This document shows, one piece after another, positions 1-64,000 of a DNA stretch of 64,000 bases. Every line of letters starts with the position of its first letter. The stretch's first letter is position 1. The notes under the pieces were generated by a model. That model was not told the DNA's origin and did not search any database. It saw only the letters and a program-made list of their open reading frames with translations. The DNA is from a virus. The DNA is taken from positions 1 through 64,000 of IMG/VR virus record IMGVR_UViG_3300012920_000029; one strand, written 5' to 3'. The position numbers and the translations under genes are program-made.

Positions 1-240
1 GACGCACCAAGCGAAGCGTCTATGAAAGAGTGGCCTGAGCACTGGATAAACAAGCAAGACCCACTAGGTTGGCTACAATGGTATGATAGGTACTCTAAAG
101 GTCGCCGCACCGAGGACGATGCTAGGCAAATAAAACGATGGAAATCTTTTAAAGCAAGACACCTAGCACAGTACTTAAAAAACCCTACACTTAAGAGAAA
201 AGCTGCCCTTAGAAATTGGGCCATTGATGTGGAGAAATAA
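1..240 (+). CDS. C-terminal part of a protein with a DPxGWxQWY motif (5' end outside window)
   Basis: The frame is open from the first base of the window, so the ATG at 22 need not be the start and the entry is marked partial. About 79 residues are visible. They contain DPLGWLQWYDRYSKGRR followed by DDARQIKRW, a tryptophan- and arginine-rich motif that I associate with uncharacterised proteins of large phages and algal viruses (from memory, not searched). No catalytic residues or membrane segments are evident. The stop codon lies 1 nt before the next gene's ATG, and that gene's ribosome binding site sits inside this one, so the two are probably co-transcribed. Function unknown. Confidence 0.6.
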   Translation, partial: DAPSEASMKEWPEHWINKQDPLGWLQWYDRYSKGRRTEDDARQIKRWKSFKARHLAQYLKNPTLKRKAALRNWAIDVEK

Positions 241-241
241 C

Positions 242-799
242 ATGGACTTACTAACCATAGAACTACTTAAACTAGCCGCTAAAAAGAAAAAGCCTAAAGG
301 AACAGCTACAAAGCGAGACCCAGCTAAGTGGGCTAGAGCTAAAGCTAGAGCTAAAGCTAAGATGGGCGGGAAATGGTCAGCTAGAGCAGCTCAATTAGCG
401 GTTAAGTACTATAAAAGTTCTGGTGGCAAATACAAAGGTAAAAAACCTACTGCTAAAAATAACAAGCTTAAAAAGTGGTCTAAGCAGGACTGGCAATGGA
501 GTGGCGAGCGTAAAAAGAAGAAAAAGAAATCTAGGAAGAAAAAAGCTAGTTTTAACGAAGAGTTGGTAACTAAGTTATTAGAATTTAGTAAAGAAGCCGG
601 TAGTAAAAATAAAAGCAAAGGCGTGTATTTACCTGCTAAAGCTATAGATGCACTCAAGTCCAGTAAAAAAGGACGTAAGAAACTTAGAGCAGCTAGCCGT
701 AAGAAGTCTAAAGCCACCCGTGAAGGAAAGCAGCACGCTAGTCACGGATTGCATAAAGGCAAAAAGCGTAGTAAGTTAGGGCACACATATGAACGATAG
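242..799 (+). CDS. Small very basic protein, DUF5872-like
   Basis: 185 residues, extremely Lys/Arg-rich. The ATG at 242 was chosen over upstream TTG/ATG at 224/227 because GGAG at 230-233 is well spaced from it. Residues about 25-60 contain DPAKWARAKARAKAKMGGKW, then SARAAQLAVKYYK and a GGKYKG turn. The C-terminal third has a VYLPAKAIDAL segment followed by a basic tail. This order matches my memory of the DUF5872 family found in large phages and algal viruses. A nucleic-acid-binding role is inferred from charge only. It lies between the DPxGW gene and a structural gene, overlapping the latter by 11 nt. Confidence 0.6.
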   Translation: MDLLTIELLKLAAKKKKPKGTATKRDPAKWARAKARAKAKMGGKWSARAAQLAVKYYKSSGGKYKGKKPTAKNNKLKKWSKQDWQWSGERKKKKKKSRKKKASFNEELVTKLLEFSKEAGSKNKSKGVYLPAKAIDALKSSKKGRKKLRAASRKKSKATREGKQHASHGLHKGKKRSKLGHTYER

Positions 800-1787
800 G
801 CACTTAAGTCAAAAAACAGCGGGCATGCCCAATGTTAATTCTTCTCTAAAGCTACTAGAAAATGTGCTAAAAAAAGTAAAATTACCAGAATTAGCAGATA
901 AAGTAGATTTATATAGAGCTAGGAGAAATCTAGGGATAGCCGTAAAAGATTTAAAGAAGTACGAAGATCTTACAAGCAGATTTGGTCAAATGCCTCGGAT
1001 AGTTATTCCTAAAACGCATATTGATGTACCTGATTTAAAAAGATTAGGATTTCAGAATTCTTTAGTAGCAGTCCCTGAGGTAGGTCAAAAAACATGGACA
1101 ACCTATAGGCACCCTTTGGACAAGTTACATCTACATGATCATGGCGATGTTCTAAATATGCATATAGATAATCTACCTTCATTACAAATGGTAGCAGAGA
1201 GAAATTCTCTATCTAAAAAAATGAGAGAAAAATTATTAAAAACTATACCTGCAGGTATTAAACCTTGGACTCCAGGTAAGAATAGAAAGTCTCTTATGAA
1301 AAAATTAAAGGAAACTGCATCTGGAGTAGGTCACGCCGTCCTAGAAGGAGGACCTGGATATATTAACTACGGTCTGAAGCAGTTAAACCCTTTCAAAGTA
1401 TCGATGGCGGACGAAATACTAGCCAAATTACCAAAAGACTACTTAAAAAAGCGTTATGGAGTAACAAAAACCTCTAGCTATACTTCCCCCTATATGCAAG
1501 CATACTTAGCGGGAGTAAAATTAGCGGAAGCACAGTTTGATGATTATCAAAGTGTTAGCGATCCTGATGGTTTTGATGAAGTCACTACAAAATCAGATAG
1601 CGAAGATCCTAAGTCTTTTAGGAGCACTAGTTATAGCGATAGAAGTAGCCCTGCTACAAATAACTATAGCACTAGTGGACGTAACCAAAGCACTCATGCT
1701 AAGCAACCTGATGAGGTTATTCCTGACCAAACTTTTGAAACCAACTCACCTAAACGTGATAGATTAAGAGGTAAATATAATGGCTAA
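789..1787 (+). CDS. Hypothetical protein, probably virion-associated
   Basis: 332 residues, not recognised. The N-terminal two thirds are basic and helical in appearance, and the C-terminal 80 residues are Ser/Thr/Asp-rich and probably disordered. A segment near residue 235-250 (YMQAYLAGVKLAEAQ) resembles the N-terminus of the protein at 3338 (YYYNLGTELAMQ), a pattern Y-x-x-G-x-x-x-A. It overlaps the preceding gene by 11 nt and the following fibre-like gene by 8 nt, so it belongs to the same transcription unit as structural genes. Structural role is inferred from context only. Confidence 0.5.
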   Translation: MNDRHLSQKTAGMPNVNSSLKLLENVLKKVKLPELADKVDLYRARRNLGIAVKDLKKYEDLTSRFGQMPRIVIPKTHIDVPDLKRLGFQNSLVAVPEVGQKTWTTYRHPLDKLHLHDHGDVLNMHIDNLPSLQMVAERNSLSKKMREKLLKTIPAGIKPWTPGKNRKSLMKKLKETASGVGHAVLEGGPGYINYGLKQLNPFKVSMADEILAKLPKDYLKKRYGVTKTSSYTSPYMQAYLAGVKLAEAQFDDYQSVSDPDGFDEVTTKSDSEDPKSFRSTSYSDRSSPATNNYSTSGRNQSTHAKQPDEVIPDQTFETNSPKRDRLRGKYNG

Positions 1788-3333
1788 AATAATAAAAGGA
1801 GACATTGAAGCTACTGGAGAAATCAAAGGCGCTACTATAGTAGGAGACCTGACTGGGGATGTCACTGGTACAGCAGATATTGCTACTGAAGTAACAGTAT
1901 CTGCTAATAACAGTACTGATGAAACAGTATACCTTACTTTTGTAGACGGAGCCACCGGTACTCAAGGTTTAGAAACAGATACTGGATTAACCTATAACCC
2001 CAGCACTAACCAAATAAGCGCCATTACTTCAGGATCTATAGCAGTACAGAACGTAATTGGAGCGGGAGCAAATAATCATTATGTGCCTGTAGTTAATACA
2101 TTTAATGGTAACTCTAGTTTATTTGGAGACGCTAATTTAGAGTTTAACTCTAGTACAAATACCCTAACCACTACCGCTTTTGCAGGAGCACTCACGGGTA
2201 ATGTTACGGGTAATGTTACGGGGGATGTAACTGGAGGAGTATCTCTGCCTTCAGGCAAAACTATAGCAGGGTTACATACTTCTAATACTATCAGCACTGC
2301 AGGTAATATCTCAGTAACTAGTTCAGGTAGTGCTGTAATAGCACCAGAAGTACAAAGTGCTAAAATTACCCATCGATCAAGTGACGCAGCCTTAGTAATA
2401 AGCTCTATAGATGATGTAAAGGTAGTATTAGATGAAGGTACGGATAATTCTGCAGGTACTTTTACTATACATAAAAATGCAGACAGTAACCCTGCGGTTT
2501 TTTCAATAAATGAATCCGGAATTACCACAGCAGGACAAGTAGTTTCTTTAAGCCATATTTCTTCCACTGACGGAGACATAGCTACTACTAATGGCAATGT
2601 TTATACCGTGAATGGCAACCTATATACCACTAATGGTAATATAACTGCCGGAGGAGATATTACAGTAGGCGATGACCTTTATATTAACGGTAGTTCTACA
2701 GCGGTAGTATCCTCAGTTTCAGGGCAAGGAACTTACATAACTTTTTCTTATGCCAATAGTACCCGGGGTGTAACTTTTAATACGCCTGACTTTAGGTTAG
2801 CCGGAATACCGGAAGAAACTTCCAGTTTTGCTACCTATTATTTAGGTGTTAGGACTGCAGAAGGTAATCGAGTATATAGAGATGATGCAAATTTCTTCAC
2901 CGGAACACACATCTACAAAGCAGCAGGCGACATAGCTCCTGGCACCGCAGTAGAATTAGTAAACGGATCTGTACAAGCAACTAGTTCAGCTAACTCTGCT
3001 ATATGCGTAGGCATTGTAGCACAGACCGTAGAAGCCACCGCTGAAAACCCTATTGAGACTTCTTTAGGTGAGAACTTAACCTCAGGCTGGGCTATTAAAC
3101 TAGCTTCGGTAGGTGACGTAAAGCACCGTAGCAGCACAGGATTCCTAGTATGCAACGAGGGTGGAGACATCGCTCCCGGAGACCTCTTAGTTACAAGTTC
3201 AACTCCCGGTTACCTAATGAAGCAAGCAGACGATATAATTAGATCAACAACAGTAGGTAAGGCCATGGAAGCACCGAGCTTCGACGAGAACGGCCAAGCC
3301 TCTGGCATCTACGGATACATTTACTGCGGGTAA
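1780..3333 (+). CDS. Tail-fibre-like repetitive structural protein
   Basis: 517 residues, rich in Gly, Thr, Ser, Asn and Val with almost no Cys or Trp, typical of beta-structured fibres. The N-terminal 150 residues carry repeated GDxTGxVTG units (coding DNA near 2205-2235 is itself repetitive) and an LTYNPSTNQI segment of the kind common in marine phage fibres. Residues about 265-300 contain a second repeat series (DGDIATTNGN, VYTVNGN, LYTTNGN, ITAGGD). The C-terminal 150 residues (AAGDIAPGTAV, later GGDIAPGDLLVTSSTPGYL) resemble collar/tip domains. SD AGAGGT lies about 7 nt upstream of the ATG. Attachment or decoration role is inferred. Confidence 0.65.
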   Translation: MAKIIKGDIEATGEIKGATIVGDLTGDVTGTADIATEVTVSANNSTDETVYLTFVDGATGTQGLETDTGLTYNPSTNQISAITSGSIAVQNVIGAGANNHYVPVVNTFNGNSSLFGDANLEFNSSTNTLTTTAFAGALTGNVTGNVTGDVTGGVSLPSGKTIAGLHTSNTISTAGNISVTSSGSAVIAPEVQSAKITHRSSDAALVISSIDDVKVVLDEGTDNSAGTFTIHKNADSNPAVFSINESGITTAGQVVSLSHISSTDGDIATTNGNVYTVNGNLYTTNGNITAGGDITVGDDLYINGSSTAVVSSVSGQGTYITFSYANSTRGVTFNTPDFRLAGIPEETSSFATYYLGVRTAEGNRVYRDDANFFTGTHIYKAAGDIAPGTAVELVNGSVQATSSANSAICVGIVAQTVEATAENPIETSLGENLTSGWAIKLASVGDVKHRSSTGFLVCNEGGDIAPGDLLVTSSTPGYLMKQADDIIRSTTVGKAMEAPSFDENGQASGIYGYIYCG

Positions 3334-3337
3334 TAAT

Positions 3338-3898
3338 ATGCAAGACAAACTAGCACAGTACTATTATAACCTAGGCACTGAGCTAGCAATGCAGCATAGT
3401 GGCTTAGAGAAAACAGCTTTTTTAAAAGGATTAGGTAGGGTACTAACTCGAGGAACTCCTCAAGACCTAGTAGCTCACTTTGGTAAAAGAAACTTAGCTA
3501 ATACTATCGGTAAAAAAGACTTAGCTAATATTATTAGTAGGTTAAGACCTTTAGGAGGCAAATCTATAGCTACTGGTGTAGGATATACAGGGCTAGGTGC
3601 AGGACTAGGCGTAGGAGCTGATGTATTAGCTACAGCTTACGGACTACCTGGTTTAGGCACTACAGGTTCCGCAATGTTCGGAGGGGTTCTAGGAAAAATG
3701 TTCAAAGATAAGAGAACCCTAGACTTAGCAAGGTCTTTAACAAAAGCTGAGAAAGCCCTAGTAGCTAAGAACATGACCTATAATCCAATTAGAAGTAGTT
3801 TATATAGTGGTATAGGAACTATGAATCCTGCTGGAGCACTTAGTGATTTGTACACTAATTCCAAAGTAAGGAATATTTTAGGAGCAAAAACATTATGA
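3338..3898 (+). CDS. Hypothetical Gly-rich protein with hydrophobic centre
   Basis: 186 residues, not recognised. It starts with an aromatic helix (QDKLAQYYYNLGTELAMQ) followed by LEKTAF, a tail that recurs at the start of the 1502-aa protein at 4292. Residues about 80-125 are Gly/Ala-rich and hydrophobic, possibly membrane-interacting. The 3' end overlaps the next ATG by 4 nt (ATGA), indicating coupled translation. Virion or ejection role is an inference from neighbours. The start has only a weak upstream GGG. Confidence 0.5.
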   Translation: MQDKLAQYYYNLGTELAMQHSGLEKTAFLKGLGRVLTRGTPQDLVAHFGKRNLANTIGKKDLANIISRLRPLGGKSIATGVGYTGLGAGLGVGADVLATAYGLPGLGTTGSAMFGGVLGKMFKDKRTLDLARSLTKAEKALVAKNMTYNPIRSSLYSGIGTMNPAGALSDLYTNSKVRNILGAKTL

Positions 3899-4287
3899 AA
3901 ATTAAAGTAACTAAAACTAAGCCTATTGCAAAAGCGCTTATTATTAAGTCTAAAGGAAGCATGCCTATGAGCCCTAGTAGCATTACCGACATGGTAGGCG
4001 GGCCTATTAGCATGCTTATGAAAAGCTTAATGAGCAGTGATATGCCTAAGATGCCTAAGATGCCTATGATGCCTAAAAGTATGGGCTCTATGGTAAAAGA
4101 CCCAGAGTATGATGATAGACAAATGATCCTACACTCTCTAAACAGTATCAGAGCTATCTGCGATGAGTTAGAGCAACTAGCTTGTGGGTGCGACCCTATG
4201 CCTTCTTGGGCAGAAGCTAAGATTTATGCAGCCCAAAAGGATATACTTACTGTGTTAGGTTCTCTTTTAGGTAAGAAAAAAGGATAA
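3895..4287 (+). CDS. Small methionine-rich protein
   Basis: 130 residues. The N-terminal 80 are unusually Met/Pro/Lys-rich (MPKMPKMPMMPKSMGSM) and probably flexible. The C-terminal 45 residues form a likely helix (PSWAEAKIYAAQKDILTVLGSLL) of a kind I have seen in short uncharacterised phage structural-region proteins. No enzymatic motif. It is translationally coupled to the upstream gene and lies 4 nt before the very long gene at 4292. A chaperone or linker role would be speculation. Confidence 0.5.
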   Translation: MKIKVTKTKPIAKALIIKSKGSMPMSPSSITDMVGGPISMLMKSLMSSDMPKMPKMPMMPKSMGSMVKDPEYDDRQMILHSLNSIRAICDELEQLACGCDPMPSWAEAKIYAAQKDILTVLGSLLGKKKG

Positions 4288-4291
4288 GTTT

Positions 4292-7200
4292 ATGAACGCT
4301 ACTGCTAGCATGTTAGAAGCACCTCTTGAAAAAACAGCATTTGCTCCTGATATAGGTGAAGCGATTATGCGGGCCTATAAGCAATTCGGTACTAAAGGGT
4401 TAGCTGGGTTTATACCCGGAGTAGATAGCTACGCTGCTTCTGGTCTAGCAGGAGTAGGCGCCTCCGAGCTAACTAGTAGGCTAATGCCTCAAATAGCTAG
4501 AAGAAATCCTAAGAAGGTAAAAGCTCTACAAGCAATAGCTTCCGGCTTAGCAGGAGGAGGAACAGGTTTAGCAAGTAGCTTTATAGGGGCGCCTTTAATG
4601 CGTGATCTTAAGAAGGTACCTAATACTAAGCTATTACCCGAATTAGCTAGCTTGGGTGCTTTAGCAGGAGGAGCTGAGTTATTAGCCGCCCCTTATATGG
4701 GTAAAACTACTGGTGCTTTAGAACCTATTTTAACTACAGGAGCAGGAGCAGGCTTAGTATCTGCAGCACAGGGTATACGTAAGAAAATAAATCTAGACAA
4801 CTTTATACGAGCTGCTAGAAGAGCTGGCAAAGAAGTAGATGCTAAGCCTATTAGCTATACTAAAAGCATTATGGATTCTTTTAGGAAGTTGCCGGGAGGT
4901 AGTTTACCAGCAGGAGCTGGAGCAGCTTTGTTAGCTACAGGAAGCCCTGTACTAGGAGGTACTGCTTTACTATCAGCTCCGTTAATGAACAATAAAGTAA
5001 CAGAGTATTTAGCAGATGTCTCTAAAGAGTTACAACGTAATAAAGAAATAAAAGAGCTATACAAAAAGTCTAGTCTTAACGCACCTTTAGCAACAGAGCT
5101 ATCTAAACTAGCTGCCCCAGCCTACATGACCCTAAGTCCTAATTCACTAGAAGCTTACACTATGGATAAGCAGGCTTTTATAGGGGCTTTAGGCGAGTTC
5201 TTAGGTAAAGGTATACAGAAGTTTACTGGAGGTATGTTAGGCAAAGGAGTTCAGGCAGGTAGAACTGTGCAGCGAGGTGTTCGTCATCTTCCTTCTCATC
5301 TCGAAGGTTTGCAAACCTTTGGTAGAGAGCAGATATTAAAAGGTATGGGACATACACCTACCGCCCCGGCTACTAGAAAACCGGGATTTCTTACCAACTT
5401 TATGGAAGGTATTAGTAAAGGAAGAAATCAGCAGTTTGAAGCACAAACAGGGCTATCTAATGTAACTAGACAAGAGAGAAAGTTTTTAACAAGCGCCAAA
5501 GGTGGTGATAAAAGCCAAGCAGCTTTTAGAGAAGTTAATCCGGTTCTTAATAATGCTAACCCTGAAATCCAAGCAGCTAGGCGAGGAGCAGAAACTCAGC
5601 AACGAGTGCGGTCAGAGATAGGTATGATACCTACCACCGAGTCGGCGGTAGCTAGGGAGTATGTTGCTACTACAGGTTCTCGAGCAGGACAACCCCTACG
5701 CCCTGTGGTATATAGTGGGGGCAGTCCAGTAATTGTTAAAGATACTAGAATGGGTAGAGTTTATAATAGGCAATTTGCAACTGCCGAAGCAGAGGTAAAC
5801 GCTTTAAGAGGCCAATTATCGGCAGCCCCAGCAGATGCCAAACCTTTTATACAACAGAGACTCCAAGCTGCAGAGCAAAATCTAAACAAAGCACGAACTC
5901 AACATGAAGAAGCTTTTGGACAAGCCTATGCTTCCCATCCTCGAGTAGCTCCTACAGCAGCACCTACAGTAGCTACTGATGCTAGTAGAACAACTAGACA
6001 GATAAATATAGATCTAGGGAAACAACGAAGAAATATAAATGCGGAAATAAAAGCGGAAGAAGAAGCCCTAGCTAAATCAACAGATCCTTTACGAAAACAA
6101 ATTTTACAAAAACGGTTGGAAGGCCAGTATGCTAAAAGACAACAAATAGATGATCAAATAACACAGTTTAGATCAGAAGCTATAGCTAGAAATGCCCCTA
6201 CTACGCCTGCTCCTCAAGTTCAAACAATAAGTAATGAAATAGCTATGGGTAGAGGCACTGTCCCAGAATTACAAACCCGCGCTTCAGAAATAGATACTAG
6301 ACTACAGTACTTCAATAGTGAGGTAAGTAGAATAAATAGCACAGGACAGTTAACTAAAGCACAAAAAGAACAAGCTATAGCTAGACTACAGCCGGAGATA
6401 CAGAAATTAACAGCTGAGCAATCAAAGGCCTACGAGGGGTTATACAAAGGACAGTATGGTAGAGGTGTACCTAATGCTTCCTCTGTAACCGAGAGTGCTA
6501 AAGCCCAGCAGTTTACTACTGATTTAGATAATGCTATAGGTCAAATAAATACTCAAATATCTACTGGTGGGTTGACTCCTGTTCAAGAGCAAGCTTTAAA
6601 CAGAAGATTAAGAGACTTAACTTCTCAACGAAATCAAATGTCCGATAGAGTTATAGCTACTGCGGATACTGCTGCATTAAACACTCAAAAAACTAAGTTG
6701 ACTACCGAAGTACAGCAACAAGAAGCTATCATAAATGATCTATCGGGTACTTACACCAGAGATCAAATAAACGCTGCTAAAGCACAAAAAGCACGTTTAG
6801 AAGGCGAACTAGGAAAAGTAACCAATCGAGAACAGCAACTAGCCTCTGAGGCAGAAGCAGCTACGTTACAAGCACAACGACAACAAGCTGAAATTACCGC
6901 ACAGCAAAGCCAGACTAGAGCTCAAAATATTAAGAGTAAAATGACAGCACCTACAAGAGAGCAATCTCAACAAGTACAGGATATAGCTAGAACAGAACTA
7001 GGCGCTACTGGAGCTTCTGCAGAATTTAGAGTAAAAGGCTTAAGTGATAGCACTAATAATTATGTTTATGAACAGGGCTTAATACCTAGAGAATATGCCC
7101 AGTTTGAAAAAGGCACTCTTAGATTAAGTAGGACAGGTGCGTCTGAAGCAGCTAGAAGTTCGGGCCTCAACGAGGCGGTTACTCAAGCAGACAAAGCATT

Positions 7201-8800
7201 AAAGGAGCATTTATATAGTCAAGGAAGTGGTTTATTCTCACAAAGAATGGAAGCAATAGATTCTCCTGTATCTAAACTAATTAATGAGAACCCTAACTTA
7301 AGAAATGAGCTAACAACTAGAGCTAATTCTTTTATAAAAAATCCAAAAATGACTCAAGAAGAATTAGCTAATCAACTTAGGAATGAAATGAGGATAGATC
7401 CTGCTGCGGCAGATGAGTTCGCCGCTTCTTTAGCTAACAGTGGCGCTATCCAACAAACTCGACGTAATCTAGAAGTGTCTTCTAGTAATTTCCAAAGAGA
7501 AATGAATTCTTTTATGTCTAAAGAGTTTAGAGCTAGCTCGGATAAAGTAATAACAGATATAGGCAAAGATTTTAATAAGGTTAAGGGCCTAACCGAGCAG
7601 GAAACTAGTCAATTCCAAGGTATAGTTACTGCTTTACAAGAATCAGGTTTAAGTTCTACAGCAGAAGGTAACGCAATACTATCTTACTTAAAAGATAGTA
7701 TGAAAAGTGGAGATATGACTAGAACAGCTATCTCAGATGTAACTAAGCTTATTAGAGGAGAAACTGCGACAATAAGTACCTCAGGAACAAAGAAGTTTTT
7801 AGGAAGAAACACTTCCGGCAGAATGGGCTCTATAAGCCTTAAACCTAACCAAATAGAACGATTAAAACAGACTGGTTTAGAAGTAGGTCAGACTACTCGA
7901 GGAGACCTAAGTCAATTCGGCGCTAGTAATCTAAGAAACTTAGAGACTCATTTTGGGGATAAAGCAGTAGCCCAAGAGCTGCAGCAACTATCAGTATCTT
8001 CTAACGAAGGAGCCTCTGCAGTTAACAAGGTTATGAGCGGTAATGCTTCTCTAGCTGACTTCTCAGCTAAAGAACTTAATGCTCTTAACATAACCCCCTA
8101 TAAACCTTCTGCAGGAGTAACACTACCTAGAGGTTACACTAATAAATCTCCTGGTGATGTAGTAAGACAAGCCACTAAGGAGATTACAGCACAAGAAAAA
8201 ATAATAAAAAGATTAGAAAGCAAACCCAATTTAAACAAGAGCCAAAAGAAACAACTTAATGCAGCTAAACAAGAAGTTAAAGATCTTCAAGCACTGCAAA
8301 CTGATGCACAGACCTATATTACTAACAATCAAAGTACTTTAGACAGATTCACCAATGAAGTACGAAACGCTCGTGTACAGTACGAAGCACAAGGCGGAGT
8401 AGAGGGCACCTTAAACTTTACAGGAGAAACTTCAAGAGTATTTGAGCAACAACCGGGACTATTCTCTAGATTTGGTAGTGGAGCAGATAATATCTTACGA
8501 GGATCACAGTACGCAGGTGAAAAAGGTCCCGGCGCTTTAGGACTCGGTTTCACAGGAGCTGGTGTCTTAGGCGCTACAGCTTATGGAGCCAGTCCTTCCC
8601 AAAGCTCTTATATGCTGGGTACCGCTAGCTTTGGACTAGGTCCTCTAGCTCCTCCTGTAAGGTATATTAAGAAAACAGCTATGATGGCACCTGTTAAGTT
8701 TAAAGGAAACACGACCCCTAAAATGTTAGGAGCTCCTGTAGTAGAGTCTCCTATGACTAGTACTCATATACATAAGTACATGCAAGCCCCCGTAGGATAG
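4292..8800 (+). CDS. Very large putative internal virion / ejection protein
   Basis: 1502 residues, the longest complete gene here. An AGGA site precedes the ATG. Residues 1-270 alternate Gly/Ala-rich hydrophobic stretches (for example VGASELT and GALAGGAELLAAP) with basic segments, suggesting membrane-active parts. Residues about 440-900 are a long Gln/Glu/Ala/Lys-rich coiled-coil region, and the last 150 residues are again Gly/Ala-rich with a hydrophobic stretch. LEKTAF, LSKLAAP and MDKQAF occur at internal junctions. No peptidase or lysozyme signature was found. It precedes a metallopeptidase and lies 2 kb before the tape measure. An internal or ejected protein fits, and a second tape-measure-like role is possible. 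Confidence 0.5.
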   Translation: MNATASMLEAPLEKTAFAPDIGEAIMRAYKQFGTKGLAGFIPGVDSYAASGLAGVGASELTSRLMPQIARRNPKKVKALQAIASGLAGGGTGLASSFIGAPLMRDLKKVPNTKLLPELASLGALAGGAELLAAPYMGKTTGALEPILTTGAGAGLVSAAQGIRKKINLDNFIRAARRAGKEVDAKPISYTKSIMDSFRKLPGGSLPAGAGAALLATGSPVLGGTALLSAPLMNNKVTEYLADVSKELQRNKEIKELYKKSSLNAPLATELSKLAAPAYMTLSPNSLEAYTMDKQAFIGALGEFLGKGIQKFTGGMLGKGVQAGRTVQRGVRHLPSHLEGLQTFGREQILKGMGHTPTAPATRKPGFLTNFMEGISKGRNQQFEAQTGLSNVTRQERKFLTSAKGGDKSQAAFREVNPVLNNANPEIQAARRGAETQQRVRSEIGMIPTTESAVAREYVATTGSRAGQPLRPVVYSGGSPVIVKDTRMGRVYNRQFATAEAEVNALRGQLSAAPADAKPFIQQRLQAAEQNLNKARTQHEEAFGQAYASHPRVAPTAAPTVATDASRTTRQINIDLGKQRRNINAEIKAEEEALAKSTDPLRKQILQKRLEGQYAKRQQIDDQITQFRSEAIARNAPTTPAPQVQTISNEIAMGRGTVPELQTRASEIDTRLQYFNSEVSRINSTGQLTKAQKEQAIARLQPEIQKLTAEQSKAYEGLYKGQYGRGVPNASSVTESAKAQQFTTDLDNAIGQINTQISTGGLTPVQEQALNRRLRDLTSQRNQMSDRVIATADTAALNTQKTKLTTEVQQQEAIINDLSGTYTRDQINAAKAQKARLEGELGKVTNREQQLASEAEAATLQAQRQQAEITAQQSQTRAQNIKSKMTAPTREQSQQVQDIARTELGATGASAEFRVKGLSDSTNNYVYEQGLIPREYAQFEKGTLRLSRTGASEAARSSGLNEAVTQADKALKEHLYSQGSGLFSQRMEAIDSPVSKLINENPNLRNELTTRANSFIKNPKMTQEELANQLRNEMRIDPAAADEFAASLANSGAIQQTRRNLEVSSSNFQREMNSFMSKEFRASSDKVITDIGKDFNKVKGLTEQETSQFQGIVTALQESGLSSTAEGNAILSYLKDSMKSGDMTRTAISDVTKLIRGETATISTSGTKKFLGRNTSGRMGSISLKPNQIERLKQTGLEVGQTTRGDLSQFGASNLRNLETHFGDKAVAQELQQLSVSSNEGASAVNKVMSGNASLADFSAKELNALNITPYKPSAGVTLPRGYTNKSPGDVVRQATKEITAQEKIIKRLESKPNLNKSQKKQLNAAKQEVKDLQALQTDAQTYITNNQSTLDRFTNEVRNARVQYEAQGGVEGTLNFTGETSRVFEQQPGLFSRFGSGADNILRGSQYAGEKGPGALGLGFTGAGVLGATAYGASPSQSSYMLGTASFGLGPLAPPVRYIKKTAMMAPVKFKGNTTPKMLGAPVVESPMTSTHIHKYMQAPVG

Positions 8801-8804
8801 TAAC

Positions 8805-9743
8805 ATGGGTTTATTTAGCAGCGAAAATAAAGAATCAAAAGGAAGCCCTCTTTTTGCAGGATTACTGGGCACTGCTGCAGTAGGAGCTACTCCTTTAGGA
8901 GAGTACTTAGCAGATAAGCATTTAGCACCCGAAACAGATAGATTATCTAAGGAAATAGCTAGTTCTACGCAGGAAGATGCTCTTAGTATCGTAGAGAAAT
9001 TAAAAGACAACTTGCTGGATAAACGAATAAGAGACATACCTATTTTTGTAGAAACTAATACAGGAGCAGGATTTACTACCGCAGCTAAAGACTATTTGCC
9101 TGAAAAAAAAGAATTTTTTAAAGCTATTGATAAGGGAGGTTACAGAGTACTAGACAACACTGATAGGTTAGATCCTTTAGAAGCAGTAAAAAAAACTAGG
9201 AAAGCAGGAGGCTTCATTACTGCTCCTGCAGGAACTGATATAGCAACCATAGCTCATGAGCTAGGCCACGCTAGCATACTTAATAAAAATCAAGGGTTTA
9301 GAGGAACTAAGCTTTTTGATAAAATGGATATGCTAGGCAGATACTTGCAAGGTTCTAATAGAGCCAGTAGAACTGCGGGCTTGTTTGCTTTAGCAGGCTT
9401 AGCTACCGACTCTGAAAATGACTCTAAGTATTTGATACCTGCAGTAGCCGCAGCAACCCAAGCACCTTTGATTTATGAAGAAGCCAAAGCAAGTAAGGAA
9501 GGTTTAAAGGCTCTTAAGAACATTATAGCCAAACAACCTACCACTTCAGAGTTAGTAGAGGACACTGCTAAAAAATTAGTCTCAGGTGAAGGTGGTAAAA
9601 TAACAAAAGAAGTATATGACCTCGCTAAGCCTATGCTTAGAAAAGCATTAGGAACCTATGGTGCTAGAAGTGCGGGTATAATAGCAGCTCCTTTATTAGC
9701 CATAGCAGCTAGAAGCCAGTTTGATAAAGCTACTAGAGATTAG
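8805..9743 (+). CDS. Putative virion-associated zinc metallopeptidase
   Basis: 312 residues. The zincin signature HELGH lies at residues 151-155 in TIAHELGHASI, giving the two zinc-binding His and the catalytic Glu. The third ligand is not obvious. Both flanks are hydrophobic and Gly/Ala-rich (about 15-35 and 190-225, and the last 30 residues), so the protein may touch membranes. A good site (AGGA, 7 nt spacing) precedes the ATG, 4 nt after the 1502-aa gene. Its tail overlaps the opposing small gene by 11 nt. Maturation of virion proteins or action at the cell envelope during entry are both plausible inferences. Confidence 0.6.
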   Translation: MGLFSSENKESKGSPLFAGLLGTAAVGATPLGEYLADKHLAPETDRLSKEIASSTQEDALSIVEKLKDNLLDKRIRDIPIFVETNTGAGFTTAAKDYLPEKKEFFKAIDKGGYRVLDNTDRLDPLEAVKKTRKAGGFITAPAGTDIATIAHELGHASILNKNQGFRGTKLFDKMDMLGRYLQGSNRASRTAGLFALAGLATDSENDSKYLIPAVAAATQAPLIYEEAKASKEGLKALKNIIAKQPTTSELVEDTAKKLVSGEGGKITKEVYDLAKPMLRKALGTYGARSAGIIAAPLLAIAARSQFDKATRD

Positions 9744-9942
9744 TTTCTTCTTCCGATAAATCATCTAAATCATCTACTCTTGGTAATAGATCATTATTAA
9801 TCTCTTGCTTATCAGGAAATTCTTGCTTAAATAAGATAGTCATGCAACTATTGCAAATACCTCCATCAGGAGTTTCGTCAATATCTGCATGTAAGCAGAG
9901 TTCGGGAGTTAAGTCGCTTTCGAAATAATCACTATTGTCCAT
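9733..9942 (-). CDS. Small acidic zinc-ribbon-like protein
   Basis: 69 residues from the ATG at 9942 (GGAG 6 nt upstream on the minus strand), rather than the upstream ATG at 9954. A possible zinc site C-x-H ... GGICNSC sits at residues about 18-36, and the rest is strongly acidic. It is a minus-strand island between plus-strand structural genes and is head-to-head with the tail chaperone gene, with start codons separated by 10 nt and overlapping ribosome binding sites. A regulatory role would suit the size and zinc motif but is not shown. Confidence 0.55.
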   Translation of the reverse strand: MDNSDYFESDLTPELCLHADIDETPDGGICNSCMTILFKQEFPDKQEINNDLLPRVDDLDDLSEEETNL

Positions 9943-9952
9943 AGGAGTCTCC

Positions 9953-10585
9953 ATGAGAAAATTTGGCGTTGTTAATGAGGAGAGAACCTCACTTAGTAAT
10001 TCTACCCTAAAAGCTGCTACAGCAGAAGAGTTACCTCCAGAATTAGATGAGAATCTAGAAGTAACTGAGTTAGATGAAGAAGCTCAAGCACTGCAAGATA
10101 TGCTAGATAATATGAATTCCACTAGGCAAACTCCTAGAGATCATTGGTTAGAAGAGATCGAACTTGAGAACTTAACAAGTGAAGAGGCTGCTAAGATCCT
10201 TGATCAAGTTATTACTAACGGAATGTACGAAGAAACCTACAAGATGGGTCGTATGGTAGTAAGACTAAGAACCCGCACTACTTCTGATGCAGATAGAGTT
10301 ATTGAGGCTATACAAGACTTTAAACCAGAGACCAATGGAACTCTTTCTCATTTGATTGCAAGAATGAATCTTGCAGCTAGTATTTCAAAGTTTGGAGATA
10401 AGCAGTTTAACTTCACAGCACCTAATGATGGTGATCAAGAAGTTTTAGAATTAGAGTTTACTGAGAGGTATAACTTTTTGAGCAATGTCCCATCCCAAAT
10501 CTTTTTTGCTCTTACACAAATTCTAGAAAGATTTGATAGAAGAGTGCAGCTGGCTTGTGACCCTAGAGCTATCGAAAATTTTTAA
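9953..10585 (+). CDS. Tail assembly chaperone, short form (G-like)
   Basis: 210 residues from ATG 9953 with GGAG 5 nt upstream. The N-terminal 60 residues are acidic, and the centre includes YKMGRMVVRLRTRTTSD and a helical C-terminal half. Identification rests on position: it lies directly before the tape measure gene, and its last sense codons form A AAT TTT immediately before the TAA stop, with a -1 frame open behind it. This is the arrangement of lambda G/GT and most long-tailed phages. Expected role is to coat the tape measure during tail assembly; it is not part of the finished virion. Confidence 0.7.
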   Translation: MRKFGVVNEERTSLSNSTLKAATAEELPPELDENLEVTELDEEAQALQDMLDNMNSTRQTPRDHWLEEIELENLTSEEAAKILDQVITNGMYEETYKMGRMVVRLRTRTTSDADRVIEAIQDFKPETNGTLSHLIARMNLAASISKFGDKQFNFTAPNDGDQEVLELEFTERYNFLSNVPSQIFFALTQILERFDRRVQLACDPRAIENF

Positions 10586-10926
10586 GTAAGCCCTGGGGTA
10601 GTGCTAGAGCACAAATGCTTTTATGGGGCATAGAAATACCTCCTAGAGGCAGTGCTAGAAGCTGGATCATGGAGGAGATGGTTCACAGAGAGCGTATGCG
10701 AAAATGGCACTACCACTACTCACAAGTTCTTGGTTTAGCAGCACAAGTAACTGGTGATAAGAATCTGTTAGACAAATTAGCTTCTAGATTAGATAAACTT
10801 TTTAATATGGAGCTACATATCCCGGAATCCTATGATTTTATAGGAACAGATGGCGATATTGAAGATAGAGTTTCTCCTTCTGACGAAGAACTCCTAAACA
10901 TGTTAGACAGGATACCAGATGTATAA
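9953..10926 (+). CDS. Tail assembly chaperone, frameshifted long form (GT-like)
   Basis: Predicted product of -1 slippage at 10576-10582: 210 residues of the short form, then 114 residues in the -1 frame (reading F-LSKPWGSARAQM), ending at the TAA at 10924-10926, about 324 residues. The downstream frame has an internal ATG at 10615, but that ATG lacks a ribosome binding site and the frame is open upstream through the slip site, so a separate gene is less likely. The end overlaps the tape measure ATG by 8 nt. In known phages the T extension recruits the tail tube protein. Confidence 0.65.
10576..10612 (+). promoter_or_regulatory. -1 programmed ribosomal frameshift signal
   Basis: The heptamer A AAT TTT (10576-10582) fits the X XXY YYZ rule in the zero frame and is followed at once by TAA (10583-10585). 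Downstream, GTGC/GCAC at 10601-10612 can form a small hairpin with a TAGA loop, and GCCC at 10590-10593 can pair with GGGC at 10626-10629 to enclose it. Slip site, terminal stop and downstream structure together support a recoding signal. Confidence 0.65.
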
Positions 10927-13900
10927 CCAAGTCCAGGGCACTTACCCCCAACTAGCAGGTAGTTTTTACAACGCACAAGGCATGATGCCTCATGACAATG
11001 GTAGGACTGCTCATCAAGTACCTACTTTTTTTGGTGGCTTACAGAACATGATGTCTGCTAGTCATGCGATGACTAACTACCGGAACATACCTTTAGGGCA
11101 GAGTATATTAAGAACACAAGCTCAAGCAGGTCAGCAATATGCAAATAATATGGGAGCTGTCATAGGAGGAATAGGAACAGGAACTACTCTTGTAACAGCA
11201 GGAGCTGGTTTAGCGGCTATGGGAGGAGTAGGTGCAGGAACTGCGTTAGGATCTGCTCTTGGGATAGTAGGTGGGGGATTCGGTATGGGGGCTAGTATAG
11301 CTATAGGAGCCACTGTACATTCGTACAAAAAAAAGATGCGTGAAATTGAAGAGATGCGCCAGTTAACCCAACACGGTAATTTTGGGTATGGTTTAACAGA
11401 TCCTTTTACAGGGCATATGACTAGAGCTAACGCTTTAAACCTAAGCTCTAGTTTAGGTGGGGCAGCTAGAGCAAGTGATTTTAAATCTTCTGATTTTAAA
11501 AAAATCACAGGCATGGCTAGTAACATGGGGATGCTTTCAGGCACCAATAATATTGGTGAAATAACAAAAAAAATTACCGACCTAGCTAAGGCGTCTAGAG
11601 AGATAGTAATGTTAGGTGAAGGTATTTCTATGAATGATGCTATGAACCTTCAGAAGCTAACTCAAGATATGGGCATAGATACAGGTAAGTTTAGAGCAAT
11701 GGGCTTAGGCAAGAACTTAGTTACTGCTGCTAGAGCAGCTAGAGTATCTATGGATCAAGCAGCTCAGATGGGCGGACAAGGAGCTATTACTTTTCAACAA
11801 ATGGGTCTAGGTGCTGCTTCTGGTATGAATGCCGCATTCAGTATGAGCAATGCAGCTCAAGCACTAGTAAACACAGGCTCTATAGATCAGAGACTTCTTA
11901 AGCAGTTGGGCGGGGTACAAGGCCTAGGACAAAACTTAATTGCTGGGCAAGCGAGTACTATGGGTAGACTAGCAGACACCCTAGTTATGGGTGCTGCTAA
12001 AATGGACCCTGATGGAAACTTTCGCATAGATAGAGAGTTATTAGATCAATTTACTAGAGGAGATGTCTCTAGGGAAGATATGATTCGTAGAGGCAAAAAT
12101 CTAGGTAAAGGCCTAAGTAAATTTGAAAGAAGCCGAATGTTAGAACAACTAAACCGTCAAATGCCTGAATTAAAACAACAAGTAACTGATTCGTTAAACA
12201 ATGAAGAAATTATGCAAATTCAAGGCCAAGAGGTTATGGCTTTAAAAGAGCGTACTGGAATGAGTATGCGCCAAGCCGCTAATGCTTATTTTCAAGATGC
12301 AGGACAAGCAGACTCATTTCTAGCGTATGCCCAAAACTTTAGTAAAGTCAGGTCTGAAAGTCGTAGACAACAACGCATAACAGCTACTGAAGAAATGTAT
12401 AGATACGGAGGTATGTCTAAGAGTAATTCACTACTTAATAGAATGGGTAGAGGCGCCACTGAACTAGGGTCAGATTTTATAGATTTTATGCTTAGAGGGA
12501 CCGATCAACTAGGAGAGCATATAGCTAAGCAAGTAGCTGACGAGCAAGATAGGATAGCTAGAGGCTCTGCTAGGCTATTTAGTCATTTAGATGTCGAAGA
12601 AGGTCCTAGAATAAACTTCACTGCTAGCGATCTAGTAAATTCACAAGACATTGGGAGAAGCAGACTTGGAACATCTAAGGTTGAGATGTTAGAAAAGCTA
12701 GGAGCAGAAAAGTACATGGAACGTATGGGAATAGACGGTATTTTTGACTTTGGAGGTGGAGGTTTAGCAGAGAGAGTAATGGAAGCAGAGTTTGGTGAAA
12801 TGAATCCACTAAGTAAGGCACTTAGAGGACATTACTCAGGATTTGAGTATAGTTACGGTAATTATGATGAACGTTTAGAAGGTGTTCTTATAAGTCAGGC
12901 TCAGTTAACTGATGAGGCGGATTTAATTAATCAAATACAAGAAGACGCTAGAGATTATAGTAGAAAAGATAAGCGTAGCAGAAGGGTATTTGAAGAATCT
13001 TTAAAAGAACTAACTAAGATAGGAGAGCAACGCCAAAGAGGCGATGTAACAAATATACATGACATGACTCCTAGTATGGTAGCCATGAAGTTAGGCGTAG
13101 ATATTGGAGATAAACAAGTTAGAGCTGCTATAGGTAAAGCGTTTAGCACAGTTATGGAGGGTAAGGGATCTGCAAATGCTCGTATAGGGCTATCAACAAT
13201 GATGGCTGAGCTAGGAGGAATAGTGGGTTACACGGATAAACTTGAAGATAAAGGTAATTTTGAAGAAGACGTACTTAGCTTAGGTAGAGGAGGCTCTCTT
13301 AAAGCTGAAGGTTTAGACAAAGCCCTATACGAATCCAATATAGGGGGAGATGATTTAAAAAAGATAATCGATGCTATTGCTAGAACCCCTGAGATGTTTC
13401 AAGGAAATACTCCCTACAATATTGCAGAAGTGTTTGATGAAGCAGGTATAAAAGATTTCTCTAAGTTTAATATGGGAGGGGTAAAAACCCTTATAGATGT
13501 AATTAGAGGAGGCACAGTTACTAGACAGGATAAGGAAGGTAAATCAGAATCTTTCTCTTTAGGGACACAGCATCTGTTAGACTTAGATCTTTCTAATATA
13601 CGTAGTAACTTTGTTGAGACTAGAAAAAACAGGATACTCAGCGAAGAAAGAAAAAAATTCAATAGAAGAATAGGTCAGAATTTAGGAAATGCTAAAGGGG
13701 GAGAGCTTATAAGAGACCTTAAGAAAGGAAGTATAGGCCCTTTTTCTAGATACCAAGATCAAGCTACCCAGGTAATATTAGACCAGATTATGAAACAAGA
13801 AGGGGTCCAGAAGGACATAGATGATGTAGTAGAATATGATCTCGAAAGATTTGAAAAAGAACTAGAGTCTAGGGTAGACGCCAATGTGGCTGCAGGTAGG

Positions 13901-14581
13901 AATCGTTTTGAAGGTTTTTCAGAAGCAGATAGGAACTATTTTATAAATACTTATAGGCATAGTAAAACAAATGAACATACAGTTAAAGTAAGGAACCAAA
14001 AAAGAAAAGAACTTAGAAAACAAGCTTCCGATCATGTAAGAGAAATTCAAGAAAGGCATGTAAAAGATGAAGACGTTAATAAAGAGCTAATTAATGAAAA
14101 AGCTAAAGAACTCTTAGAAAAAGATAAAGAGAAATACTCTACAGCTCTATTCAACAAAGATGCTACTACCCTTAAACAAGTACTAGAAGGGCTTACATTT
14201 GGAGCCGAGGATCCCGACAAGAAAAAAGCTTATCAGAACTTAATGAATAAAGACTATTTTGAGGAGTTAGAGTCTGAGTATCAAGCGACTAGAGTTAATC
14301 TTAAACTATCGGGAGCCTCTCAAGAGGAAGTGCAAAAAGCTAAAGACGAAATGATACTTAAGATAGCTAACGAAGTAGCTAAGGCAGGCGAGGGTAAGAC
14401 TAAAAAAGACGAGTCTTTAAAATTAGAAGATGTTATGGCCAATGTAGCTAAAGCTTTAGATGGTCAAAATCAAATACTAAATAGAATAGCCACTTCAGCA
14501 AAAGACGGTAAGATGGAGCTAATACTAACAGCGAGTACAGGCTCAAAATCTAGTAAACCAGCAGATGGAGAAGACCCATAA
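10919..14581 (+). CDS. Putative tape measure protein
   Basis: 1220 residues. Called as tape measure from its place straight after the frameshifted chaperone pair, its length, and composition. Residues about 75-135 form a long Gly/Ala/Ile hydrophobic stretch (likely membrane-active), followed by a helical, Met/Gln/Ala-rich region, and the C-terminal 250 residues are charged coiled coil. No lysozyme or peptidase domain was recognised. If tail length scales at about 1.5 angstrom per residue, a tail near 180 nm is expected. The ATG overlaps the chaperone stop. The alternative candidate is the 1502-aa protein at 4292. Confidence 0.6.
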   Translation: MYNQVQGTYPQLAGSFYNAQGMMPHDNGRTAHQVPTFFGGLQNMMSASHAMTNYRNIPLGQSILRTQAQAGQQYANNMGAVIGGIGTGTTLVTAGAGLAAMGGVGAGTALGSALGIVGGGFGMGASIAIGATVHSYKKKMREIEEMRQLTQHGNFGYGLTDPFTGHMTRANALNLSSSLGGAARASDFKSSDFKKITGMASNMGMLSGTNNIGEITKKITDLAKASREIVMLGEGISMNDAMNLQKLTQDMGIDTGKFRAMGLGKNLVTAARAARVSMDQAAQMGGQGAITFQQMGLGAASGMNAAFSMSNAAQALVNTGSIDQRLLKQLGGVQGLGQNLIAGQASTMGRLADTLVMGAAKMDPDGNFRIDRELLDQFTRGDVSREDMIRRGKNLGKGLSKFERSRMLEQLNRQMPELKQQVTDSLNNEEIMQIQGQEVMALKERTGMSMRQAANAYFQDAGQADSFLAYAQNFSKVRSESRRQQRITATEEMYRYGGMSKSNSLLNRMGRGATELGSDFIDFMLRGTDQLGEHIAKQVADEQDRIARGSARLFSHLDVEEGPRINFTASDLVNSQDIGRSRLGTSKVEMLEKLGAEKYMERMGIDGIFDFGGGGLAERVMEAEFGEMNPLSKALRGHYSGFEYSYGNYDERLEGVLISQAQLTDEADLINQIQEDARDYSRKDKRSRRVFEESLKELTKIGEQRQRGDVTNIHDMTPSMVAMKLGVDIGDKQVRAAIGKAFSTVMEGKGSANARIGLSTMMAELGGIVGYTDKLEDKGNFEEDVLSLGRGGSLKAEGLDKALYESNIGGDDLKKIIDAIARTPEMFQGNTPYNIAEVFDEAGIKDFSKFNMGGVKTLIDVIRGGTVTRQDKEGKSESFSLGTQHLLDLDLSNIRSNFVETRKNRILSEERKKFNRRIGQNLGNAKGGELIRDLKKGSIGPFSRYQDQATQVILDQIMKQEGVQKDIDDVVEYDLERFEKELESRVDANVAAGRNRFEGFSEADRNYFINTYRHSKTNEHTVKVRNQKRKELRKQASDHVREIQERHVKDEDVNKELINEKAKELLEKDKEKYSTALFNKDATTLKQVLEGLTFGAEDPDKKKAYQNLMNKDYFEELESEYQATRVNLKLSGASQEEVQKAKDEMILKIANEVAKAGEGKTKKDESLKLEDVMANVAKALDGQNQILNRIATSAKDGKMELILTASTGSKSSKPADGEDP

Positions 14582-14787
14582 TGAGCACACCTCTACAACA
14601 AAGATACATACTACCTACCAGTAATAGTCTCTTATGCTACAGGCTCATGGAGTGCATTGCAGATCATAAGAATAGCAAAGAGCATAAGTACGACCACTTT
14701 CCTACTTATAATCTTTCTATGGCTGTTGCTGATCAAAATACTGTTCTTATGACTGAGGTTTCTCAGCAGGGAAGGCTAGGAGATTAA
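14581..14787 (+). CDS. Small hypothetical tail-region protein
   Basis: 68 residues. The ATG shares an A with the tape measure stop (TAATG), so translation is probably coupled. The sequence has an aromatic N-terminal half and ends in EVSQQGRLGD. No known motif. It sits between the tape measure and a baseplate-type gene, in the position of short tail-completion proteins of other phages, but nothing in the sequence confirms that. Confidence 0.5.
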   Translation: MSTPLQQRYILPTSNSLLCYRLMECIADHKNSKEHKYDHFPTYNLSMAVADQNTVLMTEVSQQGRLGD

Positions 14788-14788
14788 G

Positions 14789-16195
14789 ATGCGATATAAT
14801 GGTGTGTACTCCAGTGCAGAGTCTGGAGTAAAAAAAGGTTCTAGCTCTTTATTTAACTATAACTCAGGGCAGTTTTCGGTTATAGATAGTAAGAGCAGAC
14901 GCCCTATACTAAGCACGGGAGATTTAGCTAATGCAGATCTTAATGTAGCTAAAATACGGTTAGTTAGTACTATACCTGATAAACCTGTAGATGACTCAAC
15001 TACTCCTACTAATAAGAAAGTGGAGAATAAAGCTTACGTAGGATTTATCTTATCTGCAGTACAAGAACAACATGCTGAAAAGATGCAAGTAGTAAGCCTA
15101 CCAGGAGATGCATATGCTTCGTATTTCTATGGGTCTCAGCCTAGGCAGTTTTCTTTCCAAGGGATACTTCTTAATACAGCAGAAGATCAGTGGAGAGATG
15201 CTTTTGAGCAGATGTATGAAAAATATCTTAGAGGCTCAGCTGCTAGTCGCAGATTTAATATGGTTCAAGTTAGCTATGATAATAGAGTAGTTTCTGGATG
15301 GCTTACTAGTATGAGTCAACAAGTTAGTTCTGCTAGCGACACCTATAATTCCTTCAGTTTCACTATGTTAGTTAGTCGTATAGATATAATTGGAGGTAAC
15401 AAAGAACTCTTCTTAAATTATATGACAAAGCAACAAGGTATACTTACCGATTCGAATATAGAGGCTGATTTCGCAGTACTAAATAATAAAAACTACAACG
15501 CATTAGTTAATCCTGTAAGGACAGGTATGATGAAGACCCCGCCTAGACCTAAGCGGGGTGGTAAGCGTTCTAGACCTACTAACGATTGCCCATTTACCCG
15601 ACCAACAGGGCAAGGCGGCCAACCTAATAATGCTGGAGGACCCACCATCTCCACCGATTTTAGAACAACTGCTGAGTGTACTATCACAGAAGCTTTTATA
15701 GCTAAAAAACAAGAAATAGACCACCTAGAAAAACAACTTGAAGAAGCTAAAAAAGATTCAAGTAAAGCTACTCAAGAAGATGTAATGAAACTACGCGCGG
15801 AGTATGCTAGACAGATAAATTTATATAATGAAAAAGCAGCAGAATTACAAGATGAGCTACAAGCAGAGTATCATGAAGCTTTAACAAGAAAAGGAGATGC
15901 TGGAGGTAACGCCTATTCTATAAAAGATCCTAGTAAAAAAAACTCAAGCACACTTATAAAGGTAAACACTTTTGCCCCCGGAAATGTAGTGACACAAAAT
16001 GAATACGGAGAATCACTTAATTCAAAAGTAGTTGTAACTGCTTCTGTAACTACACTGCAGCAAAACCAAAGATTGATAGATGACTCCTTGGCTAAATCAA
16101 GAGTTAGGGATGAAGCTAAGAAGGCTAAAGAAAAGAAAGCAAAAAACGACAGAGACTCCGCTACTCTAGATAACTTATTAAACTCTGGAGAATAA
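14789..16195 (+). CDS. Tail/baseplate protein
   Basis: 468 residues, preceded by GGAG 6 nt before the ATG and starting 1 nt after the previous stop. Residues about 80-210 form a compact, probably beta-rich domain with PGDAYASYFYGSQPRQFSFQ and FEQMYEKYLRG. This pattern resembles the small adaptor/hub proteins that follow the tape measure in myophages. Residues 240-300 are Pro/Gly/Arg-rich linker. Residues 300-360 and the last 40 are charged coiled coil. I cannot assign it to a specific family with certainty. Confidence 0.5.
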   Translation: MRYNGVYSSAESGVKKGSSSLFNYNSGQFSVIDSKSRRPILSTGDLANADLNVAKIRLVSTIPDKPVDDSTTPTNKKVENKAYVGFILSAVQEQHAEKMQVVSLPGDAYASYFYGSQPRQFSFQGILLNTAEDQWRDAFEQMYEKYLRGSAASRRFNMVQVSYDNRVVSGWLTSMSQQVSSASDTYNSFSFTMLVSRIDIIGGNKELFLNYMTKQQGILTDSNIEADFAVLNNKNYNALVNPVRTGMMKTPPRPKRGGKRSRPTNDCPFTRPTGQGGQPNNAGGPTISTDFRTTAECTITEAFIAKKQEIDHLEKQLEEAKKDSSKATQEDVMKLRAEYARQINLYNEKAAELQDELQAEYHEALTRKGDAGGNAYSIKDPSKKNSSTLIKVNTFAPGNVVTQNEYGESLNSKVVVTASVTTLQQNQRLIDDSLAKSRVRDEAKKAKEKKAKNDRDSATLDNLLNSGE

Positions 16196-16197
16196 AC

Positions 16198-17004
16198 ATG
16201 ATACTCGATACTTATCAGCACATTGTAATAGAAACAAGCTCACCAGTAACTGAGAATCAAGTAACAGTTACTCTTAGCTCTGATTTTTATACCCCTACGC
16301 TAGAGGTGTTTTCAGACCAGTACTACTTAAAAATTAACACTAATTCTGTAGAAATACATCCTAACATGGAGTGGATTCCCTCGACTACTATAACTGTTAT
16401 AGTAGAAGGTGATACTCACACCTTTACTACTAAGGAAGACTTCTACTACTATTTACCAGAACAAGTAGCTTACTCTAAAAACTTTATAACACAACAAGAC
16501 CCTTGGGACGAGTTATTAAAGTTGGGTTTAACCACCACTGAAGAAATAAATTTACTAAAATCTTTGCCAGAAGGAATAAGTAAGGTAGGGCATAAGTTAT
16601 CTAAGTGTTTGGTAGGAGCTTTTTTATACAATAACACTGTAGAGAATAAAGCTATAACACTTCTAAAAGGCTTACGTAGAGCCATGCAGCTACTCGTTAT
16701 ATTAGAGCTTGAGGTTTTAGTAGAATACTTTTTGTTTACACCAGGACCTAGTATAGACTGGTTTAGAAAAGCAGCAATACCATTTTCAGTATCTGACGAT
16801 GAAGTATTCACTAGATTTGCTAAAATAGCTGTAGATATAGATAAACTAGAAGCTAAGTTAATTAGCTCTGATATGAACATTGCTGTTATAGATTCTTTAA
16901 AGTACCATATATCTCCCGACTCAGATTACTACGAATTAGTAAGAGCAATAACCTTGTATTTCATGGCTTTAAGGTATTACAGCAATGGCGAATTTAGCTA
17001 CTAG
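16198..17004 (+). CDS. Hypothetical baseplate-region protein
   Basis: 268 residues, preceded by GGAG with 7 nt spacing. The first 100 residues look beta-rich (short Thr/Val/Ile strands), and the rest is helical with hydrophobic segments around residues 165-190. No motif recognised. It overlaps the next gene by 20 nt. Placement between tape-measure-adjacent and hub-like genes suggests a baseplate or tail-tip component. Confidence 0.5.
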   Translation: MILDTYQHIVIETSSPVTENQVTVTLSSDFYTPTLEVFSDQYYLKINTNSVEIHPNMEWIPSTTITVIVEGDTHTFTTKEDFYYYLPEQVAYSKNFITQQDPWDELLKLGLTTTEEINLLKSLPEGISKVGHKLSKCLVGAFLYNNTVENKAITLLKGLRRAMQLLVILELEVLVEYFLFTPGPSIDWFRKAAIPFSVSDDEVFTRFAKIAVDIDKLEAKLISSDMNIAVIDSLKYHISPDSDYYELVRAITLYFMALRYYSNGEFSY

Positions 17005-19972
17005 AATTGATTTCAAAGTTTACATAGCAGGAGTGCTTGTACCTGCTTCTCAAGTAACCGTAAGTACCCAAGTACCGGGAGTAGCTACGGCCCAGCTAAG
17101 CTTACCAGCACATCCTTTAATATTTGGCTTAGGTGAGGGAGACAGACTACAAGTAGCTATTTTTTATTTAGATTCCTCTGACCCTTCGGGAGAGCTACAT
17201 TGGAATTTGTTATTTGAGGGATATCTAACTAGCTCTAGCTACTCAGCATCATCTAGTAATAGAGAGATAATTTTTTCGGCAGTCAGTAATATAAGTGCTA
17301 TGGATTCACTTTTCCTAGAGTTTCTTGGAGGGAAAGGGAACGGAAAGTTAGGAAAGCCAGATAAAAATACTCCCAATGAAATTACCTTAAAAGGTAATTA
17401 CCCTAGGAGGCTATTTACAGAAGGCCTTAATAATAAGACCTATATAAAAAGACCTTTTGATCTAATTGGAAATATTTTTTTAGCTACTACGGGTCGCTTT
17501 TTAGACAGAGATATAGCTAAGAAATCCACAAAATCTTTAGATGTGTATATAGCCAAACAGAAAGATATACTAAAAAATAACCGTAGGTTAAAGCTAGCTC
17601 AGTTTAGTGGAGATGAGGCTCTCACAAAAGAGTTCTTAATAGCTGAATTAAATACATTAAAAGACAAATTCGAATCTCCTACGGAGAAATTAGAGGTGGA
17701 GGCAGGTATAGACTCTGTTCTTAATGGTTACGGATTTATAACAAGGGATAGAACCACAGAAGAATCTTTACTAGAGCTGTTATCAGGATTCGACGCTAAA
17801 TACTTAAATACCCGAGCTAAAGACACGGTAGGTAAAAGAGATATATCTACTAGATCTAATGTTAACACTGGGTTTTTTGCTAGATACTTTAACCTAACCA
17901 AGTTAGAGCAGCACTTTGTACCAAGCCCTATAGTAGAAGGTATACCTGATGGCGACAATTCTAAATTACCTTCAGGAATGTTTCCCGTACTTAAAACTAG
18001 TAGGGGGAAAAAATACGTTAGAGCACTCACTAGGCAAACAGGCAGGAAGTTTGGTCAAAATGGTTCTGCTTCTGCTTTAATTAATAATTTGTTTACTATA
18101 ATGAATTACGAATTACTAGATGTTCTAGCACCTGGGATATTCGAAGTAGACGATAACGGGATGCCAAAAGGTGAGTTTAATAAAGATAAAAAAAATAGTA
18201 TAGCCCAGCATATAACAAAGCCTTTTACTGCTTATGGTATACCACCTTCTTGTAACGTGCTATTTCCGTGCATGGTAACTTCTTGGAATATAAGCAATAA
18301 CTACGCAGCCCCTCCAACTAGGGTTTATTATGAAAGACGCAGTCAAGGACGTAAATTAGATATAAAGTCTACTAAGAAAGGCTATGCTGATCATGGGACT
18401 AATGTAGGCTACCCAGCTAAAGTAACTAGACATGCTCAAGATGCTAGCAATTCGAAGCGATCTGATATGGAAGTCCTAATTTTTCCAGAAGAATACTATA
18501 GAGGACCTAACCCACAATTTAACGAGATAAATCCTTTTTTGTATGAGATAAAAAAGCAGGAGAATAGTAGGCGTATAGATGGAGTCACAAAAATTCCTAA
18601 AGACTCTATACAGCAACTTAGCGATGATTCTATACCGGGAGACCAAGTAAATTTTTTAGAGGAAGCCCTACTTAAAGCTTCTGCAAAAGGAAACGATAGT
18701 TACGGCCTTTTTGTAAAACAAGCTCAAGTAGACTATATGAATGGCCGAACTATGGCTACTAGTTTATCAGTAAACTCTGTGTTTAACCCTAATATGATAG
18801 CGGGATTCAGCTCCATACTGTTTGATTCTGAGGATACAAACATACACTGTATAGGCTATGTTAGGCAGGTATCACATACTCTATCTGCACAAGGGATGGC
18901 TTCAACTACTATAGCAATGACTAATGTACGAACCTTGAAAGACATGCTAATAGGAATACTAAATCAAGGTGCTAAATATATAGTACATCCTACGGAACCT
19001 TTAACAGAGGTCAGAGAAGTATTTCAGGTTCCTGAAGTAGCTAATTTATACTATAAATACCTGCTTTACTTAGGTAGAGAAGAAACCACTAACCTAGATA
19101 GTTATGAACTAGAATTAAAAAAAGCAGAACAAGCAGTTATCGATCAAGAACAGAATATAGACTACATAGAGACTGAGCAGTTAACTCCTGAGAATATGGA
19201 AGAAGTTATAGCTAGAGAGACTGCGGAATTAATTGAGTTACAAAATAAGAGAGACGCTATAAGTGCTAAAATTGCTAGTGAAGTACAAGCATCAGAAGAT
19301 GATCAGAGAGATACTTTTGTAATGAATTGGCCTAAATTCTTTAATCTAACCACGGTTACTAAAAATTCAGAAACAGAGGTATCTCCGTTAAGTAACTACA
19401 TAGGTTCAGAAAGATTAACTAAAAGCAAAGAAGAGCTAAGAGATGACTACAAGAAAGCGATCAGAGGGTTTTTAACACCTAAAAAAGAGTTAGAACCTTT
19501 CTTTAATAATTTAGCGGTAGCGGTTAGATATACCAGACGGCCGATATGCACACTGGAAAAGTACATAGACTTCTATAAAACAGCCCCCGATTTTATAAAC
19601 CCAAACTCAGATTTAATGGGAGGAAGAGGTAGAGGTACACGAGCTAAAAAGCAGTACTTAGATAATGAGAATGGACAAGCTCCGTACTATTCTATAATAC
19701 GTGAATTTGTAGGTGGGCCAGGGGTAGAACCAGGAGCTACTATAGGAGATAGTATATTACGGCCTTCGGAATTAGCTAATCCGAGTCAAGCAGATTACCA
19801 GCTACTATTTAGAACTGCTGGGGTACAGGATACAGCTATATCTCAAAAAATATTTGCCCAGTTAAGAAAAGGGCAAAGAGCAACCGTGCAGGATTTACCA
19901 GATTTATCAAAAGATTTTCAAGAGCTACTTCTTTTGTATAGCGATATAATTAAGACTAAAGGAGAATTATAA
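16985..19972 (+). CDS. Baseplate hub-like protein
   Basis: 995 residues. The N-terminal 110 residues (KVYIAGVLVP, VATAQLSLP, GEGDRLQVAIF, FEGYLTSSSYS) follow the pattern of phage tail hub proteins related to gpD/gp27: a strand defining the entity, a proline-ended strand, then a statement of the measured frame and a change-of-basis loop. The central part is long and basic, and residues about 700-780 form a coiled coil. No lysozyme motif was seen. It overlaps the upstream gene by 20 nt and shares the TAATG junction with the sigma factor gene. Confidence 0.5.
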   Translation: MANLATRIDFKVYIAGVLVPASQVTVSTQVPGVATAQLSLPAHPLIFGLGEGDRLQVAIFYLDSSDPSGELHWNLLFEGYLTSSSYSASSSNREIIFSAVSNISAMDSLFLEFLGGKGNGKLGKPDKNTPNEITLKGNYPRRLFTEGLNNKTYIKRPFDLIGNIFLATTGRFLDRDIAKKSTKSLDVYIAKQKDILKNNRRLKLAQFSGDEALTKEFLIAELNTLKDKFESPTEKLEVEAGIDSVLNGYGFITRDRTTEESLLELLSGFDAKYLNTRAKDTVGKRDISTRSNVNTGFFARYFNLTKLEQHFVPSPIVEGIPDGDNSKLPSGMFPVLKTSRGKKYVRALTRQTGRKFGQNGSASALINNLFTIMNYELLDVLAPGIFEVDDNGMPKGEFNKDKKNSIAQHITKPFTAYGIPPSCNVLFPCMVTSWNISNNYAAPPTRVYYERRSQGRKLDIKSTKKGYADHGTNVGYPAKVTRHAQDASNSKRSDMEVLIFPEEYYRGPNPQFNEINPFLYEIKKQENSRRIDGVTKIPKDSIQQLSDDSIPGDQVNFLEEALLKASAKGNDSYGLFVKQAQVDYMNGRTMATSLSVNSVFNPNMIAGFSSILFDSEDTNIHCIGYVRQVSHTLSAQGMASTTIAMTNVRTLKDMLIGILNQGAKYIVHPTEPLTEVREVFQVPEVANLYYKYLLYLGREETTNLDSYELELKKAEQAVIDQEQNIDYIETEQLTPENMEEVIARETAELIELQNKRDAISAKIASEVQASEDDQRDTFVMNWPKFFNLTTVTKNSETEVSPLSNYIGSERLTKSKEELRDDYKKAIRGFLTPKKELEPFFNNLAVAVRYTRRPICTLEKYIDFYKTAPDFINPNSDLMGGRGRGTRAKKQYLDNENGQAPYYSIIREFVGGPGVEPGATIGDSILRPSELANPSQADYQLLFRTAGVQDTAISQKIFAQLRKGQRATVQDLPDLSKDFQELLLLYSDIIKTKGEL

Positions 19973-20673
19973 TGGCTAGATATAATGCACAAGACGATAT
20001 CAATGCTTGGCAAGCATGGAAGAGTTCTGGTGATAGACAAGACCTAGGTAATCTGTTTAAAAGGGTAGAACCCATAATACAAAAAGAAGTTAGTAGATGG
20101 TCTTCAGGGCCTGTAGCAAGACCCGTACTTAACTTAGAAGCTAAGAAGCTTAGTTTAAATGCATTTAAAACCTTCGATCCTTCTAAGGCCAGGCTTAATA
20201 CGCATCTTACTAATAACTTAAAAGGGTTAAGTAGGATAGTGTACACACATACTAATCCAGCACGTATGCCAGAACACCAAGTTCTTAAGATGAATAGTTT
20301 CCTTACTGTCAGAAATTCTTTAGAAGAGGAATTAGGAAGAGATCCAACTACAGTGGAATTAAGTGAAAATCTAGCTTGGAGCCCTAGGGAGGTAGAAGTT
20401 TATCAAGGACAGATGCGTACAGGGTACAGTACTAGCCAGCCAGTTCCTCCAGGGTTTGAAAAATATGATTCAGATCGTGCTTTTATAGATTTTGTATATA
20501 ATGACTTAGCAGATCAAGATAAATTAGTATTTGAGTATACTACAGGGTATGGGGGTAAGAGGGTACTTAGTGCGCAAGAGCTTATTAAAAAAACAGGAAT
20601 GACCCAAGGTCAGATAAGTCACAGTAAAAGACGTATTAGGAGAATGATTGAAGAAGCTAGAGGTATACGATGA
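19972..20673 (+). CDS. Sigma-70-family-like RNA polymerase sigma factor (structural block)
   Basis: 233 residues. Residues about 55-105 (AFKTFDPSKARLNTHLTNNLKGLSR) look like sigma region 2. Residues 115-160 (LEEELGRDPTTVELSENLAWSPREVE) are a clear region 3-type segment. The C-terminus (AQELIKKTGMTQGQISHSKRR) is a region 4 helix-turn-helix. It lies inside the baseplate cluster with one-nucleotide and 4-nt overlaps to its neighbours, which points to expression with late genes. Expected role: directing a polymerase, either the host's or the phage's own one at 60569, to a phage promoter class. Confidence 0.75.
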   Translation: MARYNAQDDINAWQAWKSSGDRQDLGNLFKRVEPIIQKEVSRWSSGPVARPVLNLEAKKLSLNAFKTFDPSKARLNTHLTNNLKGLSRIVYTHTNPARMPEHQVLKMNSFLTVRNSLEEELGRDPTTVELSENLAWSPREVEVYQGQMRTGYSTSQPVPPGFEKYDSDRAFIDFVYNDLADQDKLVFEYTTGYGGKRVLSAQELIKKTGMTQGQISHSKRRIRRMIEEARGIR

Positions 20674-21092
20674 CGATAGCTTACGACACTATAAAAAACG
20701 AGTTAGAGCAAGTGTCTTCAACCAGTGAGCTAGTTAGTAAAATTAGTGCAACACTAGAGCTAGATTCTATCTTTACGGGATTGGCATCTACGGGTAAAGC
20801 AAAAAAACTACTACCGGACGCGCAGGTATTACAAGATATTCATACCACTTTAAAAGCCTCAGTAGACACGTTAGCTACAAAAGTAACTGATGGAGATAAG
20901 ACTTTAGAAGAAGCCTATTTGCTGCTAGATTTATATAATAGGTGTTTAGCAAATAAAAGAGACTTAGAAAGCTACCTAGACTTACTCTATCCTTTTAAAG
21001 AAAAAAACTTTGTAAAAGAGTTATCTAACGTAGAGCAAGAAGCAAAAAATACCGCTAATAGTTTAAAAATACTGGCTTCTATAGGAGAGTAA
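20670..21092 (+). CDS. Hypothetical helical protein
   Basis: 140 residues, acidic and predicted almost wholly helical, with heptad-like Leu spacing throughout. No known motif. The ATGA overlap with the sigma factor gene indicates coupled translation. It ends 1 nt before the gp25-like gene. A baseplate or assembly role is inferred from position; an anti-sigma function is conceivable from the coupling but nothing in the sequence demonstrates it. Confidence 0.5.
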   Translation: MTIAYDTIKNELEQVSSTSELVSKISATLELDSIFTGLASTGKAKKLLPDAQVLQDIHTTLKASVDTLATKVTDGDKTLEEAYLLLDLYNRCLANKRDLESYLDLLYPFKEKNFVKELSNVEQEAKNTANSLKILASIGE

Positions 21093-21093
21093 A

Positions 21094-21558
21094 ATGTCTA
21101 GAGATATATCCACATTTCCTGAACCCTTAGAACTCTCTCCCGAAGAAGAGAATATTTTTATCTTTAGAGCAAACTCTATATCTTTTGGGGTAAATAGAGT
21201 AGGAGATCTTATCGGACATGTGAGTAGCTCCTTCACGGCACTAACTAACTTAGTATTAAAAATTTTACTCACTACAAAAGGGTCTGTACCTAGTAAACCA
21301 CAAGAAGGTACAAACCTAAATAATTTAATAAGAAACGGCTACAACCCTAACACTATAAATGAAGATGTAGCCTTAATTCTATTGGATACAGAGACTCAAG
21401 TTAAACAGCTTCAACTTACTAGAGCAGATTCTGATCTAAAAGCTAAACTAGCGAGTTTGCAGTTAAGCGATCTATCTTTAGTAGCCGACTCTCAGCTTAC
21501 ACTTACTATAATAATAACCAATCAGTTAGACCAATCCTTAGCTGTACAGGTTAGTTAG
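21094..21558 (+). CDS. gp25-like baseplate wedge protein
   Basis: 154 residues with GGAG 6 nt before the ATG. Residues about 45-75 (TALTNLVLKILLTTKGSVPSKP followed by EGTNLNNLI) resemble the conserved core of T4 gp25/GPW proteins, in which a helix is followed by the loop T-x-x-G and a P/G-rich turn. Length suits the family. It is directly followed by a baseplate-J-like gene, the usual order in contractile tails. Proteins of this family join the baseplate wedge to the sheath and tube. Confidence 0.65.
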   Translation: MSRDISTFPEPLELSPEEENIFIFRANSISFGVNRVGDLIGHVSSSFTALTNLVLKILLTTKGSVPSKPQEGTNLNNLIRNGYNPNTINEDVALILLDTETQVKQLQLTRADSDLKAKLASLQLSDLSLVADSQLTLTIIITNQLDQSLAVQVS

Positions 21559-21567
21559 GTATTATAT

Positions 21568-23241
21568 ATGTTCAACTCACAACTAATTAAAACATCAGAC
21601 ATTAATAGAATAGCAGCCTCTCTAAGAAGTGTTCTGAGATCTAACTTCTCAGACTTAAGTGTAGAGGAAGGTAGTAACATAAATGATTTGGTAGTAAGAC
21701 CTATGGCTTATCTTGCAGCATTAGTAAAAACCCAAGCTGACGAAGTGAGATCTAGACTTAGTATAGAAGGTATAAAAGCAAGTGAATCTTCAGAAGCATT
21801 CCAAATGCTTCAAGATCTAGCTAGTAATTTCTTGGTGTTCCCAAGAGAAGCAGTACCCGCTAGAGGGGTAATAACTTTTAAATTCTCTACTAAGACAGTT
21901 AGGACTATACCAAGTAACATCGTACTAACTAGAGGAGACGGAGTAGTAGCCCTTAAACCCTTCGATACTAGTGATAATATTACAATAACTATAGATGACT
22001 ACTTAGAAATTGAGGAAGAAGGTATTACATATTACCTATTCTCCACACTATTTGAAAGCATGTTAGTACGGACTAATTTTGAGATAGGCGTGGGTACTTT
22101 TGATTCGTCTATAAGTCTAAGTAATTTAGTATCTATAAGTAATAGCACTCCGTTTATAGGACAAGATCCTAGTGAGTTTAGACAGGCTGACATCGAAAAA
22201 AGAATGGAGCTATCTTTAACTAGTAGGGGCTTTAGCTCAGATAAAGCTATAAGGGCAACTTTATTAGAGGAAGCAATACCTAATCTAAAAGACTCAATAG
22301 GTATAGGGGCCGGGGATAAAGAAATGAAAAGAGATATAATACCTAGCGGTATATCTTCTTCAGAATTTCATAGTCTAGGTATGGTTAACATAGTTTTAAA
22401 AAGCTTAGCCGAAGTAACCCAAGAAGCTATTACGGATAACTACTTACCCACTAAACCTATCTTAAACACTATAAGTTTAACTAGAGAAGGTAGCACTCTA
22501 GGCTTAGTTAGTTTTTTCGATTATAGTGATACCCAAAAAGTCAAGGTAAAGAGAACTTATCAACCCTCTACAGGTGTCACTACCTGCACCTCTGAATTAG
22601 TAGCTAACACTGCTTCTTTAGAAGCAGGCGAAGTTAGTTTAACAACAACAGAAAGCACTAGTGATCTTAAAAACGGGGTTGAAATTCAAAATAAGTTTAC
22701 TATAAGTACAGCTAGCGGTGAGACAAACCCTACCTCAGGAGAGTTTAGAATAGATAATAATATTACTATAGTTCAGCAGTTAGTAGATAGCAGTGAGTAT
22801 AATACTTTAGCTAATAACACACTTACTATGGCCGCTACTCAAGTGCAAATACTAATACCTAAAGTAAAAATTTCTGTAGCGGCAGGTATAGAAGTGTCCT
22901 CAATATCTGTTTCTAGGATTAAAAATAGAGTAGCATCTGTAGTTAATGAGTGGTCTAGCGATGTATGTATTAGCACCTTAGATATATTAACACCTATATC
23001 ACTATCACTACTTGGAACCTCTACTAATGTAGAGCTATCTGAAGGGGTTAAGTACATAGTCTATTTACCAAACGGTAAGGAATTACTATATACCAGTAAC
23101 AGTAGATTGAGTGTAGAAGATACTTCCTTGCAATCTATACCCAATACCACCACAGCTACGTACTTAGAAAATCTACAAATAAGCGATAGAGTACTATCTT
23201 ATTACGTTGATTCTAGTGATATACTAGTAGAGGTTGTGTAA
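21568..23241 (+). CDS. Baseplate J / gp6-like wedge protein
   Basis: 557 residues. The N-terminus has VEEGSNINDLVVRPMAYLAAL, the region typical of baseplate J proteins (G-S-x-x-D-L-x-x-x-P). Later comes a beta domain and GQDPSEFRQADIEKRMELSL, matching the conserved segment that ends in a long helix. The C-terminal half is beta-rich. It follows the gp25-like gene by 9 nt and abuts the next baseplate gene, sharing one base. Expected role: wedge of a contractile-tail baseplate. Confidence 0.65.
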   Translation: MFNSQLIKTSDINRIAASLRSVLRSNFSDLSVEEGSNINDLVVRPMAYLAALVKTQADEVRSRLSIEGIKASESSEAFQMLQDLASNFLVFPREAVPARGVITFKFSTKTVRTIPSNIVLTRGDGVVALKPFDTSDNITITIDDYLEIEEEGITYYLFSTLFESMLVRTNFEIGVGTFDSSISLSNLVSISNSTPFIGQDPSEFRQADIEKRMELSLTSRGFSSDKAIRATLLEEAIPNLKDSIGIGAGDKEMKRDIIPSGISSSEFHSLGMVNIVLKSLAEVTQEAITDNYLPTKPILNTISLTREGSTLGLVSFFDYSDTQKVKVKRTYQPSTGVTTCTSELVANTASLEAGEVSLTTTESTSDLKNGVEIQNKFTISTASGETNPTSGEFRIDNNITIVQQLVDSSEYNTLANNTLTMAATQVQILIPKVKISVAAGIEVSSISVSRIKNRVASVVNEWSSDVCISTLDILTPISLSLLGTSTNVELSEGVKYIVYLPNGKELLYTSNSRLSVEDTSLQSIPNTTTATYLENLQISDRVLSYYVDSSDILVEVV

Positions 23242-25529
23242 TGTTTAATACAGATCCTATAGTAGCTACTTTACCCGATGTGTGGAAAAATTATTTTGAA
23301 GATTCTAGCATACTAAAAAAACTATATTCTGTGTTAGGTTCAGAGATAGCAACTACCTACAAAGATATAGTAAGTCAAACAGCTAATTTACCTTTAGATT
23401 ATCTAGAGACAACTTGTGATAAAACTTGGCGGCCTATAGACCTAGAAGTAGTTAACCGTTTGGAACTCGTTTCTGAAGATGGGGAAAACTTTTTAACCAT
23501 TTACCCCTTACTAAGCCAAGAGCCTTATCTAATAAATTGTGCTAGAATATATGCTTCCTGCGAATTAAGTACCATAAATTATTTAGAAAATAAGTTAGAT
23601 TACGAGATAGTTAATTACCGAGATAGCAAACTAAAAGTTTTAGGAGATAGGTTTAATTGCTCTGAGTACTTTAAGACTACAGAACACTATATAATATTTA
23701 AAACTAAAGATCCTGCAGTACACACAGAGTGGCAGAAAGAACCTACTTTTGAAACACTGGTATTCAAATTTGGGTTTAAACTAACTAGTGTAGAAGCTAC
23801 AACCGATAATTTAGGTTATTTAGAAGTAGGTGACATAGTAACTCTTAGTTCTGGAGGGATAAGCATTGATATACCAGTTATATATAGAAGTCAGAATTTA
23901 GACTCTTCTTATACGATTGCTCTAAACCCGGCTTTATACTTTGCAGAGTTTGATGCACCGGTAGTAACTATTACTTTAGCTGACGGAACTTACTTCACTA
24001 AAAGAATTGATCGAGAGATACCTTTAGCTAGGCAAATTACTCGGGTATGGGGGTACAGGTGTTTAGTAGATTACTTAGAGCTCTTCAAAAGATATGGTTG
24101 GTTACTTAATAACACAGGCTCAGTTTTTAGCTCGGAAAACTATAGAAGCATCTTATCAGAAGCTAGGAATATAAGTTTAAAATCTCTCTCTAAGATAAAC
24201 CTAAAAAGGTTTGGAACCTTTGTTATGGGGGGTCAGGAGGTATTTAACGATTACTCTGTAGATAACCCGGTTTATATAAACATACCTAACCAAGTTTATA
24301 GAACTAACCTCCAAGAGTATAAATTACTTCCGACAGCATACACTAATTTTAAAATAGCCTATAGCGTACCTCTAGTTATTTCTAAATATGGAGAGCATTT
24401 AAAATTAAATTTAGCAAAATTAATATGCACCCCTTACACAGAGTTAATACACTCAAAGTTAATAGAGAACTCAGAAGTATCTTTGAGGACTAGCGAAGAT
24501 TCTTTAGTAGCCAGAGTACTTCTAACGTTAAATAACGAGTCTTTCTTAGTTAGTAAAGAGCCTAGTTATTCTGAATCTTTAGATACTGCCAGACTTTATT
24601 TAGATGACTCTCAGTATTTATTCATCAATAGCGCACAATTCTCACTAGAGAGTCTAGACGAAGACGTAGAATACTCTGAGGGCGAACTTATAAGTGAGTT
24701 CTTCACTATAGAGGACTACTCTGATGGAACTTCTTGGTGGAGCAACTCTAATCTTATGATCCCAACAGTTGTTTGGGATTCTGGAGATAGCGATAGACGT
24801 AGAGTAACTACTACTACTTGGCCCTATACTATAGGAAGTATGCCAAAGCATCGTATAGGTGATTATTTATTGGAAATACCAAATGATGTTGCTAGCACTA
24901 CTTACGAGACCGCCTACAAATTGTTTAGAGATTTTTTAGTAAATAAGATAGCTTCTTTTAGATATACACAACTAGCTTTAAAGGATGCTAATGCCACCCC
25001 TAATCAAGTAATCGATAGTGTAAAGCACTTGAAAGACCTATCTAAGTTAATAGCTGTTACTAATAATCACACATTAGTAGATTTTAGTGGGTTGCCAAGT
25101 GAAAGCCTATCTGTAACAGTAACTACTACCCCTAGTGCTCTTCCCGAGTATATTAGTAGTGCTCAGAATACGGGCATAGGAAACTCCGATATACTTGCTT
25201 ACATAACATTAAACACCACCTCTCACGGGGTTACTACAAGCTCATCCAATATTTCTATAAGCGGAACACCCGCTACCTGTTTAGCAGTAAACGGAGATAC
25301 CTTAGTATTAAGTTTAGGTAGCGTAGGAATAAGTAGCACTTTAAACTTAACTATGCTAGATGTAGGAGCTAGTACCTTTATGATACAGTCAGGATTTATA
25401 ACTAATGTAATAGGTGCTAATCAATCTTCTAGAGCAATGGTAGTGGGCAATTCGTACCCAGAATATCCTAGATACTTACCTATAGCACCAGCTACTGTAA
25501 GTCAAAACTTATTTATAGAGGTAATTTAA
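23241..25529 (+). CDS. Large baseplate protein following gpJ
   Basis: 762 residues. The N-terminal 60 residues (LPDVWKNYFEDSSILKKLYSVLGSEI) resemble the opening of tail protein I-like baseplate proteins that follow J. The remainder is Ser/Thr/Leu-rich and beta-like without known motif. It overlaps the J-like gene by 1 nt and the next gene by 1 nt. A baseplate wedge component or fibre anchor fits the gene order. The length is well above that of classic gpI, so this may be a fused or expanded form. Confidence 0.5.
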   Translation: MFNTDPIVATLPDVWKNYFEDSSILKKLYSVLGSEIATTYKDIVSQTANLPLDYLETTCDKTWRPIDLEVVNRLELVSEDGENFLTIYPLLSQEPYLINCARIYASCELSTINYLENKLDYEIVNYRDSKLKVLGDRFNCSEYFKTTEHYIIFKTKDPAVHTEWQKEPTFETLVFKFGFKLTSVEATTDNLGYLEVGDIVTLSSGGISIDIPVIYRSQNLDSSYTIALNPALYFAEFDAPVVTITLADGTYFTKRIDREIPLARQITRVWGYRCLVDYLELFKRYGWLLNNTGSVFSSENYRSILSEARNISLKSLSKINLKRFGTFVMGGQEVFNDYSVDNPVYINIPNQVYRTNLQEYKLLPTAYTNFKIAYSVPLVISKYGEHLKLNLAKLICTPYTELIHSKLIENSEVSLRTSEDSLVARVLLTLNNESFLVSKEPSYSESLDTARLYLDDSQYLFINSAQFSLESLDEDVEYSEGELISEFFTIEDYSDGTSWWSNSNLMIPTVVWDSGDSDRRRVTTTTWPYTIGSMPKHRIGDYLLEIPNDVASTTYETAYKLFRDFLVNKIASFRYTQLALKDANATPNQVIDSVKHLKDLSKLIAVTNNHTLVDFSGLPSESLSVTVTTTPSALPEYISSAQNTGIGNSDILAYITLNTTSHGVTTSSSNISISGTPATCLAVNGDTLVLSLGSVGISSTLNLTMLDVGASTFMIQSGFITNVIGANQSSRAMVVGNSYPEYPRYLPIAPATVSQNLFIEVI

Positions 25530-26155
25530 TGAAATCAACTATTTCGCCTATCAAAGGCCACGTAAAAGTAGAGGTTATAGAACCTTCTGGCAATTCTAGA
25601 ACTATGGTAGACAAAAAGAATACCTTAGTAAAAGAAGCACCTAAGGCTATCTTAGGACAGCTAGTAGCACCTACTCTTCTTTCCTCCAACACTACCTTCC
25701 CTAAAACAAACCCTGCAAGACCCGATATTATAGCCTACTCCTCCGGACCTCAAAGCAATAATTCTATAGGGTATATGCAGTTTGGTTACTATGAAGACGG
25801 TGAGCCTATTGGAAATATTACTGTAGCAGCTACAGACCAAGGTATGGAATCAGCTAGTGACCATATTATTACAGAAGTAATAGATAGCTCAAACATACAA
25901 GAGTATTCAGTACAGTTTATATGTGAGTTTGAAGTAACTAACTCCACATCTACCCATAACTATATAGAAGCAGGTTTGTTTACCGTGGGAGCCAACTATG
26001 ATTCAGGTACTTCCTCTTTAGTAGCCCCCTCTGCACTAGATTTTGATAGTGCTTCTTTACGTATGTTAGCCCACCAGTCGCATACAGCAGTACAAGCTAG
26101 TTCGGGAAGCACAATTAGGTACACCTGGACACTAACAATGCAAGAGCCTAACTAA
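25529..26155 (+). CDS. Putative tail fibre or baseplate accessory protein
   Basis: 208 residues, beta-rich and Ser/Thr-rich, with HVKVEVIEPSG at the N-terminus and RYTWTLTMQEPN at the end. It has no Cys-based or catalytic motif. The middle (GYMQFGYYEDGEPIG) looks like a surface-exposed beta domain. It starts on the last base of the preceding stop codon and is followed 10 nt later by another fibre-like gene with a strong ribosome binding site. Role inferred from context. Confidence 0.5.
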   Translation: MKSTISPIKGHVKVEVIEPSGNSRTMVDKKNTLVKEAPKAILGQLVAPTLLSSNTTFPKTNPARPDIIAYSSGPQSNNSIGYMQFGYYEDGEPIGNITVAATDQGMESASDHIITEVIDSSNIQEYSVQFICEFEVTNSTSTHNYIEAGLFTVGANYDSGTSSLVAPSALDFDSASLRMLAHQSHTAVQASSGSTIRYTWTLTMQEPN

Positions 26156-26165
26156 GGAGATACTA

Positions 26166-27872
26166 ATGGCTATAAATTATTCTGATGTTAACTACATAAC
26201 AAACGGGCAAGCTATAACTGCGGATAATCTTAATGCGCCCTCTGTAGATCTAGCTTCTAGATCTGTAGAAGTACAGAGAAATGCTCTGTATGAAGATTTC
26301 CTAGAAAACTATAGCAATAGTGTAAATGTTCAACTAATACCTAGGATAAGCTCTTCTGAAGATGCTAGTTATGTTGAGATCAACTCAATGCTATTTGACG
26401 ACGGTAATAACAACTATTCTAAATCTTATTCTTTTGAATTAACTGATGCGGTGCTAAGCGTATACTCGAATAAATTTCCAGGAGCTAGGTATATTGTAGA
26501 AGAATTGCGTATCTCACAACATTTTAGTGATAATACCCTGGGAGGCGTCATGGGCCACTTCCGAAATAGTGTAGAATTACATGTTCCCGGAGATGGCTTA
26601 TACTTGAAAAGACCTACTAAGTACGTATCTAGCGTAACTGACTTTGGAACTCACGCAGAAGCAGTAATGCCTAATACAGAAGGTAACTCAGCAGGAAGAG
26701 CTTACATAGACGCAAGCCAAAACCTTACGGGCAGCGTTGTAAAACTACCTCTTAGAAATAAAGTAACTTTTTCTAACACAGGGTACACTGTAGAGACTTT
26801 TATTACGGCTGTTAATTCAGGGACTTGGGGAGGCTCAACAATCAGTGGACTAACAGCTACAGTTGATGGTAGCAACGTACTCTCTATAGAGGATGATAAT
26901 GGAGATGCTTACAACCTATATATAACAGGTCTTCAAAATGTTAAAGCCGAAGTGTACAAAGTATACTTAGAAGGTGGAGATTTAGTACTTGAGGTTAGCC
27001 CATCTACAGCCCCTATTTACCATCAGATAGCCAGTACTGCCTGTACTAATATAGGGCTAACATTGTATTCGGATGACAATATGAGCACTCTTGCAAATTC
27101 GGGTACTTTGATTATAAATCAAGGAAGTGCTGAATACTCTGTAGGTTTAGTCGATTTAGACAGCTCTTTTATGTACATACCTCTGGCTAGATTAACTGAA
27201 ACTAGCTTGATAATAGGTAACAGAGAGTTTTCCTTAGTTAGAAACTATATTTCAAATAATAGTAGTTATAGTAGCTCTCCTGAATTAGTAGATCTACATG
27301 GAGCTCCTATAGAGTATTTTGATACCAGCTTAAGTAACTTTGCGTCTAAATCTTACAAAGCAGATCTAAGAAGTGAACTGCCCATACCTAAAGGTAAAAT
27401 AACCTTAGGTAAAAGATCCTCTATAGTAGAAGGCGCTCTGCAATGCGACTTTTCTAGAGACCCTAAACTACTTAGATTACTCGAGTTTAATAGATTAGCT
27501 ACTCTAAACTTATTAGAAATTAGGGTAACAGTGCTTACTGAGGTAACTACAAATTCCCCAGCTAGTGGCTTTAGAGTATCTAACCAACTTATAACTAAGA
27601 ATTCTTCAAACACCACGGTAAATTACCTATACTTCGGGCAACTAGTTATGGGATTCCCAGTAAACAATGTTGACATACCTAGTGACTCATTAAGCAGTAA
27701 ATTTAACGAGGTTAGTATAACTTCTACTTTAGGAGTACTATCAGGTACTTTAACTAATTCTTTAAAAACCAGAAATACTGATTGTGTAGTAGAAATATAC
27801 GAAGATAGTGGCGCAGAAAATAATGCTATAACTGATGGAGAAGTTTACGTAGAACTAGACCTTCTTGTTTAA
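26166..27872 (+). CDS. Putative tail fibre protein
   Basis: 568 residues preceded by AAGGAG at 6 nt. It opens with YSDVNYITNGQAITADNLNAP, a start typical of phage fibre or fibre-attachment proteins, then a long Ser/Thr/Asn/Leu-rich beta-type sequence. No chaperone, hydrolase or collagen repeat was recognised. Its 3' end overlaps the opposing RuvC-like gene by 18 nt. Receptor binding or fibre attachment is inferred from composition and location at the end of the baseplate cluster. Confidence 0.55.
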   Translation: MAINYSDVNYITNGQAITADNLNAPSVDLASRSVEVQRNALYEDFLENYSNSVNVQLIPRISSSEDASYVEINSMLFDDGNNNYSKSYSFELTDAVLSVYSNKFPGARYIVEELRISQHFSDNTLGGVMGHFRNSVELHVPGDGLYLKRPTKYVSSVTDFGTHAEAVMPNTEGNSAGRAYIDASQNLTGSVVKLPLRNKVTFSNTGYTVETFITAVNSGTWGGSTISGLTATVDGSNVLSIEDDNGDAYNLYITGLQNVKAEVYKVYLEGGDLVLEVSPSTAPIYHQIASTACTNIGLTLYSDDNMSTLANSGTLIINQGSAEYSVGLVDLDSSFMYIPLARLTETSLIIGNREFSLVRNYISNNSSYSSSPELVDLHGAPIEYFDTSLSNFASKSYKADLRSELPIPKGKITLGKRSSIVEGALQCDFSRDPKLLRLLEFNRLATLNLLEIRVTVLTEVTTNSPASGFRVSNQLITKNSSNTTVNYLYFGQLVMGFPVNNVDIPSDSLSSKFNEVSITSTLGVLSGTLTNSLKTRNTDCVVEIYEDSGAENNAITDGEVYVELDLLV

Positions 27873-28397
27873 TAACAGCTTAATATCTTTAGAGTTCTTA
27901 TCGCCTACTTTTTTACGGACTTCCAAAGCAGATCTAGTAGTAACCGTTGGTGATAGTAGCAAGTCTCTACATAGCATAGCAGCAGCCCAGCTGTCACATA
28001 TATCGGAATTACTAGAAGAACAACCCCACTTAGTAGCAGCGGTAATCATGTCTTCTTTAGAAGCCGTACCTTTCCCAGCTAAAAAAAGCTTTAACTGAGT
28101 AGGCGGTACTGAGATACTAAATATACCAAGTTCTATTAGAGTCAATTTTATAACACCCAACACCTCCCCTAATATAAACTCTTTGTGAACAGAACCATAA
28201 GAAGGGGCCTCCATTACCCCCATAAAAATTAGCTTACCTTCTAAAAAACTCTTTAACTCAGTATGTATATACTGTAATCTCTCAGCATCCCTTAGTTTAC
28301 CTGGCTTTATGTGTAAGGTATCTGAGGAATCACTACCGATTAAACTAACTCCAGTACCTGTTGCACTAGGGTCTATACCGAGAAAGAAGGTGTCCAT
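27855..28397 (-). CDS. RuvC-like Holliday junction resolvase
   Basis: 180 residues from ATG 28397 (GGAG 5 nt upstream), not the upstream ATG. The RNase H-fold signature is clear: FLGIDPSATGTG with Asp9, then Glu63 in VMEAPS, KGTASKEDM near 109-116, and Asp132/Asp135 in SDICDSWAAA. These give the four acidic residues expected of RuvC. Such phage enzymes resolve branched DNA before packaging. The gene is a minus-strand island in the tail block and its start codon directly abuts that of the opposite-strand gene at 28398. Confidence 0.8.
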   Translation of the reverse strand: MDTFFLGIDPSATGTGVSLIGSDSSDTLHIKPGKLRDAERLQYIHTELKSFLEGKLIFMGVMEAPSYGSVHKEFILGEVLGVIKLTLIELGIFSISVPPTQLKLFLAGKGTASKEDMITAATKWGCSSSNSDICDSWAAAMLCRDLLLSPTVTTRSALEVRKKVGDKNSKDIKLLLNKKV

Positions 28398-28787
28398 TTG
28401 AGCTCCCAAGTTTCTGCTGATCTATATTTTAACACAGAAGTTAATTCTTCTGGAGAGTACACTATAACTATGGAAATAGTTAATCCTAACGAAGTACAAA
28501 AAGAACTATTCGTAGTTACTAGAAAAGATCCAATGAGTAAAGAGGCTAGTTTCAGAAGAGTCGCTTCTGTAAACGATCTTTTGAACCTAAAAAAAACAGG
28601 TGTATCTGAAAGCACTACGTACCTGACAGACCGAGTGGTTATTAAAACCAACAGCCTAGCTTTAGTCAAGGATTATAGAGAGAATATACCTAAAGTTTTG
28701 CAAGACCTAATTGATGACATTGGTAATAATGCTCTTACTCTTATAGGTAAAGAAGAAACTATACCTGTGGAGTTTTCAAATGAGTAG
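28398..28787 (+). CDS. Hypothetical protein with TTG start
   Basis: 129 residues. The first available codon in a good context is TTG at 28398, 7-8 nt after AAGG. This start directly abuts the RuvC-like start codon on the other strand. The protein is Glu/Lys/Asn-rich with beta-type segments (YTITMEIVNP) and no known motif. It overlaps the next gene by 8 nt and continues the run of fibre-region genes. A later ATG (in YTITMEIV) is possible but would cut 25 residues. Confidence 0.5.
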   Translation: MSSQVSADLYFNTEVNSSGEYTITMEIVNPNEVQKELFVVTRKDPMSKEASFRRVASVNDLLNLKKTGVSESTTYLTDRVVIKTNSLALVKDYRENIPKVLQDLIDDIGNNALTLIGKEETIPVEFSNE

Positions 28788-29499
28788 TTCTTATAACATA
28801 ACAAAGTCTGTAGTTTTTACTGAGATTAGCAGCGACAATTTCTATTGGACGCTTACGTACACTATAAACTCTAGTGACAATATATCGGATAAACCTTTCT
28901 TGATAGAGGCTTTTTTGGACTCTAATGTAGAGGTTTCCGATTCCTCCGTAGAGGAGAGATTTATAAGAACCCTTCTAAATTCTGAAATTGGCGGATACCC
29001 GCCTAAATCAGATGTAACCACTTCATCTATAGCAAGGTGGGTAACTTATAGAGCTAACACGTTTACTAATAAGTTTTATACGTATAAAGCTCTACAAGCG
29101 GCACTTAATTCTTTAGAAGCTATTTTAAGGTCTAATACAGGATCATACTCCCCAGAAGATGTAAAACCTTTTAAAGCAGCTATAAAGAATATTACCTATA
29201 ATAGCCTAGGTAAGGACTCCTACGATAGAACTAAGCTTTATGAAGGAGATACTGTAGCTATCAGCTTTTCTGGAGGTAGTGGGGAAGTATCTATAACCTG
29301 TGAAGAAGTAAATCTATTAAGTTTACAACCTAATACACACCCTAAAGCAAATTCACGCTTATACAGAATACCTGTAGTTAACACAGCTACAGTTTCAAAT
29401 ATAGTGGTTACTGACAGCAATTTAAATTCTGTTATAACTTTCCCTATAAGTATTTTGAAGCCCGATACCTACGGCTCTACAACTGAGGATATACGATGA
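28780..29499 (+). CDS. Hypothetical protein of the fibre region
   Basis: 239 residues, Ser/Thr/Asn-rich and beta-like (FYWTLTYTINSSDN near the start, VAISFSGGSGEVSITCEEV later). The pattern resembles small immunoglobulin-like or fibre-accessory domains but is not specific. It overlaps both neighbours (8 nt upstream, 4 nt ATGA downstream), so the three genes 28398-30542 are translated as a unit. Probably structural by context. Confidence 0.5.
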   Translation: MSSSYNITKSVVFTEISSDNFYWTLTYTINSSDNISDKPFLIEAFLDSNVEVSDSSVEERFIRTLLNSEIGGYPPKSDVTTSSIARWVTYRANTFTNKFYTYKALQAALNSLEAILRSNTGSYSPEDVKPFKAAIKNITYNSLGKDSYDRTKLYEGDTVAISFSGGSGEVSITCEEVNLLSLQPNTHPKANSRLYRIPVVNTATVSNIVVTDSNLNSVITFPISILKPDTYGSTTEDIR

Positions 29500-30542
29500 G
29501 TACTACAAAACCTATTTACATAACCCAAGCTAGAGGAGGTATAATCGATTCAGAATCTCCTGCAGGCATATCTTACCAAGTAAGAACTGTAGTTCATAAA
29601 AACGAAGAGTATACCGGCGATAAAATAGATAAAAGCTACTTGTTGAATCTTTTTGTAGTTAACATTGTAGATTCTACAGACCCGGATAAAGATACTTTTG
29701 ATCACTATGCCACTATAGCTGATTTAGATTTAATACCTCCCGCTAGAGATCAAGCTCTAACACGAAACTTAACTCAGTATCGAGACAATGTAAACCTAGT
29801 GACCTTTGATAATTTAAGTGTAGCTACTACTGCTGCCCAAGTAATTAGAGATACGCTGAATAACTTAGTAAGTACTTACTTACGTGTAAAATCAGAATTT
29901 ACTGGATCTTCTACACATTTTTTCCCTTATAATGTAGAAATAGCAACTTTGAGAACAGAGTACATAGATGCTTACACTACTGCTAGAGATGCTAGAGAAG
30001 TTGCTGAGCAATCCCAAAATACTTCGCAAGAAGAGTACGCTGCTGCTCAGAAAGAAAACAGCACGCTCTTAGACGCTAAGACTAAGTTATGCGAGTTGTA
30101 CGAGTACACCTCTAAATTACAAACCTTGTCGTCAGTAGTGCCTACTAAATACAAGGAAACTTTAAAAGGGCTTATTGATGAATTTAAAGAAGATACCGAT
30201 GATTATAATACAGCTTATGATACTGCAATAAATGCTTTTGAGAGTTATATAGATGACGCATCTAACTATGTATTCGACTCTAACTGGGCCAACACTATAA
30301 CTGCAGCTAACGCGGGCACGGGGCTATCTTTAATAGGGCTTATTATACAGACCAACGCGTTAGCACAGACTTACTGTGCCAATTATACTAGTCAAGTAAC
30401 AGCCTCGGACCTAAATAAAAGCGCTGCCCTTGAGGATCTGAATGAGAAGCAAACTTCCAAAGAAGCCGCTTCTGCAATCGAGCAGGACGCTTTAGCTACA
30501 CTTTCTACTTACTGCCCTAATCTCGATCCCTCAAGTTTGTAA
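29496..30542 (+). CDS. Hypothetical structural protein with coiled coil
   Basis: 348 residues. The N-terminal 115 residues are mixed; residues about 150-240 are a charged coiled coil (AREVAEQSQNTSQEEYAAAQ), and the end is Ala/Ser-rich. It is translationally coupled to the upstream gene by ATGA and is the last plus-strand gene of the tail/fibre block. Its 3' end overlaps the minus-strand gene at 30517 by 26 nt. A fibre or neck component is likely by position only. Confidence 0.5.
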   Translation: MSTTKPIYITQARGGIIDSESPAGISYQVRTVVHKNEEYTGDKIDKSYLLNLFVVNIVDSTDPDKDTFDHYATIADLDLIPPARDQALTRNLTQYRDNVNLVTFDNLSVATTAAQVIRDTLNNLVSTYLRVKSEFTGSSTHFFPYNVEIATLRTEYIDAYTTARDAREVAEQSQNTSQEEYAAAQKENSTLLDAKTKLCELYEYTSKLQTLSSVVPTKYKETLKGLIDEFKEDTDDYNTAYDTAINAFESYIDDASNYVFDSNWANTITAANAGTGLSLIGLIIQTNALAQTYCANYTSQVTASDLNKSAALEDLNEKQTSKEAASAIEQDALATLSTYCPNLDPSSL

Positions 30543-32832
30543 GCAACTTTAGGTAAGCATCAAGTCTAGTGATAGTGCCTAGTATATAGTACCTAGTTTT
30601 ATGAGGCACTTCTGCGTCTAATAAACCGTGTAACATAGTCTCTAAGGTAGACACTAGTTTTATAGCTGTACCATACTCTTCTAGAATCTCACAAACTCTA
30701 AGAAACATACGAATCTTAATATTAATCGTCGAAGAATCGCTTTTTTTGCCGGTAATAGGATCAGTATTAATACTTATCCTAAGAGTATCAGTTATGTAGC
30801 TAAATAGTTTTAGGTGTTTAGGTACGTTAGAACTGCTAAACACACTAAGCCCATTCATTGTTTCTTTCAAACCACTTCCAAGATTTAGTATTTTGAATAT
30901 TTCACTCGTATGGTCCCCGGCTCTTAATACTACCTCTATTTGATCAAAATTAGTTAGCCACGCAGATTCCCCCTCTTTTTGAAGGCGTAGTACCGAATCA
31001 TGCAGTAGCCTTAGGCCTCTTAAGTACAGCTCGTAGATTGATGTTTGTATGGTGGGATTACTACTACAAGTAATCTTAGTATCTGGCCACAATAACTCTA
31101 GTCTGCTAGAATGATTAAGATAACCATTACCGCCGTCAGATAGATCTTTCACAGCCAACTGCCAGGCTGCTCTATCTAAGCTGTTTACATACAAGGTAGT
31201 GGAATTTATATTACTAATACTGTTGAATATATTAGCATGAAACTTAGGTTTTGTAGCCATAAATAGCGAATCGAATAATTGCCTAAAGCTACTAGTATGG
31301 CGTAACCCATACTCGTCTAGATGTTGTATCCTATACCAAAAAGACTCATTTAGAATGTGATATAGTCCAGTAGCTATAAACTTTCTGAACCTTACTAGAT
31401 TAATATCCTCACATACTCTCATGTAGTGATAAAATAACTTAGCCGATTGCGTACGTTTAGGGTATTCAGAAGCGGTAGGAAATTTTAAGCAATCTCTACT
31501 AACCTTATATAACCAAGTAGAAGCGCTACTTATATAACTAGACATCTTATCCCTAGTGTACTTTAAACGCATCGACTTAGATTCTTCTACTAAGGCTTCT
31601 ATTGTACCAATACCAGTAGCGTTTATACGTAGGTCTTTATTAACAGTTTTAAATAGTTGATGGTATAGAACTTCTCCATCATTAATAATAACTTTATTGG
31701 TTTTAGTATTAACTCTAACTGTAGGGAACATGTTTCCTATAGTGCTTGCATACCAGGACTTAACCCATATACCCCCTTTTTGATCAGAATAGTCTTCTAG
31801 TCTATAAGGAGAAAAAACATAGTTCTCAGACTCTTCTAATCGGTTGTACTCTTCACCAAAAATATTAGTAGCTACTCCCTTAGACCAATCTAAGAATCTA
31901 AATAAGGTATACATATCATAAGGACACATAGTTCTACCATCATCACTTATAAGGATAGACCTGTATATCCAAGACCGATACATACTCTGTTTATGATAAC
32001 TATCACGCAGCTCATTCTCGATTACTGGAGTTCCATTAATTTTGTAACCCAGTACATTATCAAATTTAACGATAGGTATCCACCATTCTAACTTACTATT
32101 CATAAGATGGTACATAGCATCTACTACTACAGCGTAGCAAGACCGTTCTAAAGCACCTTGATATTCGTTACAGAACCTAATAGCAAGATACTCATCTAGA
32201 GTAGCGCACTCAAGAACTATGAAAGGCAAAGGAGCATCTATTGTAGCTTCATCATAGAGTATACCAAACATATCCCCTACTAGCCTTCGTACTCCTTGCA
32301 TACCGGGTCCTAGTAGATTAGACCAGGTGTCAGAAGCGTTCTCACCAATAACATAGCAGTTAAGGGCTGCAGGGTTATTAGTCAGTATACTAAATATCTT
32401 CAACTGTTCATTAGTTATATTAGAAGGTATCTTAGTTTTAAGATTTAGGAATAAATTACCTATACTCGAAATACCTCGTTTTCTAAATGTAGAATACTTA
32501 TCATACGTGGATTTTAACCTAAGGTACTTAGAGCTCTTTGGATCTGGCTCTAAAAGCTCTCGAAGATTTTTAAATACGGGAAAGTATTGGTTAATATTAG
32601 TAATAGTATACTCTTCAAAGGATACGTGCCTATATAGGTTCGTATTGTTTGAATTTAGGCATTCCTCAAAAGAAGCTGATCCCGCAGGATTTAGACAATT
32701 TAGAGGACTGTCTAAGGTAATAACTAGTAGACTAGAATACTCTTCATAAGCTTCTACTGACTTAATAGCACCTTCAGAATCTAAGCCTAAAGCTATAACA
32801 CAATCTTCTAGGTAGTTTATATCTAGCTGCAT
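30517..32832 (-). CDS. Large unknown protein at the end of the RT operon
   Basis: 771 residues, not recognised. The composition is soluble, rich in Leu, Ser, Tyr and Arg, with a probably alpha-helical C-terminal 300 residues. No nucleotide-binding, nuclease or zinc signature was seen. The start shares a base with the stop of the 82-aa gene (TAATG), so it is coupled to the operon that includes the reverse transcriptase. No terminator-like hairpin was seen after its stop, which lies inside the opposing gene. Confidence 0.55.
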   Translation of the reverse strand: MQLDINYLEDCVIALGLDSEGAIKSVEAYEEYSSLLVITLDSPLNCLNPAGSASFEECLNSNNTNLYRHVSFEEYTITNINQYFPVFKNLRELLEPDPKSSKYLRLKSTYDKYSTFRKRGISSIGNLFLNLKTKIPSNITNEQLKIFSILTNNPAALNCYVIGENASDTWSNLLGPGMQGVRRLVGDMFGILYDEATIDAPLPFIVLECATLDEYLAIRFCNEYQGALERSCYAVVVDAMYHLMNSKLEWWIPIVKFDNVLGYKINGTPVIENELRDSYHKQSMYRSWIYRSILISDDGRTMCPYDMYTLFRFLDWSKGVATNIFGEEYNRLEESENYVFSPYRLEDYSDQKGGIWVKSWYASTIGNMFPTVRVNTKTNKVIINDGEVLYHQLFKTVNKDLRINATGIGTIEALVEESKSMRLKYTRDKMSSYISSASTWLYKVSRDCLKFPTASEYPKRTQSAKLFYHYMRVCEDINLVRFRKFIATGLYHILNESFWYRIQHLDEYGLRHTSSFRQLFDSLFMATKPKFHANIFNSISNINSTTLYVNSLDRAAWQLAVKDLSDGGNGYLNHSSRLELLWPDTKITCSSNPTIQTSIYELYLRGLRLLHDSVLRLQKEGESAWLTNFDQIEVVLRAGDHTSEIFKILNLGSGLKETMNGLSVFSSSNVPKHLKLFSYITDTLRISINTDPITGKKSDSSTINIKIRMFLRVCEILEEYGTAIKLVSTLETMLHGLLDAEVPHKTRYYILGTITRLDAYLKLLTNLRDRD

Positions 32833-33080
32833 TATTTAAGCCTACGACGAGTGTTACCCGCTACCTTAGTAACGCTAAATAACTCTAGAAGTTCTTTGCT
32901 AGTTAGCTGTACAGGTATCTGTAAAGCAAGTAGTTCTTGAGGCACATCCTCTTTACCTACTAACAACACCCCCTCTATGTTAACTAGTCCTGTAGTTTCA
33001 TGTAGAGATAGATCCATATTAGTAATCTCTACTTTAGCATGTGGGAGTTTAGTAGCTAGTTGAGACAATTTCATTTTCAT
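32832..33080 (-). CDS. Small hypothetical protein in the RT operon
   Basis: 82 residues preceded by GGAG at 5 nt. It begins with a basic amphipathic stretch, has a Leu/Val-rich middle (VEGVLLV-type strand) and a basic end (NTRRRLK). No motif known. It sits 2 nt after the 660-aa gene and one base before the 771-aa gene, and its conserved placement inside a tightly spaced operon argues that it is real. Confidence 0.55.
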   Translation of the reverse strand: MKMKLSQLATKLPHAKVEITNMDLSLHETTGLVNIEGVLLVGKEDVPQELLALQIPVQLTSKELLELFSVTKVAGNTRRRLK

Positions 33081-33082
33081 AG

Positions 33083-35065
33083 TTACTCCATTTGAGTATG
33101 AATATCGATAGAGAAAGCATCTAATACTACTGACCTAGGCCAGGATACTGTAGATACTTTCTCTACAAAATCGTTTATGTAGTCAGTTAGTAGATCTACA
33201 GTGGTAGTAGATTTAGCTAACTCTTTTAGAGAGGTATTAGTAGGCATATGCACAGTGTGATTATATCCAGGTAAAAGATATTTACATACCCCAAAACTAC
33301 CTTTAGCTCCATAATAGCGAGGCTTAGTGATGTCTACAAAAGCTTTCATTAGGTATAATACTCTAATAGACCAGTCATTCAACCAAGTATTAGCATAAAC
33401 CCTAGAGCGAGGCATATCACCAAAAGTAGTGATAAACTCTTCAGCTGTAATGGATACATACCAAGCAGTCTCAGATGAACTAAATTCTCTTTTACCACAA
33501 CTAGCTCGATAGTCGTGTGTAGGTAGTAAAATTGACCACTCAGAGGTCTCTGTATTAGAGAATCTTTCTAACCCCGCTATTCCTGTATGTACTCTAGAGC
33601 TCATATTTGATATGAACTTTGCTTTACTTTCTCTACCCCAACTATTCATAACTGAAGAGCATAGTTCGGAGGACATCTCATACTCTACAAAGGTTGTCAT
33701 AGAAGTAGGCAATATTATAGCTCCATAGAAGAACCTATCGTTAGCTTTAATAATTCCCATAGCTTCTTTAACTTTAGGAGTTAGTTCTACTTGGCTAAAT
33801 TCTTGGTACACGTTACAGGTAAATCTATTAGGGCTGATATTCTCAGTAGCATCAAGAATAAAAAGCTTAGCCGCTATTCTAATTAAAGTAGATTCTAAAC
33901 CCGAAGTTTCTTTAGTAGTAGCACCCTTACAGTTTTTAGATACATTGGTATAACTATGTAGATATGCTTTGTTTAGCTGAAGAGATTCGCAACTAGGTCT
34001 TAGAATACATTTAGAACACTCTTCCTCCTTAAACTTTTTTACCTCAGCCCTTCTAGATTGGTAATCTAAGTAAATACGTATTCCTTTATTTACATAGTTT
34101 GTTCCTACGTACCCACCAGAGGACTTTGAACCTTGTACGCTTAGAAGTAATTGCTCTGTACTTCTGAATGCGCCGAATGATGCTGGGGAGCTTCTTCTTA
34201 AAAGCCTAAAGGAATTATCCATAATAACTCTATGTGCAGCCATAGGAGCGTAAGTCAGGGCTGTGGAAGAAGCTATTTTCTTAGCAGCTTTTTTAATTTT
34301 AGCTTGGTTTAATCTAAAACCATAATCTACTTGATTATCTGTTAGTAAAGGTACACAGTTATGACTATTAGAGCAGCTTAAGCATCCAGCCATATACAGA
34401 CTGCCCAATTCATCGCATTCATCTGAAAACTCGGATAGCAAATTTACTCGTTGAAGGGAGTCTTCGAGTTTGTAGTATAAATAGAGATCCTTAGTTAACT
34501 TGTTATAAAAGTTCAGCATAAGACTTTCGGGTAAGAAAGGGCTTATTAAGGTAAAATCGCAAAAAATATCTTCTCTCAAGTTTCTTAAGAAAACCGATAA
34601 CTTTTGAGAACTTTCTAAGTCAGCTTCTAGTTCGTCCGGATCCTTATCAAAGAATTTATTTAAGGTAAACTCACCTTTGAAAAAATCTACACCTTTATTC
34701 CTCATAGACCAGTGATCAATGTCCATTTTTGACCCTATAGAGCCCATTAGCAACTTAGAATATATTGCGTAAGTAGGGCCATCTAGTACGTAAACTTCCG
34801 ACCAATCTTCTAAGACCGATTCAACTACCTCTTCTATTATCGGGGTATCCTTAGAAGTAATCATTAAGCAATTAGAATTAGAACCCCCTGTCAGGTAGGT
34901 TTGTCCTCTACCAGACCAGGAAACACGTTCTTTCTTTCTAATAGAGTCAACCCAACTAGTAGGGCTGGATCTAAATTCTGTCCATATAGGTTGTGAGAAG
35001 GTAGAGTGCAAATAATGTGTGGGTTCACTTAATCTAGTAGGCATTACGTAAATAGATTTATCCAT
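33083..35065 (-). CDS. Unknown protein with two cysteine clusters, next to the RT
   Basis: 660 residues, start preceded by AAGGAA, overlapping the reverse transcriptase stop by 8 nt. Two clusters with the same spacing occur: C-x2-C-x5-C near residues 230-240 (CLSCSNSHNC) and near 345-355 (CSKCILRPSC), with a further Cys in NCKG. These could bind zinc or an iron-sulfur cluster. The N-terminal third has a P-loop-free alpha/beta look. No family recognised. The immediate coupling to the RT makes it the best candidate for a functional partner. Confidence 0.55.
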   Translation of the reverse strand: MDKSIYVMPTRLSEPTHYLHSTFSQPIWTEFRSSPTSWVDSIRKKERVSWSGRGQTYLTGGSNSNCLMITSKDTPIIEEVVESVLEDWSEVYVLDGPTYAIYSKLLMGSIGSKMDIDHWSMRNKGVDFFKGEFTLNKFFDKDPDELEADLESSQKLSVFLRNLREDIFCDFTLISPFLPESLMLNFYNKLTKDLYLYYKLEDSLQRVNLLSEFSDECDELGSLYMAGCLSCSNSHNCVPLLTDNQVDYGFRLNQAKIKKAAKKIASSTALTYAPMAAHRVIMDNSFRLLRRSSPASFGAFRSTEQLLLSVQGSKSSGGYVGTNYVNKGIRIYLDYQSRRAEVKKFKEEECSKCILRPSCESLQLNKAYLHSYTNVSKNCKGATTKETSGLESTLIRIAAKLFILDATENISPNRFTCNVYQEFSQVELTPKVKEAMGIIKANDRFFYGAIILPTSMTTFVEYEMSSELCSSVMNSWGRESKAKFISNMSSRVHTGIAGLERFSNTETSEWSILLPTHDYRASCGKREFSSSETAWYVSITAEEFITTFGDMPRSRVYANTWLNDWSIRVLYLMKAFVDITKPRYYGAKGSFGVCKYLLPGYNHTVHMPTNTSLKELAKSTTTVDLLTDYINDFVEKVSTVSWPRSVVLDAFSIDIHTQME

Positions 35066-36014
35066 AAATTTCCTTAAGTTTTTCTAAGTAAGTGGTCACT
35101 AGAGTAGCTCTAGCGCTAGCAAGGTAGGGTTTCCAGTAGTTAACTCTACCTTCAATAGAAAGTAGTAAAGAAGTGTCTTCTTCTACTTTAAAGTATTCTT
35201 TAGCTCTGCGCTCTTGCTCAGATCTATCTTTGTCAGAACAGTTAGCTAAGTTATGTAATATGGCTTTTAGACGTAACCATTTCTTTTTAGGAATGTTAGG
35301 CTTCGTGTTACAAGTAAATCCCAGAGCTTTTTGATTTCTGTAGTAGGGAAGTATCTTTTTCTTGTGACACCTCCACCCTAGCGTTGAAGCTATAACATCT
35401 AGTTTAGAAAGTACTTCTTTACCGTTTACTTTGTTAGTGGTAAATCCTAAGTATAGGTTATCACTATATCTAGTGTATTCGGCGTTTGGAAATTCTTTAA
35501 TTACCAAAGGGTCTAGTAAGAATTCGCAGACTCGATTACTCAGAAGCGGACTTACTACCGACCCCTGGGGTAAAAAACTTTTGCCCGCTGCATTTTTTAC
35601 ACAACAAAGCCTAGCTATTATGTAGGCTACTCTATCTGAAAACCCATGGTGTATCAGCATAGCTTTTACTTGCTTTAGTTTAATACTGTGGAAGTGGTTA
35701 ACAAAATCTGCAGTGACTAGTAGAGGATGTCGAGATAGTCTTTCTGCAGCCACTTCAATACCCACCCCTTGTTCATAAGCAAACGAAAACCCATTAGCAG
35801 GTAGCACTTCCTCTAGGTACTCTTTTAAACCTTTATGTACTTTTTTAAGCGCAGGGGATACTTTGTACACTTGCCTAATCTTCCTACCTTTAGGTATACG
35901 AATAGGTGTAAAATGGCTAGTATAGTGCTCTGGTTCGTAGTTACATTTACTTAGCCATATTAGTATTTTATACTCAATGTTTAGTCTATTAGCCAATAAT
36001 CTAGGAGTTATCAT
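35058..36014 (-). CDS. Reverse transcriptase with YSDN active site
   Basis: 318 residues from ATG 36014, which has AAAGGTG upstream; an ATG 27 nt earlier lacks a site. RT motifs in order: IRIPKGRKIRQVYK (about 38-51), LVTADFVNHFHSI with Asp103, SFLPQGSVVSPLLSN (about 146-160) and YTRYSDNLYLGF, with Tyr183-Ser-Asp185-Asn186. Thus the second Asp of YxDD is Asn. After that come a GWRCHKKKI-type motif D/E region and a helical thumb. Organisation is like retron-type RTs. No maturase or HNH domain and no adjacent msr-msd-like locus. It overlaps both neighbours, so it is an operon member, not a recent solitary insertion. Confidence 0.75.
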   Translation of the reverse strand: MITPRLLANRLNIEYKILIWLSKCNYEPEHYTSHFTPIRIPKGRKIRQVYKVSPALKKVHKGLKEYLEEVLPANGFSFAYEQGVGIEVAAERLSRHPLLVTADFVNHFHSIKLKQVKAMLIHHGFSDRVAYIIARLCCVKNAAGKSFLPQGSVVSPLLSNRVCEFLLDPLVIKEFPNAEYTRYSDNLYLGFTTNKVNGKEVLSKLDVIASTLGWRCHKKKILPYYRNQKALGFTCNTKPNIPKKKWLRLKAILHNLANCSDKDRSEQERRAKEYFKVEEDTSLLLSIEGRVNYWKPYLASARATLVTTYLEKLKEIYG

Positions 36015-36672
36015 ATCCAACACCTTTCTGACAAAGGGCACATCCTAAGGCACACTCTTTCGATAGGTACATTAGTTGATATGCGCAAGATTCTAGCACG
36101 CTATCAAGGGAGAAGATCTTCTCATCTTCATCTAGTTCATAAGTAAGCATCTGCGTAGTTTCGCATTTGAAAAAGAAATCAAATCTAGTTCTATTATGAA
36201 TAGAAGAATCTACACCAATCTCTTTCCCTGCAGGCCTCGTGGTAACGATTTCGTATGAATTACCGAAGAAACTTCCTAAAGCTTTAAAGCCATAAGGTTT
36301 CTGTACAGCTAAGGCAATATAAGTTTCAGGACACTCTAGGGGGACCTTCGCTATGTTAGCTAACTCATTTAAGAAGCTAGGTTCTTCTATCAAATAATCT
36401 AGTAACTCGTAGTAAACATTGGAATATTTGTCTACTATAAATGAGTTACCATACTTAGGTAATTCCTCAAGCATAGCTTCCTCATTTTTAAAGAGTACAA
36501 ATGAGCTCACTGTAGACCTAGTTCTACTTCCAGGAATTATTAGCTTATATTCAGGCCTATTTATAAATTCGAAAGCTATAGCATCGCTACTTAGTTTAAT
36601 AGGATTCATCACTAGCTGATTAATAGACCTTTGTTTTACAGCAGAAGGTAGTCGCATGTAGTGTCTAGACAT
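36001..36672 (-). CDS. Unknown protein with C-terminal cysteine cluster, upstream of the RT
   Basis: 223 residues, not recognised. The body is mixed alpha/beta; the last 20 residues have CALGCALCQKG (C-x3-C-x2-C) after a further Cys, which may be a small metal site. The gene overlaps the metallopeptidase/VWA gene by 8 nt upstream and the RT start by 14 nt downstream, so its product is probably made together with RT. Its ribosome binding site is weak (AAAG). Confidence 0.5.
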   Translation of the reverse strand: MSRHYMRLPSAVKQRSINQLVMNPIKLSSDAIAFEFINRPEYKLIIPGSRTRSTVSSFVLFKNEEAMLEELPKYGNSFIVDKYSNVYYELLDYLIEEPSFLNELANIAKVPLECPETYIALAVQKPYGFKALGSFFGNSYEIVTTRPAGKEIGVDSSIHNRTRFDFFFKCETTQMLTYELDEDEKIFSLDSVLESCAYQLMYLSKECALGCALCQKGVGYDNS

Positions 36673-38305
36673 TCTTTAGATGTATGAACTTGCCGTAAGA
36701 AGTAGAACCATATACCTCTGTGGGCCTATTAAAGTAACCCCAGGTATCTGCAGGAATCCTACCTACAGAGGAAATAAGCCAAAGAACTTTAGCTTCAGGA
36801 ATGCGAAGTTCCTGAGGAGGCAAGGTACACTCGCCGTCTGTAGCGTAAATAAGTAAATCTACATTTTTAGGAGGGCGCACTGTTTTAGCATGGTCGTCAT
36901 ACCACACCTTATCTCCGCGTACCCATTCGAATACAGGATTGAAAGATGTTCCTCCGCGGCCACGTAAATCCCTATCTATCTCTGAAGCTTTGCTCATCTC
37001 ATAGATTTTAACTATGCGAGTATCGCACTCTACTACAGTAACTTCTATCCCTGGGTTAGAACGCATAATACCTTCTAACTCAGCAAATATTTCCTGTACT
37101 TCACTATTGGAAACACTACCGCTGGTATCGATTGCGAAAACAATAGAGTACGTAGGATTTTTAATACGACCCGGAAAAGGAGACGTTCTAAAACCTTTAA
37201 TTCTGGTGTAGTTACGCTTAGGTCTACTCATGCTGCGTTTACGTAGATTAGGGTTAGCACTGGTAGTGTACCTCTTTAGTACATCACGCCAGTTAACCTC
37301 AGGATCCTTAGTTAGTTCGTCAACCCACGCTTTAATATTCCCTCCTACAGCACCCCTGCTTTTCTCATTTAAGTTACTAGAAGCATTTACCATAGCTCTT
37401 TTAAACTTACGATTTAGGGCCTCTGTAATTTCGTCAATAGATTTTTCAGAGTCACCAATAGCTGTATCTAGATCAGAGATAATTTGATCCTCCGAAAGAC
37501 CTGCACTACCCAAAAGCTCTTGTAACTGTTTATTAGTCATAGCTTCTAGAGCCTTACTTATGTTGGTAGAACTACCTTCCGTAGAGCTTCCCTCAGCGTT
37601 ATCAGAGGAAGTACCTCCGGGATAGCAATCTTCACCCTCTCCATCACTTCCTCCTATAGGAGGAGGCTTAAGCATGGAGTTATCCCCTCCAGCTCGTTTT
37701 AGTAATTCGTGAGTGTACCACTCCATAGACTTCAGAGGAGGTAATCCTGCGTCAACAGGGTGTATACCTGCGTAGGTACCCATCGCTTCTCCTTCAAATT
37801 TTTGTTCTTCAGTAGGATTTTCTATGGGAGTCCCTACACAGCATTTTAGTTCTCTTAGTGTAAAAATCTTAAACTGATTGATTAGCCACGAATTTAATGC
37901 GTAGTCAGCGGCTACATGCATAACCGCCGCTATTTTGATTAGTTTATCTTTATCTTCTTTGTAGATATCCCTAGCTTGCAACATACGTCCATTATGGCAT
38001 AAAGCTGCATGCCCTAGCTCATGGGTGATAACAATACCAGCACCTAGTTCGTCAAGCTCTTTTACCATATCAGGAGAGTAGCGCATAACATAATGACCAT
38101 TTTCTACAGCCATACTAAACGTAGGTGTATTAGGACATTTTATAATACGCATACCCGATAGGATATCTACAAAGAACGAGAACCTGCCTAGGTGAGAGTT
38201 TCTAACCATGAGCTTTGCAAGGTAGTTGTTCAAATTCTTTTCTAGTTTTATAATTTTAGGAGTATTTGATTTTTTACTCCCAATAATAGATCTTCTTCGT
38301 CGCAT
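36665..38305 (-). CDS. Metallopeptidase-like/VWA domain protein (DUF2201-type)
   Basis: 546 residues from ATG 38305 (GGAGG 7 nt upstream); the in-frame ATG 48 nt earlier would run into the opposite gene. Residues 90-104 contain VITHELGHAALCH, with HExxH at 95-99. A Gly/Ser/Glu-rich linker follows at about 215-265. The C-terminal VWA domain starts near 390 with AIDTSGSVS (MIDAS DxSxS), Thr in GRGGTSF and Asp in ATDGE. This is the DUF2201 putative metallopeptidase plus VWA architecture, which normally works with a MoxR ATPase; one is coded at 40192. Role in phages is unknown. Confidence 0.8.
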   Translation of the reverse strand: MRRRRSIIGSKKSNTPKIIKLEKNLNNYLAKLMVRNSHLGRFSFFVDILSGMRIIKCPNTPTFSMAVENGHYVMRYSPDMVKELDELGAGIVITHELGHAALCHNGRMLQARDIYKEDKDKLIKIAAVMHVAADYALNSWLINQFKIFTLRELKCCVGTPIENPTEEQKFEGEAMGTYAGIHPVDAGLPPLKSMEWYTHELLKRAGGDNSMLKPPPIGGSDGEGEDCYPGGTSSDNAEGSSTEGSSTNISKALEAMTNKQLQELLGSAGLSEDQIISDLDTAIGDSEKSIDEITEALNRKFKRAMVNASSNLNEKSRGAVGGNIKAWVDELTKDPEVNWRDVLKRYTTSANPNLRKRSMSRPKRNYTRIKGFRTSPFPGRIKNPTYSIVFAIDTSGSVSNSEVQEIFAELEGIMRSNPGIEVTVVECDTRIVKIYEMSKASEIDRDLRGRGGTSFNPVFEWVRGDKVWYDDHAKTVRPPKNVDLLIYATDGECTLPPQELRIPEAKVLWLISSVGRIPADTWGYFNRPTEVYGSTSYGKFIHLKNV

Positions 38306-38317
38306 AAAGGACCTCCA

Positions 38318-39298
38318 ATGATCGATCAAAATAATGATGTGACATTCAGCCACTTGAAAACAATTCTAGAAGACATGCCTCAAATACGTGAGCATATTAA
38401 AGAAGCTCAAGTAGGTGAGGAAGTCCGTGAAAAAACTAGTAACAGTGCGTTTGCGGATACCTACAATCGCAGGTTCCCCGTAGCTTCGAAAGCAGACGCA
38501 ATACTGTCAAAAGCTTATGCCACAAAAGTGGCAAATCTTGCGCCAGAAATCATGAATAAAATAGATGTTGCACTTAAAATTTATGATGTTCCCAATAGTA
38601 TATTTGAAACTCAAAAAATAGCTTATGCTACCGAAGAACCTGACTATCTATTAGAGGCTCAACAAAAATTACCTTTGTACAAAAATACTATTACTAAAAC
38701 AGCTGAATACTACTTACATAAAAATGCACATAAATTAAGGCCTAATACTCTTTCTAGTGCTGCAGTAAAATTAGTAAAACACGCATCGTCTAGAGACGAA
38801 GAAGTTTCTACAGAAACTCTCAAGTATGCTGGGTTAGTACAATCTAACTTAGAAGAAGCAACTAACTGGATAGAAGCTAGGGCACATAAAGTAGATAACC
38901 CTAAATATGCAGAAGCATATACTAAGTTAGCTAACGTAGTAAGTAGCCTTGATACTGAGACCAGTAGAGATCAATTAATTAAAGTTTCTAACACCTTGGA
39001 AAATTTAGACACTCTTAGTGGTCTAGATGTTTACTACCACAAATATTTACCTGACTCAGTAAGCACTATTTTTAACACTAAAATAGCTATGGCACCTTCA
39101 GTAGACATGTCTGGTAAGCAAATAGGGTTAGAAAAATTACTAGCAGTAGACCCTTCTGTATACGGAGACATCTTAGGTTCTGATATAGTTGAGGAGATTA
39201 CGGAAAACGGTGAGTTAGACAGTCAAAAACTTATTGAGGTATTTGAGACTTTACCCGCAGATATGAAAGCACTGTTAGTGGAGAAATTATCTCTATGA
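38318..39298 (+). CDS. Hypothetical helical protein
   Basis: 326 residues, start ATG with AAAGGA 6 nt upstream, which lies inside the 12-nt gap to the divergent VWA gene. The sequence is mostly helical with Lys/Ala/Glu-rich segments; ETQKIAYATEE and ITKTAEYYLHKNA repeat a K-x-A pattern seen in putative virion proteins here. No motif recognised. The stop overlaps the next start by 4 nt. A virion or assembly role is possible. Confidence 0.5.
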   Translation: MIDQNNDVTFSHLKTILEDMPQIREHIKEAQVGEEVREKTSNSAFADTYNRRFPVASKADAILSKAYATKVANLAPEIMNKIDVALKIYDVPNSIFETQKIAYATEEPDYLLEAQQKLPLYKNTITKTAEYYLHKNAHKLRPNTLSSAAVKLVKHASSRDEEVSTETLKYAGLVQSNLEEATNWIEARAHKVDNPKYAEAYTKLANVVSSLDTETSRDQLIKVSNTLENLDTLSGLDVYYHKYLPDSVSTIFNTKIAMAPSVDMSGKQIGLEKLLAVDPSVYGDILGSDIVEEITENGELDSQKLIEVFETLPADMKALLVEKLSL

Positions 39299-39939
39299 TA
39301 GGTTCTGTAAAAAGCTCTTATAACAATGAAGTTAAAGCTAAGGAGCTATTGTCTAGTGACATGTTTATACCAGCTACGGCTTTAGTTATCTCTGCAGATA
39401 TAATAACTAGCGGTAATTTTTTTGCTTGGGAAATTGAGACTACGTTTGACTTCTTAGAAGAAGAAAATTGCTTACCCGAGCCCAAGAATCGGGATAGACT
39501 TATGGGAGCCATGTCTATATTGCTAAATCCAGCTTTTCTATGGGACGCTGGGGCTTTTATGGCAGTAAGCCAAACCTTCAACGGAGTCTTAGCGGTACCT
39601 GAAATTTGGGAGCCTCTAACACCCGCTAATGTGGCCTACACTCTAGACGAGATAGAGGCTGTTTACAAAGTATATAATAACACTAAGAAATTAGATCCCC
39701 TATATGCAGAGGAACCTAAGATATTCATGGCCGCTTGTTGTAAGGAGCATGGGGTATCCGTACTTCCTAAAGAGCTTATGTTATGTAAAGACCAGTTTCA
39801 CAGGTTGTATGACTTACCAGAAGACATACCAGATATAGTAAGCAATCCAATATTAGAACGTAAGTTAAAAGAAATAACTACTTATATACAGAAATTAACC
39901 CAACTAAGAGCAAACTTAGTTTCAAAGCTAAAAAAATAG
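39295..39939 (+). CDS. Hypothetical protein
   Basis: 214 residues, starting inside the previous stop (ATGA). It is a soluble mixed protein with aromatic core segments (FFAWEIETTFDF, WDAGAFMAVSQTF) and a helical C-terminal 35 residues. Two adjacent Cys (AACCKEHG) do not form an evident metal site. It is the second of two plus-strand genes lying between the VWA protein and the MoxR ATPase. Function unknown. Confidence 0.5.
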   Translation: MIGSVKSSYNNEVKAKELLSSDMFIPATALVISADIITSGNFFAWEIETTFDFLEEENCLPEPKNRDRLMGAMSILLNPAFLWDAGAFMAVSQTFNGVLAVPEIWEPLTPANVAYTLDEIEAVYKVYNNTKKLDPLYAEEPKIFMAACCKEHGVSVLPKELMLCKDQFHRLYDLPEDIPDIVSNPILERKLKEITTYIQKLTQLRANLVSKLKK

Positions 39940-39986
39940 ACACGAATGCTCCTAATATAAAGTATCTATTTTTTAGTAAATAGTTA
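39940..39986. terminator. AT-rich hairpins between convergent genes
   Basis: In the short spacer between the stop at 39939 (+) and the opposing stop at 39987, CTATTT at 39966-39971 can pair with AAATAG at 39978-39983, and AGTAA at 39975-39979 can alternatively pair with TTACT at 39984-39988. T-rich sequence (39969-39974) lies in the loop. Weak, but positioned as a bidirectional terminator. Confidence 0.35.
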
Positions 39987-40181
39987 CTAGCGTTTGAAGT
40001 TTAGCAAGGCTTTCATTGCCTCGTTTTCCATCTCTCTACGCCATTTTCTATCTTCTTCTAGCGCTTTTATTTTTTCCCTTAGTTTCTCAAGTAAGGGATT
40101 ATAGGTGCCTCTCCAAAAATTTCCATCGGAGAAGTCCTCCTGATCTCGTATAGCTTTAGCTAATGCTTCTAACTCCTCCAT
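39987..40181 (-). CDS. Small charged coiled-coil protein
   Basis: 64 residues with alternating Glu/Lys/Arg and Leu at helical spacing throughout. The ATG at 40181 is preceded by three tandem copies of an AAAGG-containing heptamer (40182-40201). It follows the MoxR-like ATPase gene in the same direction by 10 nt, so it could be a small partner of the ATPase or VWA system. No sequence family recognised. Confidence 0.5.
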   Translation of the reverse strand: MEELEALAKAIRDQEDFSDGNFWRGTYNPLLEKLREKIKALEEDRKWRREMENEAMKALLNFKR

Positions 40182-40201
40182 CCTTTAGCCTTTAGCCTTT
40201 A
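40182..40201 (-). repeat. Triplicated AAAGG-type ribosome binding repeat
   Basis: On the minus strand the sequence reads as three adjacent copies of a 7-bp unit (GCTAAAG) ending directly at the ATG of the 64-aa gene. Only the middle and distal copies have usable spacing for a Shine-Dalgarno pairing. The repeat also contains the stop codon of the ATPase gene. Confidence 0.5.
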
Positions 40202-41349
40202 ATTATGCTCTTAATTTCTGGGAAGATCTCGGTGTTCCAGCCGTCCTTCTTAGACATTACTCCCAAAAGTAAGCGATAATAATTACCGTCTGTATTAACC
40301 TTGAACTTGTTAAGTTCGTGCATAAATTTCATTTTATGCTCTGCACTCAACTCAGCCCAGAATTTAACTACATTGGTAGCTGTAGTTTCTGTATCGGGCT
40401 GATTATCCATTACGAACATAGCTACTGATGTAGTTAGTCGAGACACTAGATCTGCTCGACCCTCACGCTCCATCTTTTCTATGATAGGTTTAGCTTTGCT
40501 AGTGTAGGCAGTAACTACTACCTTAGGAGGTAGTTTGTACTCACTATCTTCTGTAAAGCTTACAAAGTCGCTAGCCATGTCATAATTCAAATAGCCTGCT
40601 AGGATAGAGGCATCTAGTAGGCCTCCGTTAGCGTGGAGGAAGTTCGAAACCTCATGCCATACCGCAGGGTTTCCGTAGATTTTGCCAGCATTACGAGCTT
40701 TTTCGTCCATTAGCGCATCTACGTTACTCTCGATGTATTCTATCACATATTTGTGCATGTCTACCTTACGAGCATATTTAAGCCATCCGCTCACAGAATG
40801 TACAGCATAGTAGTGCTTGAGACGACGTCGCCAAGCAAAGTCAGACATAATGTCTTTAACAGCGTAGTCTCCGTTGTCTGGATTACAGGCGGCCATTAGG
40901 TAGCAGTTTTCAGGTAGTGGGTGTCCGTGTAACCGACGCTCAGTCAGGATATTAAACATGATAGTAGACACCGCTTCACTGGCGCGGGTTACTTCGTCCA
41001 GGAATAGTACGCTAGGCTTTCCTAGTTTCCCGGCTTCGAAAATAGGTTTGATCCATTCTGGCAACTTCATGCCAAAGTATTTAGGATCCTCATCATCAGC
41101 GAAAGGAATACCTAAGTCCTCTGGCTGACATTCGCTCATAGTTTTTGCTACGAAGGCATGTGCCTTTAACCGTTCTGCTATTTGATGGCAAATAGCAGTT
41201 TTGCCAATACCTGAGTCGCCGTGTAGGCAAGGAACTCCCCCACTCAAGCACACCCTAATGATGGTGTTAGCGGCATTAGAAATAGGCACTGTTGTAATCC
41301 CAAGTTTGTTAGTGTACTTTGTTATAGTAGAATCTGTTTGATTTGTCAT
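40192..41349 (-). CDS. MoxR-like AAA+ ATPase
   Basis: 385 residues from ATG 41349 (GAGGAG 4 nt upstream). Walker A is GDSGIGKTA near residues 40-48; Walker B VLFLDEVTRA near 115-124; sensor 1 in LMAACNPDNG near 155. The remaining C-terminal half is helical. The family couples ATP hydrolysis to remodelling of complexes with VWA-domain partners; the likely partner is the metallopeptidase/VWA protein at 36665. The gene is head-to-head with the terminase, 10 nt between start codons. Base composition appears GC-richer than the tail genes. Confidence 0.8.
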   Translation of the reverse strand: MTNQTDSTITKYTNKLGITTVPISNAANTIIRVCLSGGVPCLHGDSGIGKTAICHQIAERLKAHAFVAKTMSECQPEDLGIPFADDEDPKYFGMKLPEWIKPIFEAGKLGKPSVLFLDEVTRASEAVSTIMFNILTERRLHGHPLPENCYLMAACNPDNGDYAVKDIMSDFAWRRRLKHYYAVHSVSGWLKYARKVDMHKYVIEYIESNVDALMDEKARNAGKIYGNPAVWHEVSNFLHANGGLLDASILAGYLNYDMASDFVSFTEDSEYKLPPKVVVTAYTSKAKPIIEKMEREGRADLVSRLTTSVAMFVMDNQPDTETTATNVVKFWAELSAEHKMKFMHELNKFKVNTDGNYYRLLLGVMSKKDGWNTEIFPEIKSIIKG

Positions 41350-41359
41350 AGGACTCCTC

Positions 41360-42874
41360 ATGTTAATGATTAATAGAAAACAACTAGCTGAAGCTAGTCT
41401 TGAACTAGACGGAGATAGATTCTCCTTAAATGACTACCCTTTCTACCACGCTTTATACAAAGGTGAATGGCCTAGTACATTGCTTATGTGCGGTAGGCAA
41501 GTGGGTAAGTCGGTTAGTGCAGCCGCATTTAGTGTATGTGAAAGTGTGGCTATACCTCACTTCAAAACACTATATATAGCACCTACTCTTAAGCAAACCA
41601 GTACTTTTAGTAATACCCGTGTTTCTAAATTAGTGCGCCATAGCCCCGGTATCAAAGCTTTGATGGGGGCCGTTACCTCGGACAATGTATTTCTCAAAGT
41701 CCTAGGCAATGGTAGCGAGTTAATATTTAACTACGCCTCCGACGACCCTGATCGGGTTCGGGGAATCTCTGCAGACCGTGTCATATACGACGAGGTGCAG
41801 GACATAGATTATGACGCTGTAGTACCTGTAGTTAACGAGTGTTTAGCCAACTCTAAGTATGGCTTCGTTAGCTACATGGGTACTCCAAAAACACAAGAGA
41901 ATACTATTCAATTTATTTGGGACAACTCATCCCAGAGCGAGTGGTGCGTTAAATGCGACGCTTGCAGTAAGTACTCTTTTTATAGAACAGTGGACGGAGT
42001 AGGTAAAACAGGACCTATTTGTTTGCACTGCAAAAAAAATGTAGACCCTCGTAACGGTATGTGGGTAGACATGAAGAAAGAGTATTACACTAAGGCCTTC
42101 CATGTGCCTCAGATAATTCTTCCTGCCAATGCTGAGCATGGAAACCGTTGGGAGAGGATTCTAAATAAACTAGATACCTACTCTGATACCAAGTTCAAGA
42201 ACGAGGTATTAGGGGTAAGCGATAGCGTAGGTTCAAGGTTAATCTCTATGGAAGAATTGCATAGAGCCTGTAAATCTAGGCAGTCCGCTTCGGGGTTTGT
42301 TTGCGGAGGTGTAGACTGGTCTGGAGGTGGATCTAAAGGTCTTAGCCGAACCGTCTCTTGGGTATTCTCTCGATCTCCGGGTGGCAAGTTCGTGTGCCAT
42401 CATTATCATATCTACAAGGACGTTAATCCCGTGGATGCTGTAGATAGAATCGCCCAGACCTTCAGAGACCATCAGGTAGCTCTAGTCATGGGAGACGCTG
42501 GGGAAGGAGCCTTAGCTAATAGTCTGTTGACCAAGAAGCTTATGGGAACTCCAGTTTACCAGTGCCAGTACGGCTCTAGTTCCAAACCCCTGAAGTGGAA
42601 TGGAGTTGACCGGTATCTTGTAGATAGGACTACTCTTATCGATTGCTTCTTTTTAGACATCAAGCAAGGTAGAATTCAATTCTTATCCCAGTCTGAGATG
42701 AAAGAGGCCTTCGACGATTTTCTAGCTTTGTACGAAGAAGTCATGCCTTCAGGTAAGAAGGTGTGGCGTCACTCTCCCAACTCTCCAGATGACTGTCTCC
42801 ATGCGGCAGTGTTTTCATGGGCTGCGTGTAAGATATTAACCCATGATTTATCCTTCTACCATAAGGATTCTTAG
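41360..42874 (+). CDS. Terminase large subunit
   Basis: 504 residues, AGGA 6 nt before ATG. ATPase: Walker A LMCGRQVGKS at about 42-51, Walker B VIYDEVQD with Asp144/Glu145, motif III-like SYMGTP at 171-176. An inserted zinc finger has C196, C199, C202 and C221, C224. Nuclease: GVDWSG with Asp319, VMGDAGE near 400, and SPDDCLHAAVF near the C-terminus, giving the RNase H-like acidic triad. It drives DNA packaging and cuts the concatemer. The small terminase was not recognised. The gene is followed by the non-coding RNA array. Confidence 0.85.
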   Translation: MLMINRKQLAEASLELDGDRFSLNDYPFYHALYKGEWPSTLLMCGRQVGKSVSAAAFSVCESVAIPHFKTLYIAPTLKQTSTFSNTRVSKLVRHSPGIKALMGAVTSDNVFLKVLGNGSELIFNYASDDPDRVRGISADRVIYDEVQDIDYDAVVPVVNECLANSKYGFVSYMGTPKTQENTIQFIWDNSSQSEWCVKCDACSKYSFYRTVDGVGKTGPICLHCKKNVDPRNGMWVDMKKEYYTKAFHVPQIILPANAEHGNRWERILNKLDTYSDTKFKNEVLGVSDSVGSRLISMEELHRACKSRQSASGFVCGGVDWSGGGSKGLSRTVSWVFSRSPGGKFVCHHYHIYKDVNPVDAVDRIAQTFRDHQVALVMGDAGEGALANSLLTKKLMGTPVYQCQYGSSSKPLKWNGVDRYLVDRTTLIDCFFLDIKQGRIQFLSQSEMKEAFDDFLALYEEVMPSGKKVWRHSPNSPDDCLHAAVFSWAACKILTHDLSFYHKDS

Positions 42875-42883
42875 TTTCCGCTT

Positions 42884-43018
42884 CTACTAGTCCAAGATGA
42901 CCATCCCGGTAACCATGCTCCGTGGCCTCTGTAGCGAAGCGGAGAGGCCTGGTGCGTTGGTGCTAGCTTATAGTACGTAAGAGTATCTCTTACCAAGCTA
43001 ACCAATAGCGACTAGTAG
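42884..43018. ncRNA. Structured RNA unit 1
   Basis: Closing stem CTACTAGT (42884-42891) with ACTAGTAG (43011-43018), 8 bp. CCAAG at 42892-42896; AGCG at 43007-43010. Stem GGCCTCT (42924-42930)/AGAGGCC (42943-42949) with a loop containing GCGAAGC. Hairpin GTAAGAG-TAT-CTCTTAC at 42977-42993, which sits on a longer stem TAGCTT/AAGCTA plus TTGGT/ACCAA. A run of eight T (43019-43026) follows on the plus strand. Strand uncertain. Confidence 0.65.
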
Positions 43019-43027
43019 TTTTTTTTA

Positions 43028-43143
43028 CTTAGTCCAAGAATTTTCCCAGGCACGCTGCGCAGGCTTTGCGAAGCAAAGCAAGCGAGGCGTCAAGCATTTT
43101 GAGTTTAGGAGTAGCTCCTAAGTATGCTTGTTTAGCGACTAAG
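43028..43143. ncRNA. Structured RNA unit 2
   Basis: Closing stem CTTAGT (43028-43033)/ACTAAG (43138-43143). CCAAG at 43034-43038, AGCG at 43134-43137. Internal hairpin GCTTTG-CGAAG-CAAAGC shares the GCGAAGC loop of units 1 and 3. Stem CAAGCAT/ATGCTTG encloses the hairpin TTAGGAG-TAG-CTCCTAA (43105-43121). Stem positions match unit 1 but with changed base pairs. Confidence 0.65.
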
Positions 43144-43147
43144 CTAA

Positions 43148-43289
43148 CATTTACTAGTCCAAGATATCGTCCTGGTTCCGGCGACGCAAGGTTGCTGTAG
43201 CGAAGCGAAAGCACCTGACGCGCCTGGAAGTCAGCTTGTTGCAGGTAAGAGTAACTCTTACTAAGCTAACCAATAGCGACTAGTAAATG
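43148..43289. ncRNA. Structured RNA unit 3
   Basis: Longest closing stem of the family: CATTTACTAGT (43148-43158) with ACTAGTAAATG (43279-43289), 11 bp. CCAAG follows the left arm and AATAGCG precedes the right arm. Hairpin GTAAGAG-TAA-CTCTTAC at 43245-43261. The loop GTAGCGAAGCG is shared with unit 1, and the last 20-odd nt before the right arm are nearly identical to unit 1, so these two are recent duplicates. Confidence 0.65.
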
Positions 43290-43291
43290 TT

Positions 43292-43405
43292 CCTAGACCA
43301 AGAGAGCCACAGCCTGAGCTGGGGACCCCATTCCAGCTACGCTGGAAAAAAAGAAGGTATAGGTGAAGTTAGTAACTAACTTCCAACCCTCTCAAAGCGT
43401 CTAGG
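43292..43405. ncRNA. Structured RNA unit 4
   Basis: Closing stem CCTAGA (43292-43297)/TCTAGG (43400-43405). CCAAG at 43298-43302, AGCG at 43396-43399. Internal hairpins include CCAGC-TAC-GCTGG and GAAGTTAG-TAA-CTAACTTC (43365-43383, 8 bp). The middle region is diverged from units 1-3 and has an A-run after the first hairpin. Confidence 0.6.
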
Positions 43406-43409
43406 TTGT

Positions 43410-43506
43410 GCACAAACCAAGTGGGCGAGACCTCGAATTCAGGACTCGGTCCGCAACTTGTGTGCAGTAGTATCTTCTGCCATGCTTACCGCATGAGCGT
43501 TTGTGC
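43410..43506. ncRNA. Structured RNA unit 5
   Basis: Closing stem GCACAAA (43410-43416)/TTTGTGC (43500-43506), extendable to 10 bp with flanking bases. CCAAG at 43417-43421, AGCG at 43496-43499. Hairpin GCAGTAG-TAT-CTTCTGC (43464-43480) has one T-T mismatch, followed by a small hairpin ATGC-TTACC-GCAT. Shortest unit, 97 nt. Confidence 0.6.
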
Positions 43507-43610
43507 GCACAAACCAAGAGATTGCGAGCTCTGCAGCGTGCATCGATCGCAGATCACATCTTGAATGCAGTAGTAGCTACTGCGTATGCTTAACACATAA
43601 GCGTTTGTGC
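43507..43610. ncRNA. Structured RNA unit 6
   Basis: Same closing stem as unit 5: GCACAAA (43507-43513)/TTTGTGC (43604-43610), starting on the next base after unit 5. CCAAG at 43514-43518, AGCG at 43600-43603. Perfect hairpin GCAGTAG-TAG-CTACTGC (43567-43583), then TATG/CATA hairpin. Units 5 and 6 share ends but differ in the middle. Confidence 0.6.
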
Positions 43611-43619
43611 TAAACCCCC

Positions 43620-43739
43620 ATACCTTTGCTAGTACAATTAGAGTCCATGCCCAGATAGATCGAACTCTCTTCTTGGGACCTAAGTCCTTGTAGCTGGGAA
43701 TTTAATTCCCATTAATAGACAAGCTATTAGCATAGGTAT
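43620..43739. ncRNA. Structured unit 7, unrelated to units 1-6
   Basis: A 15-nt left arm (43620-43634) pairs with 43725-43739 with one G-U and one T-T. Inside are GGAC-CTAA-GTCC (43676-43687) and GGGAAT-TTA-ATTCCC (43696-43710). The CCAAG and AGCG boxes of the other units are missing. On the minus strand the second hairpin has a 7-nt loop ATTAAAT like a Leu(UAA) anticodon loop, but no proper D or T arm is present. Confidence 0.5.
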
Positions 43740-43745
43740 AGGAGC

Positions 43746-43762
43746 AAGTACTTATACCACGT
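43746..43762. promoter_or_regulatory. TACTTATACCAC element beside the RNA array
   Basis: TACTTATACCAC at 43749-43760 is identical to the element at 56438 and overlaps the last codons of the polymerase gene. Read leftward it gives GTGGTATAAGTA, close to an extended -10 (TGnTATAAT-like), pointing into the RNA array. This would drive minus-strand transcription of the units. Only inference. Confidence 0.35.
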
Positions 43763-46700
43763 TTTGTTTCATTTTTGCGCAGTATGCTTCTATACTATAT
43801 TTAGCTTCCCCGTAACTAGGCCCTACCTCTACATCATAGGGTAGAGCTACAGGTACTATAGGGAATTCTTGTTTAATAAAGTCTCTAACCGCAGACTCTA
43901 GAAATTTAGGTAACTCCTCTAGCTTACTAGCAGGCATTTCGAATACAATACTATCGTGAACTGTTAGTAGTAGCCTACCATTTAGTTCTGATAAACGAGA
44001 GTGTAGGTTAATTAGGGTTCTACACACTATCTCTGAAGTGAATCCTTGAACTAAGTAGTTAACTCCCTGTCGTTGACAACTACTTCCTACACTACCTCCC
44101 ATAAATGCTAGAGGAAATCTTCTAGCCCTGCCTGTAGGTGTTCTTAGTATACCGTCACTTTTTACCTTTCTTTTAGTACCTGAGATATACTCTTCTACTT
44201 TAGGAAATCTAGCAAAGAACATATTCATTAAGCCTATAGCCTCATCAGGTGTTATCCCTAGTTGCATAGACAATTTGTTTGGTCCGATACAAAATATAAG
44301 ACCAAATACAATAGCTTTAGCTTGCTGACGTAAGGTTACTAGTTTCTTGTCTGCATCTGTTTGAACTACTTTGTCTTTTTGTCTAGCAGTATTTATAGCC
44401 TCATAGTCTTGTTCAAAAACTATACTAGCTACCCAAGAGTGCATATCCAGACCTTTGTTCAAAGCGTCTAGCAATCCCGGATCTCTAGCGTACACTGTTA
44501 GCCCCCGGACCTCAGCCCCCGCAAAGTCCAGGTCCACGACACAAAGTTCTTCATCTACTGACCAACCATACTTAGCACATAACTTTCTCTCTACTTCATT
44601 CGCTGTAGAACTAGTGTCTGTAGGTACAAAAGCTTTTTTAATAGGTACTCCAGCTATTGTAGGGGGTTGGTTCTGTAAGTTAGGATTACTTGAGGACAGT
44701 CTGCCGGTGGCTGTTCCATTAGCATTAGTATTACCATGTACTCTACCATCGTAACTACTCAGTAAGAGTAAGTTATCTAGGTAGGTAGCTCTACCTTTAG
44801 CCGCCGATCTGTAATCTAGTATTGTTTGAGCTATAGGATTTGTTTTTGCCCACTCAGCCAATACCTCATTACTACAGCTATGCGCTCCTGTTTCTGTCTT
44901 TTTTAGACTGGGCATGCCATAACCAGCAATCATAATATTAGCTAAGTCTGAAGGATTGTTTAAAACAATATTTTCTCTAGGCCTAGCTAAGTCATTACTT
45001 ATTTTATCTAGTAAATCGCCTTTTAACTTCAGTTCTCGATCTTTTAAAATAGCACTTTGCTCTATTAAGTAGGCCCTATCTATCCTAACACCTTCCACTT
45101 GCATATCACTTAATACCTCAGTGAGGGGTATATAGTGCTTAGACATTAAGTTCATCATAAAATCCCTACCCTCAGCATCGGCCTTAGATTTAGGATCTTC
45201 TCTCCAAGCCTTAATTCGTTGCATAGAGCTCAATCGATAGGTCAAGTCTGCGTCTATAGCGGCATAAGGTATCATTATATTAGGATCTACCATTTCAAAG
45301 GTCACTTTTTCGTGATAAGGATCTATCCTACTTTTACCTGTAATGTTAGAGAACTCTGTTCTTAGTATCTTAGATACTGAATTCTTTACCTTCTTAATAT
45401 ATTTAGCCCTGTTTGATAGCATAGCTAGAGTAGCTTCTATTACCATTTTTTGATTAGCAGGAGTAGATTTAAGCCTATTCATCTTTTTTAACTTTTTAGA
45501 AGTCTCCTTAATGTCTTCTAGCTCAGACTCTAAGTCATCAGAACCTAAGGGACTTAACGACTTTCTACTACCAATAGTATTAGTCATAGCTTTACTGAGT
45601 AAATCTGCCTCAATATTACTAGATACTGAGTTAAGCTGATCCACTAAAGGTTCTTCGTATTTCGCTAGCGAAGGATAGTGTTCTAAGACTACTTTCTTTA
45701 GACTGTATAATCCTTTCTTATCCTCATCTAGCATATGCTCTGCTAACATACCATCCCATCTAGTATTATTTACAGGGTTAGAAAAGATATCTTCTAGGGG
45801 CTTGCCAACTACTTCTTCTATAATACCTTTAAGGCCTAAGTGCTGGGATATAGCCTGCTTAGTTTGCCTTACTAGTATATGTTTAGCAATTCCGTAGTCG
45901 AATTTATAGTTCCACCAAGTTTTAGCATGAGGTGACTGTAGTAGCTTCCATATATAAGGTATGATACCTCCGAAGCTGTAAGGAGCATCTTTATGGAATA
46001 CGTAGAGAGATAAGGCTTTACCCTCTGCTACACAGGCGGATATAGCTATTACCTTACCTTCTGAGTTCCATGGAAATAGTGTGGTAGTCTCGAAGTCTAG
46101 AGACATCATAGTATTAGCTACAGTTTTTCCTGGAGAAGAGTACTCACAGTACTCATTTATAATAGCTATAGCATCCTCTAAATCTTTAGGCCTAGGTTTA
46201 TAAGGTGTAAGAGGAGGCACTATGTCATAATTAGCTAGTAGCTCAGGCACATCGATATTATCTAAAGGGTGCCCGAAAGCTATCTTTGCAGCTTTAGCAA
46301 TGTCTCCGCAAGCCACGTCTACTACTCCTACCGACTCAAACATTTTGCTTAAACCAAAGGTAGGTAAGACTTTAAAATCTTTTTTTCCAATAGTAACCTC
46401 TATAACAGTACCTCGGACATGGCTATGAAGAGATTTTACACCTAAGAAACTAAGTGCTTTAGGTCCGAAAGCTAATATTGTACTAGCCCCGGAGCTCAGT
46501 ATCTGGCTATAACCGACATTATCTGCACAGGTTCTTAGAAGCTTGACACTGCTATTTACTCTAGAAGCACAGGATACTGCATACATATAGAAACAACTAG
46601 CTTTGAGCTTACTGGATAGTCCTGTAGGATCTACCTTAGCCGCCCTAGTAAGGAGAGATTTCATCATGTCTCCATCTCTACCCGCCAAAGGTACAGTAGC

Positions 46701-46820
46701 CCAAGGTGGAGGTGAATCCATTAGTATAACTACTGAAGCAGGCTTAGATCCCATCCCAGGTACTAGTATATTCTTATATAACGGGCAGGTTGTACAAGAT
46801 ATTGGTTTTATTATACTCAC
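43752..46820 (-). CDS. Family A DNA polymerase with N-terminal UDG-like domain
   Basis: 1022 residues. GTG start at 46820 overlaps the primase stop (GTGA). Residues 1-190 look like a family 4/5 uracil-DNA glycosylase: C9-x2-C12, C84, C98 as iron-sulfur ligands and PLAGRDGDMM, but the catalytic GEAPG region is altered (MDSPP). Exonuclease: SLDFETT with Asp242/Glu244 and YAAIDADLTYR. Polymerase: TATGRLSSSNPNLQN, VVDLDFAGAEVR (motif A), LRQQAKAIVFGLIF (motif B, O helix), LTVHDSIVFE (motif C with Ser in place of Glu). SPO1-type polymerases have the same UDG fusion. Replicative polymerase of the phage. Confidence 0.9.
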   Translation of the reverse strand: MSIIKPISCTTCPLYKNILVPGMGSKPASVVILMDSPPPWATVPLAGRDGDMMKSLLTRAAKVDPTGLSSKLKASCFYMYAVSCASRVNSSVKLLRTCADNVGYSQILSSGASTILAFGPKALSFLGVKSLHSHVRGTVIEVTIGKKDFKVLPTFGLSKMFESVGVVDVACGDIAKAAKIAFGHPLDNIDVPELLANYDIVPPLTPYKPRPKDLEDAIAIINEYCEYSSPGKTVANTMMSLDFETTTLFPWNSEGKVIAISACVAEGKALSLYVFHKDAPYSFGGIIPYIWKLLQSPHAKTWWNYKFDYGIAKHILVRQTKQAISQHLGLKGIIEEVVGKPLEDIFSNPVNNTRWDGMLAEHMLDEDKKGLYSLKKVVLEHYPSLAKYEEPLVDQLNSVSSNIEADLLSKAMTNTIGSRKSLSPLGSDDLESELEDIKETSKKLKKMNRLKSTPANQKMVIEATLAMLSNRAKYIKKVKNSVSKILRTEFSNITGKSRIDPYHEKVTFEMVDPNIMIPYAAIDADLTYRLSSMQRIKAWREDPKSKADAEGRDFMMNLMSKHYIPLTEVLSDMQVEGVRIDRAYLIEQSAILKDRELKLKGDLLDKISNDLARPRENIVLNNPSDLANIMIAGYGMPSLKKTETGAHSCSNEVLAEWAKTNPIAQTILDYRSAAKGRATYLDNLLLLSSYDGRVHGNTNANGTATGRLSSSNPNLQNQPPTIAGVPIKKAFVPTDTSSTANEVERKLCAKYGWSVDEELCVVDLDFAGAEVRGLTVYARDPGLLDALNKGLDMHSWVASIVFEQDYEAINTARQKDKVVQTDADKKLVTLRQQAKAIVFGLIFCIGPNKLSMQLGITPDEAIGLMNMFFARFPKVEEYISGTKRKVKSDGILRTPTGRARRFPLAFMGGSVGSSCQRQGVNYLVQGFTSEIVCRTLINLHSRLSELNGRLLLTVHDSIVFEMPASKLEELPKFLESAVRDFIKQEFPIVPVALPYDVEVGPSYGEAKYSIEAYCAKMKQNVV

Positions 46821-49800
46821 GTAGAGCTCGCCATTTCCCAGTTTTGAATAACTGTAGTAACATCGAAGATAGTTACATCATTAGAATTGATGCCAGGTTT
46901 TAAAAGTTTTTTAAGATTAGGAAGGGCCCTAGAAACATCTCGATATTTCATAGAGTTCTTATAAGTACCCGCCACACCTTGCAATCTTTTAGGAGTATCC
47001 TGCTTAAATCTATCTCCCGGTTTAAATAAACTAGCTAGAACTTCGGACCATAGAACAATAAGTACATGCACCGATTTTCCATTCTTAGTATAAGTGGCGT
47101 AAGATAACCCACAATCTAGCTCTTGCAATTTGTACCTCTCAGCAGGATCACCTAGTAGTGATCTAACAGAAGTGTATCTATTAGGACTTCCCGGAGGGGT
47201 GTATTCTACTCTAGCAGAAAGAATACTCTCAAATAGTGATTCAGATTGCGTAGAGTTTGTGATGTTAGCTATAAGCTTAATCTTTTTTCTAACTACTCTT
47301 TTAATGTAGCTATGCGGATCTAAACCTACTAGCTTTATTATAGAAGAAGTTACTACTACCGAATCTAGAAACCTAGAGGGAACGGCAGCCACTCCTGCAT
47401 AAGCAGCTAAACTATCTTTTACTGTAGCTGAGTTATAGTGAAATCTTAATTCGTCAATATAACGTCTAACTTTTTTAGCTCTAGAAAACATTCCGATAGT
47501 TAGATTTCTTCTAAAATGTTGTATAGTAGCGTATCCGAAAACATCTTTTAGAACTGTGTGAGGATCAGGCTTGTCCTCTACACGAATACTTTCTAACTGC
47601 ATAAACCTAGATATATCCGCTTCTTCACGTAATCGGTTGATAGCACAAGCCCATATTTGACATTTAAGAACATAGTTGGTAGCCTCGGGGTTTTCTACAT
47701 TACCACGAGATACCGTAGATTGTGCACTAGAGGTTAAGGCCCTAACATCTCTTAGTATATCTCGAACAGCTCTACTATGTCTGTCTTGGCCTTTATCTTC
47801 AAACTCATCTAAAGCTAAGCCTAAACTACTTCTATTAGCAGTTTTGCGAGCACTTGCTGGAGTATAGCTGGTCATAACCCCGTTGACACACTCAAGCAAT
47901 CTTAATCTAAGATTTTCACCTGCTATTAAATCTAGTAGTTTAGATTTACCAGAACCTCGTTCACCGTTTAGTATGGTATACAACTGTCTAGGAAGAATAC
48001 CTGATATAGTATTTAACATTATAGCTGCAGCTAAGTATTGACAGTCTTCAATACCCCCCTCCATCTGCCAACCTAGGTTAATGGCGCTAACTAAGAAGTC
48101 AAAAGTTTCTTCAACATCTACGTTTTTACCTACATTTAAATCCTCGCAAGAATTTATCTCAGAACTCCAAGCCGGCTTAGTTATATTCATTATATAATCG
48201 CCTACCCGAGGACCTTCTAGCAAAGACCATTCAAGCTCTTCTCCTTGATAAGTACCTAAGTAAACATTATTTCCATTTACAAGTACCCATACCCCGTCTG
48301 TAGAATCGCCTTTTTTCAACTCAACGTAATGAGCACCAGATTTAAGTTCTTCTAAAGAGGCTACTACGGGTATTTCTTTGCATAGATTTTCCATAGCTAT
48401 TTCTATGTACTTTTTCATTTTTGCATTAAGTTCGGTAAGGCTTAAAGGCTTGACTGTCTTACCAACTGTTTTAAAAGCCAAAGCCCTAGGTATTCCTACA
48501 GAAGTTTTTATCCAGTCCACAGCATTACCTAAATCTATGGCTAACCTGCCAAATAGTTCACTAGCATGAGATATCCGAAGATCGCGAGGCTCTCTTTTCC
48601 TTTTATTCCAAGCTTTTATAATACTTTCAGAACGTTTAGAACTATCTATTCCTATGAAATAAAATTCTTCTTTTAGAGCTTGAATTATTCTTAAAACAAA
48701 CCCCTCTTCACTATCATCTTGGCCTACTACAAGTTCTAAGATAGTACCTAAATCTAGATTTACGAATTTACTTACTTCTACACAATACATTCTTTGATAG
48801 CTGTAGTCTCGCAAGCAAGCACCATTAGAAGCGATTATTCTCTTTATTTCCGAAATATCATCTTGGGGAACTTTTTTAACAGCCTCATAAGTTACATCAG
48901 TAAGCCATCTATATGCAGATGTAAAATTGTTGCGTATAGTAACGTTACCTACTAGAGAGTTTTTAGTTATACATTCTAACCAAGTTTGCCACCCATACTT
49001 AGCTATGGCCTCCGCAGGATCCTTAGCTTTTACTTCATCAGGCCAATCAAAAACAGAGCAAGTTAAATTAGTTCTACTTAATACCGCCTTAGCAATGTTA
49101 ATACCTCCATGCTCAGGGTGATCAGGTAGCACGAATATTTTTCTAATATTACAAGTATCTTGCAAGACATTTGCTGAAGTACTAGCAGAGCCCCCTATAC
49201 CTAAAACCACATCGTAAGTAATACCTTTAGCATAGTTTGCTAAATGAGCCAGAGCATCAAACTCCCCTTCAACGAGAATTGCAGTTCTTGTATCTTTACT
49301 AGAACCCATCAAGCCATTGTAGTTTGCTAGCCCGAAGAAACCCATTAGAGGTTCACTATCGTCACTAATAAACATCTCGCTTTTACCGTCGGAATTAGGT
49401 CGCATAAAATCAGTTCTAACTTTGAATCTACTGAACTCGGTAGGATTTTTATGATAGAAAAATACTAGGCCTCCGATATTTTCTGGACGCATAACTGGTT
49501 CTGCGAATAAATACACCTCTTTGGCCAACTTACCTGCGTACTTATTCATAACTACTTGAGGAGCTAGGACTCCGATAGGTAGAGAGGGAATAACTTCTTT
49601 AGAGATACCTCTAGATTCTAAGTAGGTTATGCATTGCCGAGCGTAGAGATACTCTTGACTTTTATTAGTAGTATCTTGTGCAGCGGCTACTAGTATATTG
49701 TGAGTAGTGTGTGCGAACGCATTTTTTATTTCATTGCGTTTTTCGGAGTCTCGCAGAGTCTTACGCAAAGTTTTAGGTAGGCTTTTAGCCCCATTGTTAT

Positions 49801-50089
49801 TTAAAACAATGGCGGCTTCTGACCAAGAGATATTACCTACAGTAGCTACGAATTTAAGAGGGTTAACTTCGTACTGACCACAGCTAAAGCATTTTACTAC
49901 TCCTTTAGTAGGGGTAACATGGCAACTTGGCCGTGAGTCTACATGTCCTGGAAAAGGGCAATGGCCTTTCAAGCTATTACCCTTCATTTCCCAAGATCCT
50001 TTACCTAGTTCAGCGAGTATGTCCCGCCATTTTGCTAGCGGGATATCCTCCCATATCTCTTTGTAGGAAATCTTAGGGGGTTTTTGCAT
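46817..50089 (-). CDS. DNA primase-helicase
   Basis: 1090 residues. Primase half: CHC2 zinc finger C44-x4-H49-x17-C67-x2-C70, then Toprim with VEGEFDA (Glu274) and LPDHPEHGG (Asp323). Helicase half: Walker A NGERGSGKSK at 708-717, Walker B LALDEFED with Asp761/Glu762, and a sensor-like CAINRLREEADISR segment. Primers are made and DNA unwound at the fork by one chain, as in T7 gp4, though the ATPase core is not DnaB-like and may be SF3/AAA+. The start has no clear site; it lies 5 nt after the nuclease stop and is probably coupled. Confidence 0.8.
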   Translation of the reverse strand: MQKPPKISYKEIWEDIPLAKWRDILAELGKGSWEMKGNSLKGHCPFPGHVDSRPSCHVTPTKGVVKCFSCGQYEVNPLKFVATVGNISWSEAAIVLNNNGAKSLPKTLRKTLRDSEKRNEIKNAFAHTTHNILVAAAQDTTNKSQEYLYARQCITYLESRGISKEVIPSLPIGVLAPQVVMNKYAGKLAKEVYLFAEPVMRPENIGGLVFFYHKNPTEFSRFKVRTDFMRPNSDGKSEMFISDDSEPLMGFFGLANYNGLMGSSKDTRTAILVEGEFDALAHLANYAKGITYDVVLGIGGSASTSANVLQDTCNIRKIFVLPDHPEHGGINIAKAVLSRTNLTCSVFDWPDEVKAKDPAEAIAKYGWQTWLECITKNSLVGNVTIRNNFTSAYRWLTDVTYEAVKKVPQDDISEIKRIIASNGACLRDYSYQRMYCVEVSKFVNLDLGTILELVVGQDDSEEGFVLRIIQALKEEFYFIGIDSSKRSESIIKAWNKRKREPRDLRISHASELFGRLAIDLGNAVDWIKTSVGIPRALAFKTVGKTVKPLSLTELNAKMKKYIEIAMENLCKEIPVVASLEELKSGAHYVELKKGDSTDGVWVLVNGNNVYLGTYQGEELEWSLLEGPRVGDYIMNITKPAWSSEINSCEDLNVGKNVDVEETFDFLVSAINLGWQMEGGIEDCQYLAAAIMLNTISGILPRQLYTILNGERGSGKSKLLDLIAGENLRLRLLECVNGVMTSYTPASARKTANRSSLGLALDEFEDKGQDRHSRAVRDILRDVRALTSSAQSTVSRGNVENPEATNYVLKCQIWACAINRLREEADISRFMQLESIRVEDKPDPHTVLKDVFGYATIQHFRRNLTIGMFSRAKKVRRYIDELRFHYNSATVKDSLAAYAGVAAVPSRFLDSVVVTSSIIKLVGLDPHSYIKRVVRKKIKLIANITNSTQSESLFESILSARVEYTPPGSPNRYTSVRSLLGDPAERYKLQELDCGLSYATYTKNGKSVHVLIVLWSEVLASLFKPGDRFKQDTPKRLQGVAGTYKNSMKYRDVSRALPNLKKLLKPGINSNDVTIFDVTTVIQNWEMASST

Positions 50090-50094
50090 TAGGG

Positions 50095-50886
50095 CTAATT
50101 TTCTTTCTCGCAGATATTCTTGAATTTACACCAAGAACAATGCCTTCCTTTCGACTTAGTAACTTCATCTCTAAGCGTTTCTGCTAAAGCATTTACCTGC
50201 AACATTACTGGGTTATCAGGGGTTAGGTCTGCTCTAGTAATCTTTTTAGGATACCACTCTAGTTCTCCCGAAGTAGTAGAATAGATGGCGGGCTGCACAG
50301 ATACTATATCATACCATGCATGAAGTAGAATACCATAGCTCTCTAACTGTATTTTGTAAGAATCTATACTCTTACATCTGCCAGTTTTTAAGTCAATGGC
50401 TATTGCATGCTTTGTACCATTTTTTTCTACGATTATAACTCGATCTACAACACCTCTAAGTATTGAATTTCTATCCCAAAAATCTGTTTTAACTAGTGTA
50501 GGAAGTACTCCTAAGCGAAGTTCAGATGAATCTAATGTAACCTTATTTTTATCTTTGAAAGAACTTAATCTATCTTCAAAAGAATCTACTTTTTTAACTA
50601 GAGTTTTAATCTTTAATTTATTAGTCCTAGTTTTAGGTATCTCTGTAAAAGCATCTATCTGTGCCGAAGTTTTTTCCTGTTTAGCTTGAAGCAGTTCGGC
50701 GTATTTATGGGTAGCAGAGCCTAGCACTAGGGCGGTATTATCTTCTACTACTTGTAATTCCTCTGGGATGTATGGCTTATCTACATATTGCCATACAAAT
50801 TTTTGAGAACAACTTTCCAATACTCCCATCTTACTAGGGCTCCAAGGTCCAAACTCCTTAGCTAGCGAGCTAAAAAAAACAGGCAT
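50095..50886 (-). CDS. Cas4/RecB-family nuclease (copy 1)
   Basis: 263 residues, start preceded by AAAGGAGG. PD-(D/E)XK signs: WSPSKMGVLESCSQKFVWQY near the N-terminus, GSATHKYAELL (His of motif I), GVVDRVI (Asp), AIDLKTGRCKS (D-x-K) and QLESYGILL (QxxxY). C-terminal CSWCKFKNIC with an upstream Cys (ESC) suggests a Cas4/AddB-type iron-sulfur cluster. Acts on DNA ends, probably in recombination or repair. It lies in the replication operon between SSB-like and primase genes. Confidence 0.75.
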   Translation of the reverse strand: MPVFFSSLAKEFGPWSPSKMGVLESCSQKFVWQYVDKPYIPEELQVVEDNTALVLGSATHKYAELLQAKQEKTSAQIDAFTEIPKTRTNKLKIKTLVKKVDSFEDRLSSFKDKNKVTLDSSELRLGVLPTLVKTDFWDRNSILRGVVDRVIIVEKNGTKHAIAIDLKTGRCKSIDSYKIQLESYGILLHAWYDIVSVQPAIYSTTSGELEWYPKKITRADLTPDNPVMLQVNALAETLRDEVTKSKGRHCSWCKFKNICEKEN

Positions 50887-50933
50887 AACCTGCCTCCTTT
50901 CTTATAAGGTTTAATTCTAGCCGTATATCTAGC

Positions 50934-51485
50934 CTAGACGTCGAAGTCTGGTAGGTCTTCTACCTCTACCTCTGCTTCTTCCTCATTACTGGTAGCTGTT
51001 TCTACTACTGCAGTGTTTACCTTAGGCGAGGTAATCTCTGAGTCTTCTGGTTTAACATAGCTGAAGGACACATAGTCCTTCCCATTTTTACTAGTTTGGT
51101 TAGTGGCGATTACTTTTAAGTAACTTCCTGCTAGAGAGGATTGAGATCCTCCTGTGAGAGCGGCCTCTAGTTGGCTTGGATCAGGAGATTGGATATCGAT
51201 ACACGCATTGATCATCGCCTTAAGTAATCCTAGGTTTTGATTAATACGCCACTGTAGGTCATTGCTAATAGCAAAGATTTGCTTTACAAACTCCCCAGGA
51301 ACATGAGTTCCTGTAGAAGAGATAATTTTAGACTCGATAATACAGATCTCTTTGCCTGCTTGAGTCTCTCTTGTTACCACCCCCTCTACAAGTACTACAT
51401 GTGTACCTGTTTCGAGATATCGACGTTCAACACGCTTAGCTTCTACTTGGTCCATTTTGTTGGACAGATTTTCAAAATTTGGCAT
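50934..51485 (-). CDS. Putative single-strand DNA-binding protein
   Basis: 183 residues from ATG 51485 with AAAGGA upstream. The N-terminal 150 residues have alternating strands with aromatic and basic residues (RRYLETGTHVVLVEGVV, GKDYVSFSYV), compatible with an OB fold. The last 30 residues are an acidic tail ending DLPDFDV, the typical protein-recruiting tail of SSBs. It lies between replication genes. Similar phage proteins have the same size and tail. The fold itself cannot be confirmed by eye. Confidence 0.55.
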   Translation of the reverse strand: MPNFENLSNKMDQVEAKRVERRYLETGTHVVLVEGVVTRETQAGKEICIIESKIISSTGTHVPGEFVKQIFAISNDLQWRINQNLGLLKAMINACIDIQSPDPSQLEAALTGGSQSSLAGSYLKVIATNQTSKNGKDYVSFSYVKPEDSEITSPKVNTAVVETATSNEEEAEVEVEDLPDFDV

Positions 51486-51507
51486 TTGCAATTTTTCCTT
51501 TCGTTAA

Positions 51508-51993
51508 TTAGCGGTTAGCAGTTTGCCGTTTATCTAGCGTACTAGTGAATTGCTCACTAGGAATTATAGGACTAACAGAGAAATCAATCTTAGTCAAGCT
51601 TTTCAAGCTTGCATTAATGATTCTTTTTGACCCTCTGTTTTTTTGGGTTTGAATACTAATCAACACCCTATCTAAGGCTTCTACTTGAGGGACTAATTCC
51701 TCTTCAAAGCATATTGTATATAGCTGTTCAGGATCGTCTGACATGGCAAATAGTAGCTTATAGCTATCTTTGCAATAATTTAATTCTCCTCTTAGAAAAT
51801 TGAACTTGCAGTCTAAGCAGTTACCGTGCATGCTACCTACCTGTAGATCCTTAGAATAGCACCCACTATCAGAGTGCGATCTATTTCTAGTTATTTCTAG
51901 TATGACAATTCTAATCTCATTTCCGAGATACCTATTGTCTTGGTAAAATCCCAAACTTCCAGAAGGAGGATGAGATATGGAAAGCGACTTCAT
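51508..51993 (-). CDS. Hypothetical cysteine-cluster protein
   Basis: 161 residues; the start is uncertain (ATG 51993 or 51999, both without a good site; ATG near 51831 is a late alternative). Residues about 45-75 have GCYSKDLQVGSMHGNCLDCKFNF and NYCKDSYK, i.e. C...C-x2-C...C, probably a zinc site. The rest has beta segments. Its 5' end overlaps the opposite-strand sigma factor start by 17 nt. A phage protein family with such a cluster exists near replication genes, but the function is not known to me. Confidence 0.5.
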   Translation of the reverse strand: MKSLSISHPPSGSLGFYQDNRYLGNEIRIVILEITRNRSHSDSGCYSKDLQVGSMHGNCLDCKFNFLRGELNYCKDSYKLLFAMSDDPEQLYTICFEEELVPQVEALDRVLISIQTQKNRGSKRIINASLKSLTKIDFSVSPIIPSEQFTSTLDKRQTANR

Positions 51994-52642
51994 CGACATC
52001 TATTATGACGACCTTTCCCGAGTTACTATACTCGATAAAACCGAAGAAAAAAGACTACTTATTGCTTACAACGACCCTAGTACTTCTGAAATACAAAAGC
52101 AAAGAATAAAGTGTAAAGTTTTGGAATCTAATCTAAGGCTTGTTTTCGGGATGGCTAAAGGCATGTGGGATAAGAAAGACCCAGATAAGCTTCAAGAACT
52201 TATTGCTAACGGCAACCTTGGTTTAATACAAGCTCTAGATAAATTTGATCCTTCTTATGGCGTTAGGTTTTGCACTTATGCCGGACACTGGGTCTTAATG
52301 AGTATGCGAAAAACCTTCTTAACTGTAGTAAAGACTCCTTTAGATAAGGCTCAACCTATCTATGAGGAAGAAAGCTATGCTCCCGAGGAGCCCTACTTAG
52401 TAAACTACGATCGGGGCATAGAAAATTTACAGCAGACTGCCTATATAGCGTTGTGGCTGAGGTTCCTTACTGACCGGGAAAGATTTATTATAAGGGAGAG
52501 CTTTCTTCGCAAAGATCATACCACTAAAAGCCTTAGGGAGATGGCTTCGGAATTATCTTTAAGTAGCGAACGTGTTAGGCAGCTTAAAGCTAACGCTATT
52601 AACAAGCTCTCTCTGTGGCTTAGTTACCATTACGAATCTTAA
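51977..52642 (+). CDS. Sigma-70-family RNA polymerase sigma factor (replication block)
   Basis: 221 residues, strong AAGGAGG site 7 nt before ATG. Region 2 is clear: LESNLRLVFGMAKG, DKLQELIANGNLGLIQALDKFDPSYGVRFCTYAGHWV (region 2.1-2.4 type). Region 4: LTDRERFIIRESF and MASELSLSSERVRQLKANAI, a classic helix-turn-helix. No region 1.1. It is a plus-strand gene within the minus-strand replication operon and ends convergently with the ParB-like gene (4-nt overlap). It should recognise a phage-specific promoter class, distinct from that of the sigma at 19972. Confidence 0.85.
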   Translation: MESDFIDIYYDDLSRVTILDKTEEKRLLIAYNDPSTSEIQKQRIKCKVLESNLRLVFGMAKGMWDKKDPDKLQELIANGNLGLIQALDKFDPSYGVRFCTYAGHWVLMSMRKTFLTVVKTPLDKAQPIYEEESYAPEEPYLVNYDRGIENLQQTAYIALWLRFLTDRERFIIRESFLRKDHTTKSLREMASELSLSSERVRQLKANAINKLSLWLSYHYES

Positions 52643-53766
52643 CTGTCTTCGCTGGCTCCTAGAATAATGTCCTCTAGATTGGTGTTATCATCTGGGCTGA
52701 TGACCCACTGTAGAACTTTGATAGCCACCCCGAGGTCCATAGCTGCATTCACCGAAAGGTCATCTTCTTCATCAGCACTTAGCTCTACACGGGTAGCTGA
52801 GATATCGGAGATAACCTCCAAAATAGCTTCAGCACTACGTACAGGTTTCTTAACCATCTTAGGTTTAGCGGTACTCGCTGTAGGAGTTTTGGGTGATCGT
52901 TTCTTGCGGTCTTGTGCTTTGATGCCTTCCCCACCCGAATCAACCGACTCTTGGTGCTTAGTATCAATGATCTCTTTCACTTCAGCTGTCGAAGGCTTCG
53001 ACTCATCATCGCCTTTAGCTACTTCTAGGATCTCTGCACGAGCAGTGGAATCCTTAACGTTGGAGAGTAGTTTCCCTACGCTAAAACCAATTTCTTGGTT
53101 ATCCACAGCAGCGATAACCTCTGGCATTTCATCTTCTTTAGATAGAAGTGCCAATCTAGCATTGATAGTATTCTCGGCTAGGCCAAATTGCTTACACAAT
53201 TCAGTCATAGGAGTGCCACCTTCAAGCTGAGCTTGGATTTGGCGGGCCATCTCGATAGGAGACCAATTTAGTCTCTGAGTATTACGGATCAAGGCATCTT
53301 GGCCCATTTCCAGCATTACTTGTTTTCTAACATGCTCTCGGCACTCCTCTTGTAGTTCATCACTAGCATCTGCGTTCAGCGAATGCCAATCCCCAAAGAT
53401 CTCTTCTACGATGTTCATCACACTGGGGCGAACTTCACATTTGATCTTTGATAGCGCTTTACCGTTAGCCGTAGATGTCTCTCCATCAGCAATGAGAAGA
53501 GAAACAACGTAGCAACGGCGATTGCCTTCTAGGACCCGATAACCTTCTCCGTCATCGGTCTCCATTACGATAGGTGATTCTAGTACGCCTTTAGCTAAGA
53601 CGCTTTGTTTCATAGAGCTGATTTGAGCGTCATCACCATAGTACTCTCTAGACTGAAGAATATCTGTATCTCCAGGAGATTTAAATGTTAGCTTATCAAA
53701 GTCAATTAGTTTGTAGCTTGAGCGGACAGCTGAGCTATCCACTGTAGGAAAGTTATTGTTCTGCAT
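52639..53766 (-). CDS. ParB-like nuclease/DNA-binding domain protein
   Basis: 375 residues from ATG 53766 (GAGG 5 nt upstream). The ParB N-terminal fold is indicated by VLAKGVLESPIVM and YRVLEGNRRCYVV (GxRRxxA-like box). A helix-turn-helix follows at about 190-215 (MTELCKQFGLAENTINARLAL). A Lys/Ser/Pro-rich linker is near 265-295. Many phages code such proteins and they regulate or partition DNA. The start lies 14 nt inside the upstream nuclease gene. Base composition looks GC-richer than neighbours. Confidence 0.75.
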   Translation of the reverse strand: MQNNNFPTVDSSAVRSSYKLIDFDKLTFKSPGDTDILQSREYYGDDAQISSMKQSVLAKGVLESPIVMETDDGEGYRVLEGNRRCYVVSLLIADGETSTANGKALSKIKCEVRPSVMNIVEEIFGDWHSLNADASDELQEECREHVRKQVMLEMGQDALIRNTQRLNWSPIEMARQIQAQLEGGTPMTELCKQFGLAENTINARLALLSKEDEMPEVIAAVDNQEIGFSVGKLLSNVKDSTARAEILEVAKGDDESKPSTAEVKEIIDTKHQESVDSGGEGIKAQDRKKRSPKTPTASTAKPKMVKKPVRSAEAILEVISDISATRVELSADEEDDLSVNAAMDLGVAIKVLQWVISPDDNTNLEDIILGASEDS

Positions 53767-54511
53767 ATTTACCTCGGCAATTAGCATAATGAGCGCACCA
53801 TTTAGTAGTGCACATCCACGAATCAGGACTAGTCATAGGAAAGTTGCCCCTACTTATATTAGTAGCTACTTCCCCAATTAAGTCTGTAAAATAATCTAGC
53901 TCGCTCTTTGCGAATGAATATCTAGCTACCCCGACCTTAGGTACTTTGGTTTTACATACCGTATCAAACCTAACATCGGAGATGTCTTCTACTATAGCGT
54001 ACATAGCTAACTGCACGCTATTTCTACAATCGGCTTCGGACTTAGATCGTTTAGCAACTTTCAAGTCACAGATCTCCATCCTGCCAGTACTGTTATCTAT
54101 GTAGTCTACATACCCTCTTACAGGTACGTCACCTACTAGACTTTCAAATCCAAACTCGGATTTTACCGGCATAATGGAGTTGCCTACTCCCTTATACCAG
54201 GTTTTATACAAAATTTGTGAGTAAGTAGTCCAGTAGTCTTTGTCTTCACCTTCATAGTCACAGTCTTCTAATAGTTCAGATAAAGAGTCATGATTTAGAA
54301 TGTCCTTCTCTTCCATGAAGATACCATCTAATTGGGACTGTAAATTTAGTTCTACCATCTTGTGGACGGTTGACCCTATACCGAGAGCTACTGATTTAGG
54401 AGACTCGGGTCTTTGATTTAATACGTATTCTAGTTCATACTGTTTTGGGCAGTTTAAGTATTTAAGCACCTGACTTGCAGACAAATAGTCTCTAGGTAAA
54501 TTATAAGCCAT
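53753..54511 (-). CDS. Cas4/RecB-family nuclease (copy 2)
   Basis: 252 residues, site AAGGAGG 4 nt before ATG. Motifs: YLSASQVLKYLNCPKQYELEY (N-terminal Cys), GIGSTVHKMVE (His), VRGYVDYID (Asp), ICDLKVAKRS (D-x-K), SVQLAMYAI (Q-x-x-x-Y). C-terminal cysteines in WMCTTKWCAHYANC complete a probable iron-sulfur cluster. It is a second, diverged member of the family coded at 50095, in the same operon. Likely DNA-end processing, possibly with the adjacent helicase. Confidence 0.75.
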   Translation of the reverse strand: MAYNLPRDYLSASQVLKYLNCPKQYELEYVLNQRPESPKSVALGIGSTVHKMVELNLQSQLDGIFMEEKDILNHDSLSELLEDCDYEGEDKDYWTTYSQILYKTWYKGVGNSIMPVKSEFGFESLVGDVPVRGYVDYIDNSTGRMEICDLKVAKRSKSEADCRNSVQLAMYAIVEDISDVRFDTVCKTKVPKVGVARYSFAKSELDYFTDLIGEVATNISRGNFPMTSPDSWMCTTKWCAHYANCRGKYAEQ

Positions 54512-54520
54512 TAGTCCTCC

Positions 54521-56398
54521 TTAAATTCTACACACGTTCAGCGCAGTTTTAGAAATGTCACTATTACTTACTACACATCCGGTGTCAAAAGGTTTTATAT
54601 TTTTCTCTAAGCAATCTAATACATGAGGGCAAGATACACACTCTACCTGCTTGCTCATTAAAGTGCTTACATTTATCTTACTTTCTAGTAACTTCATAAT
54701 ATTGTGGTTAACACTATTTCTCATAACCACTACTTGTACTAAGAGCTTTTTAAAACCCTTAGCCCGTATACCGTAGTTACGATCTAAGCTTTGTAACCAG
54801 TGATCTAGAGACCAGCTCACTTCGGCATATATCATAGTAGGTGCTTTAAAAGTAACACCTATACCCATAGAAATTTGGGCTACGATAATAGCACTATCGC
54901 TAGTATTAAAGTTATCCTCTACTTCTGAGTGGTTTTTAGTAGTGGAGTCATATCGAAATGTTTTTCCAAGTTTAGAGCATCTGTTAAACAATTCTTGTAT
55001 AACCCACTGGTGCTTACCCCAGACTATTAGTTTCTTAGTACCCGAAGCAAGATGTGATTGGATTAATTCCATTACAGAATCTAGTATAACAGTACTACCA
55101 ACCTCCCCAACAAGTCTACCTGGATCTGATTTTTCAACAGAACACTTTTGTGTGTAGGGTTGAATACCTTTATCAACACATTGTTGTACCAATGGGCAAG
55201 TATCACATATCTCCGGATCTTTCAACGACTTATAACAAAAACCCATACTTAACTGGGCCAATCTAGTCATAGCTGTTAAGTGGTTAGGTGGTACTCCTAG
55301 CGAAACATCGCCCACTTCTAAGCTACTTAGGCAAACTGTAGCATTATACAGCTTCCTAACTTTAGCATCAGGGCTAATTTCTACTATCTGAATAGTGCGG
55401 TCTGGTAAATCTAAGCACTCTTCTGCAGTCTTGCGAAGACTCATAGAAGTGACAAGTTCATTTACCTCATCAATATTCTTCCACCCACTAATAATGTGCT
55501 TATTAAAAGGACTTCTGATAGCGTAACGATTTTGAAACTGCCAAGACCCGGGTACTACAAAGTCTCCTAAAGCCTTTAGCTGCCCCCATAGATGCATAGG
55601 GGAACCTAGTGAAGGAGTGCCGCTTAATAGTAATCTTCTGGTAACCGGTTTGGCCTCTACAAGCTCTAATACTCCCTTAGTTCTTCCTGATTTAGGTGAT
55701 CTTATAGAGTGAGACTCATCTAGTATAATATCTGTATAGGGAACTATTTGTTTTAGTAAGTCTTTGGCTACCCTACAAGTGTCATACGTTACTACTATAC
55801 CACAGGTTTTAGAATCCTTTATAGCAGCGAGTATCTTCTTTTCTCTAGTTTTACCTGTGGCTACTATAGGTTCGAGATTAAATTCACCTTTAGAATGAAA
55901 TTGCATCTCTTTTTTCCAAGTGAACTGGTTTACTTTTAAAGCTACTACTAACCAGAAAGAAGTTGGTCTACGAGACTTTGTATACATAATCAAATCGCAA
56001 CCAATCTTAGTCTTACCTAGACCTGGATCTAGGAATAGTCCAAGTCTGGGCATATGTATAGCTAGTGAAAGACTTTCTATTTGATGCTCGTAAGGTTTAA
56101 TCTTAGGGACAAAGTTATCAGTATCGCCTGACTGAATCTTATCTACATAGCTTTTTAGATCTTTCTCTAACTCTATAACTTTTTGACTGAGTTCAAAGTT
56201 AGCGATGTTATCATATTCTCTAATATCATCTAGTACATACAGTCCAAAAGGTAGGTATCCAGGAGCAAACCAAATGTTTTTCTTGGCATGTTTAGACATG
56301 CCATATATACTCCTGAGGACTGCGACCTCAGCAGGCTTCACATCAGTTACGTAAATAACGGGTAAGCCTGAACTAGCTAATGTTGTATTAACCTTCAT
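54521..56398 (-). CDS. SNF2/SF2-type DNA helicase
   Basis: 625 residues, site GGAGG 4 nt before ATG. Motif Q/I: YEHQIESLSLAIHMPRLGLFLDPGLGKTK (Walker A 124-131). Motif II DESH at 227-230, motif III LLLSGTP near 255-262. The C-terminal RecA domain includes KLIVWGKHQWVI, DSAIIVAQISMGIGVTF and DHWLQSLDRNYGIRAKG (motif VI-like). Two unusual Cys clusters occur: CDTCPLVQQC near 395 and CVSCPHVLDC near 590. First gene of the minus-strand replication operon. ATP-dependent DNA translocase, perhaps in recombination or replication restart. Confidence 0.8.
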   Translation of the reverse strand: MKVNTTLASSGLPVIYVTDVKPAEVAVLRSIYGMSKHAKKNIWFAPGYLPFGLYVLDDIREYDNIANFELSQKVIELEKDLKSYVDKIQSGDTDNFVPKIKPYEHQIESLSLAIHMPRLGLFLDPGLGKTKIGCDLIMYTKSRRPTSFWLVVALKVNQFTWKKEMQFHSKGEFNLEPIVATGKTREKKILAAIKDSKTCGIVVTYDTCRVAKDLLKQIVPYTDIILDESHSIRSPKSGRTKGVLELVEAKPVTRRLLLSGTPSLGSPMHLWGQLKALGDFVVPGSWQFQNRYAIRSPFNKHIISGWKNIDEVNELVTSMSLRKTAEECLDLPDRTIQIVEISPDAKVRKLYNATVCLSSLEVGDVSLGVPPNHLTAMTRLAQLSMGFCYKSLKDPEICDTCPLVQQCVDKGIQPYTQKCSVEKSDPGRLVGEVGSTVILDSVMELIQSHLASGTKKLIVWGKHQWVIQELFNRCSKLGKTFRYDSTTKNHSEVEDNFNTSDSAIIVAQISMGIGVTFKAPTMIYAEVSWSLDHWLQSLDRNYGIRAKGFKKLLVQVVVMRNSVNHNIMKLLESKINVSTLMSKQVECVSCPHVLDCLEKNIKPFDTGCVVSNSDISKTALNVCRI

Positions 56399-56430
56399 AT
56401 TACCTCCAAGGTTTAAAACATAGATGCCAG

Positions 56431-56456
56431 GGGCGTATACTTATACCACATAACCT
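56431..56456. promoter_or_regulatory. Promoter-like element in divergent spacer, helicase/portal
   Basis: The 79-nt spacer between 56398 (-) and 56478 (+) contains GTATACTTATACCACATAACC. The ATACTTATA core ends 32 nt before the portal ATG. The same core and spacing recurs before the RNA polymerase gene at 60569. Read leftward it has GTGGTATAAG, an extended -10-like string 38 nt before the helicase ATG. Could serve either or both directions. Confidence 0.5.
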
Positions 56457-56477
56457 TTAATTTTTATGGAGATTTTT

Positions 56478-58205
56478 ATGCTAGGAGATCTACCCAATAT
56501 GACTTCTCCCGGAAAGGGTGGGACCCACGCAGATCCTATGCGATTATGGGCGCATTCTTTCTCTCCAAGGAATCTAAAACAGCTTTTTAGATGGACTGAA
56601 TACTTATACTATAACTCTGCTCAAATATTTGCAGGGGTTAGAAAGTTTGCAGAATACCCTATAACAGAAGTAGAATACCTCACAGATAGTGATAAGCTTA
56701 CTAGCCTATATAGAAGATTGCTTGAAGAGACTATAGGTATAAAACAAGCTCTAATTAAAAGTTCTATAGATCTGCAGGTTTATGGAAATTCATTTACCTC
56801 AGTACATTTACCTTTTAAAAGAAGCTTAAGATGCTCTAAGTGCTCTTTTACTGAGAAAGCTACTGAAGTAGAGTTTAAGTACAACCCTCATAAAGCGGTA
56901 TTTAAACATACTTGCTCTGATTGTGGTCATGTAGGGGAATCCAAAGTAGTAGATAAATTAGAGTTGTCCCCAGAAAAAATCAACATAGTTAGGTGGGATC
57001 CTAAACTAATTCAAATAAACTATAACACTGTTACTGGAGAAAGTGAGCATTTTCTAAGCGTGCCTAGCAGTATGAAGTCTAAAGTTACTTCTGGAGATAG
57101 GCACTTAATACTAACCCTGCCTATGGCTATTTTAGAAACTATAGCTAACGGTGAATTATTTAAGTTCAATAAGAATGAATTAATGCACTTAAAAGCTCAT
57201 GCTCCCGCTGGTGTGGAAAGTGGTTGGGGATATCCACCACTAGTAGCATGCATGCCTTTATTTTACCATGCTAGCGTACTAAGAAAAGCTAACGAGTCTA
57301 TTGCTTTAGAACGTATAGTGCCTATGAGAGTTATGCATCCTCAAGCTATTAGTGGAAATGCTGACCCTATTCTAAGCTTATCTATGAGTAAGTTTATGGG
57401 AGAAGTGGAAGACAACATTAAAAAATGGCGTAGAGATCCTAACCATATTATGATGAGCCCTGTAGCTATTGGAGTATCTCAAGTAGGTGGGGAAGGTAGG
57501 GCCCTTATGGTGAATGCTGAAATTCAACAAGCTGAAGATAATATTATAAATGCTATGGGATTTCCGAAAGAATTCGTATACGGAGGACTTAGTTACACAG
57601 GTAGTAGCGTTACTTTACGCATGTTAGAAAATCAATTAGAGTCATCCGTATTCCAAATAAATAAGTTGCTCACTTGGCTAACTAATAAGATGGGAGGGTA
57701 TTTAGGCTGGGAAAAATGTAAGGTTAAGTTGGGAGACTTTAGGATGATTGATGATGTACAGCAAAAACAACTTATTATGCAATTATTTCAAATGGGCATG
57801 GTGTCTAAAACAACTATGGCGGAAGCCCATGGTATTAATATACAAGATGAGAGAGATAAAATAAAACATGAAAACCTGACTGATGCTAGATTCCAAAAAG
57901 AGTTAGAACTAGATATGATGGACCTTCAGAAAGATATTAGCCAACAAGCTAGGCAAATGGCAGCTCAGCAACAAGGTGCCGGAGGACTTTCTTATGATCA
58001 GCAGGCTGTAATATCTGAAGCAGAAAACATTGCTATGCAATTATTACAAACAGACCCAAGTACACGAAAATCTCAGTTGTCTAGTTTACAAGCGGAAGAT
58101 TATGTGATGTACTCTGTAGTAATACAGCGTATGGAACAACTGCAGCTAGATCAGAAAAACCAAGCTATGCAACAAGCTATGGGCGGTGGACAACCCCCTA
58201 TGTAG
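56478..58205 (+). CDS. Portal protein
   Basis: 575 residues from ATG 56478, chosen over ATG 56466 because GGAG (56468-56471) is 6 nt before it. The N-terminal region (ADPMRLWAHSFSPRNLKQLF, YYNSAQIFAGVRKFAEYPITE) and the segment GFPKEFVYGGLSYTGSSVTLRML match portal proteins of large myophages by pattern. Residues 119-149 form a zinc ribbon (C119-x2-C122, C146-x2-C149), an uncommon insertion. The C-terminal 100 residues are Gln/Met-rich helix. Forms the ring at the DNA entry vertex and docks the terminase at 41360. Confidence 0.7.
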   Translation: MLGDLPNMTSPGKGGTHADPMRLWAHSFSPRNLKQLFRWTEYLYYNSAQIFAGVRKFAEYPITEVEYLTDSDKLTSLYRRLLEETIGIKQALIKSSIDLQVYGNSFTSVHLPFKRSLRCSKCSFTEKATEVEFKYNPHKAVFKHTCSDCGHVGESKVVDKLELSPEKINIVRWDPKLIQINYNTVTGESEHFLSVPSSMKSKVTSGDRHLILTLPMAILETIANGELFKFNKNELMHLKAHAPAGVESGWGYPPLVACMPLFYHASVLRKANESIALERIVPMRVMHPQAISGNADPILSLSMSKFMGEVEDNIKKWRRDPNHIMMSPVAIGVSQVGGEGRALMVNAEIQQAEDNIINAMGFPKEFVYGGLSYTGSSVTLRMLENQLESSVFQINKLLTWLTNKMGGYLGWEKCKVKLGDFRMIDDVQQKQLIMQLFQMGMVSKTTMAEAHGINIQDERDKIKHENLTDARFQKELELDMMDLQKDISQQARQMAAQQQGAGGLSYDQQAVISEAENIAMQLLQTDPSTRKSQLSSLQAEDYVMYSVVIQRMEQLQLDQKNQAMQQAMGGGQPPM

Positions 58206-58212
58206 AGGTATT

Positions 58213-58581
58213 ATGAGTAACGATAACGATTTTATTAGTACAATATCCCAGCTAGCCGGAGATCAAGAAGGTCCTCAGCTTCCAGACCCTTTTCCAAGTA
58301 TACCAAACCCGCCTCCAGGGTTTGACCCAGAAAACTCGCCTATAAGAACCGATTCTCCCAGCCCAGACCCACTTCCCTGGGCTAAAAAAAAGGCGAAGCA
58401 GAAGTACTTGCCTCATGCTAGGGTTTTCTTTATTAGCGATGAAGGTAATCCTGAATATGATAATGTTCTTAGACGCGGTGCTAATGGAGAGATTATCTTA
58501 GCTAAAAAAGAAGTTGCAGATTTAAAGGGCTCTAGCGGTTTCAAGGTATATCTTGAATGGCTAGAACCCTTAGAAAACTAG
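58213..58581 (+). CDS. Hypothetical Pro-rich protein
   Basis: 122 residues from ATG 58213 (GAGG 5 nt upstream). Residues 15-55 are Pro/Asp-rich and probably disordered (PDPFPSIPNPPPGFDPE), followed by a basic KKKAKQK patch and a C-terminal beta/helix part ending VYLEWLEPLEN. It follows the portal by 7 nt, the position of small head-completion or scaffold-like proteins, but no family is recognised. A hairpin terminator follows immediately. Confidence 0.5.
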   Translation: MSNDNDFISTISQLAGDQEGPQLPDPFPSIPNPPPGFDPENSPIRTDSPSPDPLPWAKKKAKQKYLPHARVFFISDEGNPEYDNVLRRGANGEIILAKKEVADLKGSSGFKVYLEWLEPLEN

Positions 58582-58582
58582 T

Positions 58583-58614
58583 ACTATTTAAGTAGTTGTG
58601 GCTACTTAAATAGT
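58583..58614. terminator. Bidirectional terminator hairpin
   Basis: A perfect 13-bp stem, ACTATTTAAGTAG (58583-58595) with CTACTTAAATAGT (58602-58614), loop TTGTGG. It begins 1 nt after the stop of the plus-strand gene and lies between convergent genes. The stem is AT-rich and the following T-run is short, so termination strength is uncertain. Confidence 0.6.
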
Positions 58615-58645
58615 TTATCTACGATAGAAGACCAATCAAATATCA

Positions 58646-58999
58646 TCATCGTCTTTTTCTTCCTTTCCTACGGTTATACCCATCTCTATTATGTGCCTTT
58701 TGTAGTTTGGATAGAACTAAGGGATCTACCCATCCATGAGCCAGAGATACATAAGGTTTACCTCTACTATGCACCTCCGGCCCTACAATAGATAGTTCAT
58801 CCGGGTCATACCAAGTCTTCCCGACTTTGAAATGCCCGTGTTGACCTATACCTCCCCAAGGCCCTGTTCTAGAACTGCCGTCGCTTTTAACAACTTTAAT
58901 TCTTTCACCCGTCCTCGGGGTTCTACTACCTGTGTATAGATACGCAGCTCCTAGCCCCAAAAAACCGCCAATCAAAAATGCTGTAAAGTAGCACCCCAC
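58646..58999 (-). CDS. Small membrane-anchored protein
   Basis: 117 residues with GTG start. Residues 3-22 (CYFTAFLIGGFLGLGAAYLY) are a likely N-terminal transmembrane or signal-anchor segment, followed by a soluble basic domain (GKTWYDPDELSIVG) and a highly basic C-terminus. An AT-rich element resembling the TACTTATA core lies about 20 nt upstream. Could act at the membrane in takeover, exclusion or lysis; no lysis motif is present. Function unknown. Confidence 0.5.
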   Translation of the reverse strand: MGCYFTAFLIGGFLGLGAAYLYTGSRTPRTGERIKVVKSDGSSRTGPWGGIGQHGHFKVGKTWYDPDELSIVGPEVHSRGKPYVSLAHGWVDPLVLSKLQKAHNRDGYNRRKGRKRR

Positions 59000-59015
59000 A
59001 GCTATTTCTCTTTTG

Positions 59016-59031
59016 GTTCTATAAGTATTAC
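59016..59031. promoter_or_regulatory. ATACTTATA-type element
   Basis: On the minus strand TAATACTTATAGAACC matches 9 of 9 bases (ATACTTATA) of the core seen at 56437-56445. It lies 20 nt before the GTG at 58999 in an 82-nt spacer. Single short AT-rich match, so the call is tentative. Confidence 0.3.
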
Positions 59032-59081
59032 TACCAGACCACTCGCAACCTAAGCCTTGAGCGATCTGTACTAGGTTTGGG

Positions 59082-60440
59082 TTAACCCAGACTAGTGTTT
59101 TCGTCTGGGGGTGATAATAATTTGCGGAAATCGTTTACTCCTTCCTGTCCAATCATATCAGCTAGCTGAGGATCACTAACGAACGCTAGCAGTCCTTTTC
59201 TAGTTGGGAAATCATCTAGCCCGGGCAATTCGGGAAGGAATTTTACACTCCCTTCTTCTTCGAAGTACCCCAACCCATCGAATATGGGTTCCAAGGAAAA
59301 TCGATCACCTGTGAATTTATTCACAAGTGCTCTAATCTCTGGTACTGTTGAGGTCTTGATGGATTCACACTCAACCAAGAAATGGCAGATGGGAACATAG
59401 CAATCTTCGCCTACCATCTCAAAGACTTCTAGCTCCGACCCCTCGGCAGGGCCTTCCGGTCGGATCATCTGCAGAAGTTTGGTATCCCACTCCACCATAG
59501 GACCTACCTTTTCTACATAGGTTTCTTGCAGCTGACCCCACGCTGCGGTTAGACTACCTCTAGTGCTAGCCCACTCTGCCTCGGCTTTGGCTTCCGCCTC
59601 TGCCTTAGCTTTAGCTTTAGCAACCTCTACTGGTTTCAATAGCGCCGCTAGCTTAGCCTTTTTGGCCGCTAGCTTAGCCTTTTTGGCCTTAGCTTCCTCT
59701 TCAGCTCTTTTGCGATTTTGAGCCTCTAGACGTTTTTCTTTAGCCTGTTTCTCGGCCTGGCTCTCTTGAGCCTCGATTTCGAGGGGGGTAAGAGCAAGAA
59801 ACTTACTGTATAGCCTACTGGACAAGCCTGTCACGGCTTGCCACAGGGAGCAAGTACCTCTACTTTCTCCCCTCACCATCACGTTTACTAGTCCTGTATC
59901 CAGAATAGTACCTAGAAAAAGAGGAGAATCGATCACCTCTTCAGGGTCGTTACTAGTGGCCTGTAGATGTAGCTTAGTACCTACACCTTCAAGGAAGAGG
60001 GCAGCAGATGCTTGACGAAAAGGCTTAACATGCTTCGCTTCGGTGCGGCGAATACACATCTCAATGATAGGAACCCCTGCCACTGTTTCGGGTACTTGCA
60101 AAGAGGCTGCTTGGGTTTCTCTCAATTTTACTTTGCAGACAAAGTATTCGTCTGCTTTACCACTAGGCTTATGCTTTAGGAAGTCAATAAGGATTCTAGC
60201 TAGTTGCCCTCTATTTGCATGGCCTGAGAGGCCTCTCCCCTCTAGCGTCAGAGACATTCCTTCCATGAAGGTTGGATTGTTTTTGACGAATTTCGCAAAG
60301 GGGTAGAAGGTTTTAGCCTTCTCTCCCTGTACTTTTTTTTTAGTCATCTCTGATCGGAATTTTTTATTTCCGATTTTCAGAGTTTTACTAGCCGCCCCGT
60401 TTTCAGTCTTGGGCGTATTAGACTTCTTTTTTCGTGCCAT
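59082..60440 (-). CDS. Hypothetical protein with Ala/Lys/Glu-rich central helix
   Basis: 452 residues; AAAGGAGA 5 nt before ATG. The first 45 residues are very basic (ARKKKSNTPK; TKKKVQGEKAK). Residues about 225-290 form a long Ala/Lys/Glu-rich helix with a 21-bp direct repeat in the DNA (two KKAKLAA units near 59650-59690). The flanks look globular. No known domain. Codon use and base composition look GC-richer than the tail genes, and the site is strong, which suggests high expression. Role unknown; a nucleic-acid-associated protein is conceivable from the basic N-terminus. Confidence 0.55.
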   Translation of the reverse strand: MARKKKSNTPKTENGAASKTLKIGNKKFRSEMTKKKVQGEKAKTFYPFAKFVKNNPTFMEGMSLTLEGRGLSGHANRGQLARILIDFLKHKPSGKADEYFVCKVKLRETQAASLQVPETVAGVPIIEMCIRRTEAKHVKPFRQASAALFLEGVGTKLHLQATSNDPEEVIDSPLFLGTILDTGLVNVMVRGESRGTCSLWQAVTGLSSRLYSKFLALTPLEIEAQESQAEKQAKEKRLEAQNRKRAEEEAKAKKAKLAAKKAKLAALLKPVEVAKAKAKAEAEAKAEAEWASTRGSLTAAWGQLQETYVEKVGPMVEWDTKLLQMIRPEGPAEGSELEVFEMVGEDCYVPICHFLVECESIKTSTVPEIRALVNKFTGDRFSLEPIFDGLGYFEEEGSVKFLPELPGLDDFPTRKGLLAFVSDPQLADMIGQEGVNDFRKLLSPPDENTSLG

Positions 60441-60520
60441 AACTATCTCCTTTGTTTGGCCGAGAGGGATTTAACCTCTATTGTCTAGTACCCAAACACT
60501 CCTTTGAAACTAGGGTGTCT

Positions 60521-60546
60521 GGTGCATATACTTATGACACATATAC
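60521..60546. promoter_or_regulatory. Promoter-like element in divergent spacer, upstream of RNA polymerase
   Basis: CATATACTTATGACACATATACC is alignable over about 35 bp with the spacer at 56431 (allowing short gaps). The core ATACTTATG ends 32 nt before the ATG at 60569, exactly as at the portal gene. It is also about 90 nt upstream of the divergent gene ending at 59082. Probably a phage promoter or operator. Confidence 0.5.
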
Positions 60547-60568
60547 CTCTGATTTTGTGAGTTTTACT

Positions 60569-63500
60569 ATGTCAAAGAATACAAGATTTCTTTATACCAC
60601 TCCTGAAGAAAAGCAAAAGCAGCTACGGCTCAAAACACTAGAAGGGGTTAAGAGCTTATTTCCTATTATAGGTACACACCACACCATAGAAGCTGACAAT
60701 TTTGAAGTACAGGAAAAAGGAGTTACGTATGCGGATCATAAAAAAGCTCTTTTTAAAGGGGGCTCTATATATGAGCCCATTAAAGCTAGAGTAACTATTA
60801 AAGACAAAGAAGGTAATGTAGTCTCCAAAAGAAATAAGCACACTATAATGCACTTACCTAGAGTTACTCACCATAATACTTTTGTAGTAAGAGGTAACGA
60901 GTATGCTCTAAAGCATCAACTTAGGACTAAGCCTGGAGTTTACACACGTAAGAGAGGTAGTGAGGAGTTGGAGTCTAGCTTTAACTTAGCTAAAGGAGCT
61001 AACTTCAGATTGAGTTTGAACCCTAACAAAGGGGGCCTTCAAATGGAATATGGAAGTTCTAAGATTCCCATGTACCCTATACTAAAAGAGATGGGTGTAA
61101 CTGATAGTGATATGTCTAAGTATTGGGGACAAGACTTAGTTAATCGTAATAAAGATCTGTATAAAAAGTCTTCTGAATCCGCAGTTAATAAACTATTCTC
61201 TAAAATAGTGCCTAAAGCAGAGCAGGCTTTAGCTTCTAATAGTACTGAAAAAGCTCAAGCAATTATGAGAGCCTACGACAACACTATATTAGATGAGGAG
61301 ACCACCCGGGCCACTCTAAAAAAGGGGTTCTCAAAAGTAACTCCCGAAGCTCTACTAGTAGCAAGTAAAAAACTTGTTTCTGTATACAAAGGGGATGAGG
61401 AAGAGGATTCTAGGGATAGTCTTCAATTTCAAAAGGTCGTAGGTCCTGAGGACATATTTAAGGAGAGGTTGGAGCTAAAAGCTAGGGAACTTAAATGGAA
61501 AATAAAAAATAAGTTGGATTTAAGCCCTTCAGTAAGTGTCGCTAAGGTTATGCCTAGCACTAGTACTAATGGGGAGCTAAAAAAGTTTTTAAGTACTGCG
61601 CAACTAGCTAGCTTACCTTCTCAAATTAATCCTGTAGAAATGTTAGATAGTGCTTTAGCCGTTACAAGGTTAGGAGAGGGTGGTATATCAAGTGATAGGG
61701 CTGTACCTGCTTCTGCAAGGAAGCTTCATTCTTCTATGCTTGGTATAATAGATCCTTTCAGAACACCGGAATCTGGTAACGTAGGTATCGATCAAAGATT
61801 TACCTTTGGAGCTAAACGAGACGATGACGGAAATCTATACGCTTCTTTAAAAGATGCTAAATCAAATAAATCTGTAGATGTATCCGCTACAGAAATGGGT
61901 ACTAAGGTAATAGCGTTTCCAAATCAAGATTTAAAGTCTGGCCGAGTAGACGCTATGGTTAGAGGTAAAGTAGGGAAGGTTAAACCTAGCGAAGTAGATT
62001 ATTACATAGATAAAGCTCCCAAAATGTATACATTAAATACTAACTTAGTACCTCTATTAGATAGCACACAAGGTAATAGGGTTATAATGGGTTCTAAAAT
62101 GGTAGGACAAGCTATGCCTTTAGTAGATAGGGAAAAACCTCTGGTTATGAGTTCCTTTGACGATAAGTCTGATACTGAAGAAGATTCATTAGAAAGAATA
62201 ATAGGACAAGCCACTACTAGAGGTGTACGCTCTTTAGGAAAGGGTAAAGTAACAGAAGTCACTAAAGATTATATAAAAGTTAAGTACTCAGATAAATCTA
62301 AAGGTGAGCAGACTTATGAAATACCTCATGATATGCCTTTAGCTTCTAAAACTTTTTTAGATGGTGTAGCCAAAGTAAAGGTAGGGGACTCTGTAGAAGA
62401 GGGTACTACTCTAATGGATACTAATTTTACAAAAGACGGTACTTTAGCTCTAGGTAGGAATTTAAAAGTAGGGTATCTGGCTTATCATGGATTAAACTCT
62501 AACGATGCCGTAGTTATGAGTAAAGGAGCTACTGAGAAAATGGCTTCTATAAATATGACTAAGTACGTTATTGAAGAAGATAGAGACACAGTTATAGATA
62601 AAAACAAGCACTCAGCTAACTTTCCTAGAATATTTACAAAGGACCAATATTCTAAACTTAGTAAAGGTGTTGTACAGGTAGGTCAAAAACTTCGCCAAGG
62701 AGATCCTATAGCAGCCGTATTAAGAAAAAAAACTCCCAGTATGGAAAATCAGATATTAGGAAAAGTACACAAATCACTAAGACAAGAGTACTCAGATAAT
62801 AGTGATGTATGGGACAAGTCTTCAGAAGGCGAGGTAGTAGCTGTAGAAAAAGAGGGTAAAAGAACTACAGTAGTGGTTAAGAGTGTTGAGAAACTTAAAA
62901 TAGGGGACAAAGTTAGTAATAGGTATGGAGGTAAGGGTGTTATCAGTAAGATAGTAGATGATTCTGACATGGTACAAGACGAGTCTGGAAAACCCATAGA
63001 TATACTATGGAGTTCTCTAGGTGTAGTTAGCCGTATTAACCCCTCTCAAGTAATTGAAACTGCAGCTGCCAAAGTTGCTGAGAAAACAGGCAAACCCATA
63101 GCTATATCTTCTTTTAAAAAGCGTAATAATGTAGAGTGGGTACGAGGACTAATGAAAAAGCATGGTGTGAAAGATAAAGAAACTGTGTATGACCCTATTA
63201 CAGGTAAGAAAATACCTAATATAATGGTAGGTCCCCAGTACACTTATAAGCTATTCAAAAGTTCAGATACTAACTACGCTGCTAGAGGCTTAAATGGGGG
63301 GTACGATATAAATGAGCTTCCTAGTAAAGGAGGGGTTACAGGTGCTAAAGGCACTGGTATTATGGAGATAAATGGTTTACTAGCGCATGATGCTAGAGAT
63401 ATTCTTAAAGAGAATGCTACCATCAAAGGTACTCGTAACACTGAGTTTTGGAGAGCCTTCCAGCTTGGGAGACCTTTACCTCCTCCCAAATCTAGTTTTG

Positions 63501-64000
63501 CTTTTGATAAGTTTAAAGGTATGTTGGCAGGTGCTGGTTTAAAATTTAAAAAAGAGGGTAACCACATGTCTATGGCTCCTCTTACAGATTCTGAAGTTAG
63601 GGCCATGTCTAATGGAGAGATTAAAAATGGTAGGATGGTGCTAGCTAAGAATTTAAAAAGTGAGGCGGGAGGTCTTTTTGATTTAGGTAAAACAGGCGGA
63701 ATAGTAGGAACTAAGTGGACTCATATTGAGCTGCCCGAGCCAGTAGTTAATCCTTTATTTAAAGATGCTAGTAGGCGGTTGCTAGGTATGACCGAGAAGG
63801 AGTTGGATGAAACTACCTTTACAAAGGGTGGGGAATACATTAAGAAAGAGCTAGATAATTTAGACTTAGATTCTAAGCTTTCTAGCCTAAAAGAATCTAT
63901 AAGTGCAGCTAAAGGAGCTGATAAAGATAATAAGTATAAGCAGATAAAAGCTATTAACGCTCTAAAAGCCAATGGTATGAAAGCCGGGGAAGCTTATACT
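60569..64000 (+). CDS. RNA polymerase beta-beta-prime fusion (3' end outside window)
   Basis: 1144 codons without a stop to the window edge. Beta signatures: TRLGEGGISSDRAV (about 369-382) and DPFRTPESGNVGIDQRF, like the bacterial LGPGGLTRERA ... CPIETPEGPNIGL; GNRVIMGSKMVGQAMPL (about 509-525); NSNDAVVMSKG (about 644); KIGDKVSNRYGGKGVISKI and LGVVSRINPSQVIET (about 777-825); GTGIMEINGL (about 930). Then beta-prime N-terminal features with no stop between: LTDSEVRAMSNGEIK, SEAGGLFDLGKTGG and TKWTHIELPEPVVNP (about 1005-1055). The zinc cysteines usual between these last two are absent. The NADFDGD catalytic motif should lie beyond the window. Phage-coded transcription is the expected role. Confidence 0.85.
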   Translation, partial: MSKNTRFLYTTPEEKQKQLRLKTLEGVKSLFPIIGTHHTIEADNFEVQEKGVTYADHKKALFKGGSIYEPIKARVTIKDKEGNVVSKRNKHTIMHLPRVTHHNTFVVRGNEYALKHQLRTKPGVYTRKRGSEELESSFNLAKGANFRLSLNPNKGGLQMEYGSSKIPMYPILKEMGVTDSDMSKYWGQDLVNRNKDLYKKSSESAVNKLFSKIVPKAEQALASNSTEKAQAIMRAYDNTILDEETTRATLKKGFSKVTPEALLVASKKLVSVYKGDEEEDSRDSLQFQKVVGPEDIFKERLELKARELKWKIKNKLDLSPSVSVAKVMPSTSTNGELKKFLSTAQLASLPSQINPVEMLDSALAVTRLGEGGISSDRAVPASARKLHSSMLGIIDPFRTPESGNVGIDQRFTFGAKRDDDGNLYASLKDAKSNKSVDVSATEMGTKVIAFPNQDLKSGRVDAMVRGKVGKVKPSEVDYYIDKAPKMYTLNTNLVPLLDSTQGNRVIMGSKMVGQAMPLVDREKPLVMSSFDDKSDTEEDSLERIIGQATTRGVRSLGKGKVTEVTKDYIKVKYSDKSKGEQTYEIPHDMPLASKTFLDGVAKVKVGDSVEEGTTLMDTNFTKDGTLALGRNLKVGYLAYHGLNSNDAVVMSKGATEKMASINMTKYVIEEDRDTVIDKNKHSANFPRIFTKDQYSKLSKGVVQVGQKLRQGDPIAAVLRKKTPSMENQILGKVHKSLRQEYSDNSDVWDKSSEGEVVAVEKEGKRTTVVVKSVEKLKIGDKVSNRYGGKGVISKIVDDSDMVQDESGKPIDILWSSLGVVSRINPSQVIETAAAKVAEKTGKPIAISSFKKRNNVEWVRGLMKKHGVKDKETVYDPITGKKIPNIMVGPQYTYKLFKSSDTNYAARGLNGGYDINELPSKGGVTGAKGTGIMEINGLLAHDARDILKENATIKGTRNTEFWRAFQLGRPLPPPKSSFAFDKFKGMLAGAGLKFKKEGNHMSMAPLTDSEVRAMSNGEIKNGRMVLAKNLKSEAGGLFDLGKTGGIVGTKWTHIELPEPVVNPLFKDASRRLLGMTEKELDETTFTKGGEYIKKELDNLDLDSKLSSLKESISAAKGADKDNKYKQIKAINALKANGMKAGEAYT

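What the first reader, a model, noticed from the sequence alone, without database searches (positions are those of the whole stretch)
42884..43610. Tandem array of six homologous structured RNAs with covarying stems
Six consecutive units fill the only large gene-free stretch. All share CCAAG inside the left arm, AGCG inside the right arm, and a 7-8 bp hairpin with an AG-TAN-CT tip just before the end. The closing stems are kept by compensating changes (ACTAGT, CTTAGT, CCTAGA, GCACAAA). I recognise no known class (not tRNA, CRISPR, retron or the common ribozymes). Tandem duplicates with conserved fold and changing interior suggest a phage RNA system, perhaps with a variable specificity part between CCAAG and the terminal hairpin.
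Basis: partly seen in the sequence, partly recalled or inferred. Interest (0 to 1): 0.92.

Follow-up and report, generated by a model that had tools for sequence, protein, structure and literature searches.

The report
Phage array of retron-like RNAs
This virus of bacteria carries seven different small RNAs in a row, each shaped like the template RNA of a bacterial retron, plus a retron-type reverse transcriptase that could copy them into short DNAs; such a multi-template retron set as a core part of a phage lineage appears not to have been described.

Summary
Each unit reads a1 | G(C) - 7-bp hairpin with a triloop - variable hairpin region - YUUG | a2. On 24 units from five genomes, the a1/a2 stem and the hairpin are 93% paired (54% shuffled), and all 15 pairs show double changes. 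A model built only from other genera finds five of seven window units at exact ends. Rfam gives nothing, but it also misses known retrons. The phage has one RT (35058-36041), nearest to retron RTs by sequence and fold. It lies in a fixed block (RT, vWA, TerL, RNA gap, PolA) in about 25 IMG/VR contigs. The block's RTs form one supported clade, and units of the same layout lie in most PolA-TerL gaps. Most likely the RT, acting in trans, turns the array into a set of different branched msDNAs. Production of msDNA and its role are not shown. The RT departs from canonical retrons: xLG for VTG, YSDN for YxDD, ncRNAs 7 kb away, no known effector.

The parts
   Evidence: (E 4e-9)
43507..43610 (-). unit 2: a1 GCACAAAC | GCU ... 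GCAGUAG-CUA-CUACUGC ... CUUG | GUUUGUGC
   Evidence: E 7e-10
43410..43506 (-). unit 3: a1 GCACAAAC | GCU ... ACUUG | GUUUGUGC
   Evidence: E 1e-7
43291..43406 (-). unit 4: a1 CCUAGAC | GCU ... GAAGUUAG-UUA-CUAACUUC ... CUUG | GUCUAGG
   Evidence: (E 4e-8)
43152..43285 (-). unit 5: a1 ...ACUAGUC | GCU ... GUAAGAG-UUA-CUCUUAC ... CUUG | GACUAGU...; msd loop with d(GCGAAGC) on the cDNA strand
   Evidence: (E 2e-11)
43027..43144 (-). unit 6: a1 CUUAGUC | GCU ... UUAGGAG-CUA-CUCCUAA ... CUUG | GACUAAG; msd hairpin tip d(TTTGCGAAGCAAA) on the cDNA strand
   Evidence: (E 6e-10)
42885..43017 (-). unit 7: a1 CUACUAGUC | GCU ... GUAAGAG-AUA-CUCUUAC ... CUUG | GACUAGUAG; msd loop with d(GCGAAGC)
   Evidence: E 2e-11; E 3e-4 with the held-out model
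43750..43759 (-). TGGTATAAG: extended -10-like element at the 5' edge of the array, overlapping the PolA stop codon; TG[GT]TATAAG-like in the same place in many relatives
   Evidence: promoter role inferred
35058..36041 (-). retron-type reverse transcriptase (327 aa), motif A VTADFVNHF, LPQGS, YSDN
36001..36672 (-). small protein directly 5' of RT, overlapping it; likely divergent member of the Cys-motif family found before RT in 13 relatives
33083..35065 (-). Cys-rich protein directly 3' of RT, overlapping it; no known domain
36665..38353 (-). VWA/DUF2201 metallopeptidase-like protein, first gene of the RT operon in all relatives
41360..42874 (+). terminase large subunit, right flank of the array (convergent)
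43752..46820 (-). family A DNA polymerase, directly upstream of the array and co-directional with it

Best explanation
The array is a natural multi-template retron. One minus-strand transcript (PolA read-through or the TGGTATAAG promoter) carries seven back-to-back msr-msd-like ncRNAs. In each, the outer stem a1/a2 places a guanosine directly 3' of a1; the 7-bp triloop hairpin is the msr signal recognised by the RT; the variable region between it and a2 is the msd template. The phage's own retron-type RT, encoded about 7 kb away, acts in trans, primes from the 2'-OH of that G and copies each msd, giving up to seven different branched msDNAs. Shown: anatomy, strand, covariation, conservation of array locus plus RT across a phage lineage, retron identity of the RT fold. 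Inferred: priming, DNA synthesis and use in trans. Role, most likely first: counter-defence decoy or sponge DNAs for host defences (about 0.35), a replication or recombination function of the phage (about 0.3), exclusion of rival phages (about 0.2).
For: RNA: covariation in both helices; G next to a1 and G next to a2 invariant in 24 units; held-out model finds 5/7 window units; units occur only in the array in whole records of 72 and 147 kb. Contexts ACGC and TAGC match those listed for the retron priming G, and a stem with a 3-nt loop is what retron RT region Y binds (PMC6868368). RTs of known retron kind show the same layout: S. aureus annotated retron, a1|GA..GCACGAG-UUU-CUCGUGC..GAG|a2; Burkholderia RT, a1|GC..ACGGGG-CUA-CCCCGU..CACG|a2. 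RT: profile against PDB gives retron Ec67 4e-37 and Ec86 3e-33, against group II 9e-10 and DGR 1e-5; Foldseek top 18 hits all retron RTs; PADLOC retron models 1e-33. Linkage: of the TerL-found loci reaching far enough, all ten have the RT; block RTs are one clade, 100/98; same-layout units in relatives' gaps, 26 sense against 2 antisense; one relative has a single classical unit (L024). cDNA-strand GCGAAGC mini-hairpins with extra stem: 4 seen, 0.19 expected.
Against: No transcript or msDNA evidence. The RT has xLG instead of VTG, and in this clade YSDN instead of YxDD; activity may be altered. The ncRNAs are not next to the RT. No known retron effector. The L010/L011/L016 clade has a regular array without a detectable within-unit a1/a2 stem, and L053/L054 have only a 2-nt gap although the RT is present. 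The strand test by folding energy is modest, and msd folding does not separate DNA from RNA function (p=0.08).
Confidence: 0.82

Rival explanations
1. The units are structured RNAs that work as RNA only (small regulatory or protein-binding RNAs, RNA decoys), and the retron-type RT in the same phage does something else.
For: Folds and covariation show RNA structure, not reverse transcription. RT is 7 kb away. YSDN could mean a weakened RT.
Against: The anatomy is that of retron ncRNA in every tested detail (G after a1, triloop hairpin, G before a2). RT catalytic D and motifs are conserved over deep divergence. RT and array locus are both core to the lineage.
Confidence: 0.13
2. A DNA-level element between polymerase and terminase: replication origin, packaging site or hairpin promoters of the N4 type.
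For: Position between TerL and PolA; inverted repeats; d(GCGAAGC) mini-hairpins in several units.
Against: Strand-asymmetric features, G-U bias and a fixed order of parts; 7 units with changing sequence but kept pairing; no shared binding-site sequence.
Confidence: 0.03
3. A guide-RNA array (CRISPR-like, TIGR-like, omegaRNA) or diversity-generating retroelement with template repeats.
For: Tandem units with variable interior; a reverse transcriptase is present.
Against: No effector or repeat of that kind; RT is retron-type, DGR match only 1e-5; variable parts have no match of 15 nt or more elsewhere in the window.
Confidence: 0.02

Closest known systems
Retrons of the Eco1/Ec86 and Eco2/Ec67 kind (RT plus msr-msd ncRNA)
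   Same: RT family and fold; a1/a2 stem; G directly after a1; 7-8 bp stem with triloop in the msr; variable hairpin before a2
   Different: Many ncRNAs per RT instead of one; ncRNAs 7 kb away at the end of the polymerase gene; no known effector; xLG and YSDN; vertically inherited core of a phage lineage rather than a sporadic defence cassette
Nannocystis exedens retron Ne160 (duplicated msr-msd repeats without an RT within a kilobase)
   Same: Several msr-msd copies away from an RT, as reported in the review PMC6868368
   Different: Bacterial chromosome; here a regular back-to-back array at a fixed phage locus with diverse msds, kept over deep divergence
Retrons carried by P2-like phages and prophages (phiR73 Ec73; Klebsiella phage 4LV2017 retron St85 type)
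   Same: Phage-borne retron RT; some sit beside terminase or cos
   Different: Those are single cassettes with one ncRNA and an effector, accessory cargo; here RT and array are separate, and both are core
Engineered multi-template retron arrays (from own knowledge, not checked)
   Same: Several msr-msd units served by one RT
   Different: Here natural, in a phage

Membership tests
Retron | RT of the retron family | tested here: met
   Profile vs PDB 4e-37 retron against 9e-10 group II; Foldseek top 18 retrons; PADLOC and NCBIfam retron models, below NCBIfam's named-subfamily cut-offs
Retron | Terminal inverted repeats a1/a2 of the ncRNA | tested here: met
   8-bp P1, 96% paired, all 8 pairs with double changes
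Retron | Priming guanosine at the inner end of a1, usually AGC, also ACGC | tested here: met
   G invariant in 24/24 units, C next in at least 90%; contexts listed in PMC6868368. That it primes is not shown.
Retron | msr stem-loop recognised by the RT (7-8 bp, 3-nt loop in characterised cases) | tested here: met
   7-bp stem, NNA triloop, covarying, also in deep relatives. Binding not tested.
Retron | VTG triplet at the start of region Y | tested here: not met
   ALG/GLG/VLG/MLG in the lineage; a minority of validated retrons also deviate
Retron | YxDD active site | tested here: not met
   YSDN in this clade, YSDD in the deeper relatives L013, L014 and L017
Retron | msr-msd and RT in one compact cassette | tested here: not met
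   Array and RT about 7 kb apart in this genome and in the relatives
Retron | Known effector protein | tested here: not met
   No PADLOC/Pfam match for RT neighbours; unknown Cys-rich partners conserved
Retron | Production of branched msDNA | not testable with these tools
   needs bench work
Diversity-generating retroelement | Template repeat matching a variable repeat in a gene | tested here: not met
   no match of 15 nt or more to the interiors in the window; the 8.4 kb of the record outside the window was not tested
Rfam families | Score at or above gathering cut-off | tested here: not met
   known retrons also unmatched by Rfam

The most novel reading that the evidence does not exclude
A widespread lineage of uncultivated tailed phages has a domesticated, core retron-type RT that turns a fast-changing array of up to seven or more ncRNAs into a cocktail of different ssDNAs, a phage weapon or replication device rather than a bacterial defence.
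Probability: 0.5. Interest if true: 0.93.

Novelty: new variant of a known kind. Interest (0 to 1): 0.86.

Why it matters
Retrons are known as bacterial anti-phage defences with one ncRNA beside the RT. Here a phage lineage keeps a retron-type RT as a core gene and serves it with an array of different templates. That raises a testable question: what do phages use msDNAs for? It also offers natural multi-template retron sets for making several ssDNAs at once. Eight paper searches found no description of natural tandem retron arrays in phages; the library holds open-licence papers only.

Tried and rejected
Rfam at gathering and permissive thresholds: nothing; not informative, since known retrons also fail. 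tRNA: none. Plus strand as RNA: rejected. Guide or repair-template role: interiors have no match elsewhere in the window. Single-sequence RT search of viral contigs found nothing; the profile found 62 loci. Genome-contig scan with the RT profile gave only 5 weak cellular loci. Covariance models do not reach deep relatives; the layout descriptor does. msd folding as DNA against RNA does not discriminate. Promoter motif not enriched over the window, only positionally conserved. Sister phage RT group (L027, L032 and others): no array found within 10 kb. A first held-out alignment (99) was discarded because a2 was misaligned in several rows; a cleaner subset was used.

Full report
Observation. The array between the terminase gene (41360-42874, +) and the family A polymerase gene (43752-46820, -) is real. 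G000 is a 72.4-kb virus record. Each unit folds well on both strands, so the strand had to be settled separately. On the minus strand the units become retron-like: a1 | GCU ... 7-bp hairpin with triloop ... variable part ... CUUG | a2. With pairing rules symmetric between strands, 6 non-overlapping units are found on the minus strand (a seventh, 43410-43506, was lost to overlap selection), 0 on the plus strand, 0 in the rest of the window, about 0.01 per shuffle; G-U exceeds A-C 10:4. Sense folds better than antisense in 17 of 24 units, p=0.016. A covariance model finds exactly seven units in the whole record, E 2e-11 to 1e-7, spaced by 0-16 nt.

Structure. MAFFT alignment of 24 units from five genomes gives, by RNAalifold without a structure supplied by me, the outer stem P1 (8 bp) and the hairpin P3 (7 bp). 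93.3% of cells pair against 54.3% in shuffles; the covariation score is 0.978 against 0.219, and 0.07-0.15 when slid; all 15 pairs have changes on both sides. Units in the relatives had been chosen partly by pairing, which inflates these numbers. A held-out test addresses this: a model from nine units of L004, L006 and L007 finds five of seven window units and two of five L012 units at exact ends, all on the minus strand, as the seven best hits in 81.5 kb searched on both strands. The G directly after a1 and the G before a2 are invariant.

Relatives. TerL finds relatives in IMG/VR. The same gap holds units in L004, L006, L007 and L012. All ten TerL-found loci that reach far enough contain the RT gene. 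A profile of these RTs finds 62 loci; about 25 have the block PolA, gap, TerL, AAA, two small genes, vWA, RT. The PolA-TerL gap is 183 to about 1100 nt in most, longer (partly coding) in some, and 2 nt in L053/L054. L024 has a single unit with the classical retron order. A layout search (a1|G, NNA triloop hairpin, G|a2) over 17 relatives' gaps gives 26 sense hits (20 outside L004) and 2 antisense hits. Triloop hairpins of this kind recur even where the RT is only about 25% identical. RT rows of the block form one clade, support 100/98, as expected for vertical inheritance.

RT. Pfam RVT_1; PADLOC retron RT models to 4e-33; NCBIfam retron St85 1e-28, below its cut-off; PDB profile search retron Ec67 4e-37, Ec86 3e-33, group II 9e-10, DGR 1e-5. 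The AlphaFold model (pLDDT 84) matches retron RTs in the first 18 Foldseek places. Deviations: xLG in place of VTG, YSDN in place of YxDD in this clade, YSDD in deeper relatives. Six relatives' whole records each hold one RT gene; one shows it as two adjacent matches.

Comparison with known retrons. PMC6868368 describes 8-30 nt complementary ends, a priming G at the inner end of a1 in TAGC, CAGC, GAGC or ACGC context, and an 8-bp stem with a UUU loop bound by RT region Y. Units here have ACGC, TCGC and TAGC contexts and a 7-bp stem with an NNA loop. As positive controls, the noncoding DNA 5' of six RT genes was examined: an annotated S. aureus retron and a Burkholderia RT show the same layout clearly, the others less so. 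Rfam misses these known retrons as well, so its silence says nothing.

Mechanism. The minus-strand transcript likely starts at TGGTATAAG, an extended -10-like element at the array's edge conserved in position in many relatives, or reads through from PolA (promoter role inferred). The RT would act in trans on seven templates. Predicted cDNAs carry the d(GCGAAGC) mini-hairpin more often than expected (8 seen, 2.3 expected; with extra stem 4 seen, 0.19 expected), a weak hint of a DNA product; that this hairpin is unusually stable in DNA is from my own knowledge. Interiors have no match of 15 nt or more elsewhere in the window, which speaks against repair templates, DGR or guides for this phage. 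The conserved neighbours of RT (vWA, a small Cys-motif protein, a Cys-rich protein) are candidate partners without known domains. Msd sequences and unit number change quickly: L012, with TerL 93% identical, has five units against seven, while RT and locus are kept. I read this as an arms-race function, most likely decoy DNAs against host defences, but a replication role or rival exclusion is not excluded.

Limits. No expression data. The L010/L011/L016 clade has a regular array of another build, and L053/L054 have almost no gap. Literature searches covered open-licence papers only. Verdict: works like a retron (confidence 0.82). As a member it is a variant, because VTG, YxDD, cassette adjacency and a known effector were tested and not met.

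Noticed in passing
L010:9500-10065, L011:9497-9869, L016:9497-10114: A different regular tandem array in the same PolA-TerL gap: GC-rich hairpin, GUGUUUAU, triloop hairpin, GACUAGUG, long variable hairpin, with no within-unit a1/a2 stem found; the RT of this clade is also the most diverged (LVQGG).
   Followed up: partly
window 33083-38353 (-) and the same block in relatives: Overlapping operon vWA/DUF2201 - small Cys-motif protein - RT - Cys-rich protein, conserved over deep divergence; the small and Cys-rich proteins match no known family and may be partners of the RT.
   Followed up: partly
L053, L054: PolA and TerL stop codons are 2 nt apart although the RT is present; where their ncRNAs lie, if any, is unknown.
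   Followed up: partly
window 60440-63274: Second gene-poor stretch with only short minus-strand ORFs (86 aa or less).
   Followed up: no
L027, L032, L038, L040, L042, L046, L050, L052: Sister clade of retron-type RTs in other, often large, viral contigs; no array found within 10 kb of the RT.
   Followed up: partly
window 40192-41361 and 36665-38353: MoxR-like AAA ATPase and VWA/metallopeptidase-like pair flanking the terminase side, conserved throughout the lineage, function in the phage unknown.
   Followed up: no
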